A stretch of 64,000 nucleotides of DNA, from assembly GCA_035235625.1 (NCBI GenBank), contig CP141140.1:68092782-68156781 (forward strand), written 5' to 3'. Made by a program: the position numbers and the translations under genes. Source of the DNA: Saururus chinensis (Eukaryota; Streptophyta; Magnoliopsida; Piperales; Saururaceae). A model generated the notes under the pieces. That model did not search any database. It was given only the letters and a program-made list of their open reading frames with translations, and was not told the origin of the DNA. Below are positions 1-64,000 of the stretch, one piece after another (positions within the stretch are counted from its first letter, which is position 1; every line of letters begins with the position of its first letter).

Positions 1-171
1 TTTAAGTTAATGTAAACGTCGGGGCATAACAAATAGTATGGGTAAATCCCATGTAGTAAGCTACATCCGGAGTACCCAATAATCTCCCCTTATAAATATC
101 ACACATATCTCGGTCTTAGAATTTCCCAAATCATTTTTTATTAACATGGGATGGTTGATGGTCGCTACATC
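1..171. other. Left edge, no gene seen
   Basis: AT-rich sequence ahead of the hAT-type MITE. I see no coding, RNA or repeat signal in it. Confidence 0.4.
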
Positions 172-179
172 ATTTGTAC

Positions 180-826
180 TAAAGGTGCTAACAAGCAGAG
201 TCAAGTCGAGCTTTAGGTTGATTTAGCTTGACCTTAAAATTTCAACTTCAAGTTCAAGTTGAGCTTGTGTCGAATTGAGTCAATTTGTTTTAGCTTGCGA
301 ATTGGCTTAATTTTGTAATCAAGGTTTACATTATTATTATTATATAATATATTATTTTAGTAGAGATATAAATATAGTGACTCCTAACACATCAATCCAA
401 TTTATACCTTTCTCATATTTAAGGTATGGATTAAAAAATTAAATAAACTAATATTAATTTATTTTAATTTTCTAATCCCACAATATTAACACTAAATGGA
501 AAAATTATTATATGTCTCTTTTAATTAGTTTGAAATTATACAAGTCAAAAAATGGTCCTAATTCTCATGTGATATGTTTTACATATATCATACATGAAAA
601 ATGTGAAAAATGATACATATTATGAAAGGAGTTGAAGTTTGGAAGACATGAAATCTATATATAAATACTATGAATACAAGCTTTTCTCGAACTTTGACTC
701 GAGTCAAATGAACATATCTATGTGATTGAGCTTAGCTTGACTACTTTCGAGTTTGAGCTCAAACTTGAGCCAAGACAAGTCGAATGCAAGTCGAGTTGAG
801 CTTACGAGCTTGCTTTAGCACCTATA
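180..826. mobile_element. hAT-type non-autonomous element (MITE)
   Basis: The left end reads TAAAGGTGCTAACAAGC and the right end, reverse-complemented, reads TATAGGTGCTAAAGCAAGC, so the termini are imperfect inverted repeats. The element is bounded by a perfect 8-bp direct repeat, ATTTGTAC, at 172-179 and 827-834, the duplication length typical of the hAT superfamily. Both flanks hold subterminal clusters of GAGCTTGA/TCGAGTT-like words (about 200-290 and 690-800). There is no transposase ORF, so it must have been moved in trans. The interior is AT-rich. The exact first base of the terminal repeat could be off by one or two. Confidence 0.8.
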
Positions 827-834
827 ATTTGTAC

Positions 835-2606
835 ATTCCCTTTAAGCTTATACATACTTTGCAAAAATATAAATAAATGAAAGAAAGTCTTAGGCAACAA
901 ACAAAAAACAAAAGGAACTCGCAATGTCCATATTAAGATACTTGTTAACCAATGTTGTTACGTCTGAACCAAGACTATGAAAAAGTTACATTTAGATTTG
1001 TTTTACTTGCCAATTGTAGTAGACAAGGTTGATCTACAGGGAAAGCTTTGTGCAACAAAGAAAATGATTACAAAAAAATAGAGGAAAGAAAAACTAAGAA
1101 AGAAAGAGTAGAAAAGTATTGAGAGAATAAAGAGTTAAATAATCAAGAAAAGAAAACACTAAGGCATTAAGCGTCATTGTAACATCTAATAATGTTCTTC
1201 ATGTGTCATGTTATCTCAGTTAGAATCGAATGAAAATTCTATCTAACCGGAAGATATGAACATTAAAATTAAAAATTAAAAATAGAAAATGCTTTGGATA
1301 GATGAAGGATAAAAATAGTTTTTTCAAGAGTTCTATGTATCTAAATCACAAAAGATCAAGAAGGAGAGCCTTCAAACATCTTATGTATCAAAATTACAAA
1401 GAAACAAGAAGATAATAATAATAAATAAATATCACTTCAAATAACCAATATTTACTTGAAACTATTAATGAAACATGAATAGAACTCCATTAGATTGTTA
1501 CAAATCACCTCTAGCCTTAGCTTGAGAGCTTAGAAAACCATTACAATAAAACTAAAAACAAAAATACAAAAGAAGAAAAGAAAAGAAGAAAAATAGGAGA
1601 AGAGAGCTCCAAAGATGAGGGGATGATGCCTCTATCACGTCCACCCCTCTATTTATAAGAGTAGAAGGGGTTACTTCAAAGAGGAAAGTTCAATCATATC
1701 TCTAGATTGCATCCTGATTGATTGTCTGATTGGTTGCTTCTTTGGCAATGATTAGATTATAAATTAATCAAATAAATCGATGATTTATTTAGCAAATAAG
1801 TATCTTTGAATCTTCCTTTAGTTATCCAATCAACCTCATTGTCTTTCCTTATGTGTATCAATCATAACCAATGAAAATATTCTTCATGTGCTAGTCTCGG
1901 GTTAATTTACTAGCTGTCCGTTTTCATGTCGGATTTGACTCATATAGATTCGGAATTATGAATTTCTTCATGAACTAGAGATTGTAGCCGCGGAAATCTT
2001 ATTTCCAATGTCACCAGAATAACATCAATCTGAATTATACATAGGAAGATATGGTCGAAATACTCAGGTAGTGTTAATCTATCCAAATCAGCTTCTTCCT
2101 AAATTTAATTCTCTTGATGCAAATTTGAAATCCAACGGGTCCACAAGGTTGTGTTTGACCATTCCATGTATGTTTAGACTATTAGGAGCCCATTTTTTAC
2201 TGTTAAATAGCTTTGAGTAGTTGGGCTTCACTTCCTCTTCCAGTTGGATCTTGTTGAAGCCTGTTTAGACATGTAAACTTAATTAAGGTCCAACTAACTT
2301 ATTCAAAATATAAATAGCCTAAATAAGTAATAAATTAACACAAAATAAGATTGCAATTCGAAAGGTGAGAACATTTAATTAAACATTATTTCAGTACGTC
2401 AACCAATTACTTTTAATTATATATTTTAGCTCTAAGAAACCAAGTCATTCAATCGTGTCATATAAATATTGTAAAACTCTCTCTCTCTCTCTATCTCTCC
2501 GCCTGTGTGTGTTATTTGTATTCGAAAGGGGGTAGTGAAAAGAAAGTGTATGAAAATGTGGATATCGCTGTGTCACATATAACATTGAGTGTTGGGAAGT
2601 CAAAAT
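835..2606. other. AT-rich stretch with an LTR-like core promoter
   Basis: No gene is supported. A TATAAATAG box on the minus strand (1,649-1,657) is followed, reading leftwards, by a pyrimidine-rich leader, which looks like the core promoter of an old LTR retroelement. I could not find matching LTR ends, so the family and limits are unknown. A short (CT)n run lies near 2,480-2,500. Confidence 0.3.
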
Positions 2607-3462
2607 TGTGAAACAGAAGGTAGACTATTCATAATGAAATGATCAATTGCTATCACTAGGTGATCGATGAGTAAAACTATTGGAAGTTGAGTCGGAGGCA
2701 ATGATCGATAACCAAGTACAAGTGATCGATTGATAAACTTACTGGAAGATGCATCTAGAGGGAGTGATCGATTTTTGGGCCAAACGATCATTCATTAAAG
2801 CTATTGGAGGCGCATGGAACCCTAAGCGATCAATACCTGAGCAATTGATCAATGACCATAAATACAGTTTACTTCAATTTGGACTCATTCTAACTGGCCA
2901 TTTTGGGATTTCCTTCTCCAAATAGACATATTCGGGTTTGTATGTCATATTTAAGAGCTCTTAGAACAATAGGGGGCTTGGTTGAAGTATTGTAAAAAGT
3001 AATGCTTTTGGGAGTTGAGATGGTTTTAGAGCTTCATGCTTATAATCTTCTCCTTTGTATTATTCTTTTCATCAACCACTACAACAAAAAGGACTATTAG
3101 CAACGTATTTATGCGTCGCTAATAGTCTTGTAAGCATCGCTAATGCCTGTTAGCGACGCATAAATAATGTCGCTATAAACGTCGAAAAAAGTGTCGTCGC
3201 TATTCCTTATTCGCGACGCATAAAAAAAACGTCCCTAATAGTGCCTATTAGCGACGTATATTTATACATCGCTAAAAAAATCATTACATTGCTAATAATA
3301 AATTATTAGTGATGCTTATTATGCCGCTAATAATTAATTATTAGGATTAGCAACGTTATCTATACGTCACTAAAGAAAACAAATTTAAAAATTTAAATTT
3401 ATGTATTAACGACGCTTTATCAAGCGTCGCTAATAATAAAAATTTTAAAAATTAAAAAATTT

Positions 3463-4010
3463 ATGCCGAAGGCGATCCCGGGGAGGGGAGAGGGGCTGGA
3501 TTCCGACGCCCCACCGGAATCCGGGCAATCCTATGGGGCCTGGGGGAGCAGGGGGAGTGGGAGGGAGGGGGAGCCGGGGAGAGAGGGGGGGACTGGGGTG
3601 GAGGGGGAGAGCCGGGGAGAGAGGGGGGACTGGGATGGAGGAGGAGAGCCGGGGGACCGGGATGGAGGGGGAGCCGGGGAGAGAGGGGGAGAGGGAGGGA
3701 GGGGGAGCAGGAGGGAGGGGGAGTCGGGGAGAGAGAAGGGAGCAGGAGGGAGGGGAGTCGGGGAGAGAGATGGGAGCGGGAGGGAGGGGGAGTCGGGGAG
3801 AGAGAAGCGAGCCGTGGAGAGAGGGGGGGGGACCGGGAGAGAGGGGGGATTGGGATGGAGGGGGAGCTGGGGAGAGGGGGAGTGGGAGGGAGCGGGGAGC
3901 CGGGGAGAGAGAGGGGGGGCTGGGATGATGGGGGGCCGGATTCTGGGAGGCGGGGCAGTTGGAAGCCGTGCAATAGGGCGGCAAGGTGCAGCGGGGCGGC
4001 AATGTCTACT
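3463..4010. repeat. GC-rich purine tract (GGGGA/GAGCCGGGGAGAGA units)
   Basis: A degenerate repeat of GGGAGAGAGGGGG and GAGCCGGGGAGAG words inside CACTA 1. It begins with a unique GC-rich stretch (3,463-3,540, containing GGATTCCGACGCCCC) that has a counterpart in CACTA-like element 3 near 37,075-37,110. Long open frames across it are low-complexity by-products. Confidence 0.8.
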
Positions 4011-4039
4011 AGTGATGCTTGTCACGAGCATTGCTAAAA

Positions 4040-6220
4040 CGTTTTATAGATTTTTGCTCCCTCCCTCTCCCCCCTCTCTCTTCGTCTCTCCCCTCTCTCT
4101 CCTCTTTCTCTCGTATCTCTTCTCTCTCCTCCCTCTCTCTCTCCTCACCCCTCTCATCTCTCTCTCTCTCCACTCTCCCTCCTCTCTCTTTCTCCTCTCT
4201 CTCTCTCTCCTCTCTCTCTCTATCTCCTCTCTCCTCCCTCTCTCTCTCTGCTCTCACTTTCTCCTCTCTCTCTTCCTCCTCTCTCTCTTTCACCACTCTC
4301 TCCCCCCTCTCTCACCCTCCTCTCTCTATCCCTCCTCTCTCTCTCCCTCCTCTCTCTCTTCTCTCTCTCCCTCCTCTCTCTCTTCTCTCTCTCCCTCCTC
4401 TCTCTCTTCTCTCTCTTCTCTCTCCCCTCCCTCTCTTCTCTCTTTTCTCTCTCTCTCCTCTCTCTCTTCTCTCTCTCCTCCCTCTCTCCTCTCTCTTCTC
4501 TCTCTCTTCTCTCTCTCTCCTCTCTCTCTTCTCTCTCTCCTCCCTCTCTCCTCTCTCTTCTCTCTCTCTCTCTCTCTCTCTCCTCTCTCTCCTCTCTCTC
4601 TTCTCTCTCTCCTCTCTCTCTTCTCTCTCCCCTCCCTCTCTCCTCTCTCTCTCTTCTCTCTCCCCTCCCCCTCTCCTCTCTCTTTATCGACATATAGAAC
4701 TATACATCGCTAATACATGCTTATTCATATTTTGAAATAATTTTTACATAAAAAAATATAATACGAATAAAATAAAAAATTTCCCCTCTCTCTCTCCCCT
4801 CTCTCTACCTCTATCTCCTCTCTCTCCTCTAATTTAAATTTTTAAGTTTTTTTATTTTTTAAAATAAAAAAAGAAATAAAGGAAATCATATTAGCAACGT
4901 ATAATATTATACGTCGCTAATACGTGACATATAATATTATACGTCGCTATTATTATTTATTTTAATTTTATTTTTTATATTTTAAAAATATAAAAAAATT
5001 TATAAAAGATCAAAATAAAATTCCTCTCCCTCACTCCACCCTTTTCTCTCTCCTCCCTCTCTCCCCTCTCTCTCCTCCCTCCCCTCTCTCTCTACACCCT
5101 CCTCTCTCTCTCCTCCCTCCTCTCTCTTCTCTCTCTCCTCTCTCTCTCCCCTCTCTCTACCTCTATCTCCTCTCTCTCCTCCCTCTCCTCTCTCTCCTCT
5201 AATTTATATTTTTTAAGTTTTTTTATTCTTTAAAATTAATTTTTTAAAATAAAAAAATAAATAAAGGAAATCATATTGGCGACGTATAATATTATAAGTC
5301 GCTAATACATACACTAATAGCGATGTATAACACTATACTTTGCTATTAGTATTTATTTTAATTTTATTTTTTATATTTTAAAAAAATCAAAATAAAATTC
5401 CTCTCCCTCACTCCACCCTCTTCTCTCTTCTCTCTTCTCTCTCCTCCCTATCTCCCCTCTCTCTCTACACCCTCCTCTCTCTCTCCTCCCTCCCCTCTCT
5501 CTCCTCCCCGGCTCTCCCTCTCTCCCCCCGGCTCTCCCTCTCTCCCCTCCTCTCTCTCCTCCTCTCTATATCTCCTCCATCCTCTCTCTCTCACCTCCTC
5601 TCTCTCTCTCCTCCCTTCTCTCTCTCCCTCGCACCCTCTCTCTCTCCTCCCTCCTCTCTCTCTCCCTCTGACCCCCTCTCTCTTTCCTCCCTCCTCTCTC
5701 TCCCTCTCACCCCTCTCTCTCCTCCCTCCTCTCTCCCTCTCACCCCCTCTCTCTCCTCCCTCTCCTCTCTCTCCTCTAATTTAAAATTTTTAAGATTTTT
5801 TATTCTTTAAAATTAATTTTAAAAAATAAAATAAGAATTGAAAGAAATAAAAATTATTTTTATTTGTATTTATTTTAATTTTAATTTTATTTTTTATTTT
5901 AAAAATTTAAAAAATTTAAAAAAACCAAAATAACTCTCCTCTCTCTCTCCTCCCTCTCTCTCTCCTCACCCTCTCTACCCTCTATCTCCTCTCTCACCTC
6001 ACCTCCCTCTTCCCTCTCTCTCTCCTCACTCTCTCTACCCTCTATCTCCTCTCTCACCTCCCCTCTCTTCTCTCTCTCCTCCCTCTCCCTCTCTCTTCCC
6101 TCCCCTCCCTCTCTCTCCCCTCCCTCTCTCTCTTCCCTCCCCTCCCTCTCTCTCCCCTCCCCTCTCTCTCTTCCCTCTCCTCCCTCTCTCTCTCCTCACT
6201 CTCACTCTCCATGCACTCTC
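4040..6220. repeat. Polypyrimidine (CT)n-rich array with AT-rich spacers
   Basis: Blocks of CTCTCTCCTC, CCTCCCTCTCTC and similar words are separated by AT-rich spacers. The spacers start with CTCTAATTTAAATTTTTAAG (near 4,829, 5,197 and 5,775) and carry palindromes such as TAGCAACGTATAATATTATA. The unit is the reverse complement of the GA unit in CACTA 2 (ATTAGAGGAGAGAG), so the same building block was amplified in both elements. Confidence 0.85.
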
Positions 6221-7039
6221 CTTTATTATAAATTATATTTTAAAAATAATAATAATATTTAACAAATAAAATATATTATATATAATATAGTGAAAGTTTA
6301 ATCTATATATTCTTAACACTAGTTTTTATTTAAATTTAATATTTATTTATTATATATACAAATAGTAAATATTAAATAAAATATATTATATTTAGGAAGT
6401 TTATTATAATTTTTTTAATATTTATTTATTAAATAAAATTAATTAATAAAGCTTATTAGAAATGGTATTTGCGACGCTTATTTAAAAGCGTCGCTAATAA
6501 TTTTAAATTTAATTTTTTTATTTTTAATTAATAACTATTAGTGATGCTTTTATAAACATCGCTAATAGCAACACTATTAGCGACGCTTTTAAATAAGTGT
6601 CGCTATTGTAACAACTATTAGCGACGCTTAAAAAAAGCTTTGTTAATAGTTATATTTTTTTTCTTTTTTTATTTAAAATTTAATTTTTTTAGCGACGGTT
6701 ATATAAAGCGCCGCAAATACATGAACTATTAGCGACGCTTATAATAAAGCATCGCTAATATGGTAGTATTAGCGATGCATTTTCTTATGCGTCACTAATA
6801 ATTCATTTTTTTGCGATGTTTCTGTATACGCCATAAATAGTTATTTTTAGTGACACTTAAATATGTGTCGCTAATACTACATTTTGTTGTAGTGAATAGT
6901 GAGTTTGTGTATGATAGGCAAAGGTTAGCATATTACTTGACTCCCTTACATCTCATGCGTTCCCCTTATTACATTCGTTGATCAATGAAAATAAAACGTG
7001 GTTTCATCCTAACAACTAGTAGTTGAGGTAGGTTGAACA

Positions 7040-7400
7040 GTGGTAGATGAAGGGAAGATAAAGATTGAGAAGTTTAATAGCACAAACTATGTGTTCTGGC
7101 ACATGCAAATTGAAGACTATCTCTATCATAAGGATTTCTGGCAGCCTATTGGAGGGTTGATACCATTAAAGATGTCAAAGAAGAATAGAAAATTTTGGAA
7201 TCAAAGGCCCGTGGAACTATGCGTCTTGCTCTCATGGTGTTGGTTGCTTTGAACGTGTCAAAAGTAACATCTACCAATGCTTTGTTTGATGCCTTAAAAT
7301 AGTGATATAAAATGTCAGCTGCTTCAAACTAAGTTTATTTGGTTATGAAGTTGTTTGAATTGAAGATATGTGAGGATGAGACTGTTCAATAACAAATAAT
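7040..7400 (+). pseudogene. Copia gag remnant
   Basis: The start reads VDEGKIKIEKFNSTNYVFWH, followed by a MQIEDYLY motif: the N-terminal signature of copia-type gag (the KFNGTNYxxWKxxMxxxL pattern). It lies just inside the 5' LTR, as expected. Only the first third of a gag is present. It is a broken fossil. Confidence 0.75.
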
Positions 7401-7439
7401 TCATTTTGGGAGACCATGGTGTTTTCTTCTTATAGTGTC

Positions 7440-8160
7440 TAGTTAATCCAATTGTCTCTCGACATGTTCCTCAAAAAATCTAGGACTCTTCGGAGTAAGT
7501 TCCTCGACTTGGACATGTCCATCCAAAGTGTACATATTTGAAGTACTATCTGAGAAGTTGAAGTCTGATTTACTAATTCTCTGCAGCTATAACATGAATG
7601 TCATCTTAAGAAGAATCCTTATTTGAAACAAGTATCTCATGAGTGTGAACTAGAGAAGTTGAACCACTAACATTAATCTCCTCCAATTCTACAAACTCTT
7701 TAAAAATCTCCTTTCCCTTTTGTTGGACTTACTTGTCTTTATATAACTCTGTTTCATTGAAGACAACATCAATACTTCGCACCACCTTTGTTGTGTAGGA
7801 TCTCAAATCATGTAACTAGAGCTATCACCCCCATAGCCAATGAAGTAATACTTGAAAGACTTGACATTAAGCTTCCCACTGTTTTCTAGTTCAACATGCA
7901 CATATGCTGCACATCCAATCACTCGTAAGTAGTCATATTCCATCTCCTTATATGTCTATGCCGCTTCTAGAATTCCACCATCCAAGGAATAAGATGGGGA
8001 TCTATTGATCAGGTACCTTAATAAACCTGCATGTTCCTAGTATGCTCCAAGATAGTCATGTTCATCCCCTCTACCACACCATTCTAATAAGCTTTCTTAT
8101 TGTAGTCAACAATTTCCTATCTCATTCTTATCACAAAATGATTAGAACTCTCTGCCAAAG
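7440..8160 (-). pseudogene. Copia integrase remnant in reverse orientation
   Basis: Read on the minus strand, motifs of a copia integrase C-terminal half appear: an NGVVEGMN-like stretch near 8,090, LRVIGCAAYVHVE near 7,920 and FKYYFIGYGGD near 7,840. It runs opposite to the gag and reverse-transcriptase parts of the same element. This implies an internal inversion or a nested fragment of a related element. Broken. Confidence 0.65.
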
Positions 8161-8260
8161 TGAACCTCAAAGTTTTCAGGAGGCATCTCGGGTGAGCACT
8201 CATATTGAGTGGGAGCATTCAATGAATGATGAGAGTTATTAAACTCAAATAAAACTTGGG

Positions 8261-8720
8261 AACTAGTTGATTTGCCTAAGGGGAAGAAGGCTCTACACAA
8301 TAGGTAGATCTACAGGCTAAAGGAAGAGCTAATAAAAACAAGTGGTCCAAGGAAATGCTTGTGGTAAAAAGTTTTGAACAACATGGGGTAGACTTTACCA
8401 TTGTCAAAATTTGCACCATCAGGACTATCCTAAGTTTTGTAGTTGGTGAAGACTTACATCATGAGTAGTTGAATGTGAAGACAATATTTCTTCATGGAGA
8501 TGAAGAAATCTATATGCACGAGTGACTTGGGTATGTTGTGCGAGGAAAGGAGAGTTTAGTGTACAAATTGAATAAGAGCTTATATGGCTTGAAACATCCT
8601 TCCAAACAGTGGTATTAGAAGGTTGATGATTTCATGAAAGGGGTTGGCTTTTATAGATGTCACTCATATCATTGTGGCTACTACCAGAAGCTTCTCTCCA
8701 CCTATCTTGTACTATTGTTG
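8261..8720 (+). pseudogene. Copia reverse-transcriptase remnant
   Basis: Forward-strand motifs match the copia RT: LPKGKKAL at the start, an FEQHGVDFT-like stretch near 8,380, FLHGDEEIYM-like near 8,490, and LVYKLNKSLYGLK near 8,560. The order agrees with the family. Broken in several places. Confidence 0.7.
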
Positions 8721-8856
8721 TGTTGATTACATACTAATTATAGGGTCAGACATGAAGGAGATCAAGAATCTCAAGATAAGTACATCCTGAGAGTTATGAT
8801 TCTCGATCTCCATGTCTGACCTTACAATTAGCATGTAATCAACACATGACAATAGT
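8711..8856. repeat. Inverted repeat made from the RT active-site region
   Basis: The arms, about 8,711-8,772 and 8,791-8,856, are imperfect reverse complements (ACTATTGTTGTGTTGATTAC against the complement of GTAATCAACACATGACAATAGT). Each arm derives from the stretch that encodes the copia YVDD-type motif. The element has therefore duplicated and inverted this piece, and a transcript would fold into a hairpin. Confidence 0.75.
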
Positions 8857-8989
8857 ATTCATTGATTGAAGACTCATGTTTATCACACAAATTGCTCTAT
8901 TTTTAGGAGAATGACTTAAAGATTACTCACTTTTAGTTGGAGATTATATGGAGGAAAGTGAAGTCGAATTAGTCTCCCAAGTGGGAGAT

Positions 8990-9542
8990 TGTGAAAAAAT
9001 AGAAGACGATCCATAATCTAATGATCAATCGCTAGCAATAGGCAATCAATCGGTGAAACTATTGAAAGTTGAGTCACAGATAATGATCGATCGCTAGGCA
9101 CAAGTGATGGATTATTAAAAATATTGGAAGATGCATCCGGAGGGAGAGATCAATCATCAAGTTAAATGATTGATTGTTCAAGTTACTGGAGGTACATAGA
9201 AATGCAATTTGATCTAATTTGGACTCTTTCTAATTGGCTATTCTCGGATTTCCTTCTCTAAATAGACATATTCAGGCTTGTACACCCTTGGGATTTTTAA
9301 GGGCTCTAAGAACTTTAGGAGGCTTGGTTGAAGCATTAAAAAAAGTTATGCTTATGCTTTTAAGAGTTGAGAGGGTTTGAGAGTTTCATGTTTATAATCT
9401 TCTCCTCTATTTAATTCTTCTAATTAATCGTGGATATATGTGTGACGGGTAGAGGTTAGCATATTGCTAGACTATCTTAAATCTTGTGTGTTCCTGTTAC
9501 ATTCGTTTATTGTTGAAGGTCTTGCGTTATTTCATCCTAACA
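8990..9542 (+). repeat. Copia 3' LTR
   Basis: A 553-bp LTR that starts TGTGAAAAAATAG directly after the polypurine tract and ends TTTCATCCTAACA. It matches the split 5' LTR along its length. Confidence 0.85.
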
Positions 9543-12189
9543 AAAACCACCGGAAATATGATAAATGATGACTTTTACCCATGCATCCATAGTTTAATAG
9601 TATGAAATGCCGATTTATATATGGATCGTTGTTAGTGCTCCAATGGCCTTGTAGGTTTAAGATTAATGATTGAATACCTGAAAAGTTTATGTAAATAGAA
9701 GCTGTTTCATGTTGCAATTGCCTAATGACAAGAAGATGAGATAGCTCGAAATGAAAGGCCCCTCAAAATATATCTGGTTTGCTGGTTGTATTGGCGGTAC
9801 ATCTGGTAAAGACTAGAAGAAGACAGTAAGAACGAAATAATGATTGCAATGGATCGAAGTCTTAAGAGACGAGGCATCTGCATCTTTTAACCAGGAGTAT
9901 TTGTCTTCACAGGAAACTGACATGGACCACATAGAGTCATAAAGTAGCTCTGGAGTGCACTTCTACCGTCCCGGGAAAACTGTTGTCAAAAGAACAAAAC
10001 AGTAGTATGCAGTGCTGATGAGATCAATACATTAGCAAACACTGTAGAAGATTTAATAGTGATTATTCTTTTAAAACAAGTCAGGAACAAATAATTAGAT
10101 ATTCTTCACTCCAAGAAGATTGCCAATTATCATCAGATTTCAAAGTAATTTTTGGTTAGAAGAAAACGCCTGGGTCGATCATCTTAGGCCTCGCATGAGG
10201 AACAGAAAGAAAAATGTAGCCAAAGACAACTTGCCAACCTCATTTGGGGAAATCCTTCTTAAAGGTATAGAAAATGCATCTTCGATTGTCATCTGCCAAA
10301 AGAAGTCGGCAAGTCATCCTTGGCTGCACTATGCTTTCTGTGTCACATGAGAGGCCATCGATGCATGGTGGACAGGGAATATTGGGGCTTCCAATCAACA
10401 GCAAACATGAGAGAAAATGTAGAGCACCTAATAGAGAAGGGGGGAAAAGTGAAAGCTTTATTGTGAAACCAAAAAAGTGGAAATGGAGGCAACGCACAAA
10501 TGGTTCTACTTGGCTGGCCTTATATAGATAGGGTCTTAGTGCATATGAGTGATGAACTTGCGGAAATGCAACAATATTGCAGGAAACAGTGCACTGCTGG
10601 TATTGGTGCATTATCTTCAATCGAGGAGAGATGAGGACATCACCTAGAAAAATCTTGTGCTGGCCCGTTAGTATAGGGTAGCAAGAGATAAGGTCCCTTT
10701 CTTCTGACTCTCTTTCTATCCAAGCTTTGTACAGATAAGACTTCGGTAGAGAAATTTACCATAATTAGTGTGAAGTGGACTAAAACAACTATACAAGATG
10801 GAGACATATATGGAAGCGTATATGATCTTCAAGCGAAACCTTGAATTGGTTCTAAAAGCCAAAGACAGCTTACCAACCATTGTATCCGTTGGTACTTTTT
10901 TCATGACATAGTAACTATAAAAGAAAAAGAGATGACAGACAATCAATGGGCGCGGCGCAGGGAAATTCTTTGAACCTTTTTAAAGTATCCCTAGAGTTTC
11001 TCCAAAGGACACAATGGAGAGAAAAAAAAAGAAAATAAAATTCAAAAATGGGTGGAGAGAGATGGTTCCTTTATAATTTATGGGCGAAAAGCGGTGTCAC
11101 TGTTATTCTCCCAAGAAGCAATGTACATGGCAGGTTCGGTGTTAGAAGCAGTGGTAAGAAAGATCTTTTGGTTCAAATATATATTAGACCCAGAAGGCGA
11201 ATATATAGAATGAATAGATAAGATGGTGATGCAATGAAAGGAACAGATGGAGGGCTGCAGAGATAATGTTTAAATCTAGGGAAGAGAAGGACTCGTGAAT
11301 CTAGGACTGCTGCTAGGGGCATTGGGCACTTGCTTTGATACTATCAAATATGGCTTGATTCCTTCTTTACTCACAGCAGAAAGAAAGGATCATGCTCCTT
11401 GGTTTTGCCCATAAAGGAAAATAGGATAAAAAGAGGTCCAGGATACATGGTATTTTTTTCATCTCACTGCTCCTTTCTTCAAAAGGAACATGTACATAGC
11501 AGGCCGATGACAACACGGGTAGGATTATGCTGTTTAGAGGTTTTAAAGGCCAGCAACTCTGATGGGGTAACAGCCCCTTATCTGCTCCTTATCTTTGAGT
11601 TGAGTGGATTGCAGTCTGTCCCATGCCATGCGTACTGCAGTACAGGCAGATGCCCACAAAACTACCTTGTTTTAGTCTTTCTGCAAATAGAAAATAAAAG
11701 ACAAAAGAAAAAGGATGGAGAGGCAACGGCAAGGACACAAGCAAGTAAGAGGTTAGGGCAGAAAAAGACACAACAAAAAGAAAAAGAAAGATAAAAGGGC
11801 AAGAATGTGGGGTTCGGCTGTGGACCTTGGTACCATAAAAATAAAAGGCCCGTTTTGTTTTTTTTTGGTCGGTAATAAAAAGGCTCTTTATGTTGTTGTT
11901 GGAATTTTGTTTTGCGAGAAAACATCATGCTATCCTTTGTTGATCGCAGCCCTTGGTTTAAGGATGGAGCTAAGAAAACATCGGGGGGAGGGGGAACAAT
12001 GATCCTAGTGTAAGCTAAGCATGAGAGCCCTTAATATTTAAGATCGATAGCGCATATACTAGCGTATGTTAGCGATAGTGATATTGACGCTAACGTACGT
12101 TAGTGTGTGTGTCATCGATCTCATAGATGAAAGGCTCCCTGCGTAACTTATACTAGGCTCATTGTAATGGGGAGTAGGAAAAACTCTTT
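9543..12189. other. Intergenic stretch, no gene recognised
   Basis: A stretch between the copia and Ty3 elements. Several ORFs of 60-131 codons occur on both strands, but none shows a family motif, paired splice signals or a repeat structure. A small hairpin lies at 12,056-12,103 (TAGCGTATGTTAGCG against CGCTAACGTACGTTA). I assign no function. Confidence 0.4.
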
Positions 12190-12515
12190 TGATAGGGACA
12201 TTTTTCTTAGACTTCCATATCTTGTTTGATTTCAAAGAAACATAAAAAGAATTTTAGAAGATTTAAAAGAGATTGGCATAAAAACCTATTTTTCTTAGAA
12301 ATCCATTCAACACCACTTACATCTTCTCTAGATGTCTTTGATACAGAAGTTGGTACCTAATTCTTTATTGACAACCACCTAGGATGGATAAATGTCCTCT
12401 AAAAACAATATTCCTTTGAGACTTGCATTATTTCAAATACACCACACAACACAATATTTACAAGAAGCCACAACATATTGCCTGTACTATACAACACTTA
12501 AGTTAGATTTTATCA
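12190..12515 (-). repeat. Ty3 3' LTR
   Basis: 326 bp. It aligns along its length with 33,633-33,954, sharing GATTTCAAAGAAACATAAA, CACTTACATCTTCT and CTGTACTATACAACACTTAA. Confidence 0.85.
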
Positions 12516-12527
12516 GCTCCTCCTTCC

Positions 12528-13690
12528 TTAGAGAGAGTCATTCTCCTCAAGGACAAAGTGTGGAAATTGCTCTTGAATATGGCAGACATCCTCCCAAGTA
12601 GCATCTGCGGGGTTGGTGTTCTGCCAGTGGATAAGTGCCTCCCGCTTTCCATTTTTGTTGCCATACTCTAGAACTACTTGTGGAGTCACATTTGATGCAG
12701 AGATATTTACAAGAGTTGGGGAAAGACATGGCTGCACAAATTTTTGAGGATCAAGTCTTTTCTTGAGTAAGGAAACATGAAATTACATAGGATGGATGCT
12801 ACACTCCGATGGAGGTTTCAACTTATAAGCAACAGGCCTAATTTTTTCAAGGATCTCAAGGGGGCCATATCTTGGAGAAAGTTTGGCAGGCTTAGAAGAG
12901 ATAACAGATGGTTGACGATGATATTGTAGCTTGAGATAAACTAGATCACCTTCTTGGAATTTAATTTCACGATGATGCTTATCATAAATTTGTTTCATCC
13001 TATTTTGGGCAATCTGAATTTGTGTTTTCAAGTGATTGAATACCTTGTCATGCTCAGCCAATTCCATGTCAACCGAAGCCACTCTTGCTGTTCTAGACAC
13101 ATGTAACAATAAATTTGGAGGCCCATGTATTGACTGAAATGGTGTCATTTTAATGGAAGAGTGCCAACTAGTATTGTAACAATACTCAGCCCAAGATAAG
13201 AACTTGATCCAATTTGAGGGCTTTGTGTCCACAAAGCATCGGTGATGCATCTCTATAGTCATGTTACCACTTCTGACTGTCAAATTGAAGGTGATAAACA
13301 ATACCATAGTTGAAGCTAGTTCCATTTAATTCAAAATTTTAATTCCAAAAAGAACACCAGATCTCTGTCACAGATAATGGATCTTGACATGCCGTGCAAT
13401 TTAAAAATGTGGTAAAAAAAATACTTGAGCCACACTTTTAGTAGCATAAGGGTGAATCAATGGCAAAAAATGAGCATATTTACTTAATTGATCAACCACT
13501 ATAAATATAACATATTTCCCTCCAGATTTAGGCCAGCCATAAATAAAATCAATTGAGATATCTTCCCATATTTGTTTTGGAATGGGTAACGGTTTCATGA
13601 GACCGGATGGCTGAAGAGTATCATATTCATGGCACAGACAAGTATCACAACTCTTGATAAAATTATTGACATCACCTTTCATTCCTATCC
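12528..13690 (-). pseudogene. Ty3 integrase and chromodomain remnant
   Basis: In gene order from right to left the minus strand shows a zinc-binding stretch (FIKSCDTCLCHEYDTL), an integrase core start (WEDISIDFIYGWPKSGGK, VIFIVVDQLSKYAHF), an integrase C-terminal region (FQEGDLVYLKLQYHRQPSV, KLSPRYGPLEILEKI) and a chromodomain (EALIHWQNTNPADATWEDV). The chromodomain places the element among the chromoviruses, where it steers integration to marked chromatin. Broken. Confidence 0.85.
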
Positions 13691-13917
13691 AATGAAATGC
13701 TTGCCGTAATCGGTGAAGAATATTTGAAATCCCTCATGAAAACTGTTATGAAATTGGCTTAGGATATGTGGAATTAAATCTGATGTTGCTGGTAGATGAA
13801 AGCATCCTTTGTAAAAATCAATCCATTCTTTAATTCCCAATGTGAATGTAGATTTTCCTGTGATGCTAGCACTTGCTTCTGATGGAGGTTAGGATCTTCC
13901 AAATTCAATTTTTGTAT

Positions 13918-14042
13918 GAGGTTTTGGTCAAAGTAGACTCCTACTTTAGTCAATTAACCATAATGTGAGTAACTATCCACTATTTACCAAAGTAGACTTA
14001 CTCTCATGGGAGCTTGCAAATGTGTCATGTAATTTAACATAT
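13918..14042 (+). repeat. MULE left terminal inverted repeat
   Basis: About 125 bp, matching the reverse complement of 30,851-30,978 with scattered substitutions. The word CCAAAGTAG, or its near complement, occurs three times, and the outermost 35 bp form a palindrome (GGTCAAAGTAG...CTACTTTAGTC). Confidence 0.9.
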
Positions 14043-15389
14043 ATACTCTAGATACTATAAACCTCACTAAACCCTTCCCCTGCTCAATCCCATTCGTTCC
14101 TCTCTCTGTGTCTGTCTTCTCGACTGCTCATCACCTCCTAGATCCCTCATCTCGCCATCACCGCCTTCACCACCTCCCGGAGGCCTCAAAAGAATCTTAG
14201 CACCTCTCCACCATTTCTCTTGTCGATACTCTACCATATGCTAGCCATCGGGCAAGGGTCACAGTGCACACTCTCTGCCCCCTCTCATGCTGTTGCTGTC
14301 AAGGTTGCAACCATAGAATTTTGTTGTGGACGTGGTAGGGTTTTGGAATTGGAGCAATTGTCATCCTAACCAACTTCTAGCTTGTTTGTCGTCCTAACCA
14401 TGCGTACTCTTTGTTCCCCTCTCGTGGCACTAGTAAGTTCTTGTGATCAGTAAAGGAAGCTTGATCTTGATATTTTGTCTCTTTATGGTTCTTCTTGTTG
14501 ATTCTTGATTTGCTTTTTGCTGGTGTTGCTCGGGTAGTGGTGCTTGTTTCCTGGATTAGGGCATCTGCATATTCAGTTAATCGATGTTGCATTTTTATTC
14601 TATCGTTGCACTATTATTTTTGTTGCTAATCAGTGATCCTATGGCTCTTGTTTCATCTTCTATGTTGAGCTTGATTTGAATGATGATATTTTTTTTGAAT
14701 AATGGATGAAAGGAAATTTGTGAACTGGATAACTATAAAACTGGAAAAGTGGAGATTTAAGAAGCTTAGATGACATAAATTATTTTCCTTTGCAAGGCCA
14801 TTTGCATGTTGCACATTTTAAAACCTAAAGTAAATTTTGTTGTTTCATGTTGTGAGACTCCTAGTTTTGTCCTATAACCAAAATGTGGGCAAGTTTCTTA
14901 GATTTACCTAACTGAACTTACCCATGTGAGAACTGAATCATATGTTTATTTGTTGTTTGTGGGTACTCACATTAGGTTGGGTGGGTGGTTTTGTAAATAA
15001 GGGCCAATGATTAGACTGGTAATTTATGATAGCTTATGGCTCTTGTTTCATCTCCTACGGAGGTAACATTTCTAAAAAGTTTGAGAACTAAAAATATGGA
15101 ACACTCGAAAACTATAAAATTGGATAACTATAAAACTGAAAATTTGGATAATTAAAAACTAGAAAACTAGATAATAAACAACTTATAATTTTGTGTATTG
15201 TATATTAAGAAAACCTCCTTGATTAGTGAGCAATAATTAGTTGTTTTAGGAATGGTTTCTCTTTTTCATATGTACTTGAACTAATAGGTAGATTTTACAT
15301 TTTCACTTATTTCTCTTTTGACTGATTTTAATTAGACATCTTTCTGCAACCTTAAATTATGTCACTGATTTTAATATGATATCTTTCTG
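14043..15389 (+). promoter_or_regulatory. MULE internal left region, likely promoter and leader of the protease gene
   Basis: Between the left terminal repeat and the first recognisable protease-gene coding sequence. It includes a C/T-rich stretch at 14,080-14,330 that resembles a plant 5' leader, and two clusters of the ACTGGAAAACT-like short motif (14,716-14,750 and 15,090-15,185). I could not identify a TATA box or an exon here with confidence. Confidence 0.4.
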
Positions 15390-16455
15390 TAGGAAATGTT
15401 AAAGGTGGTAGCAAAAAAAAAGAGCACTTCGACAAGCACAAAGGTCAAAAAAGGTTATTTGAGAAAATACATTTTGGGAAATATATGCAGTGTGAAATTA
15501 CTCGAAACATGTTCCCTGCCCAGGCCTTCCACCATTTGCTAAGGAGGCATAAGGGGACTTCCTATTCAAAGTTAGTTAGAGACTTAGCATCAAGTTGTCT
15601 CCAAAGGAATTCTGCATGGTCACTGGACTTTGATTTGTTGACTCGACCCGTCCTCTTCCAATAGTTCCCAAATTTCTAAAGAAAGGAAACCTCCTACTGT
15701 GAATATTGGGAGGTCCAAGTTGTTAATAATGAAGGAGGAACTGCTTCAAAAGATTAAAGTATGTCAAAATGATAAGGATGCCATCAAGTTGGCAGTCACT
15801 ACAACAAAACTGGGTATTAGCGATGCTTATGTAAGCGTCGCAATATTATTCGTCACTAAAAAGTGCTAATAACGACATATAACAAACCATCTCAAAAAAT
15901 ACAAATATTAGTGACGCATAATATGAAGCGTCGCTAATAATAATATATTAGCGACGCATAACATTAAACGTCGCTAATACATAATATTTTAGCGACGCTT
16001 GAATTTATGCGTCGTTATTACTTACGTTATTAGCGACGCGTTTATAAGCGTCACTAAAAGATATATATTTAAATTTTTTTAAATAAATTTTAACACTATT
16101 AATGACGTATGCTTACAAACGTCGCTACTAGTTTCAACAATAGCGACATTTAAAAATTAGCGTCGCTAATAATTCTCAATTTTAAAAAAAAATTAAAAAA
16201 TAAGAACTAATAGCGACTAGTATTAGCGACACATAGTCACTTGCCCACATTAATATAAAATACTAATAGCGACCTATTTTTATTAAAATTTTATTTTAAT
16301 TTTTTAAAAATTTTATTATTTTTTTATTTTTTAAAATAAAAAAATAATTAAAATAAAATACTAATAGTGACATATATAGTTATACGTCGCTATTAGTATT
16401 TTTATTTATTTTTTTATTTTTAAAATTAATTTTAAAAAATAAAAAATAATTAAAA

Positions 16456-19400
16456 ATTTAAAATTAGAGGAAAGATAGTGTGTAGGTGGATAGGAGAGAG
16501 AAGAGAGGGAAGAGAGAGGGGAGGGAAGAGAGAGGAGAGAGGGGAGAGAGAGGAGAGGGAGAGGGAGGAGAGAGAGGGTGGAGAGGGAGGAGAGAGAGGA
16601 TAGGGAGGAGAGAGGGGAGGGAACAGAGAGATAGAGGGGAGGGAAGAGAGAGGATAGGGAAGAGAGAGAGAGGGAGAGGAGAGGATAGGGAAGAGAGAGA
16701 TAGAGGAGAGGAGAGGATAGGGAAGAGAGAGAGAGAAGGGAGAGGGGGGAGGGAAAAGAGAGAGGGATTTTATTTTGTTGTTTTTTTATATTTTTTATAA
16801 ATTTTTGTATATTTTATATAAAAAAATTAATTTAAAATAAAATCCTAAGAGCAACGTATAGGATTATACATCTCTATTAGTATTTTATTTTAATTATTTT
16901 TATTTTTAAAATTAATTTTAAAATATAAAAAAATCTTAAAAAATTTTGAAATTAGAGGAGAGAGAGGGGAGGGGGAAGAGAGAGAGAGGGAGGAGGGGAG
17001 AGAGAATGAGAGAGAGAGAGGGGAGGGAGGAGAGAGGAGGGAGAGTGGAGAGGAGGGAGAGAGGAGGGGAGAGGGGAGGGAAGAGAGAGGGATTTTATTT
17101 TGTTGTTTTTTTATATTTTTTATAAATTTTTGTATGTTTTATATAAAAAAAATTAATTTAAAATAAAATCCTAAGAGCGACGTAGGATTATACGTCGCTA
17201 TTAGTATTTTAAATTAATTTTTTTTATTTTTAAAATTAATTTTAAAAAATAAAAAAAATTTAAAAAATTTTGAAATTAGAGGAGAGAGAGGGGAGGGAAG
17301 AGAGAGAGAGAGAGAGGAGAGTAGAGGGGGAGGGAAGAGAGAGAGAGGGAGGAGGGGAGAGAGAATGAGAGAGAGAGGGGAGGGAGGAGAGAGAAAGGGT
17401 GGAGAGAGAGGATAGGGAAGAAAGAGAGAGAGAGAGAGGAGAGGATAGGGGAGAGAGGATAGAGGAGAGGATAGGGGAGAGACAGAGGAGAGAGAGGATA
17501 GGGAAGAGAGAGAGAGAAGGGAGGATAGGAAAGAGAGAGAGAGAGAGGAGAGGATAGGAGAGAGAGAGAGAGAGTATTGGAAAGAGAGAGAGAGAGAGAA
17601 GGGAGAGAGGGAGGGAGAGGGGAAGGGAAGAGAGAGAGGGATTTTATTTTGTTGTTTTTTTAATTTTTTATATAAAAAAATTAATAAAAATTAAAATACT
17701 AATAGCGACGTATAGTATTATACGTCGCTATTAGTACACGTATTAGCGATATATATAATTATACGTCACTATTAGTATTTTAAATTAATTTTTTTATTTT
17801 TAAATTTAATTTTAAAAAATAAAAAAAATCTTAAAAAATTTTGAAATTAGAGGAGAGAGAGGGGGGAGGGAAGAGAGAGAGGGGAGGGAAGAGAGAGAGA
17901 GGAGAGGGAAGAGAGAGAGGAGAGGAGAGGGGGAGGGAAGAGAGAGAGAGGGAGGAGGGGAAGAGAATGAGAGAGAGAGAGGGGAGGGAGGAGAGAGGAG
18001 GGAGAGAGGAGAGGGAAGAGAGAGAGGGATTTTATTTTGTTATTTTTATAATTTTTTTATTTTTTATATAAAAAAATTAATAAAAAATAAAATACTAATA
18101 GCGGCGTATAGTATTATACGTCGCTATTAGTACACGTATTAGCGATATATAGAATTATACGTCGCTAATACATGTACTAATAGCGATGTATACGAATATA
18201 CGTCGTTATTAGTATTTTAAATTAATTTTTTTATTTTTAAAATTAATTGTAAAAAATAAAAAAATCTTAAAGAATTTTGAAATTAGAGGAGAGAGAGGGG
18301 GAGGGAAGAGAGAGAGGGGAGGGAAGAGAGAGAGAGAGGAGAGGAGAGGGGGAGTGAAGAGAAAGGTAGGGAGGAGGGGAGAGGGAATGAGAGAGAGAGA
18401 GAGGGGAGGGAGGAGAGAGGAGCGAGAGACGAGAGGAGAGGGAGGAGGGAAGAGAGAGAGGGATTTTATTTTGTTGTTTTTTTATAAATTTTTGTATGTT
18501 GTATATAAAAAAATTAATTTAAAAAAAAATCCTAAGAGCGACGTATAGGATTATACATCGCTATTAGTATTTTAAATTATTTTTTTTATTTTTAAAATTA
18601 ATTTTAAAAAATAAAAAAAAATCTTAAAAAATTTTGAAATTAGAGGAGAGAGGGGGAGGGAAGAGAGAGAGAGGAGAGGAGAGGGGGTAGGGAAGAGAGA
18701 GAGAGAGAGGAGAGGATAGGGGAGAGAGAGAAGAGAGGATAGGGGAGAGAGAAGAGAGGATAGGGGAGAGACAGAGGAGAGAGAGGATAGGGAAGAGAGA
18801 GAGGGGAGGATAGGAAAGAGAGAGAGAGAGGAGAGGATAGGAGAGAGAGAGAGAGAGTATAGGAAAGAGAGAGAGAGAAGGGAGAGAGGGAGAGGGGGAG
18901 GGAAGAGAGAGAGGGATTTTATTTTGTTGTTTTTTTAATTTTTTATATAAAAAAATTAATAAAAATTAAAATACTAATAGCGACGTATAGTATTATACGT
19001 CGCTATTAGTACACGTATTAGCGATATATATAATTATACGTCACTATTAGTATTTTAAATTAATTTTTTTATTTTTAAATTTAATTTTAAAAAATAAAAA
19101 AAAATCTTAAAAAATTTTGAAATTAGAGGAGAGAGAGGGGGGAGGGAAGAGAGAGAGGGGAGGGAAGAGAGAGAGAGAGAGGGGAGGGAAGAGAGAGAGA
19201 GGAGAGCCAAGAGAGAGAGTGGAGAGGAGAGCGGAGGGAACAGAGAGAGAGGGAGGAGGGGAGAGAGAATGAGAGAGTGAGAGGGGAGGGAGGAGAGAGG
19301 AGGGAGAGAGGAGAGGGAAGAGAGAGAGGGATTTTATTTTGTTGTTTTTATAATTTTTTTATTTTTTATATAAAAAAATTAATAAAAAATAAAATACTAA

Positions 19401-20560
19401 TAGCGGCGTATAGTATTATACGTCACTATTAGTACACATATTAGCGATATATAGAATTATACGTCGCTAATACATGTACTAATAGCGATGTATACGAATA
19501 TACGTCGCTATTAGTATTTTAAATTAATTTTTTTATTTTTAAATTAATTTTTAAAAATAAAAAAATCTCAAAAAATTTTGAAATTAGAGGAGAGAGAGGG
19601 GCGAGGGAGGAGAGAGAGAGAGAGGAGAGGAGAGGGGGAGGGAAGAGAAAGGTAGGGAGGAGGGGAGAGAGAATAGAGAGAGAGAGGGGAGGGAGGAGAG
19701 AGGAGGGAGAGAGGAGAGGAGAGGGCGGAGGGAAGAGAGAGAGGGATTTTATTTTGTTATTTTTTTATATATTTTTGTTTGTTGTATATAAAAAAATTAA
19801 TTTAAAAAAAAATCCGAAGAGCGACGTATAGGATTATACATCACTATTAGTATTTTAAATTAATTTTTTTTATTTTTAAAATTAATTTTAAAAAATAAAA
19901 AAAATCTTAAAAAATTTTGAAATTAGAGGAGAGAGAGGGGGAGGGAAGAGAGAGAGAGGAGAGGAGAGGGGGTAGGGAAGAGAGAGAGAGAGGGAGGAGG
20001 GGAGAGAGAATGAGAGAGAGAGAGAGGAGGGAGAGAGGAGAGGAGGGAGAGAGGAGAGGAGAGGGGGAGGGAAGAGAGAGAGGGAGGAGAGAGAGAAGGA
20101 AGGAGTGAGAGAGAGGGAGGGAGGAGAGAGAGAGAGAAGGGAGAGACAGTGGGAGAGAGAGAATAGAGATAGGGAGGACAGAGAGGAGATAGGGAGATCG
20201 AGAGAGGAGAGGGTAGAGAGAGAGGGGAGAGAAGGGAGAGAGTGGGTAGAGAGAGAAAGGAGAGGGAGGGTAGAGAGAGAAGAGAGAGAGAAAGAGGGCG
20301 GAGAGGGTAGAGAGAGAGGGCAGAGAGGGGGAGGGAAGAGAGCGAGAAAGGAGAGTGGAGCGAAGAGAGAGAGAGGAGAGGGGAGGGAAGAGAGAGAGAG
20401 AGGCTAGGGAATAGAGAGAGAGAGAGACAGAGAGGAGAGGGGAGGGAAGAGAGAGAGAGGAGAGAGAGGGAGGGGAAGAGAGAGGGGAGAGGGAGGGTGA
20501 GAGGAGAGAGAGAGAGGAGGAGAGAGAGGAGGAGGGGAGAGAGGAGAGAGAAAGAAAAAG
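16456..20560. repeat. GA-rich tandem array with a three-unit higher-order repeat
   Basis: Each unit starts near TTTTGAAATTAGAGGAGAG, continues as GA-rich sequence, ends GAGGGATTTTATTTTGTT, and closes with an AT-rich spacer holding one to three palindromes (such as GCGACGTATA...TATACGTCGC). Unit starts lie near 16,456, 16,944, 17,271, 17,838, 18,279, 18,634, 19,120, 19,577 and 19,912. The lengths cycle short, long, medium (327/567/441, then 355/486/457), and matching units share their palindromes and GA variants. A block of about 1.3 kb was therefore duplicated as a whole (about 17,271-18,633 and 18,634-19,911). ORFs rich in Arg/Glu/Gly across it are by-products. Confidence 0.85.
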
Positions 20561-20929
20561 TTCAAAAATATTATTAGCGACGATCCGAAATGGACGTCGC
20601 TAATAGCACTTAAGTGGCGACGCTCATTCTTATGCGTTGCCACTAATATTATCTTTTTAAAAAGTTTTATGCTATGAGCGACGGTGGGAACAGATCGTTG
20701 CTAATAGAGCAGTATTAGCGACTTTTTATTCGGCTCGTCGCTAATACAATACTTATTAGCGATGCTTGTTTACGAGCGTTGCTAATAACTAAATTGTTTT
20801 TTAAAAAATATATCTTTTAGCGGCGCTTCAATTGAAGCGTCGCAAAAGCAAATAGCTGCGACGCGTAACAGCGTCGAAAATAAGCTTCTTTTAGCGACGC
20901 TTGGTTTGAAGCTTCGTTAAATTGATTAC

Positions 20930-21730
20930 CCCGGCAGAATTTTAGCCGGAGCGGGAAATTTCGCGCCGGTCGCGAAATTGCTGATTTCCGCCCATGCTCG
21001 TGTTGATTTTGATCTAAACGAAGGGATTTCCGCTTAGTCTCCCTCATCCCCTCTGCCTTCATCTCGACTTCCTCCTCTGTTCTGGTGCCAGAAATCAGGC
21101 GACTGCGGTCCCTCTTTCCCTCTTCGTTTCAATGGCCAATACTGGGACAACATCCAACCGCTCCTCCAGTTATGCTGCTGGTGGCTCCTCCACTTCGCCT
21201 TCTTCCCAACCTTAGCCAGTTCGCATAGGTTTCTTGAGGGCATATAACACCGACGTCGTATACAGCTTTTGTACATGTTGGCAAACAGGGTCATCCTTCC
21301 ACTCGACCTCAGAAATTTCTCCCCTTCTTCTTCCTCTTTTAGTTTCTTTTTTTAGCCTAAGCTTCGATCATGAAGAACTACATAGAAGATTTGGGATCTT
21401 AAGTACACCCGTAAATGAATTTTCCTTCTTGTTCTTCAATTTTGTTTTGAAAAATGGAACTGTGGATTAAGCGGGTCAATGTATTGAAAAGCATCTGAAG
21501 TATTGTTTCTTAATGTTCTTCTATTCTCGAATTTTCGATTAAGAGGATCAATGTTGGTTTTTTTCGCCGGAGGTGTCGAGAGGTTGAATGTCGTCTCCAC
21601 CCGCAGAAGCGGGACGCTCTTACCCGCGCCAGGAGCGGGCATGAATCGACCCGCATCGTGGGTCTACACTGACCTGCGATACGGGTCTACACTGATCAGT
21701 TTCCAAACCGGGTCAATAGACCCGGTTTGG
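20930..21730. other. Unique GC-richer segment in CACTA 2, possibly captured
   Basis: Flanked on both sides by palindrome arrays. An ATG at 21,132 opens a 27-codon frame (starting MANTGTTSNRSSSYAAGGSS) that ends in a stop; I do not recognise it. Near 21,595-21,730 are GGGTCTACACTGA repeats and the palindrome AACCGGGTCAATAGACCCGGTT. It could be a captured host fragment or the remains of the element's own 5' gene region. Confidence 0.45.
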
Positions 21731-21739
21731 TTTTTTTTT

Positions 21740-22391
21740 CTTTAGCGACGTTCATAATGAACGTCGCTAATATGGTTAAATTACTTATTTTTAATTTTTT
21801 TTAAATAATCATCAACAGTAGTGACGTATACCCAAACGGCACTAATACAATATTATTAGCGACGCTTACATAAGCGTCGCTAATAATAATATTCTTAATT
21901 TAATAAAAAAAATTACAAAAATAATATTTTTTTTAGTAGCGACACTTTAGAAACGTCGCTAATACTATATTATTAGCGACAAATATTACAAACGTCACTA
22001 ATAATCTAGTATTAGCGACGCAATTTAAGCGTCGTTAATAAAGATAATTAGTGACACTTAATCCTAGATGTCGCTAATAACTTTTTTTTTTAATTTTTTT
22101 AAAAAATTAATTTTTTTTAGCGACATAAGTAAAACGTCATTAGTAGATTATCATTAGCGACGCTAGATAATATACGTCGCTAATAAGTTATTATTAGCGA
22201 CGTATAATAAACGTCGCTAATACTGTTATTAGCGACGTTTTTTTATATACATCGCTAATAGGTAATAGCGACGACACTTTTTTTGACGCTTTTAGCGACA
22301 TTTATTATACGTCGCTAATAGTCAGTAGCGACGCTTAGGATACTATTAGCGACACATACTTGCGTTGCTAATAGTCCTTTTTGTTGTAGTG
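21740..22391. repeat. CACTA 2 right subterminal palindrome array
   Basis: At least ten copies of TTAGCGACG...CGTCGCTAATA with different centres, separated by AT-rich spacers. In En/Spm the subterminal repeats are the binding sites of the transposon's own DNA-binding protein, so a similar role is likely here. Confidence 0.8.
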
Positions 22392-23731
22392 AGTAGTTCT
22401 TGTTTTGGAAAGTTTTTTGATGGGGAGAGGATGGAACAACAAGGTGGATGGGAGATACTTGTAGCTAGCATATGACCTTGATGCGTTTGATGAGTATCCT
22501 TGGGGAAAACTCTGCTATCGGGATAGATTGTGGGGCTTAGAGCAAGCTGCAAGGTTTATTGGCATTGTGACTTACAATGTGTATGGTTTTGTTCATGCAG
22601 TAACAATACATTTTACTTATTTATCTTATTTTTTAAATTATTTTAGTACTTAACTGATGAAGACTTATGTTTTAGGCATGAGCAATGGATAGGATTCTAT
22701 TAATGGGGGACGCATGTGCAAGCAAAACGAGGGCCATGTTTCCTCTTATTTGTAGGTGGGCATCTTATAAGAAGCCCAATTTTGATTAGATTCAAGAGGT
22801 GGTTTTTAGTGGGAAGGTATATACTAACTTTTCCTTCTATACAATGAACTATGCTCTAAGCATGTGTGGTACATTTACGTTGCGATATGTATTTGTGTAG
22901 GTGCAGGTGCTAAAAAGCATAAATGTGGACATGAAGGACGAAAATTTAATGGAACTTATTCATGAAGCTGCAACTTTGAAGTCCTTTTGGAGTAGTGAGA
23001 GAGTGACATTTTCATCAATTGTTAATCTCACTACACTTTCCGATGTTGATGATGTTGCAATGATTTCGTCCACTGATGAGGCCTCCACAAAGGAAGTGGG
23101 AGAGGCAGAGGTGGATGATTCCACATAGGAAGAGGCATAGGAGATATTGGAAAAATGTAGAGTGGATGGGGAGTCTCCTTGAGAATAGGAAGGGAAAACA
23201 TAAGGTGGTGGATGGGGGTTTGCATACCACTCTACTGGATATACTATCTTCTATAAGAAGGATTGAAAATAAAGTTGATAGAATTTCCATCGACATGAAG
23301 GAACTTACTGAGAGGGTAGATGGTATGGAGTCAATTTTTTTGAACAAGGCATTGAGGAAAAAGGTAAAAATTAACTTTATGGGCTTTTTTAATTGCAAAT
23401 TAGCCAACAATGATACATGAATTGAATTGAGCTGTAATTATATGTGTAGGTGCCTACTGCTGAACAACAATATTCAGATGAAATGGATTTTTATGTGGTT
23501 GTTGTTGATGAAGTAAGTATACATGATATGATATGATATGAAGTTGAAAACTTATTGTTCCATGTTCTACTCTTTCTCAACTAATTATTCATTCCAAGGT
23601 GTCATGACAGATTTAAGGTTTAAATGTAGGTTCAGTAAGAACACTGGAAAACTGTCAAACTAGAAAATTGTCAAACTGGAAAACTAGAAAAATGGATTAT
23701 ATACTAATGATTTGCTGTGTTTATGTAGACT

Positions 23732-24217
23732 GTGACTAAGGAGGAAAAGGTTGAGGGAGAGGAGGAGGAAAAGGATGTGGAGGTGGAAAGGGATGATGAA
23801 ATGGTTGAGGCAGTGGAGGAGGAAAAGGTTGTGGAAGAGGAGGAAAAGAAGGCAGACAATAAGGAAAATGAATTAGAGGAGGATGAAAGGGAGTTGGAGG
23901 AGGAGGAAAAGAAGGTGGAGGATGAGGATGTAAAGGTTGAGTGGGAGGAGGAGGAAAAGAAGGTGGAGGAGGAGGATGCAAAGGTTGAGGCAACGGAGGA
24001 GGAAAAGGTTGAGGAAGATGATAAGGAAAAAGAGGGAGAGGAGGATGAAAAGGAGGCGGAGGAGGAGGAAAAGCTAGATGTAAACGATGGGGGTGTGGAG
24101 GAGGAAAAGGACACTAATAAGGATGGGGGAAGGGTGGAGGAAGAGAATGATGGAAAAGGGGGTGGGGTGGGGGTTAAAGATGAGGAGAAGGAGGAGGATT
24201 GTTGTGCTTGTTGCTGA
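23732..24217 (+). repeat. Acidic Glu/Lys/Val repeat tract in the protease gene linker
   Basis: 162 codons free of stops, dominated by GAG, GAA, GAT and AAG codons in an irregular repeat of EEEEKKVEDE-like blocks, ending DCCACC before a stop. It follows an intron-like stretch ending TTATGTAG at 23,729. Acidic linkers between the two conserved parts are common in transposon ULP-like proteins. The reverse strand frames (Ser/Pro-rich) are shadows. Confidence 0.6.
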
Positions 24218-26703
24218 AATGGAGGCTAATGATGGTGGAAAGAAAGTTGTTGGCGATGAGGTACTTGTCTTTTTTGTTTAGTTAGTATACTTTCATATAA
24301 CCTAAACTAATATTTTCATATTTTCTTATGATTATGTAGGATGAAGAAACAGACAATAAGCATTGAGTATGCATAAAATGGAAATTAAACTAGTGGAAGG
24401 GTGAGGAATAAGAGTAATATCAAAAGACCCCCACACAAAAAGGGGAAAAAAGAAAATCTACTGAGGAGGATGATGATATTCACCCTAACCTTCTAAAGGT
24501 TGATGCCTCTTCCATGAAGAAGTTGAAGATCAATAAATTGCTCATGCTAATTGAGGTTGCCGATCTGGATTTTACTAACCCCATTTCATTTGGGGTTGCA
24601 GAGGAAGAAAAGTTAAATAAGTTTATGGGGAAGGATGGGAAGAAGTGAGATTATTTGTTACTAGTTCCAACGATGTATTGTTAGTAATATTACTTATTTA
24701 ATTGTCATTGTATTAGATTTATGGGGTGGTAGTTGTAATAAGCAAATATGCAAACCTTGGGGGCACCCTAATAACCCCAACATTCTCAAAGGGTTTTACA
24801 AACCCTAGGAGTTGGCTTGGAGATGAAGTATGTATATTGATTTAATTCATTTTGATATATGACTGTAAGAGCTAAATGAGGAATCTGATTTACTCTATAG
24901 GTTTCATTTTCTTATAGCACATTGACGCATACGTGACACTCTTATGCAACCATAGGCCTCAATGGACATTTGTTAAGGACCATACATTCCGCTCAGTTCA
25001 TTTCATAGTAAGTCTTCCTTTTTTTCAAACAAAAAACTATGAACTGTCAACTAAATTACTATCAATAGGATAACTATGAAGTGGATAACTGTCAATTGAA
25101 TCTTGTTAAGCTTAGGTAAATAGTAATGTGTTTGCAGAGACTACTTGTGCAAGATTGCAAGGAGGCATTGGATAAATGGATTGCATTCAAACATGAACAT
25201 GGCAAACTGCCAGAGTTAGAGCTAGTGGTGGCCATGTGGACAACAAATCCGGAATCGTTAAAGAGCATGTTGAGTGTGCATGGAACACCATTTTCAAAAA
25301 ATTTATCTCGTCACTTCCCACACCATGTCAACAATAATCATTGGATTTTATTTCTGCTCCATGTATGGGAACAATAGATTTTGATTTTTGACCCTCCTCA
25401 CTCGGGGGAGGCGTTGGAAGTGAATTATGTTGAGTTGAATAAACTACATGTCCTTATTCCACTAATTCTCTATAAGTTTGGATGGTTACCGTTTGCTGCA
25501 TGGTGGAAGCTGGAGTTTGCTGAGGTAGTTGGTCATAATAGATAGGTTAATTGTGATAATTGTGGTGTTTGTGTGCGCTTACACATGTAGTAAATGTCAC
25601 ATCACTTTGCTTTTGACTTCATTGGTAAGGATGTGCCTCGGCTAAGGAAGTTAATAGCTTACTAGTTATTGACAAAAAAACTTTTACGTTGACATCATCT
25701 TGGAGGTAATTTGTGGTTTCCCTTTTTGCATTAATGAGATAAGTGATTTTTACTAGTTCTGATTACTAAGGTGGATTTGATCGATATTTTGAAGTTGATA
25801 TGCTGTCAGAGTGACCTAAGATTCATGGTTTGAATTTTATTTGGTTTCTAAGTGCTTTTCTTCTTCTTTGCACTATGTTCTGCATGGTATGAATATTTAT
25901 GGTTGCTTATTTAGTGGGATTTCAGTTTTCTCTTATTGTGATATGAAACTTAGTCACTCATCCTATTTTTTCTTTTGATATCACATAATTGGAGTCATAC
26001 CTATTATCTTGTTTAACATATTTTTTTAGAGGATGATAATGCCCTCCGGGAACAGGAGAAGCAAGCCTTAATTTAGAAACTTGAGCAGCAGAAATTTGAA
26101 GAAGCTTCGATATGAAACCATAATTAAAAACTATATCCATGTAAATTTGACCATGTGAACCTCATCAAAAATCCTAAGTTCTTGAAATCTAACATCTCAT
26201 AAATGACTTAGAGGCATTTCATGCTTCCTTTTTTTATATCAAACATGTGGTATTTGTTAGGCCCATCCACTTGATTAATATCTACAGCCATTGGGGGCGT
26301 GCCCCCATCCCCCATATCCTCCCTCCCGTGGTGATCTCCCTTTCATATGAGAGGTTTAGTGTTGAAAAACTAAATTAAAAACAAAAATGAAACATGAGGC
26401 ATTGCACATATATTAGAAAACTATCTGGTTTGTCAATTACCAAATTGCTAGCTCTGACAACGATAAAAAATGCCTATCGTTATGACAATGTAAAAAAAGG
26501 GAATATTGTTACTAATCCCATTTCAATTGAGGTGATATGACAATCCCTAGGCCTAACACTCACATTTGGCCTCCTTGTTTTGAACTCTACCCAACTATGC
26601 CTCCACTCACTCTACTAGCACAACTACTCGCATCGTTGCGCAGTAGTTGAACTTGCTAGTAACTAAAGATTTATGATGTACACGGTTAACAATTGGGTAG
26701 CTG

Positions 26704-26705
<2 letters not shown>

Positions 26706-26773
<68 letters not shown>
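26706..26773. repeat. (AT)n microsatellite
   Basis: About 34 uninterrupted TA/AT dinucleotides in the spacer between the two converging MULE genes. Confidence 0.95.
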
Positions 26774-26776
<3 letters not shown>

Positions 26777-27432
26777 CTTAATAGAATAGAGTTCCCATGT
26801 CAAAGGGGAAAACTGTCAAACTGTAAAGCTAGACATCTAGAAAACTAGCCAACTGGAAAACTATCAAAACTAAAAAACTAGAAAACTGAAAAAAGAGAAA
26901 ACTGAGAACATGATAAATAATCTCCATACTGTAGCATAAACTCATGCAACTTACACTTCTGCAACATAATTGATTTGTATACAACTGATGTCCACAAATA
27001 TTTATTTGCAAATATAACTATAATTGAGAGAGAAAAGGGGATTTGTATACAATTGATGTCTCAAAAACCCTTTGTGTATGTGAGATACACAAAGAAAAAA
27101 CTATGGATCATTGCATACAAGTAATATCAACAAAAAATTGCTTTTGTCTACAAAAATTACTTCTGCAAATTATGTATACCTGCCATATCCACAATATTAC
27201 TTTTGTCTCAAAACATGTATCATATTTCAAACTCTGAACTAATATATTGGAAACTATCACCTCCAACATCCATTTTGTTTGGTTGTGGCATATCTCTTGC
27301 ACTATGATTGCCTGAGGTCATCAACTTTTCTTATTTATGTGCAGGCCTAGACTTCCTAGGTATACTTGTCTTTTTCTTCTTTGATGAAGGCACTTGTTTC
27401 TTCACTTTATGATTTGTGACTGATGGAACCTC

Positions 27433-30384
27433 TCATATATCTACTTTACTCCTATCTTCATTGTCATTGTCATCATGATGCCTAACTGGGAACTGACAAG
27501 TAGCTCTGTTATGTCCATACCCCTTACATTTACTGCACTTAACTGTTCTCTTTTCTTCGCCATGCGAGAGTACTCGCTTTATCTTTGGTCGTCCTGCAGG
27601 AATCCTTGAATGTGGAGGCTTCAATTGAATTACCCTTACAAATTCAAGTGTATCCCATTGGCATTTTTGTAGAACAGGGTATATGCCACACTTGTAAACT
27701 TCCTTATATGTATCATCTCTGCAGAATGGTGAGCAATATGTATGATAATCAATGTCTTTTTGGGCACGTAGCTAGAGCATGTTCACATGGTAGGCCCATA
27801 GCCTGGAATTTCCCATAGGTGCATGTCCTAGCTTCCAAATCAACCTTATCATCATATGGATATGACTTCGTATAAAACTCATGTTCATTGATAGGATAGC
27901 ATGCAAGTGCACGTGCTTCCTTAACCATTGCCTCAATCTCCTTTTCTGCCCACAAAGTTAATTCACTGGTCCACTTTCCTATGCATGTGATATGTTGATA
28001 CCACATATCTTGCTTCTTTAAGCATATACCCTCTAATATGGCCACAATTGGATATTCCCTATGCTCTATAATCATGGAGTTAAAACTCTCGCACCCATTA
28101 GAAGTCACAATGTTATACCTCTTCATGGGGAAGTGTACATTTGCCCATTTTGCTACATTTACATCGATGAGCCACTTTGTCTGCATCTGGATTAATCCGT
28201 TGTATGATGGAGATTTGTTCGTCAAATTCCTACACACGGTTTGTCTTTGCTAAATGTAGAAGTGGGGGAGATGCCTAGATCTTTGAATCTTGAATGCATA
28301 TTTGACCACACATGATAAGCACAACACCCATGTACACAATCCGGAAATACATGAGGAACTTGTGAAATGATTGAATGGTTTCTATCATATATTGATATCA
28401 AGCCCTTCAATATGGCCTAGGACATGCTTCAGATGTGTAAGTACCCAATTCCATGCTTCATTGTTTTCTGATTCTCTGTCACCAATGCAATGGGGTACAA
28501 GTGATTGTCACCATCTAAAGTTAATGCCACAAATAAGATGTCTCTATATTGTCCTTTCAAATGTGTGCCATTTATAGCAATGACTTTGCACATGTGCTTC
28601 TTGAAATTCTCTACACACACAAAATAAAGGATACAAAACACATTTGGAATAATTTGTTTCTAAGGTCTTATTTGATCTCTGTGATAGTCCTTGAATTCAT
28701 CCTTTCCAATTGGTGTAGATAGGCTAGAAGGTCTTCTTAAGACTCCTCAAATGTTCTCCTAAACTTCTCCACAACGGCCTCTTTAACCTTCCAAACCCTA
28801 AGGTAACTTATGAAAACTCCATACTTTAAATTGATATCTTTTTTTTATAACGGATGGTGTGTAAGAACCATGTCCCTCCAAACGACAATATACAACATCA
28901 TGATGATCACACTTTTCTCTTGACAATGATCTTCCCCAAGTAATGCCTTCAAACATGTATGCACCGAATTCATTTCCTTGACTTCGAACATGACACATCT
29001 ACTAATTCTTGAGGCATGTAGTCTCCACGGGCAGTTCTCAATAATACATCTAACTGTATACCTTGATTTATTTAAATATATAACCTTGAATTGGAACTTG
29101 GTGTACACGGTCATGTTGTGAAGGTGAAGTTAAAGCATGCCTTTGTCCTTAAAATGTTGACCAATTTCTATCACTCGTTGATCACAAACCTTCCCTAATT
29201 GCACCCCAAAGTCGTTATTTACATAGGGATCCTCCCCAGTAATATCCATTTTGTGGGTTAAATTCGTGGCTTCTTCATCATGTCTCAATCTCTTTTTCTT
29301 GCTAGCTTTATTGTTCCTGAAAATTACAAGTGTCAACAATTGAACTAACAACTGCCAAACTAAAAAACTATCAAATTTATAGTGTTTCTGTTACATCCTT
29401 GTAACTGATGTAGCTAGAAGTGATATTTGCGGACAATCTATCGCTTCTACTTTTCATCTTAAGGCGTATCAATAGTCTCATACATCTACATACTAAAATA
29501 TAAACTATATTCACAACATTTTTTATACCTTTCATCATTATGACAAGACTGATCTTGGGGTTATAGAGAACTCATAACATGTTCTTCTGCACCATGATTC
29601 ACCCCTTCTATAGGATCGTCTTCATTTGCAGATGGTAAAGCATAATAAGGATCTTGCGCACACTCATTTTTCCAGTCTTCTTCAACTTTTCCCATTTCAA
29701 ATTCAAAGTCATCTATAATCATGTTTGGGACATCTCATTAATACTTGAATCGATCTCATACTCTTGATTTACTCTTGCTAGGTCATCACGTGTTACTTTT
29801 GAATCAATGTCAATGCGGGATGCATGCATTTTCTTCATCATACTCTCCTTCTCTAAATGAAATAACTCATCTAATTGGAGTTTATCTTCATCACAACTAA
29901 GATTGACAGTTGTGTTATGTGGAACACTATAACATGTGCCCTTCTCCCAGATTGCTCCTGTTCTTCCTATTTTCTCCTCCCAGTTTGCACGTTCTATTCC
30001 CATCTCCTCCTGCCACTTGGACACATTGACACTAATATTCCCATGAGTAATATTCTCTTTTCTTGCTTTAGTTATCATCAATGGTATTTCATTCTGTCTT
30101 AACTTATTCTCTCGAAGAAAGCAATGGAGAGTTCGAGTATCATGTATTTCAAAAGGTGGAAGGTCAATAGGAACTGCAATAGGATATATAAAACTTAACT
30201 TTAATGAGTACTCTTTCTTCAACCATTTACAAACTTCATACAACATATCCAAGAGAGCATCATAAGTGACTGTGCATGGAACTTCAATTAATTTTGTTTC
30301 GGCATTGTCGCAATTATATTTCCTACCACTTGCATCCCAATGGACATCCCAAACACACAACAAACCTTGTGTGTCCCTTTCCAT
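27433..30384 (-). pseudogene. MuDR-type MULE transposase, decayed
   Basis: Read leftwards from 30,384. The first open piece (30,384-29,719, 221 codons) is an N-terminal region (WDVHWDASGRKYNCDNA). A second piece at 29,114-28,845 carries the MuDR N-terminal domain (YTVRCIIENCPWRLHASR). The catalytic MULE domain follows: INGTHLKGQYRDILFVALT near 28,575, where the family usually has Asp in the DGTHLKG position; GLISIYDRNHSII near 28,400; and the C-x2-H signature CCAYHVWSN near 28,320. Next are KRYNIVTSNGCESFNS near 28,120, a SWIM zinc finger (CTYGKFQAMGLPCEHALA, near 27,800) and a zinc knuckle (CSKCKGYGHNRATC, near 27,520). Introns probably separate some pieces. Frame breaks and the Asp-to-Asn change mark it as non-functional. 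In MuDR-like elements this enzyme cuts at the terminal repeats. Confidence 0.85.
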
Positions 30385-30850
30385 GCTCTTCTCATATCAT
30401 ATCAGTAATCTATTTTTCTATTTTTCCAATGATCCAGTGTTCCAATTTTCTAGTGTTCTAGTTTCCAGTTACCCAAAATATCATACTAGCAGAAACTACG
30501 TAATCTCTAAGATATAACCATCCCAAAATAACAATTTTCATCCAATAACACCTTTTTCATTATCCCAAATAACCTGAATCAATCTACAGGTTGGAAGGGA
30601 AATAAACTACTCATTATTCAAAGTTGGAAAATGTGAAGTACTGGAGAAAGGAAGCAGGGAACAGAAAGCAACTGGGCAAACAAAACCATGAGGAAGAAGA
30701 ACCTACCCAAGAGGAGGAAGCCATACAAGAGATAAAACCACCGCGAAATGAAGTCATATGAGAGAAGAAGACATCTTTTTCCTTAAGTGAGCAACCGACC
30801 GTCTAGAGTTTTTTTTCGACAACTTGTCATATAATGAAGGAGAGGATAGT

Positions 30851-30978
30851 TATGTCAAATTACAACACTCATTTGCAAGTTCCCATGTGAGTAAGTCTAC
30901 TTTGGTAAATAGTAGATAGTTGCTCACATTTTGGTTAAATTGACCAAAGTAGGATTCTACTTTGGTCAAAACCTCTTT
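30851..30978 (-). repeat. MULE right terminal inverted repeat
   Basis: 128 bp, ending CTACTTTGGTCAAAACCTC, the inverted counterpart of 13,918-14,042. The terminal palindrome (TTGACCAAAGTAGG against TCTACTTTGGTCAA) is better preserved here than at the left end. Confidence 0.9.
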
Positions 30979-30987
30979 TTGTATTGG

Positions 30988-33632
30988 CTCCAACAAATGA
31001 GGGACTCATGAGCAAGTATCCCCAATATTTTTTTCACTTGCACCCAATATTGTGAAAGATTATGTAGGATTTTCCACATGTTCATTATGACCAGAGAGAG
31101 CATATGCGACTTTATTTTCTGAGTTTTTTTATATTCAATTATAAATTCATAATCCCAGGAGTTTAATCAACCATTTTTGTTGTGAATCAATTGAGATCCT
31201 ATAGTACAAGAAAAAATTTAGCGCCTTTTGGTCTGAACGCACAACAAATTGTCTTCCTAACAAATATGGCCTCCACTTTTGTACAAAAGTAACCAATGCC
31301 ATCATTTCTTTTCCATAAGTAACAATAACAAATTTTTCCCTTGTAATTTCTAGCTGTAAAATGCAATAGGTCAATCATTTTGTATAAGGACAAACTTTCT
31401 TAAATATGGTTAAAAAATGTCATTCATTAAAGATTGAAAAGTGGATGGTGCATTTGTTAGGCCAAAGGGCATGACAAGAAATTCATAGTGCTCTTAATAT
31501 GTCCAAAAATCAATTTTAGGAATATTAGGAGAAAAATTTTGAATTTGATGATAGCCTGACATGAGATCCAATTTCGTGAATATGTTGGCACCATGCAATT
31601 CATCTATTAATTCATCCACCACCGGAATGGGAATTAGTCTTTAACTATGATTTTATTGAGTGCACGGTAATGAATGCACATTCTCCATGACCCGTCATGT
31701 TTTTTCACCAATAATATAGTAGAAGAGTAACGGCTATTGCTAGGTCTTATTGTGCCATATTGTAACATATTAGACGCAATTTTTTCAATTTCCATGTTAT
31801 GAAAATAAGGATAGGGATAGGGCTAGACTGAGATGGGACCACTCCCGAGCAATAGAGGAATTTGATGATCTTGCCGATGTGTTGGTGGAAGGCCTTGTGG
31901 TTTAGAAAAAATGTTTTGAAAATGGCTTAGGAGGGGTGCCAATTTGTAACATGAAAAGTTCTGTTGTGATATCCTTCAAGGGTTGTCAGGGATCATGCCC
32001 AAGAGAAGACCATTCCATATTTTCCTCATAATGCCGGTTATTTGGAAATCTTCTATGATCTTATTTGTAGGTAATGCTCCCATCAATAAGATTTTGTCTC
32101 TGTAAATTTAATTTCATCATTAACTTTTCAAAATCCCACACAATTGCTCCCAATGTTCGCAGCCACTGTGACTCTAAAACAGCTTCGTAGCCGGTGATTG
32201 GCAGAAAATAGAAGTTTACTATGATAGGAATTGACTGAATATTTAAGGTGAGTGCCAAACATCTTCCTGCACTCCTTAACTTTTCTCCATTTTTAACTGC
32301 CACAGGAAAAACTCACATCCTTCGTTGCTTTTAAACATGATTTACAATCCAACCTCACTCAGGAAATTGTGGGTTGAACCATAATTAATTAATACATTGC
32401 AGGGAACATTATTAATAGTACCCGTCAGTCGCATGGTTTGAGGAGCTACAGTTCTTTATTAATAGTACCCTTCAGTCGCATGATTTGAGGAGCTCCAGTT
32501 CTAGTGATAGCATTTAGAGAAATTCTCAGATCCGCTTCAATGGCCATGTTGCTAACTTCTGCATCATCTTCTCCTCTTTCACCTTCCCAACAAACTTCAA
32601 TTAGAAACATTTTTTTACAACGATGGCTGGAACAAATTTATCATTGCAATGAAAACAAAGTCCTTTAGCCCATCTATCTTGTAATTCTAATGGTGACATT
32701 TTCTTTATTGAAGGTGAATTAGAAGTTGGGTGAGGAAATCGAGCACCCTAAATTCTATTTGCAAGTGTGGTGGGAGAATAAACTTTCTGAGGGGTTCAAT
32801 ATGTCTTTGCGCCTCATAGAGTTTAGCAAGACCCAACAAACCTATGTTAAATTAACAGGTCATCCAGCCAAGACTTCTATGAGTTCTTTTAATCCACTTA
32901 CAAACCCACCAACCTTTTGAGTCATAGACAAGATTCCAGCTTTAGGAAGCAACTTCTCAAACGCTCCTTGATAATTATCCACTGATCCTATTTGCTAAAG
33001 CTTGGGCAATTCCCCATAAAAGTTCAAATATTGATTTGACCCAAACCTTATAGAGATTGCATTTTTAAACTCAACAGACATTAGAATTCCTTCAACAAAG
33101 ATTATGAAACCAAACCTGAGCACCTCTAGTCAAATGAAATGAAGACATGGCCACCCATTCTTCCTCTTGCACAAGATGGAATTCACAAAATTGTTCAACC
33201 TGACATATCTAACTCATTGGATCATCTATTCCATCGTATTTTGGAAACTGGAATTTTAAATTTCTTGCAGCCCGTGTGAAAGCTTGTTCGGCTCGATCAT
33301 CTTGAATTTAAATAGACGGTTTTCCGGTTGCCGGTTGGTCTGGTGCGCATCGTGAAAATTTCAAAACTGAGAGCTTTCTCTTTTTCAGGAGGAAGATGCC
33401 CATAATATTCAAGAGGATCTTTTCCACGTCATTGAGGAGCAGTTTCTCGCCTTATAGATAAGATCTGTAAATGCTTTGTGATCCTTGCAAACTGAATTGC
33501 ATAGAAGTTATCTATGTCTGCAGGGACGACATCTAATGGTCATTCTTGTTTGGTACATGGGACGATCGCATGGGGAGAAAATCTTCTTCACCCGAATCCA
33601 ATGTTTCCGCCATGTTGGTCAATGATGCCAAT
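30988..33632 (-). pseudogene. Ty3 gag-protease-RT-RNase H remnant
   Basis: On the minus strand, right to left: a gag-like region (about 33,600-32,650), an aspartic-protease-type stretch (FYFLPITGYEAVLESQWLRT, near 32,190), reverse-transcriptase motifs (about 32,050-31,400) and an RNase H stretch (KFVIVTYGKEMMALVTFVQK and LLGRQFVVRSDQKALNF, near 31,230-31,330). It is continuous in order with the integrase part on the far side of the MULE. It is broken in many places. Confidence 0.75.
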
Positions 33633-33954
33633 TGATAAGGACCTTTTTCTTAAACCTTCCTATCTTGTCTGATTTCAAAGAAACATAAAGGGAATTTTGG
33701 AAGATTCAGAAGAGATTGGTGTAAACAACTATTTTTCTTAGAAATCCATTCAACATCACTTACATCTTCTCCAGACGTCTTTCATACAGCAGTTGGTACC
33801 TAATCCTAGCAGTTACACAAGCAAGAGATAACTATCCTCTAAAAACAGAACTCATCTGAGACTTGCATTATTTCAAATACACCACACAACACAATATTTA
33901 CCAGTAGCCACAACACAGCCTGTACTATACAACACTTAAGTTGGGATTCTATCA
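33633..33954 (-). repeat. Ty3 5' LTR
   Basis: 322 bp, paired with 12,190-12,515. It is followed on the outer side by TCTTC, the partner of TCTTT at 12,185-12,189. Confidence 0.85.
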
Positions 33955-34236
33955 TCTTCCCACAAGGGGGGGCATTTAAATGTAAATCTATGGGGGGAGG
34001 GGCATTTGGTCCCACCTAGAAGAATAAGTTAATGAAACATATGGTCCCACTCCCACCTAGTAATCTAGTACTGAAATTTTGTGGGGCAAGGGCGGCCATG
34101 GCCCCCTCTAGCCCCCCTAGTTCCCTCCCTGCTTGGTTTCATCAAGATGTCACAACCATTTATTTCACTCGTGCCAAATTCTTCAAGTAAACTCTTGAAC
34201 AATTAGCATATATTCCTTTTAACATTTCTGTTATAT
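33955..34236. other. Short spacer, no gene seen
   Basis: Contains G- and C-rich runs (GGGGGGAGGGGCATTTGG, GGCCATGGCCCCC) of unknown origin. The left terminus expected for CACTA element 3 is not found here. Confidence 0.4.
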
Positions 34237-35806
34237 AGAGCTAGGGCTCACGTTCACACACGTGAGTGAGAGAGACACAAGGAGAGAGAGAAAGAAGAGA
34301 GATGACAAAGAAGAGAGAGACATGAGAGGAGAGAGAAGAGAAAGATGAGAGAGAGAGAAGAGAGAGAAAGAAGGGAGAGAGAGATAGAGGAGAGAGAGTA
34401 CAGAGAGATAGAGAGAAGAGAGAAGAGAGAGGGAGAGAGTGGAGAGAGAAGAGAGAGAGTGAGAGAGAGATGAGTGAGAGAGATGAGAGGAGAGAGAGTG
34501 AAGAGAGAGAAGCAAGAGAGAGGAGAGAGATGAGAGTGAGGAGTGAGAGAGGAGAGAAGACAGAGAAGAGAGAATAGAGAGGAGAGAGAGAGTGAAAGGA
34601 GAGGATGAGATAGTGTGAGAGAGATAAGATAGAGAGAAGAGATAGAGAGAGACAAAGAGAGAAAACGAATAGAGATAGAGTAGACGCAAATATAAGAAAT
34701 TTGACACAGACAAAAATATGGAGAGCGGGAGGGTTACCAGACTCTGGCGGGAGGTGGAGGAGAGGGGTGGGATCGTGAGAATATAATTTTAATTTTTTTT
34801 AAAAAAATTATTATATATTATATTTTAAAAATAAAAAACATAAAAGGTATTGACGACACATAGGAATATGCATTGTTAATAACCTAGGTATTAGTGACGT
34901 AAACTAATATGTGTCATTAATACCAAGTATATTAGTGACACATACTTCTATGCATCACCAATACATTTTATTTATTCTATTTTTATAAATTTTAAAATAT
35001 AATATATAATAAAAAATCTAAAAAATTAAAATTAAATTCTTTCACTCTCACCCTCTCCTCCAAAGAGCCAGGCCTCACGCTGACCCACGTGAGAGAAAGA
35101 GGAGAGAGAATGAGAGCAGAGAAAGGAGAAAGAGAGAGTGAGAGGAGAGAGTGAAAGAAGAGAGAAGATATAGAGAGAGAATGAGCATAGAGAGAAGAGA
35201 GAGAGTGGAGAGAGAGAAGAGGAAGAGAGAGAGGAGAGAGGGAGAGAGAAAGAGAAGAGAGAGGAGAGAGGGAGAGAGAAAGAGAAGAGAGAGTGAGAGA
35301 AAGAGGAGAGCGAGAGAGAGAAAAGAGAAAGAGAGAGTAGAGAGATAGAGAATAGAGAGAGGACATATAGAGGGGGAAAATTTAATTTAGATTATTTCAT
35401 AATTTTTTACTATATATTATATTTTGAAATTAATAAAAATTTAAATAAAATGTATTAGTGACACATAAGAGTATGCATTTCTAGGTAAAAGAGACAGATA
35501 TGCCAATGCGTTGCAAATACTAAAGGTATTAGGGACACATATTCCCACGCATCGCTATTACCTCTAATTTATTTTTATTAATTTTTTAAATATAATATAT
35601 AATAAAAAAATTAAAAATTAAATTCCACTACTTTCTCACTTATCTTCGTTAGAGCCAGGGGTCATGCTAACGTCTGTGAGAGAAAGAGGAGAGAAGAGAG
35701 AGGAGTGGGGGAGAGAAGTGAGAGAGAAAGAGAGGAGATAGAGGAGAGAAAGAGGGTTGAGACAGAGGAGAGAGAGGGTGGAGAAAGAAGGTACAAAGAG
35801 GAGAGT

Positions 35807-36300
35807 GACATAGAGAGGAGAGAGAAAAAGAGAAGAGAGAGAGGAGAGAGAGAAGGGAGAGAGAAATGACAGGAGTGAGTGAGAGAGAAGAGAGAAAGAA
35901 AGAGAACAGAGAGAGAGAGAGGGTGGAGAGAAAGAACATAAAGAGAGGGTAGAAAGAGGATATAGAGAGAGGGTAGAGATTGGAGAGAGAGGAGAGAGCA
36001 GAGTGAGAGAAGAGAGAGGAGGGAGAAGAGAGAGAGGACATAGAGAGGGGAGAGAGAAAAAGAGAAGAGAGAGAGGAGAGAGAGAAGGGAGAGAGAAATG
36101 ACAAGAGTGAGTGAGAGAGAAGAGAGAAGAGAGAAAGAAAGAGAACAGAGAGAGAGAGAGAGGGTGGAGAGAAAGAACATAAAGAGAGGGTAGAAAGAGG
36201 ATATAGAGAGAGGGTAGAGATTGGAGAGAGCAGAGAGAGCGGAGTGAGAGAAGAGAGAGGAGGGAGAAGAGAGAGAGGACATAGAGAGGGGAGAGAGAGA
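35807..36300. repeat. GA-rich tandem duplication of about 230-240 bp
   Basis: Copies start at GACATAGAGAGG at 35,807 and 36,037, with a partial third at 36,278. They share marker words such as GAAATGAC, AAAGAACATAAAGAG and GGTAGAGATTGGAGAG. Confidence 0.8.
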
Positions 36301-36659
36301 GGGTAGAGATTGATGAGAGAGAAAGGGGAGAGAGAGATAGAAGAGAGAGAGAGTGAGAGAAGAGGGGGAGAAAGGAGAGAGAGGAGGGAGGAGATAGGGG
36401 GGTTTTATTTTTTAAAATAATAGTATTTGTGATGCATATATATAAGCATCGTAAATACTTAATTTATTATAACTCTTATCTATAAGTGTTGCAAGTATAA
36501 ACAATTTGCCACGCTTAAAGAGGTGTCACAAATATATAACTATTTGCGACAGTTTGAAAATAATTTTTTTTGCGACGCCTAGTAGAGGCGTCACAAATTC
36601 GTATTATTTGTGATGCTTCTTAAGCGTCTCTAAAAATAATTGGCATACATGCAAAAATT

Positions 36660-37120
36660 CACCCGTGCGGTATCTTTCCCCCCACCCTTCCTCTTCAGCT
36701 AGACTTTACAGAGCTATCAGCCACCTGGTTTCCTGCAGCCTCCCCCGCTGCCCTGCCACCCGTGCACCCCCAGCCACCCCGGTGCGGCTCCCCAGCTCTG
36801 AGCCAGGTGTTCTGCTTCAACGCCCCACCTTTTGCTCCACTGCGCCACTGCTTGCCACCCCTGTAATGACCCAGATGCCAGAATGCGGCACCATCCCCCT
36901 CTTCCTGTCTCCTCTGCTGCCCCCTTCCTTCGCTTCCTTTAGGTGAAGGAGAAGGAGCTTCGACCGGAACCCCTGATCCCCCGGCTGCCCCTCCCGGATC
37001 CCTTCCTCCTCCACTTCCCCCATTTGGAATAGGAGGGGATCCAGCCTCCTCTCCTTCCCATGCCAAAGTAGGGGTGCCGGATTCCAGCGCCCCTCCCCGA
37101 AATCCCATCTCGATGGGATT
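36660..37120. other. GC-rich segment of CACTA-like element 3
   Basis: C-rich, gene-like composition with several open frames on both strands, none recognised. The right part (37,075-37,110, GCCGGATTCCAGCGCCCC) resembles the start of the GC-rich tract of CACTA 1, so it belongs to the transposon family or was captured before the copies spread. Confidence 0.5.
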
Positions 37121-37583
37121 TATTTTTAATTTTTTTTCTATTAACAATGCTTTTAATAGCTTCATAATTACCATTTAGTTTTTTATTTATTAGCGACGCT
37201 TTTGAAAGTGTCGCTAATAATATTTTTTATATTTATTTTTTATTAGCAACGCTTTAAAAGTGTTGTAAATAATATTTTGTTATTATTTTTTCTTATTAGC
37301 GATGCTTTCAAAAGCATTGCTAATAAATTTTTTTATTTTTTCTTTTAGCGACACACAAATATCGGTTGCTAATAATTTTTTTGATTTTTTCAAAATATTA
37401 TTATATTAACGATGCTTTACAAAGTGTCAGTAAGAATTTACTATTAGTGACACATATGAATAAGCATCACTAATAATTTACTATTAGCGACATGTTAAGC
37501 GTCGCTAATAGTCTTCTTTCTTGTGGTGTGGTGAGCATAAAGGAGGATCAAGGATGTTAGTGAGAAGGCTCAAATGATACCAT

Positions 37584-38733
37584 GTAAACAAGTAAGAGTG
37601 AAGAAACTAGATGGAGAAGAAGGAGACGATGTATCATAATAGTAGAGTATTTTTCTATCGAATAAATTTAGTATCTAAAGCCGATTGTTTCTCTGTATTC
37701 AGAAGATACCTCCTTGATCATTGTCCCTTTGAACTTGATCTTCATCCTTTTCAATATCACTTCAACAATCAAAGCCCTCTTCAATTGTGTTGTTGAAGCC
37801 TCTTCAAGATCCCTTTATGAACAAGCCTCCTCATCAACTTGTGCTATGTTTGTGATGTGCTTCTAATCACTCATCTTTAATTTATAAAGTGTTTATGAAA
37901 TAAAGCACTCACTTTTCATTGATTTTCTCTCAAGTATGCAAGGTGACTTAGGGAAGAACATTAGGTAAAAAGTTCTTTTTTTTTCTCTCTAAAATTTTCC
38001 TTCACCTCTCTACAATTCGTCACAAATGTGCCTTTCAATACTCTTTTAAGTTAGTTAGGTTTCAATATTCTAATAAGAAAGAAACTGATTCTCAATTAGC
38101 TTAAATCAAGCAACGAAGCAAGAGCAATCAATCATACCACAAAGTGATCAATTGTTCCTTTTTCTATTTGAATTCAAACACTCAATCGATTGATCCTTCC
38201 TCAAAATAATCTATCAATAAAGTTATTGGAATCCATCTATCAAGCACCAATTGATCCATTAGAAAAATAATAGAAATTTAGGTTAATGTGATTGACAAAT
38301 TGGACAACTTATTGATCTATTCTCACAATAGATGATCAATAGTTCAGTTGTTAAAAAATCCAAAAAAACATTCAACATCGATCAATCTATTCTCAAGGAC
38401 GATCGATCACTTTTGAATAGTAATTGTGATTTTTATCCCTTTTGTACAAAAGTCTCAAAAACACTTTCTAAAAGTTTTCCAAGATAAATCAAAGTTTTTG
38501 TATATGTGAATGTGTTTAAAATTTACTTATGAGGATTATCACTCTTTAATTTTTCCACCTTGAAAATCAAATTTTGCCAGCTCCTCCTTTTTAAGTCTAT
38601 CAATTCCAAAACTAACTTTCATCACATCACTAATCTTTATCAGATTCCTCATACTTAAAGCATACACCCTTTGGACATAGTTTGTTCATCGAAATGAAAC
38701 CAATTGCATGACATATACCTATATGTTCTAACA
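37584..38733 (-). repeat. Copia-type (SIRE-like) LTR with primer-binding site, fragment
   Basis: The minus strand starts TGTTAGAACATATAGG at 38,733, as do the related LTRs at 42,099 (+) and near 49,312 (-). Downstream at 37,567-37,582 lies TGGTATCATTTGAGCC, close to the initiator-Met primer-binding site usual for copia elements. No coding part follows, because CACTA-like element 3 abuts. It is a broken fossil. Confidence 0.6.
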
Positions 38734-40659
38734 AAAGAAGGTCTCGATGATCATGGTTGTAGAGAATCTTGACCACTGCAATCCATGATCCTTGTGGGCC
38801 TTCGCTTCATGGCTTGGATGGAGCGAGGGAAGAGTCTTCAGTAGAAGTGTGAAGTCATGCAGTGTGGTGGTACATATTCTAGAGAGGTGTTGTTGAACTC
38901 CTAGATGTGGCTACCAAGTCATAGTGATCTTGTGCGTAGTATACATCTTAGAAAGACGTGGTTGAACTCTTGAGGGTAGACTCTTTGGACGACTGTAGGT
39001 ACGTGAGTGCCGATTTGCCATCGTTGGTATGTATATATTGTTTCTTACACATGTACTCGGGCAAGACTTATTTCTTTTATGAAATGATTTGATGACATAT
39101 ATTATGAACTTTGGTTGATATTCGTAATTTCTAAAAGAAAGAATTCACCCCCAATATATTCTTTATGTGAGTTTCATTTATTGATGTTATTGTTCATCTT
39201 TCCATTGTGGATTTTTATAAAATGAATTTCAAAATCTTGTGGTATGGAAGGAATGCACCAAGGGGAGTGAAGATTGAGTTAATTTTCTTCATCGTACTAT
39301 TGTTGTTCACTATTTTAGAAAATCTTGCACACATCATGTAAAACGTAAGTCAATTCCAAGAATAAATTCAATTGTGAAATCTTTGAAACTTGAAGAATTA
39401 GAATTTTTGATTATAGTGGAGTCTAGGTAATAAGAAATTAAAGCAGCTTGCTAGACTTCTATTCGATTCATATGATTAAATTTCTTGTAATATGCTTGTC
39501 AATCTTATTTAAAAAATGATTTGTCCTCGTAAAGATTAGGAGAAGGGCTACCTATTGGGGATATACTAAATTAGTGTAAAAGCTTCCATCCACATGTCAT
39601 AAAAAGTGGCAGATAAAAAAACCAAATGATGTAAGTTGAGAGGATTTAGAAAAAGGCAAACCCAATGAAAAAGAAAAATACATCAAATTTAAAAGGCATG
39701 GGCATAAATATAAAATTTTGTTGCTTTAGTTGATTTGATGTAATTAGAACCTAGAAAGTAAGTAGAAAAATGAGTACTCTTTCTTTGCTAGTGTATATAT
39801 AACTTCATCTCATTTGAATTAGAAGAATCATGAAAATTTTATAATTGATGGAGATATGAGGAGAAAAAGTTGGAATTTCATAAACTAAGGAGATTACTAA
39901 TCAAGGGAAAAGAATATAAGATAATAAATCCTTGGTTGTGTGAAGTTTAATTGTGAAATTGACCAAATTTATACCAAGAACTTAACATTGATTTTTCACT
40001 TCATTTATTTTTATTTTGAGTTATATGGTTTAACAGAGGTTATTTTACTATTATTCGATCACATTTTGAGATTGGAATTGAAAAAGAAAATTACATTATG
40101 GTCAAAGCTGTGATCAATCACTCGACGAACTACTCAAAGTTGAATGGAATGGTTTTAAATGTTTTAAATAGCCAACCCTCATTTTACACCCTATTCACAT
40201 CAAACCAAAGGGAAAAGCTCCATTTTTGCATGTTGTAGGCAATTTTGCATCAGATTTGCACTGAGGAACACTTTTTTGTCACGAATTTTGTAAGTGCTCT
40301 TCACACAAAATTTTAATTCCTAGGCATTTTCTAATGGTTTTCAACATGTTTTGAATCATAAAAATTGTTTCATAGGACTATATTTACATTCCTTGAAATT
40401 TTTACACGATTTCATTTGTTACAAATCAAGTTTTCATGTAGAAGTTTCTAAAACTCACCCTTTGTTAAAAATGTAAAATTCGTGTGATTCTAGGCAATAT
40501 TAGAAGTTGTTGTAGAAAATAATCTTGTTTTGTCTACAACATGTTAAATTTTGACACGAATTTGTGATAAATTTTGTCTAGGGATACTTTTATAAATTAA
40601 AAAATTTTAGTTTTTTTTTCAAAAAAGTTTTAAATAATCTTGTTTAAAATGTTATTGCC
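38734..40659. other. Non-coding, AT-rich, nothing recognised
   Basis: No ORF of note. Probably internal or flanking sequence of the neighbouring copia-type fossils, but I see no diagnostic motif. Confidence 0.35.
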
Positions 40660-40899
40660 TTGCTTTAGACGGAGAAAGGTAGATCAAGTGCTTCATAGGC
40701 TAGCACATCTCATGCTTCATTATCATCTACTCCATTGGAGACCACTAGGGTCAGACCAATTTGATGTGTGCGACTAGTCATGTTTGAGATACACATTGAA
40801 TGTTCTCTTATTTTTCTACTATCTCGACAACCCCACCTCCTTTCTACACTAGATTAGTCAGCCAGTTTTACTCTTCCTTGACTAGCCCTAGTAATTTGA

Positions 40900-41640
40900 C
40901 TATTGTGAGTCAAGTTAATAGTATTACTCTGGTGCTATGGGTTTGGAGAGATTGCTCATTTGCTATCTAGTGTATGAGGGTGATGAGCTACTAGAGGACA
41001 ACATAATTATTAGATATCTCTAGGAGAGAGATTGCAGGAGAGGTCTAAATACTTTGATCCGAGCACACTCCATGACTTATTTTCTGGATGCTCCACATCA
41101 TTGCTTAATACGATATTGAGAGTGCACCAAAGGAGCACATTGGCTGCACTGACTCAGATTTTATACTTACTATTAGACATGCATTGTCAGTTGGATTTAA
41201 CTTCCATTATCATCTATCGTCTTTGTAAGTTCATCGATGGACATTCCCATGAGATGCTCACATTCTCCCACCTTCTCACTAGGATCTTTCAATCTTAGGG
41301 TGTTGATGTTCTATGCATATAGGTTTATGAGATTGGCATGTGTCCTATTGACACCAATTGTCCTCCAGATGTACTTGCATAGTGGAGATCAGTTTGAGGG
41401 GGAGCCTGTTCAGGAGGATGTAGAGTAGGATGCTCCTGAGGAAAGACCTCGTCGACAAAGACATGCTTATGATGTTCTAGACAATTTTGCGGAGTCACAC
41501 CAATATGTTACACATCATGATTTTATGGACTCGAGGAGTGAGATCCATGAGATCTTCGATAGTAATTGGGATAAACTCATATGACTTCTTGGATATGTAT
41601 CACCTTCTAATAATGACAATGAGGATTGATTTTATGTACC
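40900..41640 (+). pseudogene. Plant transposon-protein-like fragment
   Basis: The frame from 41,032 reads YFDPSTLHDLFSGCSTSL, then TSIIIYRLCKFIDGHSHEML and FSHLLTRIFQS. The last part resembles the LPYG-LLTRIF-HFGVDL pattern of the putative plant transposon protein family often found near LTR elements. It lies upstream of a polypurine tract and LTR on the same strand, so it may be the internal coding part of that fossil. Broken; assignment tentative. Confidence 0.4.
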
Positions 41641-42098
41641 TTTCATACTATCTTTGACAGTTCAAGAGTTGTACTTCATTTCTTCATGCTTTGTATCATG
41701 AAACTTTGGACATGTGGAACTTATTGTATATATTCTTCTATGTCTTTCTAATGCTTTCTTTGACTTATTGTGCTTTAATGGTTGATTTCTATGTTTCTTA
41801 ATCACTTCGTGACTATTTATGACAAAAAAGGGGGGAAATTTGTGGAAAATTATGCAAATGTGTTTAATTAACACTTTTTGTCTAATGCTATATAAATTAT
41901 TTTTGTTTAAGTATATAGGTTAAATATAGGTTCAAGGCTTTTTAAGATGAATTCTAAATAGTCTAAGAAAGTCTTAAAGAGTCAACATAAGTATGAGTCA
42001 AATTTTGCACAAGTGAAAATAAATGCACTTAATGTTAAGAGCTGTAATTTTGTTTATGTTTTGTAGAGTTTTCTCATTAAATAAACATAGAGGGAGAT

Positions 42099-43330
42099 TG
42101 TTAGAACATATGAGGTAAATGTGTTGTAATTGACTATATTTCATGATCAAACAATGTCCACCCATGTGTATAATTTAAATCTTATGGAGTCTGACTAGGT
42201 TAGTGATTTGGCTAACTTGAAAAATTGAAGGAGACATGTTTAACAAATTCAAGGTGGAAGACTTAATCAAAGTGATTGGAGTCTTGAAGACAAAAAGGTA
42301 AATATCAACCGCACATAGGCACAAATACTTAGGATTTTCATATAAAACATCTTATATGAGTTTTGGGAAAATAATGAATCAAAAAGGATAAAAATCACAA
42401 ATATGCTTAAAAGCAATTGATCATCCTTGAAGAGCAATTGTTAGGCTTGATCAAGGTTTGTGATTTTATTTAGAAGACTGAACGATTGATTGTCTAATGG
42501 AATAGACTAATTAGATGAGTTTTAGAACCCTAAACCCTAAATAAGGCCTGATCAAGGTTTGTTATGTTTTCAAGAAGACCAAACGATTGATTGTCTAATG
42601 AAATAGACTAATTAGATGAGTTTTAGAACCCTAAACCCTAAATAAGGCCTAATCAAGGTTTGTTATGTTTTCAAGAAGACCAAACGATTAATTGTCTAAT
42701 GGAAGAAATCAATCGCAATGAGCTTTATCGGGTCTAGAATAGGACTGAACGATCGACTACACTGTTGTAATAATCAATTAGTTTGTTAAGGTTTGTAAAC
42801 AGAATAAGAAGCATCCAAAACATGACAATCAAACTGTGACATGGTTACTTAAAATAGGTTATTTCAAGAACCGTTTCTTTCTTACTAAAATATAATGACT
42901 TCAACCGACTTAGACCACTACATAAGGACCTAGGGATGACAAATTAGAAAGAGAATGAATGATATTTTTAGGAAAAATAGAGATCTTTTTAGTTTAATTC
43001 CTTCTAATCCCCACTGAGAAAATTTGAGAGAAATTTATTGAAAGGTGAGTGTTTGATTCATAACATCTTTATGAAATAAAAAAGTGAGATTTGAGAGTCA
43101 CAATCACATCCCAACACAAGAAATTGGATGAGCTACATCAAAATGAACTTTAATTGAAGCTTCACAAGGATCAAGAAGTTGTACTAGTGAAGAAGATAAA
43201 GACACGTTTGAAAAGCATCAAGATGGACTTTGAGGCCAAGTCAACTAGAGATGGACTTTTAAATTAGGAGGTTGATAACTAGTGTCTTATAAGCTCTTAA
43301 AACTTCATAGTTCATTGATCAATCGGCCTA
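42099..43330 (+). repeat. Copia-type (SIRE-like) 3' LTR
   Basis: The start TGTTAGAACATATGAGG follows the polypurine tract AGAGGGAGAT (42,089-42,098). It aligns in opposite orientation with the LTRs at 37,584-38,733 and 48,107-49,312. The 3' limit is uncertain, because tail-like sequences recur at 43,275-43,590 and 43,775-44,055. Confidence 0.6.
42481..42682 (+). repeat. 101-bp tandem duplication
   Basis: Copies at 42,481-42,581 and 42,582-42,682 plus a partial third. Each includes ACCCTAAACCCTAAATAAGG, two units of the plant telomere word CCCTAAA. Confidence 0.85.
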
Positions 43331-44060
43331 AAAAGGTCGCGTGGTTTTTTCCTATCTATGATTCCATGTAAAAAAACAATTGATTATTTTTTGTAGTGTG
43401 GTCAATTGATAAGATTTTGCATCTATAGCTAGTAATTTCTTGCGTAGATGAGGCCACAACTTGTAGTTCTCTACCTTGTGGTTTTGGACAAGAAACACTG
43501 TGGTGATCTTCAAGTATAATGGTGATCCTCAAGTATAAATGGGTATTAAACTCACATGGTAGGCCATTTTGTTCAGGAGTGTAAGGACAACTTAAGCAGT
43601 TTGTAATGCCATTAGAGGACATGTAGAAGGAAAACATAGAATTAATAAATATAGTCCCCCTAATTGGTTTGTAGAATGATGCTTTTATGATTTAGTTATT
43701 TCCCAATGGCTTGGTGACTGTTTAATTAGCTTGAGAAGGGTTTTCTTTTTTGGGTAGAGATTGGAAGATTGAGTCTTGTAAGCTCTTGCTTCATAGTCCA
43801 TTCATTCAACAAAATGAACTTCCTAAACTTGGTTTTTCCCCAATTTGAATTTCTACATAAAAATCATTGTGTGATTGTGTTTGCATGTTTCTGATAGATA
43901 ATTTGCAATAGTAGTAGTTTAATTCCGCTTTGTTAGTTTAACGCAATCAAGGTCACATCTTATAGTCTTTTATCTTTACAAGGTATTTGGGCTAGAGGCA
44001 CTGTATTGATCCTCTTAAGTTTAGAAAGATATTGAATTCCCACCTTTGTTGTGCTGCACT
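43331..44060. other. LTR tail copies with a small reverse integrase scrap
   Basis: Two related tails (ending near 43,560 and 44,050) show that an LTR end was duplicated. Between them the minus strand at about 43,562-43,610 spells an integrase-like scrap (SCPYTPEQNG), a well-known copia motif. All are fossil remnants. Confidence 0.4.
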
Positions 44061-45100
44061 GGGCCATTCATCTTTTTATGTTATGATTTGTTTTAAACTA
44101 ACTCTAAGGCTCCACAAACTAAACTCACAACCTTTGGGGAACTAAAGACCCATGAGTGAGCCCTCTTTTGGAGTCAACCGACACTAAGTATGTACATCCT
44201 TAAGTGTCAAATGCAATGGTAAAGAGACATCTATCCATTATAAGGATTCACACATAGGATTTACTTACCCCAATACCATACATGTAATTCTTATCATGCA
44301 TAAAAACCTTGCTAATATATATCTCATGAATAACATATACTATTTTACAAATCATGCTTGAAAATCTTGAACTGATGCAATGACAGACCCATCAATGCGT
44401 CGGTCACGGTGTCAATGACAATTAACATCCCCAATAACATGTCAACCAAGGTGAAGATGACCATCTACATCCCCATCGATGTGTCGAACCCCTAGGTGAA
44501 CTATTGGGCCCATCTTCTTGATGTCATCACTCATGTGTCAGTCCCATTGCCAATGCCTAATGTAACATTGATATGATACAACATGCTGATGTCGGTTTTG
44601 TTCATCTTTATCAAACCACCGATGTCATCACCAAGAATTCGGCAACCACCTCGATGGTTGGGATGGAACACAAACAGAAACCATATTGGAGCACAAAACA
44701 CTCCCTTACACAAAACATGATTCCCACAACATTTCAATCATAAATCCTCCATAAAAAACTATGAATTTAGTCATTTAATCATCATAAGTTAAAAATACCA
44801 TCTTTACTCTAAGCATTACATGATTTTAAGAAAATGATTATGATATGCATCACAACATATCACCAAGCATGCTATCTGATTAAGAGTATCCATTTAAATC
44901 ATCATATGGTTTCAAGTTTAGCAATCAAATTTTTTCCTATAGTTAATAAACACAATGTCTCTAGCATTCCATCCCTTTCTCCCCTTTATTCGTTCTTTGA
45001 CGTGGCTTAGCTCTCTCTCTTTGTTTGACTTGAAGCCAGTTTTTCAAAAGATTAAGATTGTAGGGCATCAAAGAGTATTTATAGGGGAGTATGGTAACTG
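44061..45100 (-). mobile_element. Degenerate LTR-like sequence
   Basis: On the minus strand a TATAAATA box occurs near 45,077-45,084, followed by a leader. The stretch near 44,105-44,165 (GGCTCCACAAACTAAACTC, ACCCATGAGTGAG) resembles 57,825-57,910. Both regions probably come from the same old LTR family. Ends not found. Confidence 0.35.
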
Positions 45101-45105
45101 AATTT

Positions 45106-45106
45106 G

Positions 45107-45132
<26 letters not shown>
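45106..45132. repeat. (GT)n microsatellite
   Basis: About 13 uninterrupted GT units. Confidence 0.95.
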
Positions 45133-45137
<5 letters not shown>

Positions 45138-45979
45138 CATGTAATCGCTTTCTCTAAGTGTTTTCGAGCCCCATTAGCAAAACTGCTCCTATTCATCGAA
45201 TTGCTGATGGTTCTACTCATGATTTAGAAGAATTGCCAATTGGAATATCGACGTATCGTTGTTTGCCGGCAGTGGATTTTAGCTTTCATCTACATGCCCA
45301 CCAACATGTTGGTGCCTATAGACAATTAAAAAAGGATTTTATCGATATGAAGACTAATGTATCGCTATCAACTGACAGTAACATAGCGATGCACCTATTG
45401 ACATGTCAATGTCAACGTTGATGACACCAAAGGTTATCAATTTAAAAGAAATACCTCATAATCCAAGGTGTCACAATATGTCTCTTAGTTAAAGAACAAA
45501 GAGTACACATCATGGTGTTTTTCAACTTTATCATATTTTAACAATATTTAAACACTGAGTTGAGCATTAAAAAATAACAAAAAGTGAGACTACTCAAGTT
45601 ATTTGTGGTTTTTTTATATTTTTTGTTTATTATTTAAACCTATGAGAAAACAATCTAGCAAAACACAAAAGAAATGAAAAAAAAGCATCAAAAATGTCCC
45701 ACACGATTGAAAGAAATAAATCATAGACAAAAGAGAACACATTCTCTATTTTGTGAGAGATTCTCCCCTAGCCTTGCTTAGTCATCCTATCCTAAGGCAA
45801 TCTAAAGTGGTTAAGTTGGCAAAATTCCCTTTATTTTCATATTGTGACCTAAGATACTTTAAATCTTTCTTTTTCATTGAAACCAACATGGTTTTCTTTT
45901 CATTAACTAGTGGAACCTTCTTAGGTGTAGCCTTTAGTGTGTGCTTTCTATTTCACATGGGTCTGGCTTGAGGTTCTTG
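45133..45979. other. Spacer, no gene recognised
   Basis: An 87-codon frame at 45,158-45,421 (+) shows no family motif. The rest is AT-rich. Confidence 0.35.
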
Positions 45980-48900
45980 AGTGTTTAATATTCATCTAAT
46001 CGACCTAGCAGATCACTAGATTGCTCCTAAAACTTGTACTTTGGCAAAGTAAGAATTAAGAGTTATAGCCTCTATGCGCGAGAATTTGTTTAAGAAACAG
46101 AAACAATAAAAACCAAATCTCTATGCACATTCATTATCAATCTATCAACAATTCAAACCACATGCATGCAAGAACACACAAGTTTTTTACATGGAAAATA
46201 CCAGGTAGGGTAAAAAACAATGGTAGCTACTCTCATACTAAAATCAATAAACTAGCAAAAAAGACCTTACATGACATTAGCAAACCACCAACCTCTCATG
46301 GAAACTCTTACACAACTCCCTCTTGTCGAGATCACCTTCTTCTTTTGTTGCTACTCTTAAAGTCCTCTCCTCCAAGTCTTGAAGCTTTTTTCCTTTGTGC
46401 TTTGTCTTTGTCTCCTTGTAATCTCCTCAACCAAAGTCCTCTTGATTTGATTTTAGCTTTGAGTCTATTCAATCACCCATTGAAGAATTGGCTAGCAATC
46501 TCCTCAGGTTTGTGCGTCAATAACTCTCTTTTTTCTTTGCTGTGTGTCTCTTCTTAATAAATGTCTTTCTTCTTTGTTGTGTGTCTCTTCTCAATCAATC
46601 ACAATTAAAACTAATCACTCAAGCATAATGATGATTTCGATAGAAATAAGAAAAATGACTTATCCAATTTTTCTCTCAAACTCTAGGTTTTTCTCCCTTT
46701 AATTTTGTGTTTATATAGCCTTTATGTAGGTCATTAAGTCTGTTTAGGTCATATACTCTAATTAGAAATGATTTTTTTCTCAAAAAGCTTAAACTAGGTA
46801 ACTTTGATAGACAACCATGGATATGTTCCAACAGGAATCGACGGATCACTATTTCGTTTAAGGTAAAATTCATTAAGCGATTGATCTCTTGCATGTGTCA
46901 ATCGATTGAAAACCTCTCTGCCATAAATTGCAAAGACTTATTCAAGGGCCAATCGATCAGTCTATTTAGTATCAATCGATGCGTACTAATTTCCCAATTT
47001 TACCCAAATTTTGACTAAAACTTGTAGAATCACTTTAATTGATTGTTCCTAATCAAAACTAAATGATTTGTGTATGTGATTTTGTGGTAATAAACATTTT
47101 ACCTTTAGCACTCAACTAAGCCTTTAACCTTGAACTTTCATAATATGTTTACTCCTATTTTTCGAGTCAATCAATTCCAAATATGATTTGACCACAACAA
47201 TATTTAGTCAGACTCCTAAGACTAAAACGTAAATGAAGTTTATGCATTGTTTTAATCATCAAAATTAGTCAATTACATGCCTCATATAACATAAGGATTT
47301 TATAAAGAAAGGCTCTCTTCAGCTTTCTTTTTGGGTTTGGCTTTTTAGGAGATTGTTAGGGTACTCAAACATTGTGTGGGTATACTTATGATCATTATCA
47401 CTTTCATCCTCATTAGATTCTTCTTTGGTTTTCAAAATATTAGTTTTCATGGACATCTTCTTAGAGCCATTTGTTTCCCCTTACTTTTCTCTAACACTCC
47501 CCTCTTGTGATCGTAAGATTCTTCTTGCATTTCAAAGGTTCTTAGTTCCATATGAGTTCCTTTATGTCTAAGATATCGATTATATTTAATTCATTGATGA
47601 TTGCTACATGGACTATGAACTTACAAGAAAGGGACCTAAGGATTTTTCTTACAACTATGTAGACAGCTGTCAATTCACATAGTTGTTCACGAGTATTAAC
47701 AATGTCGAAAACCTTAAGACATTACCCATACACAGTTTCTTCTTCTCCCATCATTATATCTTCAAATTCTAGTTTGAGTATCTGAAACCTAGAGATCTTA
47801 ACAGCTTCGGTTCCCTCATTGTACTAGATAAGTTTATTCCAAGCTACCTTAGCATAGTGCAATTAGAAATCAACCCATGTTGACTTTTCCTTAACACATT
47901 AAACAATGCACTCAAGCCATTACAATTATGATCAACCAATTTTATGTCATTCTTATCCCAATCATACTCATCTTTCACAATTTGATTCTCTTCCTTATCC
48001 TTGGTCAATAGCGGACTCCAACCCTTAAATCACAGTTTTCTATGTGCAACCATCTAAAGCTTGAATAAAGGCACTCATCCAACTTTTTCAATAGGAAAAG
48101 TTTTGAGAGTTTAATATCCATTTATATGGCGATAGCATACTACTAGATTACCCCTGGTCTGATTATCTTAAAAAGATAAAGACTACGAGTTCTAACCTCT
48201 ATGCGCATGAATTTCTAGTAAGCAAATCCAAATCAATGTAATGAAAAACCCAAATCAGGGTAAAAACCACAACACCCACTCTTGGCCTAAAATCGATGTA
48301 CTAGATATTATGATACTACATAGACACAAGAAAACTACAAACCTTTTTTTATTGACTCTAACCAAAACTCATTTTTTCTTAAATCTCCAACAAAACTCCT
48401 CTAATTACTAGCCTTCAAATCTTCTCCTCAAGCATTTGAACTTTTCCAATCTACTTGCTTTGTCTTTTCCACCTAGCCTCCACAACAAGCTCCTCTTGTT
48501 CTTTGACTTTAGCCTTGATCCTCTTCAATTCCTTTGAAGATTTTCAACAACTTCTCTTTAATTTGCTGCGTGCAAGACTCTTCTCTCAGTTGCATATCTT
48601 CATGAAATCAACATTAACATAAGCATGAAGCTCAAAGATGATCTCCTCTAGGAAAATGTGGAAAAGGATCTCTCATCTCTTCTATATGAATTTCTAGGTT
48701 TTCCAATCTTCAATTTCATAATTACCTAGCCTTTAAATAGTACATTAAGTCAGTTTAAGTATTTGACTTCAATTAGAAATAAAATCTCTTTCGAAAATGC
48801 TGAAAATTAGGCAACGAACAAAGATAGTGATGATCTTTTAACACATCGACCGATTGTTCATTGTATTAATTAGGGTACGACACTGCTAGCAATTGATCTT

Positions 48901-49312
48901 TTAATGATGTGATTGATCGATAAACTCTCAACTTAATTTTACAAAGACTGATTCAAGTGACAATTGATCGATTTCTTAAGTGCAAAGTACAACAATCGAT
49001 CGTTGAATAGTAATTTTACTATTTTACCCTAATTCAGTCTGAAACTTAAAAAATCACTTAATTCACACACTCTAAGCTAATCTAAGTGAATTTTATACAA
49101 ATTATCCTTTTACCTTCAACACTCTGCATAGTCTTCAACCTTAATTGATAAGAACATGTCTTCTCCTAATTTTCAAGTCAATTAATTTTAAATCTGACTC
49201 GACCACAACTAAATCTAGTCAGATTCCTAAGACTAAAACATACTTGAAGTTTCGACATTGTTTTGATTATCAAAATTAGCTAATTACAATACATATTTCT
49301 CATATGTTCTTT
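45980..49312 (-). mobile_element. Gag-only Ty1/copia-type element, broken
   Basis: Two LTRs in the same orientation, about 45,980-47,291 (1.31 kb) and 48,107-49,312 (1.2 kb), share paired stretches such as CTCTATGCGC, CTTTGTCTTT and CTCCTAAGACTAAAAC. They enclose only about 0.8 kb, which reads on the minus strand as a copia gag. There is no room for pol, so it resembles a non-autonomous copia derivative. The LTRs are well diverged and the gag is broken, so it is old. LTR ends are given to within about 10 bp. Confidence 0.65.
47300..48060 (-). pseudogene. Copia gag (UBN2-type) remnant
   Basis: The minus strand shows EYDWDKNDIKLVDHNCNGL near 47,950, NEGTEAVKISRFQILKLEFE near 47,800 (compare the AWDxLxxxYEGTxxVKxxKLQxLxxxFE pattern of copia gag) and an RRILRSLPxKF-like stretch near 47,630. 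Its position between the LTRs fits. Broken. Confidence 0.6.
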
Positions 49313-50568
49313 CAATTTTGACCATCGAATAGGGGAGTATGTTCAAGGGATTTCCTAGGTCACCATGCTCAGCCATGCTATTGTTTGAGTTAGACATTAT
49401 CGCACAAGCAAGAGAAAGAACAAGCAATCTATGACAAGATAAGAGAGAACATTCTCCAACAAAAGCACATTAAGAAAAAACAAGCAATTCTTGCATGTTT
49501 GAGCAACAATAGCAAGAAAATATGATAGCAATTACAAAAATAAGATTAAAATTCCTCATCTACCATTTGAGACTTTAATACCAACTACTAAATAGAGGAC
49601 CACCACAATGCCTCTATTCTAATTATTTTAGAAAGATAAATACTACAAGATGTGGCCTTTTTAAGCAAGATTTATAGATTAAGAACTAAATTATGCTTTA
49701 AGGTTGATTATCTAATTGAATATAATTAGTATTAAATGATTATTGTACTCAAGTGGGCCACTTTATATTGCTTGCACTCTCCCCTTGTCATATATTTGGG
49801 CTCTCAAGGTCGGGGTCATGATATAGACCTTGAGTCGTATATAGCAATCTCAGAGACATCTTGATTAGATACTTTTACATATGGAGCAAAGACTTTGGGT
49901 ACATAGCCAAATCCAGTTTTAGGGTTTAAGCTAGTCAATCGATCTCCTAGGGTCTAAGCCAGATTTCATTAAGTTGTGCTTGACCAATCTCATGTTCTCA
50001 TGATTAGTCTACCTGAGTAGATCAATTGCCCTACAGGAAAGTTTTCTAATTTAGTCCAATTTGATCCCTACTTGGGCCATACTCTATTTTGAAGCCCTCT
50101 ACACTATAAATATGAGTGTTCCTTGGCTACCTAAAAGAGAGAAGTCTTTTTTATTGCCAAAAGAACCCTAGACTTCAACCTAGTTAGTTCTCTCCCTTTT
50201 CTCCTCTTTTGTGATGCACTCTTGACACTAAGTGCTTCTTCTCATTCATTATTTCATACTTTGAGTCCACAATCCTTTTAGAAGTCATTTTTCAAGTGTT
50301 GAAGGTTGTGAAATGAGTTTTCACAAAAACCCTATGTCAAGGTTGAAGTTTTTCTTCATTGTTGTTAGTTGAATCATTGGATGTGATTGATCATTTTTTG
50401 TAGATATCTAGAGGTGATTTTGTAATGGTGGAAGAATAGAAAACAAAGGATACACCATGGACATTGGACTCATGTAAAGTAGAGTTAAAGTTATATGGGA
50501 TATAAATTGCTGGAAAGTATATTTGAGATAAAGTGACTTTCTGTGCTCAGATCTATTCTATAGTGCAT
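49313..50568 (+). other. AT-rich stretch with LTR-like promoter
   Basis: A plus-strand TATA box (CTATAAATA, 50,104-50,112) with a pyrimidine-rich leader (50,185-50,260) looks like an LTR core promoter. I did not find matching ends. No gene is supported. Confidence 0.35.
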
Positions 50569-50571
50569 TAA

Positions 50572-51100
50572 GAGGCTATTTGGGTAAGGAATTTTTTAGA
50601 AACAAAATTTAATTTTTTTTAATTAATTCAATTGATTCAACATCAAATCAAAATTGAGGACGGTAATAGAATTTGTTAGACTAAATTCGGATAGAATTTC
50701 AAACTCATATCTACATTTTTATATTAATATAATTCTCTCTTCTAAACTCGGATATGGATGTTCTTAGTATTGTTGTGCTCATGTTGAAGAGCCTTATCAA
50801 ATAAGACCTCACATGGGTAAATTATTTTGAACTTTTAAAGTAAGCCCTACTTATAAACATGCTTCTCAAGACTCAAATTGATATGATAGGTAATAATTAA
50901 AAAATAATTAATTTCAAAATGGGGGGTGAGGCTCAAATCGGTGATTCCGTCATAACATGCTTGAATCAGCCTTCAGGCGGATGTTTTAATTATGCCCAAT
51001 TTCTACACCTAACTATGATTCAGCTGGATTCAGCTGATTCCTCATGGAATTGATATGAAATAAGGAGAATCTTACCCAAATTTAAAACCTAAATAACCCT
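50572..51100. mobile_element. Small inverted-repeat element, Tourist/Harbinger-like
   Basis: Left end GAGGCTATTTGGGTAAG; right end, reverse-complemented, GGGTTATTTAGGTTTTAAAT. It is flanked by TAA at 50,569-50,571 and 51,101-51,103, the duplication typical of Harbinger-type MITEs. 529 bp, no coding capacity. The terminal match is imperfect, so the family is tentative. Confidence 0.5.
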
Positions 51101-51303
51101 TAAGTTTAAGTTGTCGGATAGATCCAATGATTTTTTACCCAGATGTTTTAATTATGCCCAATTTCTACACCTAACCATGATTCAATTGGATTCAGCTGAT
51201 TCCTCACGGAATTGATATGAAATCAGGAGAATCTTACCCAAATTTAAAACCTAAATAACCCTTAAGTTTAAGTTGTTGGATAGGTCCAATGATTTTTTAC
51301 CCT
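50980..51303. repeat. 162-bp tandem duplication over the MITE right end
   Basis: Two copies starting GATGTTTTAATTATGCCC at 50,980 and 51,142, over 95 percent alike by eye. The copy includes the right end of the MITE and about 40 bp of flank, so the duplication came after insertion. Confidence 0.9.
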
Positions 51304-51417
51304 TAGTTTAGATTTTTTACTTATTTGGTTATTCGCTTCAAATAATATGATTGAATGTTTAGTGATATAGATGGATGTTTACTATTAAAATAATAAATTA
51401 AAAAAGGGAAAAGTTAA

Positions 51418-51585
51418 AATGAGCCCGGGCTCACGCGCGCCTACATGCGCCCGGGCTCATTGGGCCGTCAGATTCATCATACTGACGGGTTTAAGTGCCC
51501 TGTGAGTATCATGGGCCGTCGGATATAAATTCGACGGCTCAATAAGCCCGGGCGCACGTAGGCATGCATGAGCCCAAGCTCATAC
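51418..51585. mobile_element. GC-rich foldback MITE
   Basis: Arms of 51 bp (51,419-51,469 and 51,533-51,583) match as reverse complements at about 43 of 51 positions, and a 63-bp loop separates them. Each arm repeats the word GAGCCCGGGCTCA or a variant of it. TAA lies on both sides (51,415-51,417 and 51,586-51,588), although that is weak evidence in AT-rich DNA. Most arm mismatches are C/T or G/A changes. Confidence 0.7.
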
Positions 51586-51588
51586 TAA

Positions 51589-53953
51589 CGGGACTCATTA
51601 AAAATAGTAATAGTTCATTATATTGGTTCCTTAACCGTTTATAATCTCATAAAATTAGTTTTGCGTAACTAAGCATACATGAAGTGATGTTTAGACCATA
51701 TGACGTGATGTGTTTTGAAGCCCTTCTTTCACCTCTGATATATGAGCAAGTTTCGATCGCGTGATGTGAGAGTTTTAGCTCACATTATGCAGTCTCGAGA
51801 CTCTGAAATTTTGTCAGAAAAATGCTTAAGCCATACAAACCAAGAAATGCAAAACACAAGTAACCAAGTAATGATACAACATGTGAGGTCTACACTTCTC
51901 AACGCTTTAAGCGCTTACCATGGCATTTTCTTCCTTTCATTGTCTTCATTTTCTCTTTTGTTCGGCCTTTTTCTGTCAAGTAGTTGAAAGTTTGCACGCG
52001 AGGAACGCACATCAGTTATTATAAATGCTGTGTCCATAACAAGTCATTTCTCCTTAACCACGCATCTTTAGCGTCCAACTCATGCTATTGGGTTGGGTGG
52101 GCGTGAAAACGTTTCCTTGCTATGCTTTGTTTAAAAAAATTGGAGGTTGCAACGGCTGAGAAGTACCTCTTCCACTTGCGCTCATAATTCTCACCTCGGA
52201 AATGGGGTGAGGACACGTAAAACGTGGAGTCAAAATTAGTTGGTAGGGAACAAAATGAAATCAATGAAAACTAGTAGGTGACACATGATCTTGCGTGCCT
52301 AACTCCAAGTCTGAATATAAAATGTCCTTCATCCAACTGAAAGTGTAGAAAACTTGACAGAGTTTAGAAACAAAAGCAAGGCCGTTGATGGAAGTTACGG
52401 TTGTACGTATTGAATGAAACTCGTGGCTGTCTTAACTTGAATAAGTTATGACTAGAGAAAAATCCACAAAACTTTGAATATGTTGATAGTATTAAATATT
52501 ATAAATTTAGGTATACTTAATAGTCATTAAAGCCTGAAACAAACATAATCCCCTTATGAAGTTTTTTCTCTGTTAATTTTCTGTAAATTTTCTTAATGTG
52601 TTTCTTAGTTTATAATTTGACTTAGAGTAATCTCACTTAAAGCACTATATTAAGGTAGTTAATGATATACTTATAATTAAATTAGGACACCATTATTAAA
52701 AATCTTATAGTCTTGACCCTCCATCTAAATGTGAGTCAATGGTCTAAATTCACCACTTAAAACAGTTGGGCTACCTTATATTTTAAATAAAAAATAAGCC
52801 CAACATATGTATTAAGAAATGCATGCCTAGTACTAATTTAATTAACGCAGATAAATGAGGCCGTGGCAGCCTGTATGTAGCATGATTTCTATTGAGGAAT
52901 GCAGACAGCTAAAGGACGACAAAAAAAAAGGAGCTTTATTCCCCTTTCCAAGTTGGACGGTTTGCCACATGCGGAGCACTTCAATCCCCACCTTTCAGAC
53001 CCTAAATTGTAGGTGGACAACTATTCTACGAGTTATTTCTTTCTCACTGTGTTCACCTTTTTCTTAAGAGACCCTCAGTAAAACCTCAGCTCAAGAGGTA
53101 AAGCATGAGCTCCGGCAGTTGGATTTCGATTTATCTGTATATATTACTCAAGCCGGTGGTGGGTTTTAATCTTTAATCACCGGTCTGCCACCTTAATTAA
53201 TGTGCGTAGTCTAATTAAAATTCGACTGCTAGTAATGCTTTAATTTACAAATCAAGATTCAACGGCTCGCGATGCGTGAATTTACGCTGTCGCATGTGAG
53301 CTCGGCTGATGTTAATTTTTTTTTCTAAGTATAAATAGACATATTCTTATTCCGGTGGTGGGCAAAAGAAGTCAGACGCTGATTCCCAACAAGAATGGCC
53401 TCATAAAAAATTCGTTAAAGACTTTAGTTAAGTCAAAGTAAGAACCCCATACCCCATGTGCCTAGTTGGGAGCATCTATATTATTAATAGTTTTCAGATA
53501 ATAAGATATTGCGATTGTTAATGAATTTCAAACCGAGATTAAGGCCATGGTGTTTGTTCAAACTGCACTTCATTGATTAGAGTGAAAGTTTTAGGCTAAT
53601 TATTGTCAGGTGGGTGAATTTCCAGAAATGCAAAGATAAAACCACTGAAAAGTCGCTGACAACATGAATTGAGTGTTAGCCAGAATCCAATTTACAAACA
53701 GGGGATAAGGGTTCTCGGAATTCATCAAAAGAAAACTAGTATGGCCGTTCTTTTTACATCCTTTTTGCAGTTTGCATTATGGCATCCAGTCAATGCCTAG
53801 AACTTAGCAGTTGGTCCACAGTTGAGAATTTCCAACGCCTTTGTTTCAGTTATAGTGGTTATAAGATACTGTTTTCTCTTGGAGCCAATTTGCCCATTTT
53901 TGTACAATTTTTTATTAGTACCAACTCCTCCACAAGTATACTGCATACAGATC
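51589..53953. other. Upstream region of the expansin gene
   Basis: No TE ends and no convincing gene. Small ORFs at 51,742-51,987 and 52,855-53,067 show no known motif. The region forms the left half of a gene island of about 5 kb and probably includes the expansin promoter. Confidence 0.4.
53085..53160 (+). other. Possible tRNA-derived SINE head
   Basis: The stretch CAGCTCAAGAGGTAAAGCATG resembles the D-arm (A-box) of a tRNA, and GTTGGATTTCGATTT, about 25 bp on, resembles a B-box (GGTTCGANNC). Spacing suits a tRNA-derived SINE. No clear tail or target duplication was found, and a functional tRNA is excluded by the missing acceptor pairing. Confidence 0.3.
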
Positions 53954-53961
53954 TATATATA
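53954..53961 (+). promoter_or_regulatory. TATA box of the expansin gene
   Basis: TATATATA about 220 bp upstream of the ATG. Transcription would start near 53,980-53,995 (TTCACAACTACTCATC). With the 5'-UTR intron removed this leaves a leader of roughly 70-80 nt. Confidence 0.55.
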
Positions 53962-54055
53962 TTCGTTGATCCTCTTCACAACTACTCATCTCTCCTTAGT
54001 TCTTGCTCATACCTTCTCCTGGGGCTGTTCACATCAAGCATTGATCAGCCCTCAG

Positions 54056-54171
54056 TAAGTCATGTTTGTTTCAATTTTTTTCAAGTCGTTCAAAGTTTGT
54101 TTCCTCTTCATGCGTCCATTGATTCTTTGCAGAAATTTGACACTGAAATTGCAACTGTATTTCCTTTTCAG
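54056..54171 (+). other. Likely intron in the expansin 5' UTR
   Basis: A donor CA|GTAAGT at 54,056 and an acceptor TTCCTTTTCAG ending at 54,171 bracket 116 bp of T-rich sequence. The coding ATG lies three bases past the acceptor (GAGATGG). Confidence 0.5.
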
Positions 54172-54174
54172 GAG

Positions 54175-55233
54175 ATGGACTTTTGGGGGCTATCTGTGCT
54201 TGCTTTTCTTACCTTGGTTAGGTACGTTCAAGCTACTGGTGGTGGTTGGACTAGCGCTCATGCCACTTTCTATGGAGGGGGTGACGCCTCTGGAACAATG
54301 GGTAAGCTCTAAAAACTTGCTACAAAATTTCTGTTCCAACAGACATTGTTGTTTACCTGCTAACATTTCTTCTCGTTTGTCATGTTGAAGGGGGGGCTTG
54401 TGGGTATGGCAATTTATACAGTCAAGGCTATGGGACAAACACAGCTGCATTAAGCACAGCCCTTTTCAACAATGGATTGAGTTGCGGGGCTTGTTTCGAG
54501 ATCATGTGTGTTAATGACGGGCAGTGGTGCCTGCCTGGATCCATCATAATAACTGCCACTAATTTCTGCCCACCAAACTTTGCTCTTCCTAACAATGGAG
54601 GAGGATGGTGTAATCCCCCCCAGCATCACTTCGACCTCTCTCAGCCAGTTTTCCAACGCATAGCCAAGTACAAGGCAGGCATCGTCCCTGTTCAGTATAG
54701 AAGGTAAAATACCCAACCAGTCTCATGTCTCTGTTTTACTTACCACCTATTTGGTTTTTTCAATCCAAAATCAGTCTCCAATTTTTTCGCTCTGTTTTAC
54801 CTACTCTTTTGTCACCACTCGCCAGAGGCCCATGTGCGTTGTGTCGTTGTACAGGCCAAGATCCCTTATTTCTTTGCTCATTCTTCTTCCTACCACAAAA
54901 CTTCAATTAATTTTACTACGATTTTGCAGGGTTTCATGCGTAAAGAAGGGTGGAATCCGCTTCACAATTAATGGGCATTCCTATTTCAACTTGGTCCTCA
55001 TCACCAATGTGGCTGGTGCTGGGGATATTGTCTCAGTTTTTATCAAGGGCTCCAAAACAGACTGGCAGGCCATGTCCAGAAACTGGGGCCAGAACTGGCA
55101 GAGCAACAGCTATCTTAATGGGCAGGCCCTCTCTTTCAAGGTCACCACTAGTGACGGTCGAACTGTAGTCTCACAAAGCGTAGCTCCTCCTAACTGGTCT
55201 TTTGGTCAGACTTACAGTGGAAGCCAGTTCTGA
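54175..55233 (+). CDS. EXPA: Alpha-expansin
   Basis: Alpha-expansins are secreted cell-wall proteins that loosen contacts between cellulose and other glucans at acidic pH, without hydrolysis, and so allow wall extension. Exons: 54,175-54,301, 54,391-54,703 and 54,930-55,233, with GT-AG introns at the two classic alpha-expansin positions (after GTMG and after QYRR). The product is 247 residues, the usual size. A signal peptide covers about residues 1-20. The double-psi beta-barrel (GH45-like) domain spans about 43-150 with [15 protein letters not shown], all eight cysteines (46, 74, 77, 82, 89, 102, 116, 150) and the HFD motif (122-124). The CBM63-type domain spans about 160-240 with the tryptophan-rich WGQNW stretch. 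It ends GQTYSGSQF. No break is seen, so it looks functional. The frame is open upstream to 53,779, but the family start, signal peptide and probable leader intron all favour the ATG at 54,175. Which EXPA paralogue it is cannot be told here. Confidence 0.96.
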
Positions 55234-57008
55234 TGACGAGCTTTGTCCAAGACTAACTGCAGCACTTGAAAAACCTACACCATCCATGGCGTCCTCACAT
55301 GATGTCTAACTTTTTAACCCAATTCTCTCTTGGCATCTTCGTATCTTCTCCGTTAAGAAAAAACTATATACACTCTCATGTTTATTAGGTAGGAATACAG
55401 GATGGACCCATTTGGAAAGGGTCTCATCCTGGTTGGTATGTGTCAATATCCTTTGTTGACGGCCTCGATCAGGAGAGGCAGTTTGTTGCACCACCATGAA
55501 AGGTTGGTGGAGTATGTCCCAGTTTTATTTGAGGGCTTTTACTGATGATTGGGGAAGATAGGAGTGATCTTTCCGTTCTTTGTTTTTTGGTATTCTGATA
55601 AACTAAACCTTGGCGTGGTGTGCATGACTTGCTACCCGCTCTTTAGCAATAGGGTTCTGTTGGCTGTAAAAGCAAGAGTAACCGATATGTACAAGTGTTA
55701 TTGCGTTGTCTTGTTTTTGTTTTTATTTCTACAGCAAAAAAAAGAGTTAGTATGTTGATTTTGACTGGGAAATTGGTTGCCTGCTTCTCGCTGAAATTAC
55801 CCCTTGTCCTGTAACTGTGTTGGCCAGTTGGTGTACAATATACATGTGATGCTACGAACAAGTATAAACCATTAGAATTTGAACTCATTTGATCCCCAAT
55901 TTGCTAAAGTTCTCTCTCTATCTGGGGACTGGGGATTGGGCTGGCCAACTCTTGAAGATCTTGACGAGGGTGGAATTGGCCCAAAGTCTTTTCCTTTGAG
56001 TGCAATAAATGATTATGAGGGGCGTTTCGAACACAAAAAGAATAAGGTTGGGTGTACAACTCCCGTGTGCGGACTTGGATAACTCATGTGGGCAACTAAC
56101 ACGTGTGATTAGCAATACGCTTCTGTTTCTGCATACAATATATTTGTGTGTAGTTAATCGAAGTATACTTTTAATTTAGTAATATACTAATTATGTAATC
56201 TAGTTTTCATTATTTGCCAAAGAAAACTCCTATGCGTGCTATCTTGCAAATGTGTGGTATAAAAAGACTAAGTTACCCTCTATTTTCTTCACATTTATTT
56301 GTAAGCAGGAAATTTATACGGGATTTTATCCATCGACCATCGACCACGACGGGAAAAACCTCTAGCCTAGTCTTGTTTGTGTTGACTCTACCTCCTGACG
56401 GCATCTTCCTCTCCCGTGGCCCTCTCCTCTTTGGTTTCGTATCTACGCATTGGGCTTAATTTAGGTATTCATATAATCTTCAACATCCAATCACTTTTCC
56501 CCTGTCTAGTATTATGTCGATGAGGAACAAAATATTATAAGTACAAAATAAAGGTGTTGGGTCAAGGTTGAAAATTTTGCAAATCTTTTTTTTATAGAAG
56601 GAACACATTGTTCATCAAGGTTTGGAAATTAAGTGCTACACTGTTGTAATAACTTCCCAATTACAAAAAAAAAAAACTAAAAACTGAAAAATTGGAAACA
56701 TGTAGCAACATATTATATGCTTATTATGGTCATTTAAAAATCTCTTTTTTTTTTAATTTATAAGCTCCAATCTTAAAAAATGAACCCATAAACATCATCA
56801 ACTAATTAAAAAAAATAGTAAGTTTTTTTAACTTGACTCTAAATTGTAAAACTACAAAAATTAAGGTAAAATTGAAATTTTGAAAAATTGGAACTATAAA
56901 ACTGAAAAAATGTAAAACGGCAAAACTCCACATCCTCTTCTTCTCCTTCTCCTTCTCCGCTCCCTCTCCCTCCTCAAGTGCCTCGTTCATGTTATTCTCT
57001 TCCTCCCC
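55234..57008. other. Expansin 3' flank
   Basis: Holds the 3' UTR; no single poly(A) signal stands out. Short ACTGAAAAATTGGAAAC-like repeats recur near 56,645-56,700 and 56,880-56,935, similar to the motif seen in the MULE introns. No further gene is supported. Confidence 0.4.
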
Positions 57009-58388
57009 CACTGTCACACCCCAAAAATTTTAAAATTTATTTTCTTGGATAAAAAAGAGAAAATATTTTTTATTAAAATATTCATTAAAATATCTTGGGG
57101 TGTGAGCCAGTCATCTTTCAAACATATGAATATCAAATTAGAGTGAGAAAGTAATAAAGGTTAAACCATATCATAAATTGAAGAGGGCCTTGCCGGAGTC
57201 ATGTTTGAATACCTTGTTATATATGTCTAAATATAAATATATTAGCCCTCACATTCGTAAAATTATCAACATTTAAGTAAGATAACATTTATAAATGTCA
57301 AGTGGCCTATCAATGTCGTCCTTATTACACAACTAGTTTCCTAGATAAACTTTAATAATATAAGGCACCTACATCACACGGATGTTAAGTATATGAGTAT
57401 ACACATTGGGATAGCTAAGCAAAAATTACAACATTATAGAAAATATGTAGACAATTAAAAATTGCATTCCATAACCAACTAATGCTCAAACTCTAACATA
57501 ACAAATAAAGAGAAAGATACGGGATCACTAAATTCTATGGCAATATCAATGAGATCTCTACGACTCCCTGACATGTATATGAGAGTTAATATCATGTTCT
57601 CATAGTATACCCCTCCACAAAGTGGCTTCAAACTCTTGCTAAAGACTATCGCCCACTCCATCCACTCTATGAACTAAGGCTAACAAGGGCTCATGGGCCT
57701 AAGTGATTGAGATTCTTAACTTCCATAATCATCGAAACATTCTTTATTGTACTATAATGAAGTCATACATCTTTTAATGCTATACCCAATTTGAATCAAC
57801 ACCCGGGCCATGGAAACAGCTCTGCAAATAAAACTCTCAAGCTTTGTGGAGCCAAAAACCCATGAGTCATTCCTACATCTTGAGTCTCCTTGAAACTCAT
57901 GAGTCATTCCTCCATCATGAGTTTCCTCCACATGACTAAAAGCACCCCATTATTGGAGCCCAAACTGACATGGAGCTACAGGTGGAAAAGGGTCGAATTT
58001 GGACAAGCCCTCATCTCCAAAGGAAGGCCCAACATGGCCCTCGGGGCCGCCTGTAATGTCCCGGATTTTTATTACGATTTTCTGCTATTTCTATCTGATC
58101 ATTTTCAGCGATATATTGTGATGTTTCGGCGTATGTAGCCTCGGTATTCGTAACCGTAGAGCCGGGTCTCGGGTCAGTCGTAGGCCACGGGCCTCGACAC
58201 GCGCTTCTAACGCGAAAAATCGTTGAAGATCGGAACTGCAAAGGATAAGACAAAAAAAAAAGACAGAACGGGCTCGGGCTCGGCCGAGCCCGATCCAGAG
58301 ACTTCTGGAAGGAACAGTGCACCATCCCCTCCAGCGTCTCTCTGCCAGCCGCCGCCGGCCGCCGGTGGGCTGCAGGGCCGCCGCCACC

Positions 58389-59300
58389 GGCTCCGCCCCG
58401 GCCGTGCGACGCAGGGGGATCGCCGTCCCGGCCCTATGGCCGCTCCGCCATCCGTCCCGTGCCTCTCCCCTGTTTTCCCCGGTCCGTCTTTGCTCCCTCT
58501 CTGATCGTGCTTGGACGGCGCCGGCGGTGGCCGGTAGGCTCCGCCCGGCCTCCGTCAGGCCAGCCTCAGGCCGGCGACGGCAGGGCCGCCGCCCTGGCCA
58601 GTCCCGCCAGCCCCTGAGTTCTCTCTCCCTCTGGTGAGTTCTCTCTCCCTCTCTCACTGTCTTGTGTACCGCCGCCGCCGCCGTGGGCCGCCAAGGCCCG
58701 ACCGGCCGGCCACGGCTCCGCCCTGGGCCGGCGACGGCGGGAGGCCATCCCTCCCGGCCCGGTGGGCCTCCGTTCCGCCACCCCATCCTCAGATCAACCT
58801 CTGCCCTATTTTCACCGCGCACACTGTTTTGCTCAACAGTAGCCGCCGGTGATGGCCGGCAGTGGCCAGCTGACCACCGTGGGTTCCGCCCCGGCCTGGC
58901 AACGGCCAGGGACGGCCCCCAACCGGTCAGCTCCACCTCCACCTCCGCCCCTGTGCATTTTTCCTCCGACCAGATGCCTTCACCTCCACTGTTCCGCCGA
59001 CGTTTGGTTTTGGTGGAACAGAGGCCGGCAGTTGTGAGACATGGACGATGGACCTCCGTCTGGCTCTGCCTCGGCCAAGCGACGGCCAAGCCGCCTTGTC
59101 GGCACCGCCCCGGCCCCATTTGATCCGCCTCGCATCTCCCTTGTTTCTGTCTGTGACAGACTTTGGGGGCTGCGTCGGCGAGAGCCAGCCTTCGGCTCGC
59201 CTCTTGCCGACCAGCCTTGGGATAACGACGGTAGGACCGCCCCTAGCTAGGTCTACCGCCCCCACAGCCGCTCCGCCTAGGCTGGTTTCCCCCGGTCGGT
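58389..59300. repeat. GC-rich imperfect tandem repeat, period about 150-180 bp
   Basis: Units recur at about 58,389, 58,536, 58,711, 58,880, 59,062 and 59,240. Each opens with GGCTCCGCCCCGGCC or a variant, followed by GCGACGGC, a CCGCC run and a CTGTTTT-type pyrimidine stretch. Long open frames on both strands across it (up to 342 codons on the minus strand) follow from the GC-rich repeat, not from a gene. Confidence 0.65.
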
Positions 59301-61459
59301 CCCTCTTCCCTGTTTTGGTTTGAAGGGAATTGTGGCCGCGCTGGTGGTGAGCTTATGGTCGGCCAGCCTCGGCCTAGCGGCACTGGTGTAGCCACCTCCA
59401 CCTAGCTCTACCCGGTTACTAGGGCCCTGGCGTCACGGGCCAAAGCTGCCAGTAAACCCCTATTCGTCGTTGTGCCCCTAGGGTTTTCCACCCGTTATGG
59501 GCCATCAGGCATTGTTGGATGTCGAACACCCTTGGACCACCTTAGTGTGGCAGGTTTCAGCCTGGGGATGGCTGGCCGCCCTAGTGCGGCACCGCCCGTC
59601 TTCTTTCGGCATGGGCCAGGTTCCCCTCTACCGATTGTGTCTGACCACTCTATAGAGCGCTACGTGTTGCCCTTTGACCGTCTTACCCTCGCCGAACGCC
59701 GATTGGCCTCTAGTCAACCTACCTCGACACGACAATGGCAAAGGCCATCTTTGTCGGTCACCACCCTTGGGCATGGCCTTACCACCCTTATGAGCTTTGG
59801 GCCGACACCGTCTAGCCCTCTCTTCCCTCCCTTTGGCCGCGTGTGCAAGTAGCCGCGCGTGCGGGTTAGGGTTTAGGTGCCATTTTGACACCGCCTGACC
59901 GTCGGATGGCTCTGCCATCATCTGTATTTAACCATAGGAGTCCACCTCTCCTACGTCCTTGAGTGTCGCTCTCCACCCTTATGTGGGCCCTTGTGAACGT
60001 GAAATCGACGCCGTTGGGTGCTGTCCACGGCCGATTTCGACGTCTTGTGATCGGTTTGGTATTGTTCAACCACCGGTCGAATTTTAGTGAGTACACCTTG
60101 CCTTTCGGTCGCACCTGTCACTCGTTGGCACGATCTTTCTCCCGGCCGCCCCTAGTGTGCCGCCATGGATCGCGGATTTTGCCGCGTTGATTTTGACATC
60201 CCATTTGGCCGTGTGTAGTTCCGGCGCTTCCTAAACCTCGGGACAGCAGCTCTCTCAGCTGGGCAATGATGTTGACCGCTGACTCCGCCACTGACGCCAC
60301 CACCGTCGTGTGCTCGCCATCAAACGTCATGATTATGAGGTAGGGGAGCTTTGAACTAGTAAATTCATGACAGCATGCTTTGAATGAGTAGCAGCATGCT
60401 AGGCTTGCATGATTCTATGTTTTGGATATTAAATCATGACATGTATGCATGATGTAAGATAGTGAATTATGCCACTTTGAGATACATGTATGTATGTATG
60501 TGAGTTGCAAGCATGTTTTATGTATGTGTATGATGTATGATGTATGCGCTAGTAATGGCTAGCGAAGATGTTAGTGTGCTATGTATGTGTATGTGTATGA
60601 TGGACACGCTAGTGATGGCTAGCGATGTCGAGTAAGTTACGTATGTGGACTGTGTGGGCAGAGGTATGGGCGATGGACTGTAAGATTGGTAAGGGTTTGG
60701 TATGAAGTTGGATGTGGATTTGGATGTATAAGCGCATGACTGAAGACAGAGAAAGTAAGTTTGAGGAGCGAGGATTTGAGATGGGTCAGTTTGGTTTGGA
60801 GTATACGTCAGGGGTTCGGTAAGTAAGAAGACTTAGGCTTGGAGCCTTATGAGGGTTTATTAGACAGTAAGAGCATGCATAATTGTACAAGCATAACATA
60901 CAAATTATGAAGTGAAAAGTAAGTATAATAAGTGAGGAATTAAGTAAGAGGTTGATAATAGGGATCTACTGTGAGGAGCTCAGTTTGACGATGTAAGTAC
61001 GATGTTTTGATCGTAAGGTGGATGTCAGAGGATGTATGCATACGTAAGGATTTGTGTACGGTGAGTTATGTGTGACTTGGACGGGTAAGTGAACTCTGCT
61101 GCCCCGACGAACTAGGGTTCGGATCGGGCTCAGCTTCAGTTTGATCAGTCGAGGACTGAGAGTTTGTGTGGCATAATTGTACCGCATAATATACTTAATT
61201 CAAACTTGAATTATGAGAACGTTAATAATAGCATTGTGAGTTTGAGACCTGAGGGTTCGACGGATTAAGTTCTGTGTTTGAGCTAGCCGATAATGAATCG
61301 GCTGAGCACTTCTTGTGTCTTGCCGTGGTGGTTATCCTGCGGGATTTTTGTCTGTGTGCTATCTAGAGCACCGGACGTCTGATGCTCTGTTGAGAGCGAA
61401 GTATGTTTTTGGTTCGGTCTGTGTGCTGTACAAGCCCAGACGTTTGATGCTCTGTTGAG

Positions 61460-61640
61460 AGCGTTGTATGTTTCTGCCCAAGAGTGGCACTGTACATTTC
61501 TGCCCAAGAGTGGCACTGGCACTATAAGACCCATTATGGTGGGCAATTCTATGGCACTATAAGACCCATTATGGTGGACAATCGTATGGCACTATAAGAC
61601 CCCTTATGTGTGGGCAATTGTATGACCCCTTGTGTGGGTG
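61460..61640. repeat. Short tandem repeats in the solo LTR
   Basis: TTCTGCCCAAGAGTGGCACT occurs twice in tandem, then GGCACTATAAGACCC units recur three times with a period of about 46 bp. Degenerate GTACGACTGTAAGA-like repeats follow at 61,850-62,110. Confidence 0.8.
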
Positions 61641-64000
61641 TATGTTTGCGCGCTCAGGTAAGTAGTATCATGGATCTACTCTTACCTGTTTAATCCAGTG
61701 CCCCATGAGCATTGGTGTACCTTACCTTCGAAAAAGTCCATGGCGTCTAGTCACTCCCCGGAGGTTAAGGTGATGCCCAAGTGGCATTCTTTTCCTTTTC
61801 GACGTTGGAGCTTATTAGCTGTAATGAGTTTCAGTGGTTGATAGTATGTATACGACTGTATGATTGAGTTTGTGTGTTTCTGAGTAAGTGTATGATGATG
61901 AGTATGTGCACGACTGTAAGATTGAGGATGAGTATGATCGTAAGAGTGTAAGTTTGAGCACGACTGTAGGAGTGTGAGTTTGAGCAGGACTGTAAGAGTT
62001 TGAATATGAGGTCGTACGAGTAAGTGTAAGATTGTACGAGTAAGGTCGTACAAGTACGTGTAAGCTGTATGAGTATGCCTTTGATGGTATGAGTAAGTTG
62101 TATGACCCTGAGTAAGGGTGTTTGTGTACATTTGATACGATGGTGTGTTATGCCTACTTATATGCTTATGTGCATAATTATGTTATACGTTGTTTGCCTC
62201 ATGTTGAGTTGCATGACGCATGTTTTATGAACTTATTGAGTTCACCATTTGGGATTTCCCCTACTGGGTATTTTCCTACTGAGTATGAAAATACTCACCC
62301 TACTTCTTTTAGCCCCATTGTTCGGGAGGCTTTTGCAGGTTGTGTTGGTGAGCTCCTGGAGTTGGATGCTCGTCTCTGCTGTGGATTGTTTCCCCCTCGA
62401 CTCAAGTATATTTGGTGCCACGATCTGATGTATTTGATGAGAGTTAAGTGTATGTATTCTGGACTTTTAATTTGGATCAGAGTAGACTGTTTATGGGACT
62501 TGTACTCGGGGACACCTGGGAGTTATTTGTATTTAAAAATCCATGATCATGGTGATTTAGTCATACGTATGTTTTCGAGTAGTGCCTGAGGATATTTGAT
62601 TTGACGGTACGATGTTTAACCGTATCATGTTTAAAATTATAAACTGTTTATACGGGTTTTGATTTTGTCATTTTGACTTCGATTTAACGTATAAAAAAAA
62701 ATTCTATGAGTTTTAAGGAAAAGGGATGAAAAATCTCGGGCGTTACACCGCCCAACATTTTTTTTTAATAAATTGGCCTATCAAGCCTTAAAGACCATCC
62801 CCATAAGGCTCAAGGTCCATTGGGCAAGGCCGATCAATCAATCTATGGGCTTGAGGGCAGGCATGTGGGCCTCAATTAGGCCCAGTTGGGGCTGGGTTGA
62901 GACTTGCCCAAGCCAATTTAGGCCCTAAGCCATAATTATTGGGCCCATTATGGCTCAAGAATTAAAAAAAACTTAAACTTAAATTAAACAAAGGAAATAA
63001 TCAAGTAGGCTGAAGGGAAGAGATCAATATGATGACAATTACTTAGGAAATCAAATCCACTATAAAATCATAATTATTCCTTAACCTCTAATCTAAATCT
63101 AGTGTGAATATAAAAAAGTATTCTCGGCTACAAACTAGAATTACTTTAGAAAAAATCATTAATTAAATCCATAGCATGACTTATCTTCGACAATAGCACA
63201 AAATATCTACATTTAACTAAACTATAGGCATGACTTGACTAATCTTAGTATAACTCATCCAATTCATTAATCATGTAAACATTAAAACTATTGCATGACC
63301 ATCTCATCTAAATCACATAAATTAAAATCAATGTAAATCTCAAAATTATATCAATCTATCATCTACAAGACAAAAAAATCAACATAGATTTAAATAAATA
63401 TGAAAAACTCTTCCATTAAATAGAAAATTATTGTCATACAATTGTCATTATTCACAACTAAGATCTATATTAAAAAGAAAAAGAAAAAGACACTTATCTA
63501 TAGCTTAATCAAATCCTAAGTAAAAGAAAAACCTAACCTTGCATGGTAGAAAAAGGCTCTTGATTCTTCATTGAAAACTTTAAATGTTCCTCCATCTTCT
63601 TCTCCATTTCCCCCCTTAGAAAACCTACTAGAATTCCTCAATTTTGAGCTCCATATGGTTTTATATAGGCATAAGAATCCTATGAGAAATTTTAATAGGA
63701 AAATTACTCTAAACTAGCTCAAAAGAGGAAACTGCGTGTTGTGTTGTTCAAACGCCCTGTATGCCTATTTGAACAGGATAACTATTTTTGTTTTTTTTTT
63801 AAATCACATGTAGCCATTTGAGCATCCTTATACCACGTTGGAACATCAATGAAGAAACTGCATAAAAAATACACAATTTAGCCAATTTAATTCAAAACAT
63901 CATACAAGTATTCCCCCAACCAATTATCCTTAATTATTAATTATCTAAGTTATATTAACTCTTAAACAAGACTAGAAAATATGACAGTTAGGAGTAAAAT

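Follow-up and report, generated by a model that had tools for sequence, protein, structure and literature searches.

A decayed MULE from a TIR-bearing MuDR-type family in Saururus chinensis, the full form of which carries a transposase gene and a DUF1985/C48 gene

The window analysed here, a stretch of 64,000 nucleotides from Saururus chinensis (contig CP141140.1), contains a Mutator-like element (MULE) at positions 13918-30975, hereafter W. W is a worn-out, decayed copy of a MuDR-type MULE family with terminal inverted repeats (TIRs), the full form of which has two genes. A reading of the whole 17 kb as a single element is ruled out, as a nested CACTA element, apparently non-autonomous, takes up 6.6 kb within the DUF1985 exon; without it the MULE proper measures 10.5 kb. 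Features are listed below with strand where one applies and, in brackets, the basis of the call.

13909..13917, left target-site duplication (TSD) TTTTTGTAT (direct comparison with right copy)
13918..14042, + strand, left TIR, beginning GAGGTTTTGGTCAAAG (alignment to right end)
14735..15170, three YAGTTTTMY-type sites plus a short tandem repeat in the 5' non-coding region (repeat and motif scan)
15397..15796, + strand, DUF1985/C48 gene, exon 1, portion ahead of the CACTA; start set by eye, frame broken (relatives)
15794..15796, AGT, left-hand copy of the 3-bp duplication around the nested CACTA (sequence)
15797..22391, nested CACTA element with ends CACTACAACAAAA, TTAGCGAC repeats and GA-rich arrays; foreign to the MULE (ends, repeats, 3-bp duplication)
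22392..22394, AGT, right-hand copy of the 3-bp duplication around the nested CACTA (sequence)
22395..22605, + strand, DUF1985/C48 gene, exon 1 resumed, C-terminal part of DUF1985 (Pfam DUF1985, read across the CACTA site)
22901..23420, + strand, DUF1985/C48 gene, stretch matched in relatives, with an internal frame change (relatives)
23639..23696, 8/16-bp tandem repeat (ACTGGAAAACTGTCAA) in a presumed intron of the DUF1985/C48 gene (repeat and motif scan)
23729..24217, + strand, DUF1985/C48 gene, open acid-rich (Glu/Asp) stretch (open reading frame)
24918..25070, + strand, Peptidase_C48 part, N-terminal piece (relatives)
25126..25674, + strand, Peptidase_C48 part containing the His motif, the Asp motif and the NCDNCG Cys region; several stops, one at the Gln position (alignment to relatives)
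26807..26904, intergenic 8/16-bp tandem array (GGAAAACTAGCAAACT) with five AGTTTTMY sites (repeat and motif scan)
27436..27771, - strand, transposase C-terminal region with a zinc-knuckle-like motif seen by eye; no Pfam match above cut-off (relatives)
27752..28249, - strand, transposase SWIM region (SWIM 6.7e-4, 19.6 bits, cut-off 19.6)
28252..28659, - strand, MULE transposase domain with internal stops (PF10551 5.9e-9, 36.7 bits, cut-off 27.6)
28926..29252, - strand, MuDR-type DNA-binding domain (DBD_Tnp_Mut) with one internal stop (PF03108 2.6e-14)
29722..30396, - strand, transposase N-terminal region, 225 aa open; no Pfam match above cut-off (relatives)
30851..30975, - strand, right TIR (alignment to left end)
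30976..30984, right TSD TTTTTGTAT (same 9 bp as left copy)

The perfect 9-bp duplications and 125-bp inverted ends described in an earlier note on this DNA are both borne out: TTTTTGTAT stands on both flanks, and the 125-bp TIRs are identical in 111 of 126 aligned columns (a separate inverted-repeat measure gives 88 nt at 90% complementarity). The right border, placed by that note at 30978, moves to 30975. TIRs are also present in two further copies, M and N. Of the claim that a gene is read from each end, the placement of both genes holds, but both are broken by stops and frame breaks and are ruins only; their pieces were for this reason scanned against Pfam separately.

The right-hand gene (27436-30396, negative strand) was rightly taken for a MuDR-type transposase, as DBD_Tnp_Mut, MULE and SWIM profiles are all matched. 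A 9-bp TSD, long TIRs and a MULE transposase with a MuDR DNA-binding domain and SWIM, the last exactly at the cut-off, together assign W to the MuDR group. The identity proposed for the left-hand gene holds too. DUF1985, read across the CACTA site, scores E 1.7e-8 and 35.0 bits, just below the cut-off of 35.1 (copy K, 46.5 bits against the same cut-off). The C48 part of W alone has no Pfam match at E up to 1 and is named via its relatives, being 61% identical to that of K, which scores Peptidase_C48 at 9.7e-13. No match to DUF287 at E up to 1 was obtained in the parts of the gene scanned, one exon of K and four pieces of the W gene. Another DUF1985/C48 gene of the same genome sits in a FAR1-type MULE locus.

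Family transposases were collected with a family-specific query, the DNA-binding domain, because the best MULE-profile matches, tried as a proxy, lacked the MULE domain of W and the one pair examined among them was of FAR1 type. Each list holds the best ~150 candidates (of 2831, 957, 516 and 1710), so that pair counts are lower bounds; 148 of 150 transposase entries, 146 C48 and 150 DUF1985 entries were used, after omission of the transposase and C48 entries of W and of second entries at one place. A listed C48 match lies within 15 kb of at least 67 of the 148 listed transposase copies, against a random mean of 1.4 and a largest value of 6 in 500 trials; the partnership of the two genes is therefore stable. 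Counted from the protease side, 70 of the 146 listed C48 entries are within 15 kb of a listed transposase; of the 50 entries most similar to that of W, only 17 are. The remainder includes 69 of the 148 listed transposase copies with neither a listed C48 nor a listed DUF1985 entry nearby, and copies without a listed partner number 13 in the best 50, 21 in the next 50 and 35 in the last 48. In a search with the terminal repeats, as the earlier note had proposed, 25 of the best 40 places of 477 (W's own two ends are among the 40 and count as misses) are without a listed C48 or DUF1985 match. Two complete two-gene copies, both same-strand, have perfect 9-bp TSDs, ATGTTTTAA and TTTTAATTA, an indirect sign of mobility.

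In maize MuDR the second gene is convergent with the transposase gene, and the same order in W had been read as the mark of a stable partnership. The partnership survives and the mark does not: among the 67 listed pairs, 56 lie on the same strand and 11 are convergent, and none is divergent or has the transposase upstream. Convergent order is a minority layout, and as a hallmark of the family it is ruled out by this genome count. Gene order is, with such a switch of layout inside one family, a poor guide to function here.

The non-coding DNA of the element contains short tandem arrays. Published motifs of VANC proteins, the DUF1985 proteins of Arabidopsis VANDAL elements that act as sequence-specific anti-silencing factors, are YAGTATTAY for VANC21 and AGTTGTCC/AC for VANC6 (PMC5735166). 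From these two the generic pattern YAGTNNTMY was derived by the analyst and counted in non-coding parts set by hand, with 200 shuffles per copy; the comparison was made post hoc, after the arrays had been noticed. The pattern is enriched in five of six copies tested, each above all 200 shuffles: W (23 observed vs 6.1 shuffled), M (39 vs 5.2), N (44 vs 5.4), K (27 vs 2.9) and F (14 vs 3.3). The sixth, copy A, is not enriched (7 vs 3.6, largest shuffle 10), nor is the part examined of copy H (5 vs 3.9); copy J is barely so (16 vs 7.5, largest shuffle 15), and the 4 specific sites of copy E merely equal the largest shuffle value. Elsewhere there are 2-4 occurrences in coding parts and 50 in the remaining 46.9 kb of the window. 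Counts do not rise above the shuffles in two CACTAs, in the FAR1-type MULE locus or in two stretches of the window. The enrichment is particular to the family. Permuting the columns of the pattern gives an equally good result on W, M, N and F combined in 1 of 1500 cases, and in 3 of 1500 for the 8-base form.

Within the younger copies the pattern takes the form of 8-bp-phased arrays of YAGTTTTMY, a word that a single substitution separates from either published VANC motif. Some 3% of random 8-bp repeat units also lie within one mismatch of a VANC motif. Neighbouring same-strand AGTTTTMY sites less than 60 bp apart in M and N are spaced by a multiple of 8 bp in 28 of 31 instances. YAGTTTTMY is kept in the shortened copy I (7 vs 0.8) and in the contexts of the shortened L031 (11 vs 0.6) and L033 (18 vs 0.5). 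The exact VANC21 and VANC6 motifs show no enrichment, which is confined to the generic pattern and the one-substitution word. The highest-ranking non-coding words come from an AT microsatellite in W and from the TIR in F and A.

Anti-silencing, as for the VANC and KIU proteins of Arabidopsis, is by analogy the best mechanism for the DUF1985/C48 protein, and a reasonably probable one. With its acidic stretch the protein would work like the VANC/KIU proteins of VANDAL and Kaonashi elements: it would bind YAGTTTTMY-type motifs repeated across the element's own non-coding regions and would then remove silent chromatin marks there, upon which the transposase could be expressed and both full and shortened copies could move. 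We infer the motif binding, the lowering of methylation and the role of the protease domain. The earlier note had called the part played by the protease unresolved. This is so for the Ulp1 domain, whose own role is left open in a review according to which the Ulp1-bearing VANCs (KIU) act likewise (PMC13317346), but anti-silencing by DUF1985 and KIU proteins is published (PMC5735166, PMC13317346). Points against a VANC-like reading are the post-hoc motif choice, the lack of enrichment of the exact motifs and of copies A and H, the one scanned exon of K having no DUF287 match, and the good TIRs. A wider proposal, which we put forward only tentatively, is that this TIR-bearing family has a complete VANC-type anti-silencing system whose protein reads YAGTTTTMY, that the AGT..T core may be an old recognition code common to TIR and non-TIR MULEs and predating TIR loss, and that the link of gene and array could have survived inversion of the transposase gene.

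The arrays could instead be subterminal binding sites of the transposase with no tie to the second gene. In favour of this, most AGTTTTMY sites of M and N fall in the outer non-coding regions, with their orientation reversed between one end and the other. W, however, also has arrays inside the protease gene (23639-23696) and between the genes (26807-26904), and the array word differs from each of two VANC motifs at a single position, which makes this account rather doubtful.

Both genes have been under past purifying selection. One-ratio omega is 0.54 for the transposase (7 copies, p 9e-16), 0.59 for the DUF1985 part (9 copies, p 1e-7) and 0.74 for C48 (14 copies, p 0.001), so that neutral evolution of the protease, named earlier as grounds for rejecting a conserved role, is not borne out. 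Pairwise dN/dS medians, with rows spanning 40% or less of the columns omitted, are 0.37, 0.40 and 0.49 respectively, against 0.67-0.96 in shifted-frame controls, that of C48 being down at 0.67. Across the tree as a whole, constraint is weakest on C48. The young trio K, M and N has its lowest dN/dS in C48 (0.29-0.38; Fisher p 0.005-0.05, from rounded counts and non-independent pairs), and 1.05-1.18 in the DUF1985 part, a misfit with a binding domain under recent selection. All four catalytic positions, which we take to be His, Asp, Gln and Cys, are present in four of seven aligned C48 copies (K, M, L034 and A) and damaged in three, F lacking His and Asp and N and W having a stop at Gln. A profile of the seven, W included, finds yeast Ulp1 (1euv) at E 0.0012 with these four positions aligned.

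The intact catalytic positions and the low C48 values of the young trio would suit a protease acting as an enzyme in transposition or silencing, one that removes SUMO, or a modifier akin to it, from proteins of silencing or repair. The three damaged copies and the weak constraint on C48 tree-wide speak against this, and anti-silencing has been described without a protease: the word 'ULP' is absent from the VANC21/VANC6 paper (PMC5735166) and 'protease' from its follow-up. We consider such an enzyme improbable. Far less probable is chance capture, in which a fragment of a host ULP gene was transduplicated once and carried passively. MULEs often capture genes, the grapevine ULP-MULEs are not monophyletic according to the sections of PMC2528002 that treat them, and many listed transposases are without a listed partner, as counted above; but the pairing recurs in many copies and two layouts, both parts of the gene give omega values under 1, and the FAR1-type locus has a DUF1985/C48 gene as well. 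That the second gene is the equivalent of mudrB, apparently required for integration in maize according to passages of PMC6446971, is scarcely credible, since its convergent position in W and in 11 of 67 other listed pairs is not kept in most listed pairs and the second protein carries DUF1985 and C48.

W is mostly a fresh case of ULP-bearing MULEs already described. With its good TIRs and its many copies in either gene order, the family offers a second system in which to ask whether the DUF1985/Ulp1 genes of MULEs encode anti-silencing factors and what the protease domain contributes, and the motif arrays yield a specific and cheap prediction.

W resembles maize MuDR in its long TIRs, 9-bp TSD, MURA-type transposase and convergent second gene; the family differs in that the second gene is DUF1985/C48 and the convergent order a minority. 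ULP genes in MULEs with and without TIRs and in both orientations are reported for grapevine in sections of PMC2528002, which cite melon and rice (van Leeuwen 2007). As these sections describe them, the grapevine elements resemble W in a MuDR-type transposase with a ULP1 region and a 9-bp TSD where found; their transposases are of MuDR or Jittery type, with ULP1 downstream in either orientation and TIRs or none. They belong to another genome and family, their ULP is regarded as a host fragment that was captured, and neither DUF1985 nor motif arrays are mentioned in the same sections. The Arabidopsis Kaonashi (KI) MULEs, in the passages on them in PMC2528002 and PMC6117577, resemble W in a KIU C48 gene that lies reverse to the mudrA gene, but are non-TIR elements, whereas the TIRs of the W family are at least 125 bp long and its listed pairs mostly share a strand. 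Published drawings of VANCs show DUF1985 together with DUF287 (PMC5735166), the gene of the W family having DUF1985 and C48, and VANDALs have degenerate TIRs (PMC10398659) where those of the W family are good. The W family's motif differs from the published VANC motifs, and anti-silencing in it is what we infer by analogy. Common to VANDAL elements and the W family are a DUF1985 gene beside a MULE transposase and short AGT-type motifs in non-coding tandem arrays (PMC5735166, PMC10398659).

The window MULE spans 13918-30975, and its terminal 125 bp are inverted copies with 111 of 126 aligned columns identical. Its features are:

13909-13917 and 30976-30984, 9-bp target-site duplication TTTTTGTAT, both flanks of the MULE
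15797-22391, nested CACTA-type element inside the DUF1985 exon, ends CACTACAACAAAA, AGT at both flanks
30396 to 27436, minus strand, transposase, matched in pieces by MuDR DNA-binding (2.6e-14), MULE (5.9e-9) and SWIM (6.7e-4, at its cut-off)

The earlier note's observation of this element is right with corrections. The 9-bp duplications, the inverted ends, the left end and a MuDR-type transposase read from one end are as it described; the right end moves from 30978 to 30975, and the CACTA was missed, the 17 kb being taken as MULE throughout. Without the CACTA, which contains GA-rich arrays and TTAGCGAC repeats and whose open frames of at least 100 aa are mostly low-complexity (open-frame survey), the MULE is 10.5 kb. 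A second CACTA-type element at 3077-6894 has the same ends and repeats, with non-identical 3-bp flanks (AAC vs AAT). Another TTAGCGAC/GTCGCTAA motif cluster at 37190-37501, near low-complexity open stretches at 34.2-36.5 kb, may mark where a further CACTA terminates. Adjoining the MULE on its left side, an open stretch at 12783-13325 bears at its end an SH3_Tf2-1 match (1.7e-11), which points to a probable gypsy-type retrotransposon remnant. The window also holds a MIR169_2 precursor match at 10204-10339 (81 bits on the minus strand, 57 on the plus) and an expansin gene at 54150-55240 (DPBB_1 4.8e-24, Expansin_C 1.9e-34).

The DUF1985/C48 gene described as read from the other end stands in part. 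On the plus strand the DUF1985 exon, joined across the empty CACTA site, scores 35.0 bits, just below the cut-off of 35.1; the C48 part has no Pfam match by itself and is assigned through relatives, and both genes are broken by stops and frame changes. In copy K, a relative in the same genome, the C48 part matches Peptidase_C48 (9.7e-13) and the first exon DUF1985 (4.6e-12). A profile built from seven C48 copies finds yeast Ulp1 (1euv, E 0.0012) and SENP5 (0.0087), the match to SENP2 (0.36) not being significant. Its His, Asp, Gln and Cys positions, those of the catalytic residues, align with Ulp1. All four are intact in 4 of the 7 copies; copy F is without His and Asp, and a stop falls at Gln in copy N and the window copy.

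The genome searched, which its genes mark as that of a plant, comprises 516 Mb in 11 contigs, the window lying on contig 1. A terminal-repeat search for intact copies, as the earlier note had proposed, was run with the left end of the MULE, and the best 40 of 477 candidate places were scored; among the matches listed, 15 of these 40 have a C48 or DUF1985 match no more than 21 kb inward (500 random trials gave a mean of 0.38 and a maximum of 3). Ten places were retrieved for closer reading, gene content being judged within the retrieved stretch, and three additional loci (K, M and N) form a younger group. Copies include:

A, C1, 28.03 Mb, both genes, convergent order
F, C6, 18.85 Mb, both genes, convergent order
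E (3.7 kb) and I (4.2 kb), both shortened, scraps of both genes
M, 11.8 kb, perfect 9-bp duplication ATGTTTTAA, own ends agreeing 96% over 148 bp
N, 11.75 kb, perfect 9-bp duplication TTTTAATTA, ends matching those of M over 148-150 bp

In the sequence retrieved, the remaining places show a single gene or pieces. A common deletion has removed the middle of the C48 region in I (C2:4.97 Mb), L031 and L033; in E (C6:20.79 Mb) the match ends at the same point, and E clusters with them in the C48 tree. This deletion and grouping indicate that a shortened lineage, presumably non-autonomous, has multiplied.

The partnership of the two genes, which the earlier note called stable, is real: a listed C48 entry lies within 15 kb of 67 of the 148 listed family transposase copies (500 random trials gave a mean of 1.4 and a maximum of 6). 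The convergent MuDR-like layout is not its hallmark, since in 56 of these 67 listed pairs the protease gene precedes the transposase on one strand and 11 are convergent; none is divergent or has the transposase upstream. DUF1985 entries occur within 20 kb of 47 of the 148 (both genes on one strand in 39, convergent in 7, and the transposase upstream in 1, at 18.9 kb). K, M and N carry both genes on one strand, the DUF1985/C48 gene upstream. They form one group in the transposase tree (seven copies, unrooted, no support values), with convergent F adjoining and A, H and the window copy beyond, so that a single layout change accounts for the copies of known layout. Between the genes of M (L039-L040 joined, 6589-6662) and K (L037-L038 joined, 6430-6503), a fragment resembles the inner part of the window right TIR (74-77% over 74 bp) and may be a scar left when the transposase was inverted. 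At L035-L036 (C2:48192500-48212499) a FAR1/Jittery-type MULE transposase, open over 754 aa, is convergent with a gene scoring for DUF1985 and C48, a mitochondrial-carrier fragment lying between them; a Plant mobile domain match in the same DUF1985 exon (1.6e-5) falls short of the cut-off for that family. Among the matches listed, six more places have a MULE-profile match convergent with a DUF1985 match at 12-16 kb.

Median pairwise dN/dS is 0.37 for the transposase (21 pairs), 0.40 for the DUF1985 part (36) and 0.49 for C48 (91), vs 0.87/0.96, 0.83/0.88 and 0.67/0.95 in shifted-frame controls on the same alignments. One-ratio codon models (null with fixed tree and seven kappa values) give 0.54, 0.59 and 0.74, respectively (vs 1: p 9e-16, 1e-7 and 0.001); both genes were thus maintained by selection before decay, and the protease, for which the earlier note had proposed this check, did not evolve neutrally. 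Evidence for C48 selection is weakest tree-wide and strongest in the youngest copies: in K, M and N, with few changes, dN/dS is 0.29-0.38 for C48, 0.70-0.99 for the transposase and 1.05-1.18 for the DUF1985 part.

The gene co-occurs with motif arrays. Most top-ranked non-coding 8-mers of K, M and N come from an 8-bp repeat, AAAACTGG/AAAACTAT (opposite strand AGTTTTCC/AGTTTTAT); elsewhere an AT microsatellite ranks first (window copy) or TIR words (F and A). The 8/16-bp unit is picked up by Tandem Repeats Finder in both M and the window. The Arabidopsis targets of VANC21 (YAGTATTAY) and VANC6 (AGTTGTCC/AGTTGTAC) are described as lying in tandem repeats of non-coding DNA (PMC5735166). From these two motifs we derived the generic pattern YAGTNNTMY. 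In non-coding parts, set by hand, it occurs 23 times in the window copy vs 6.1 in shuffles, 39 vs 5.2 in M, 44 vs 5.4 in N, 27 vs 2.9 in K and 14 vs 3.3 in F, and 2-4 times in the coding parts of these copies; A (7 vs 3.6) is within shuffle range. Column permutations on the window copy, M, N and F reached the observed ratio in 1 of 1500 cases, and that one resembles the array itself in rotated form (8-base form, 3 of 1500). Same-strand AGTTTTMY neighbours less than 60 bp apart are spaced at multiples of 8 bp in 28 of 31 cases in M and N and 4 of 6 in the window copy. Among the shortened copies, YAGTTTTMY is retained in I and in the contexts L031 and L033, whereas E equals its largest shuffle without exceeding it. 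J, with 4 specific sites, likewise equals its largest shuffle, and a single site lies in the retrieved part of H. Enrichment does not exceed shuffles in two CACTAs, a FAR1-type MULE locus or two window stretches. A random 8-bp unit falls within one mismatch of a published VANC motif in about 3% of cases, so the likeness is suggestive, no proof.

Anti-silencing is the best reading of the DUF1985/C48 gene, and the arrays are the one new, testable hint. We infer binding to the arrays, methylation loss and any catalysis by the protein: tethered there, it would free full-length and shortened copies alike of silent marks. Sequence-specific anti-silencing is described for VANC proteins, which carry DUF1985 and DUF287 (PMC5735166, PMC10398659), and a 2026 review states that VANDALs bearing KIU act likewise, the role of the Ulp1 domain being unknown (PMC13317346). 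A literature search over titles and abstract openings, with most subscription papers outside its reach, recognised no description of VANC-type arrays in TIR-bearing MULEs outside Arabidopsis, and this absence is therefore weak evidence of novelty. Grapevine MULEs of MuDR-like and Jittery-like families, some with TIRs and some lacking them, are reported to carry ULP1 regions in either orientation, and the same is cited for melon and rice (PMC2528002); to these already described ULP-bearing MULEs the window element adds another case.
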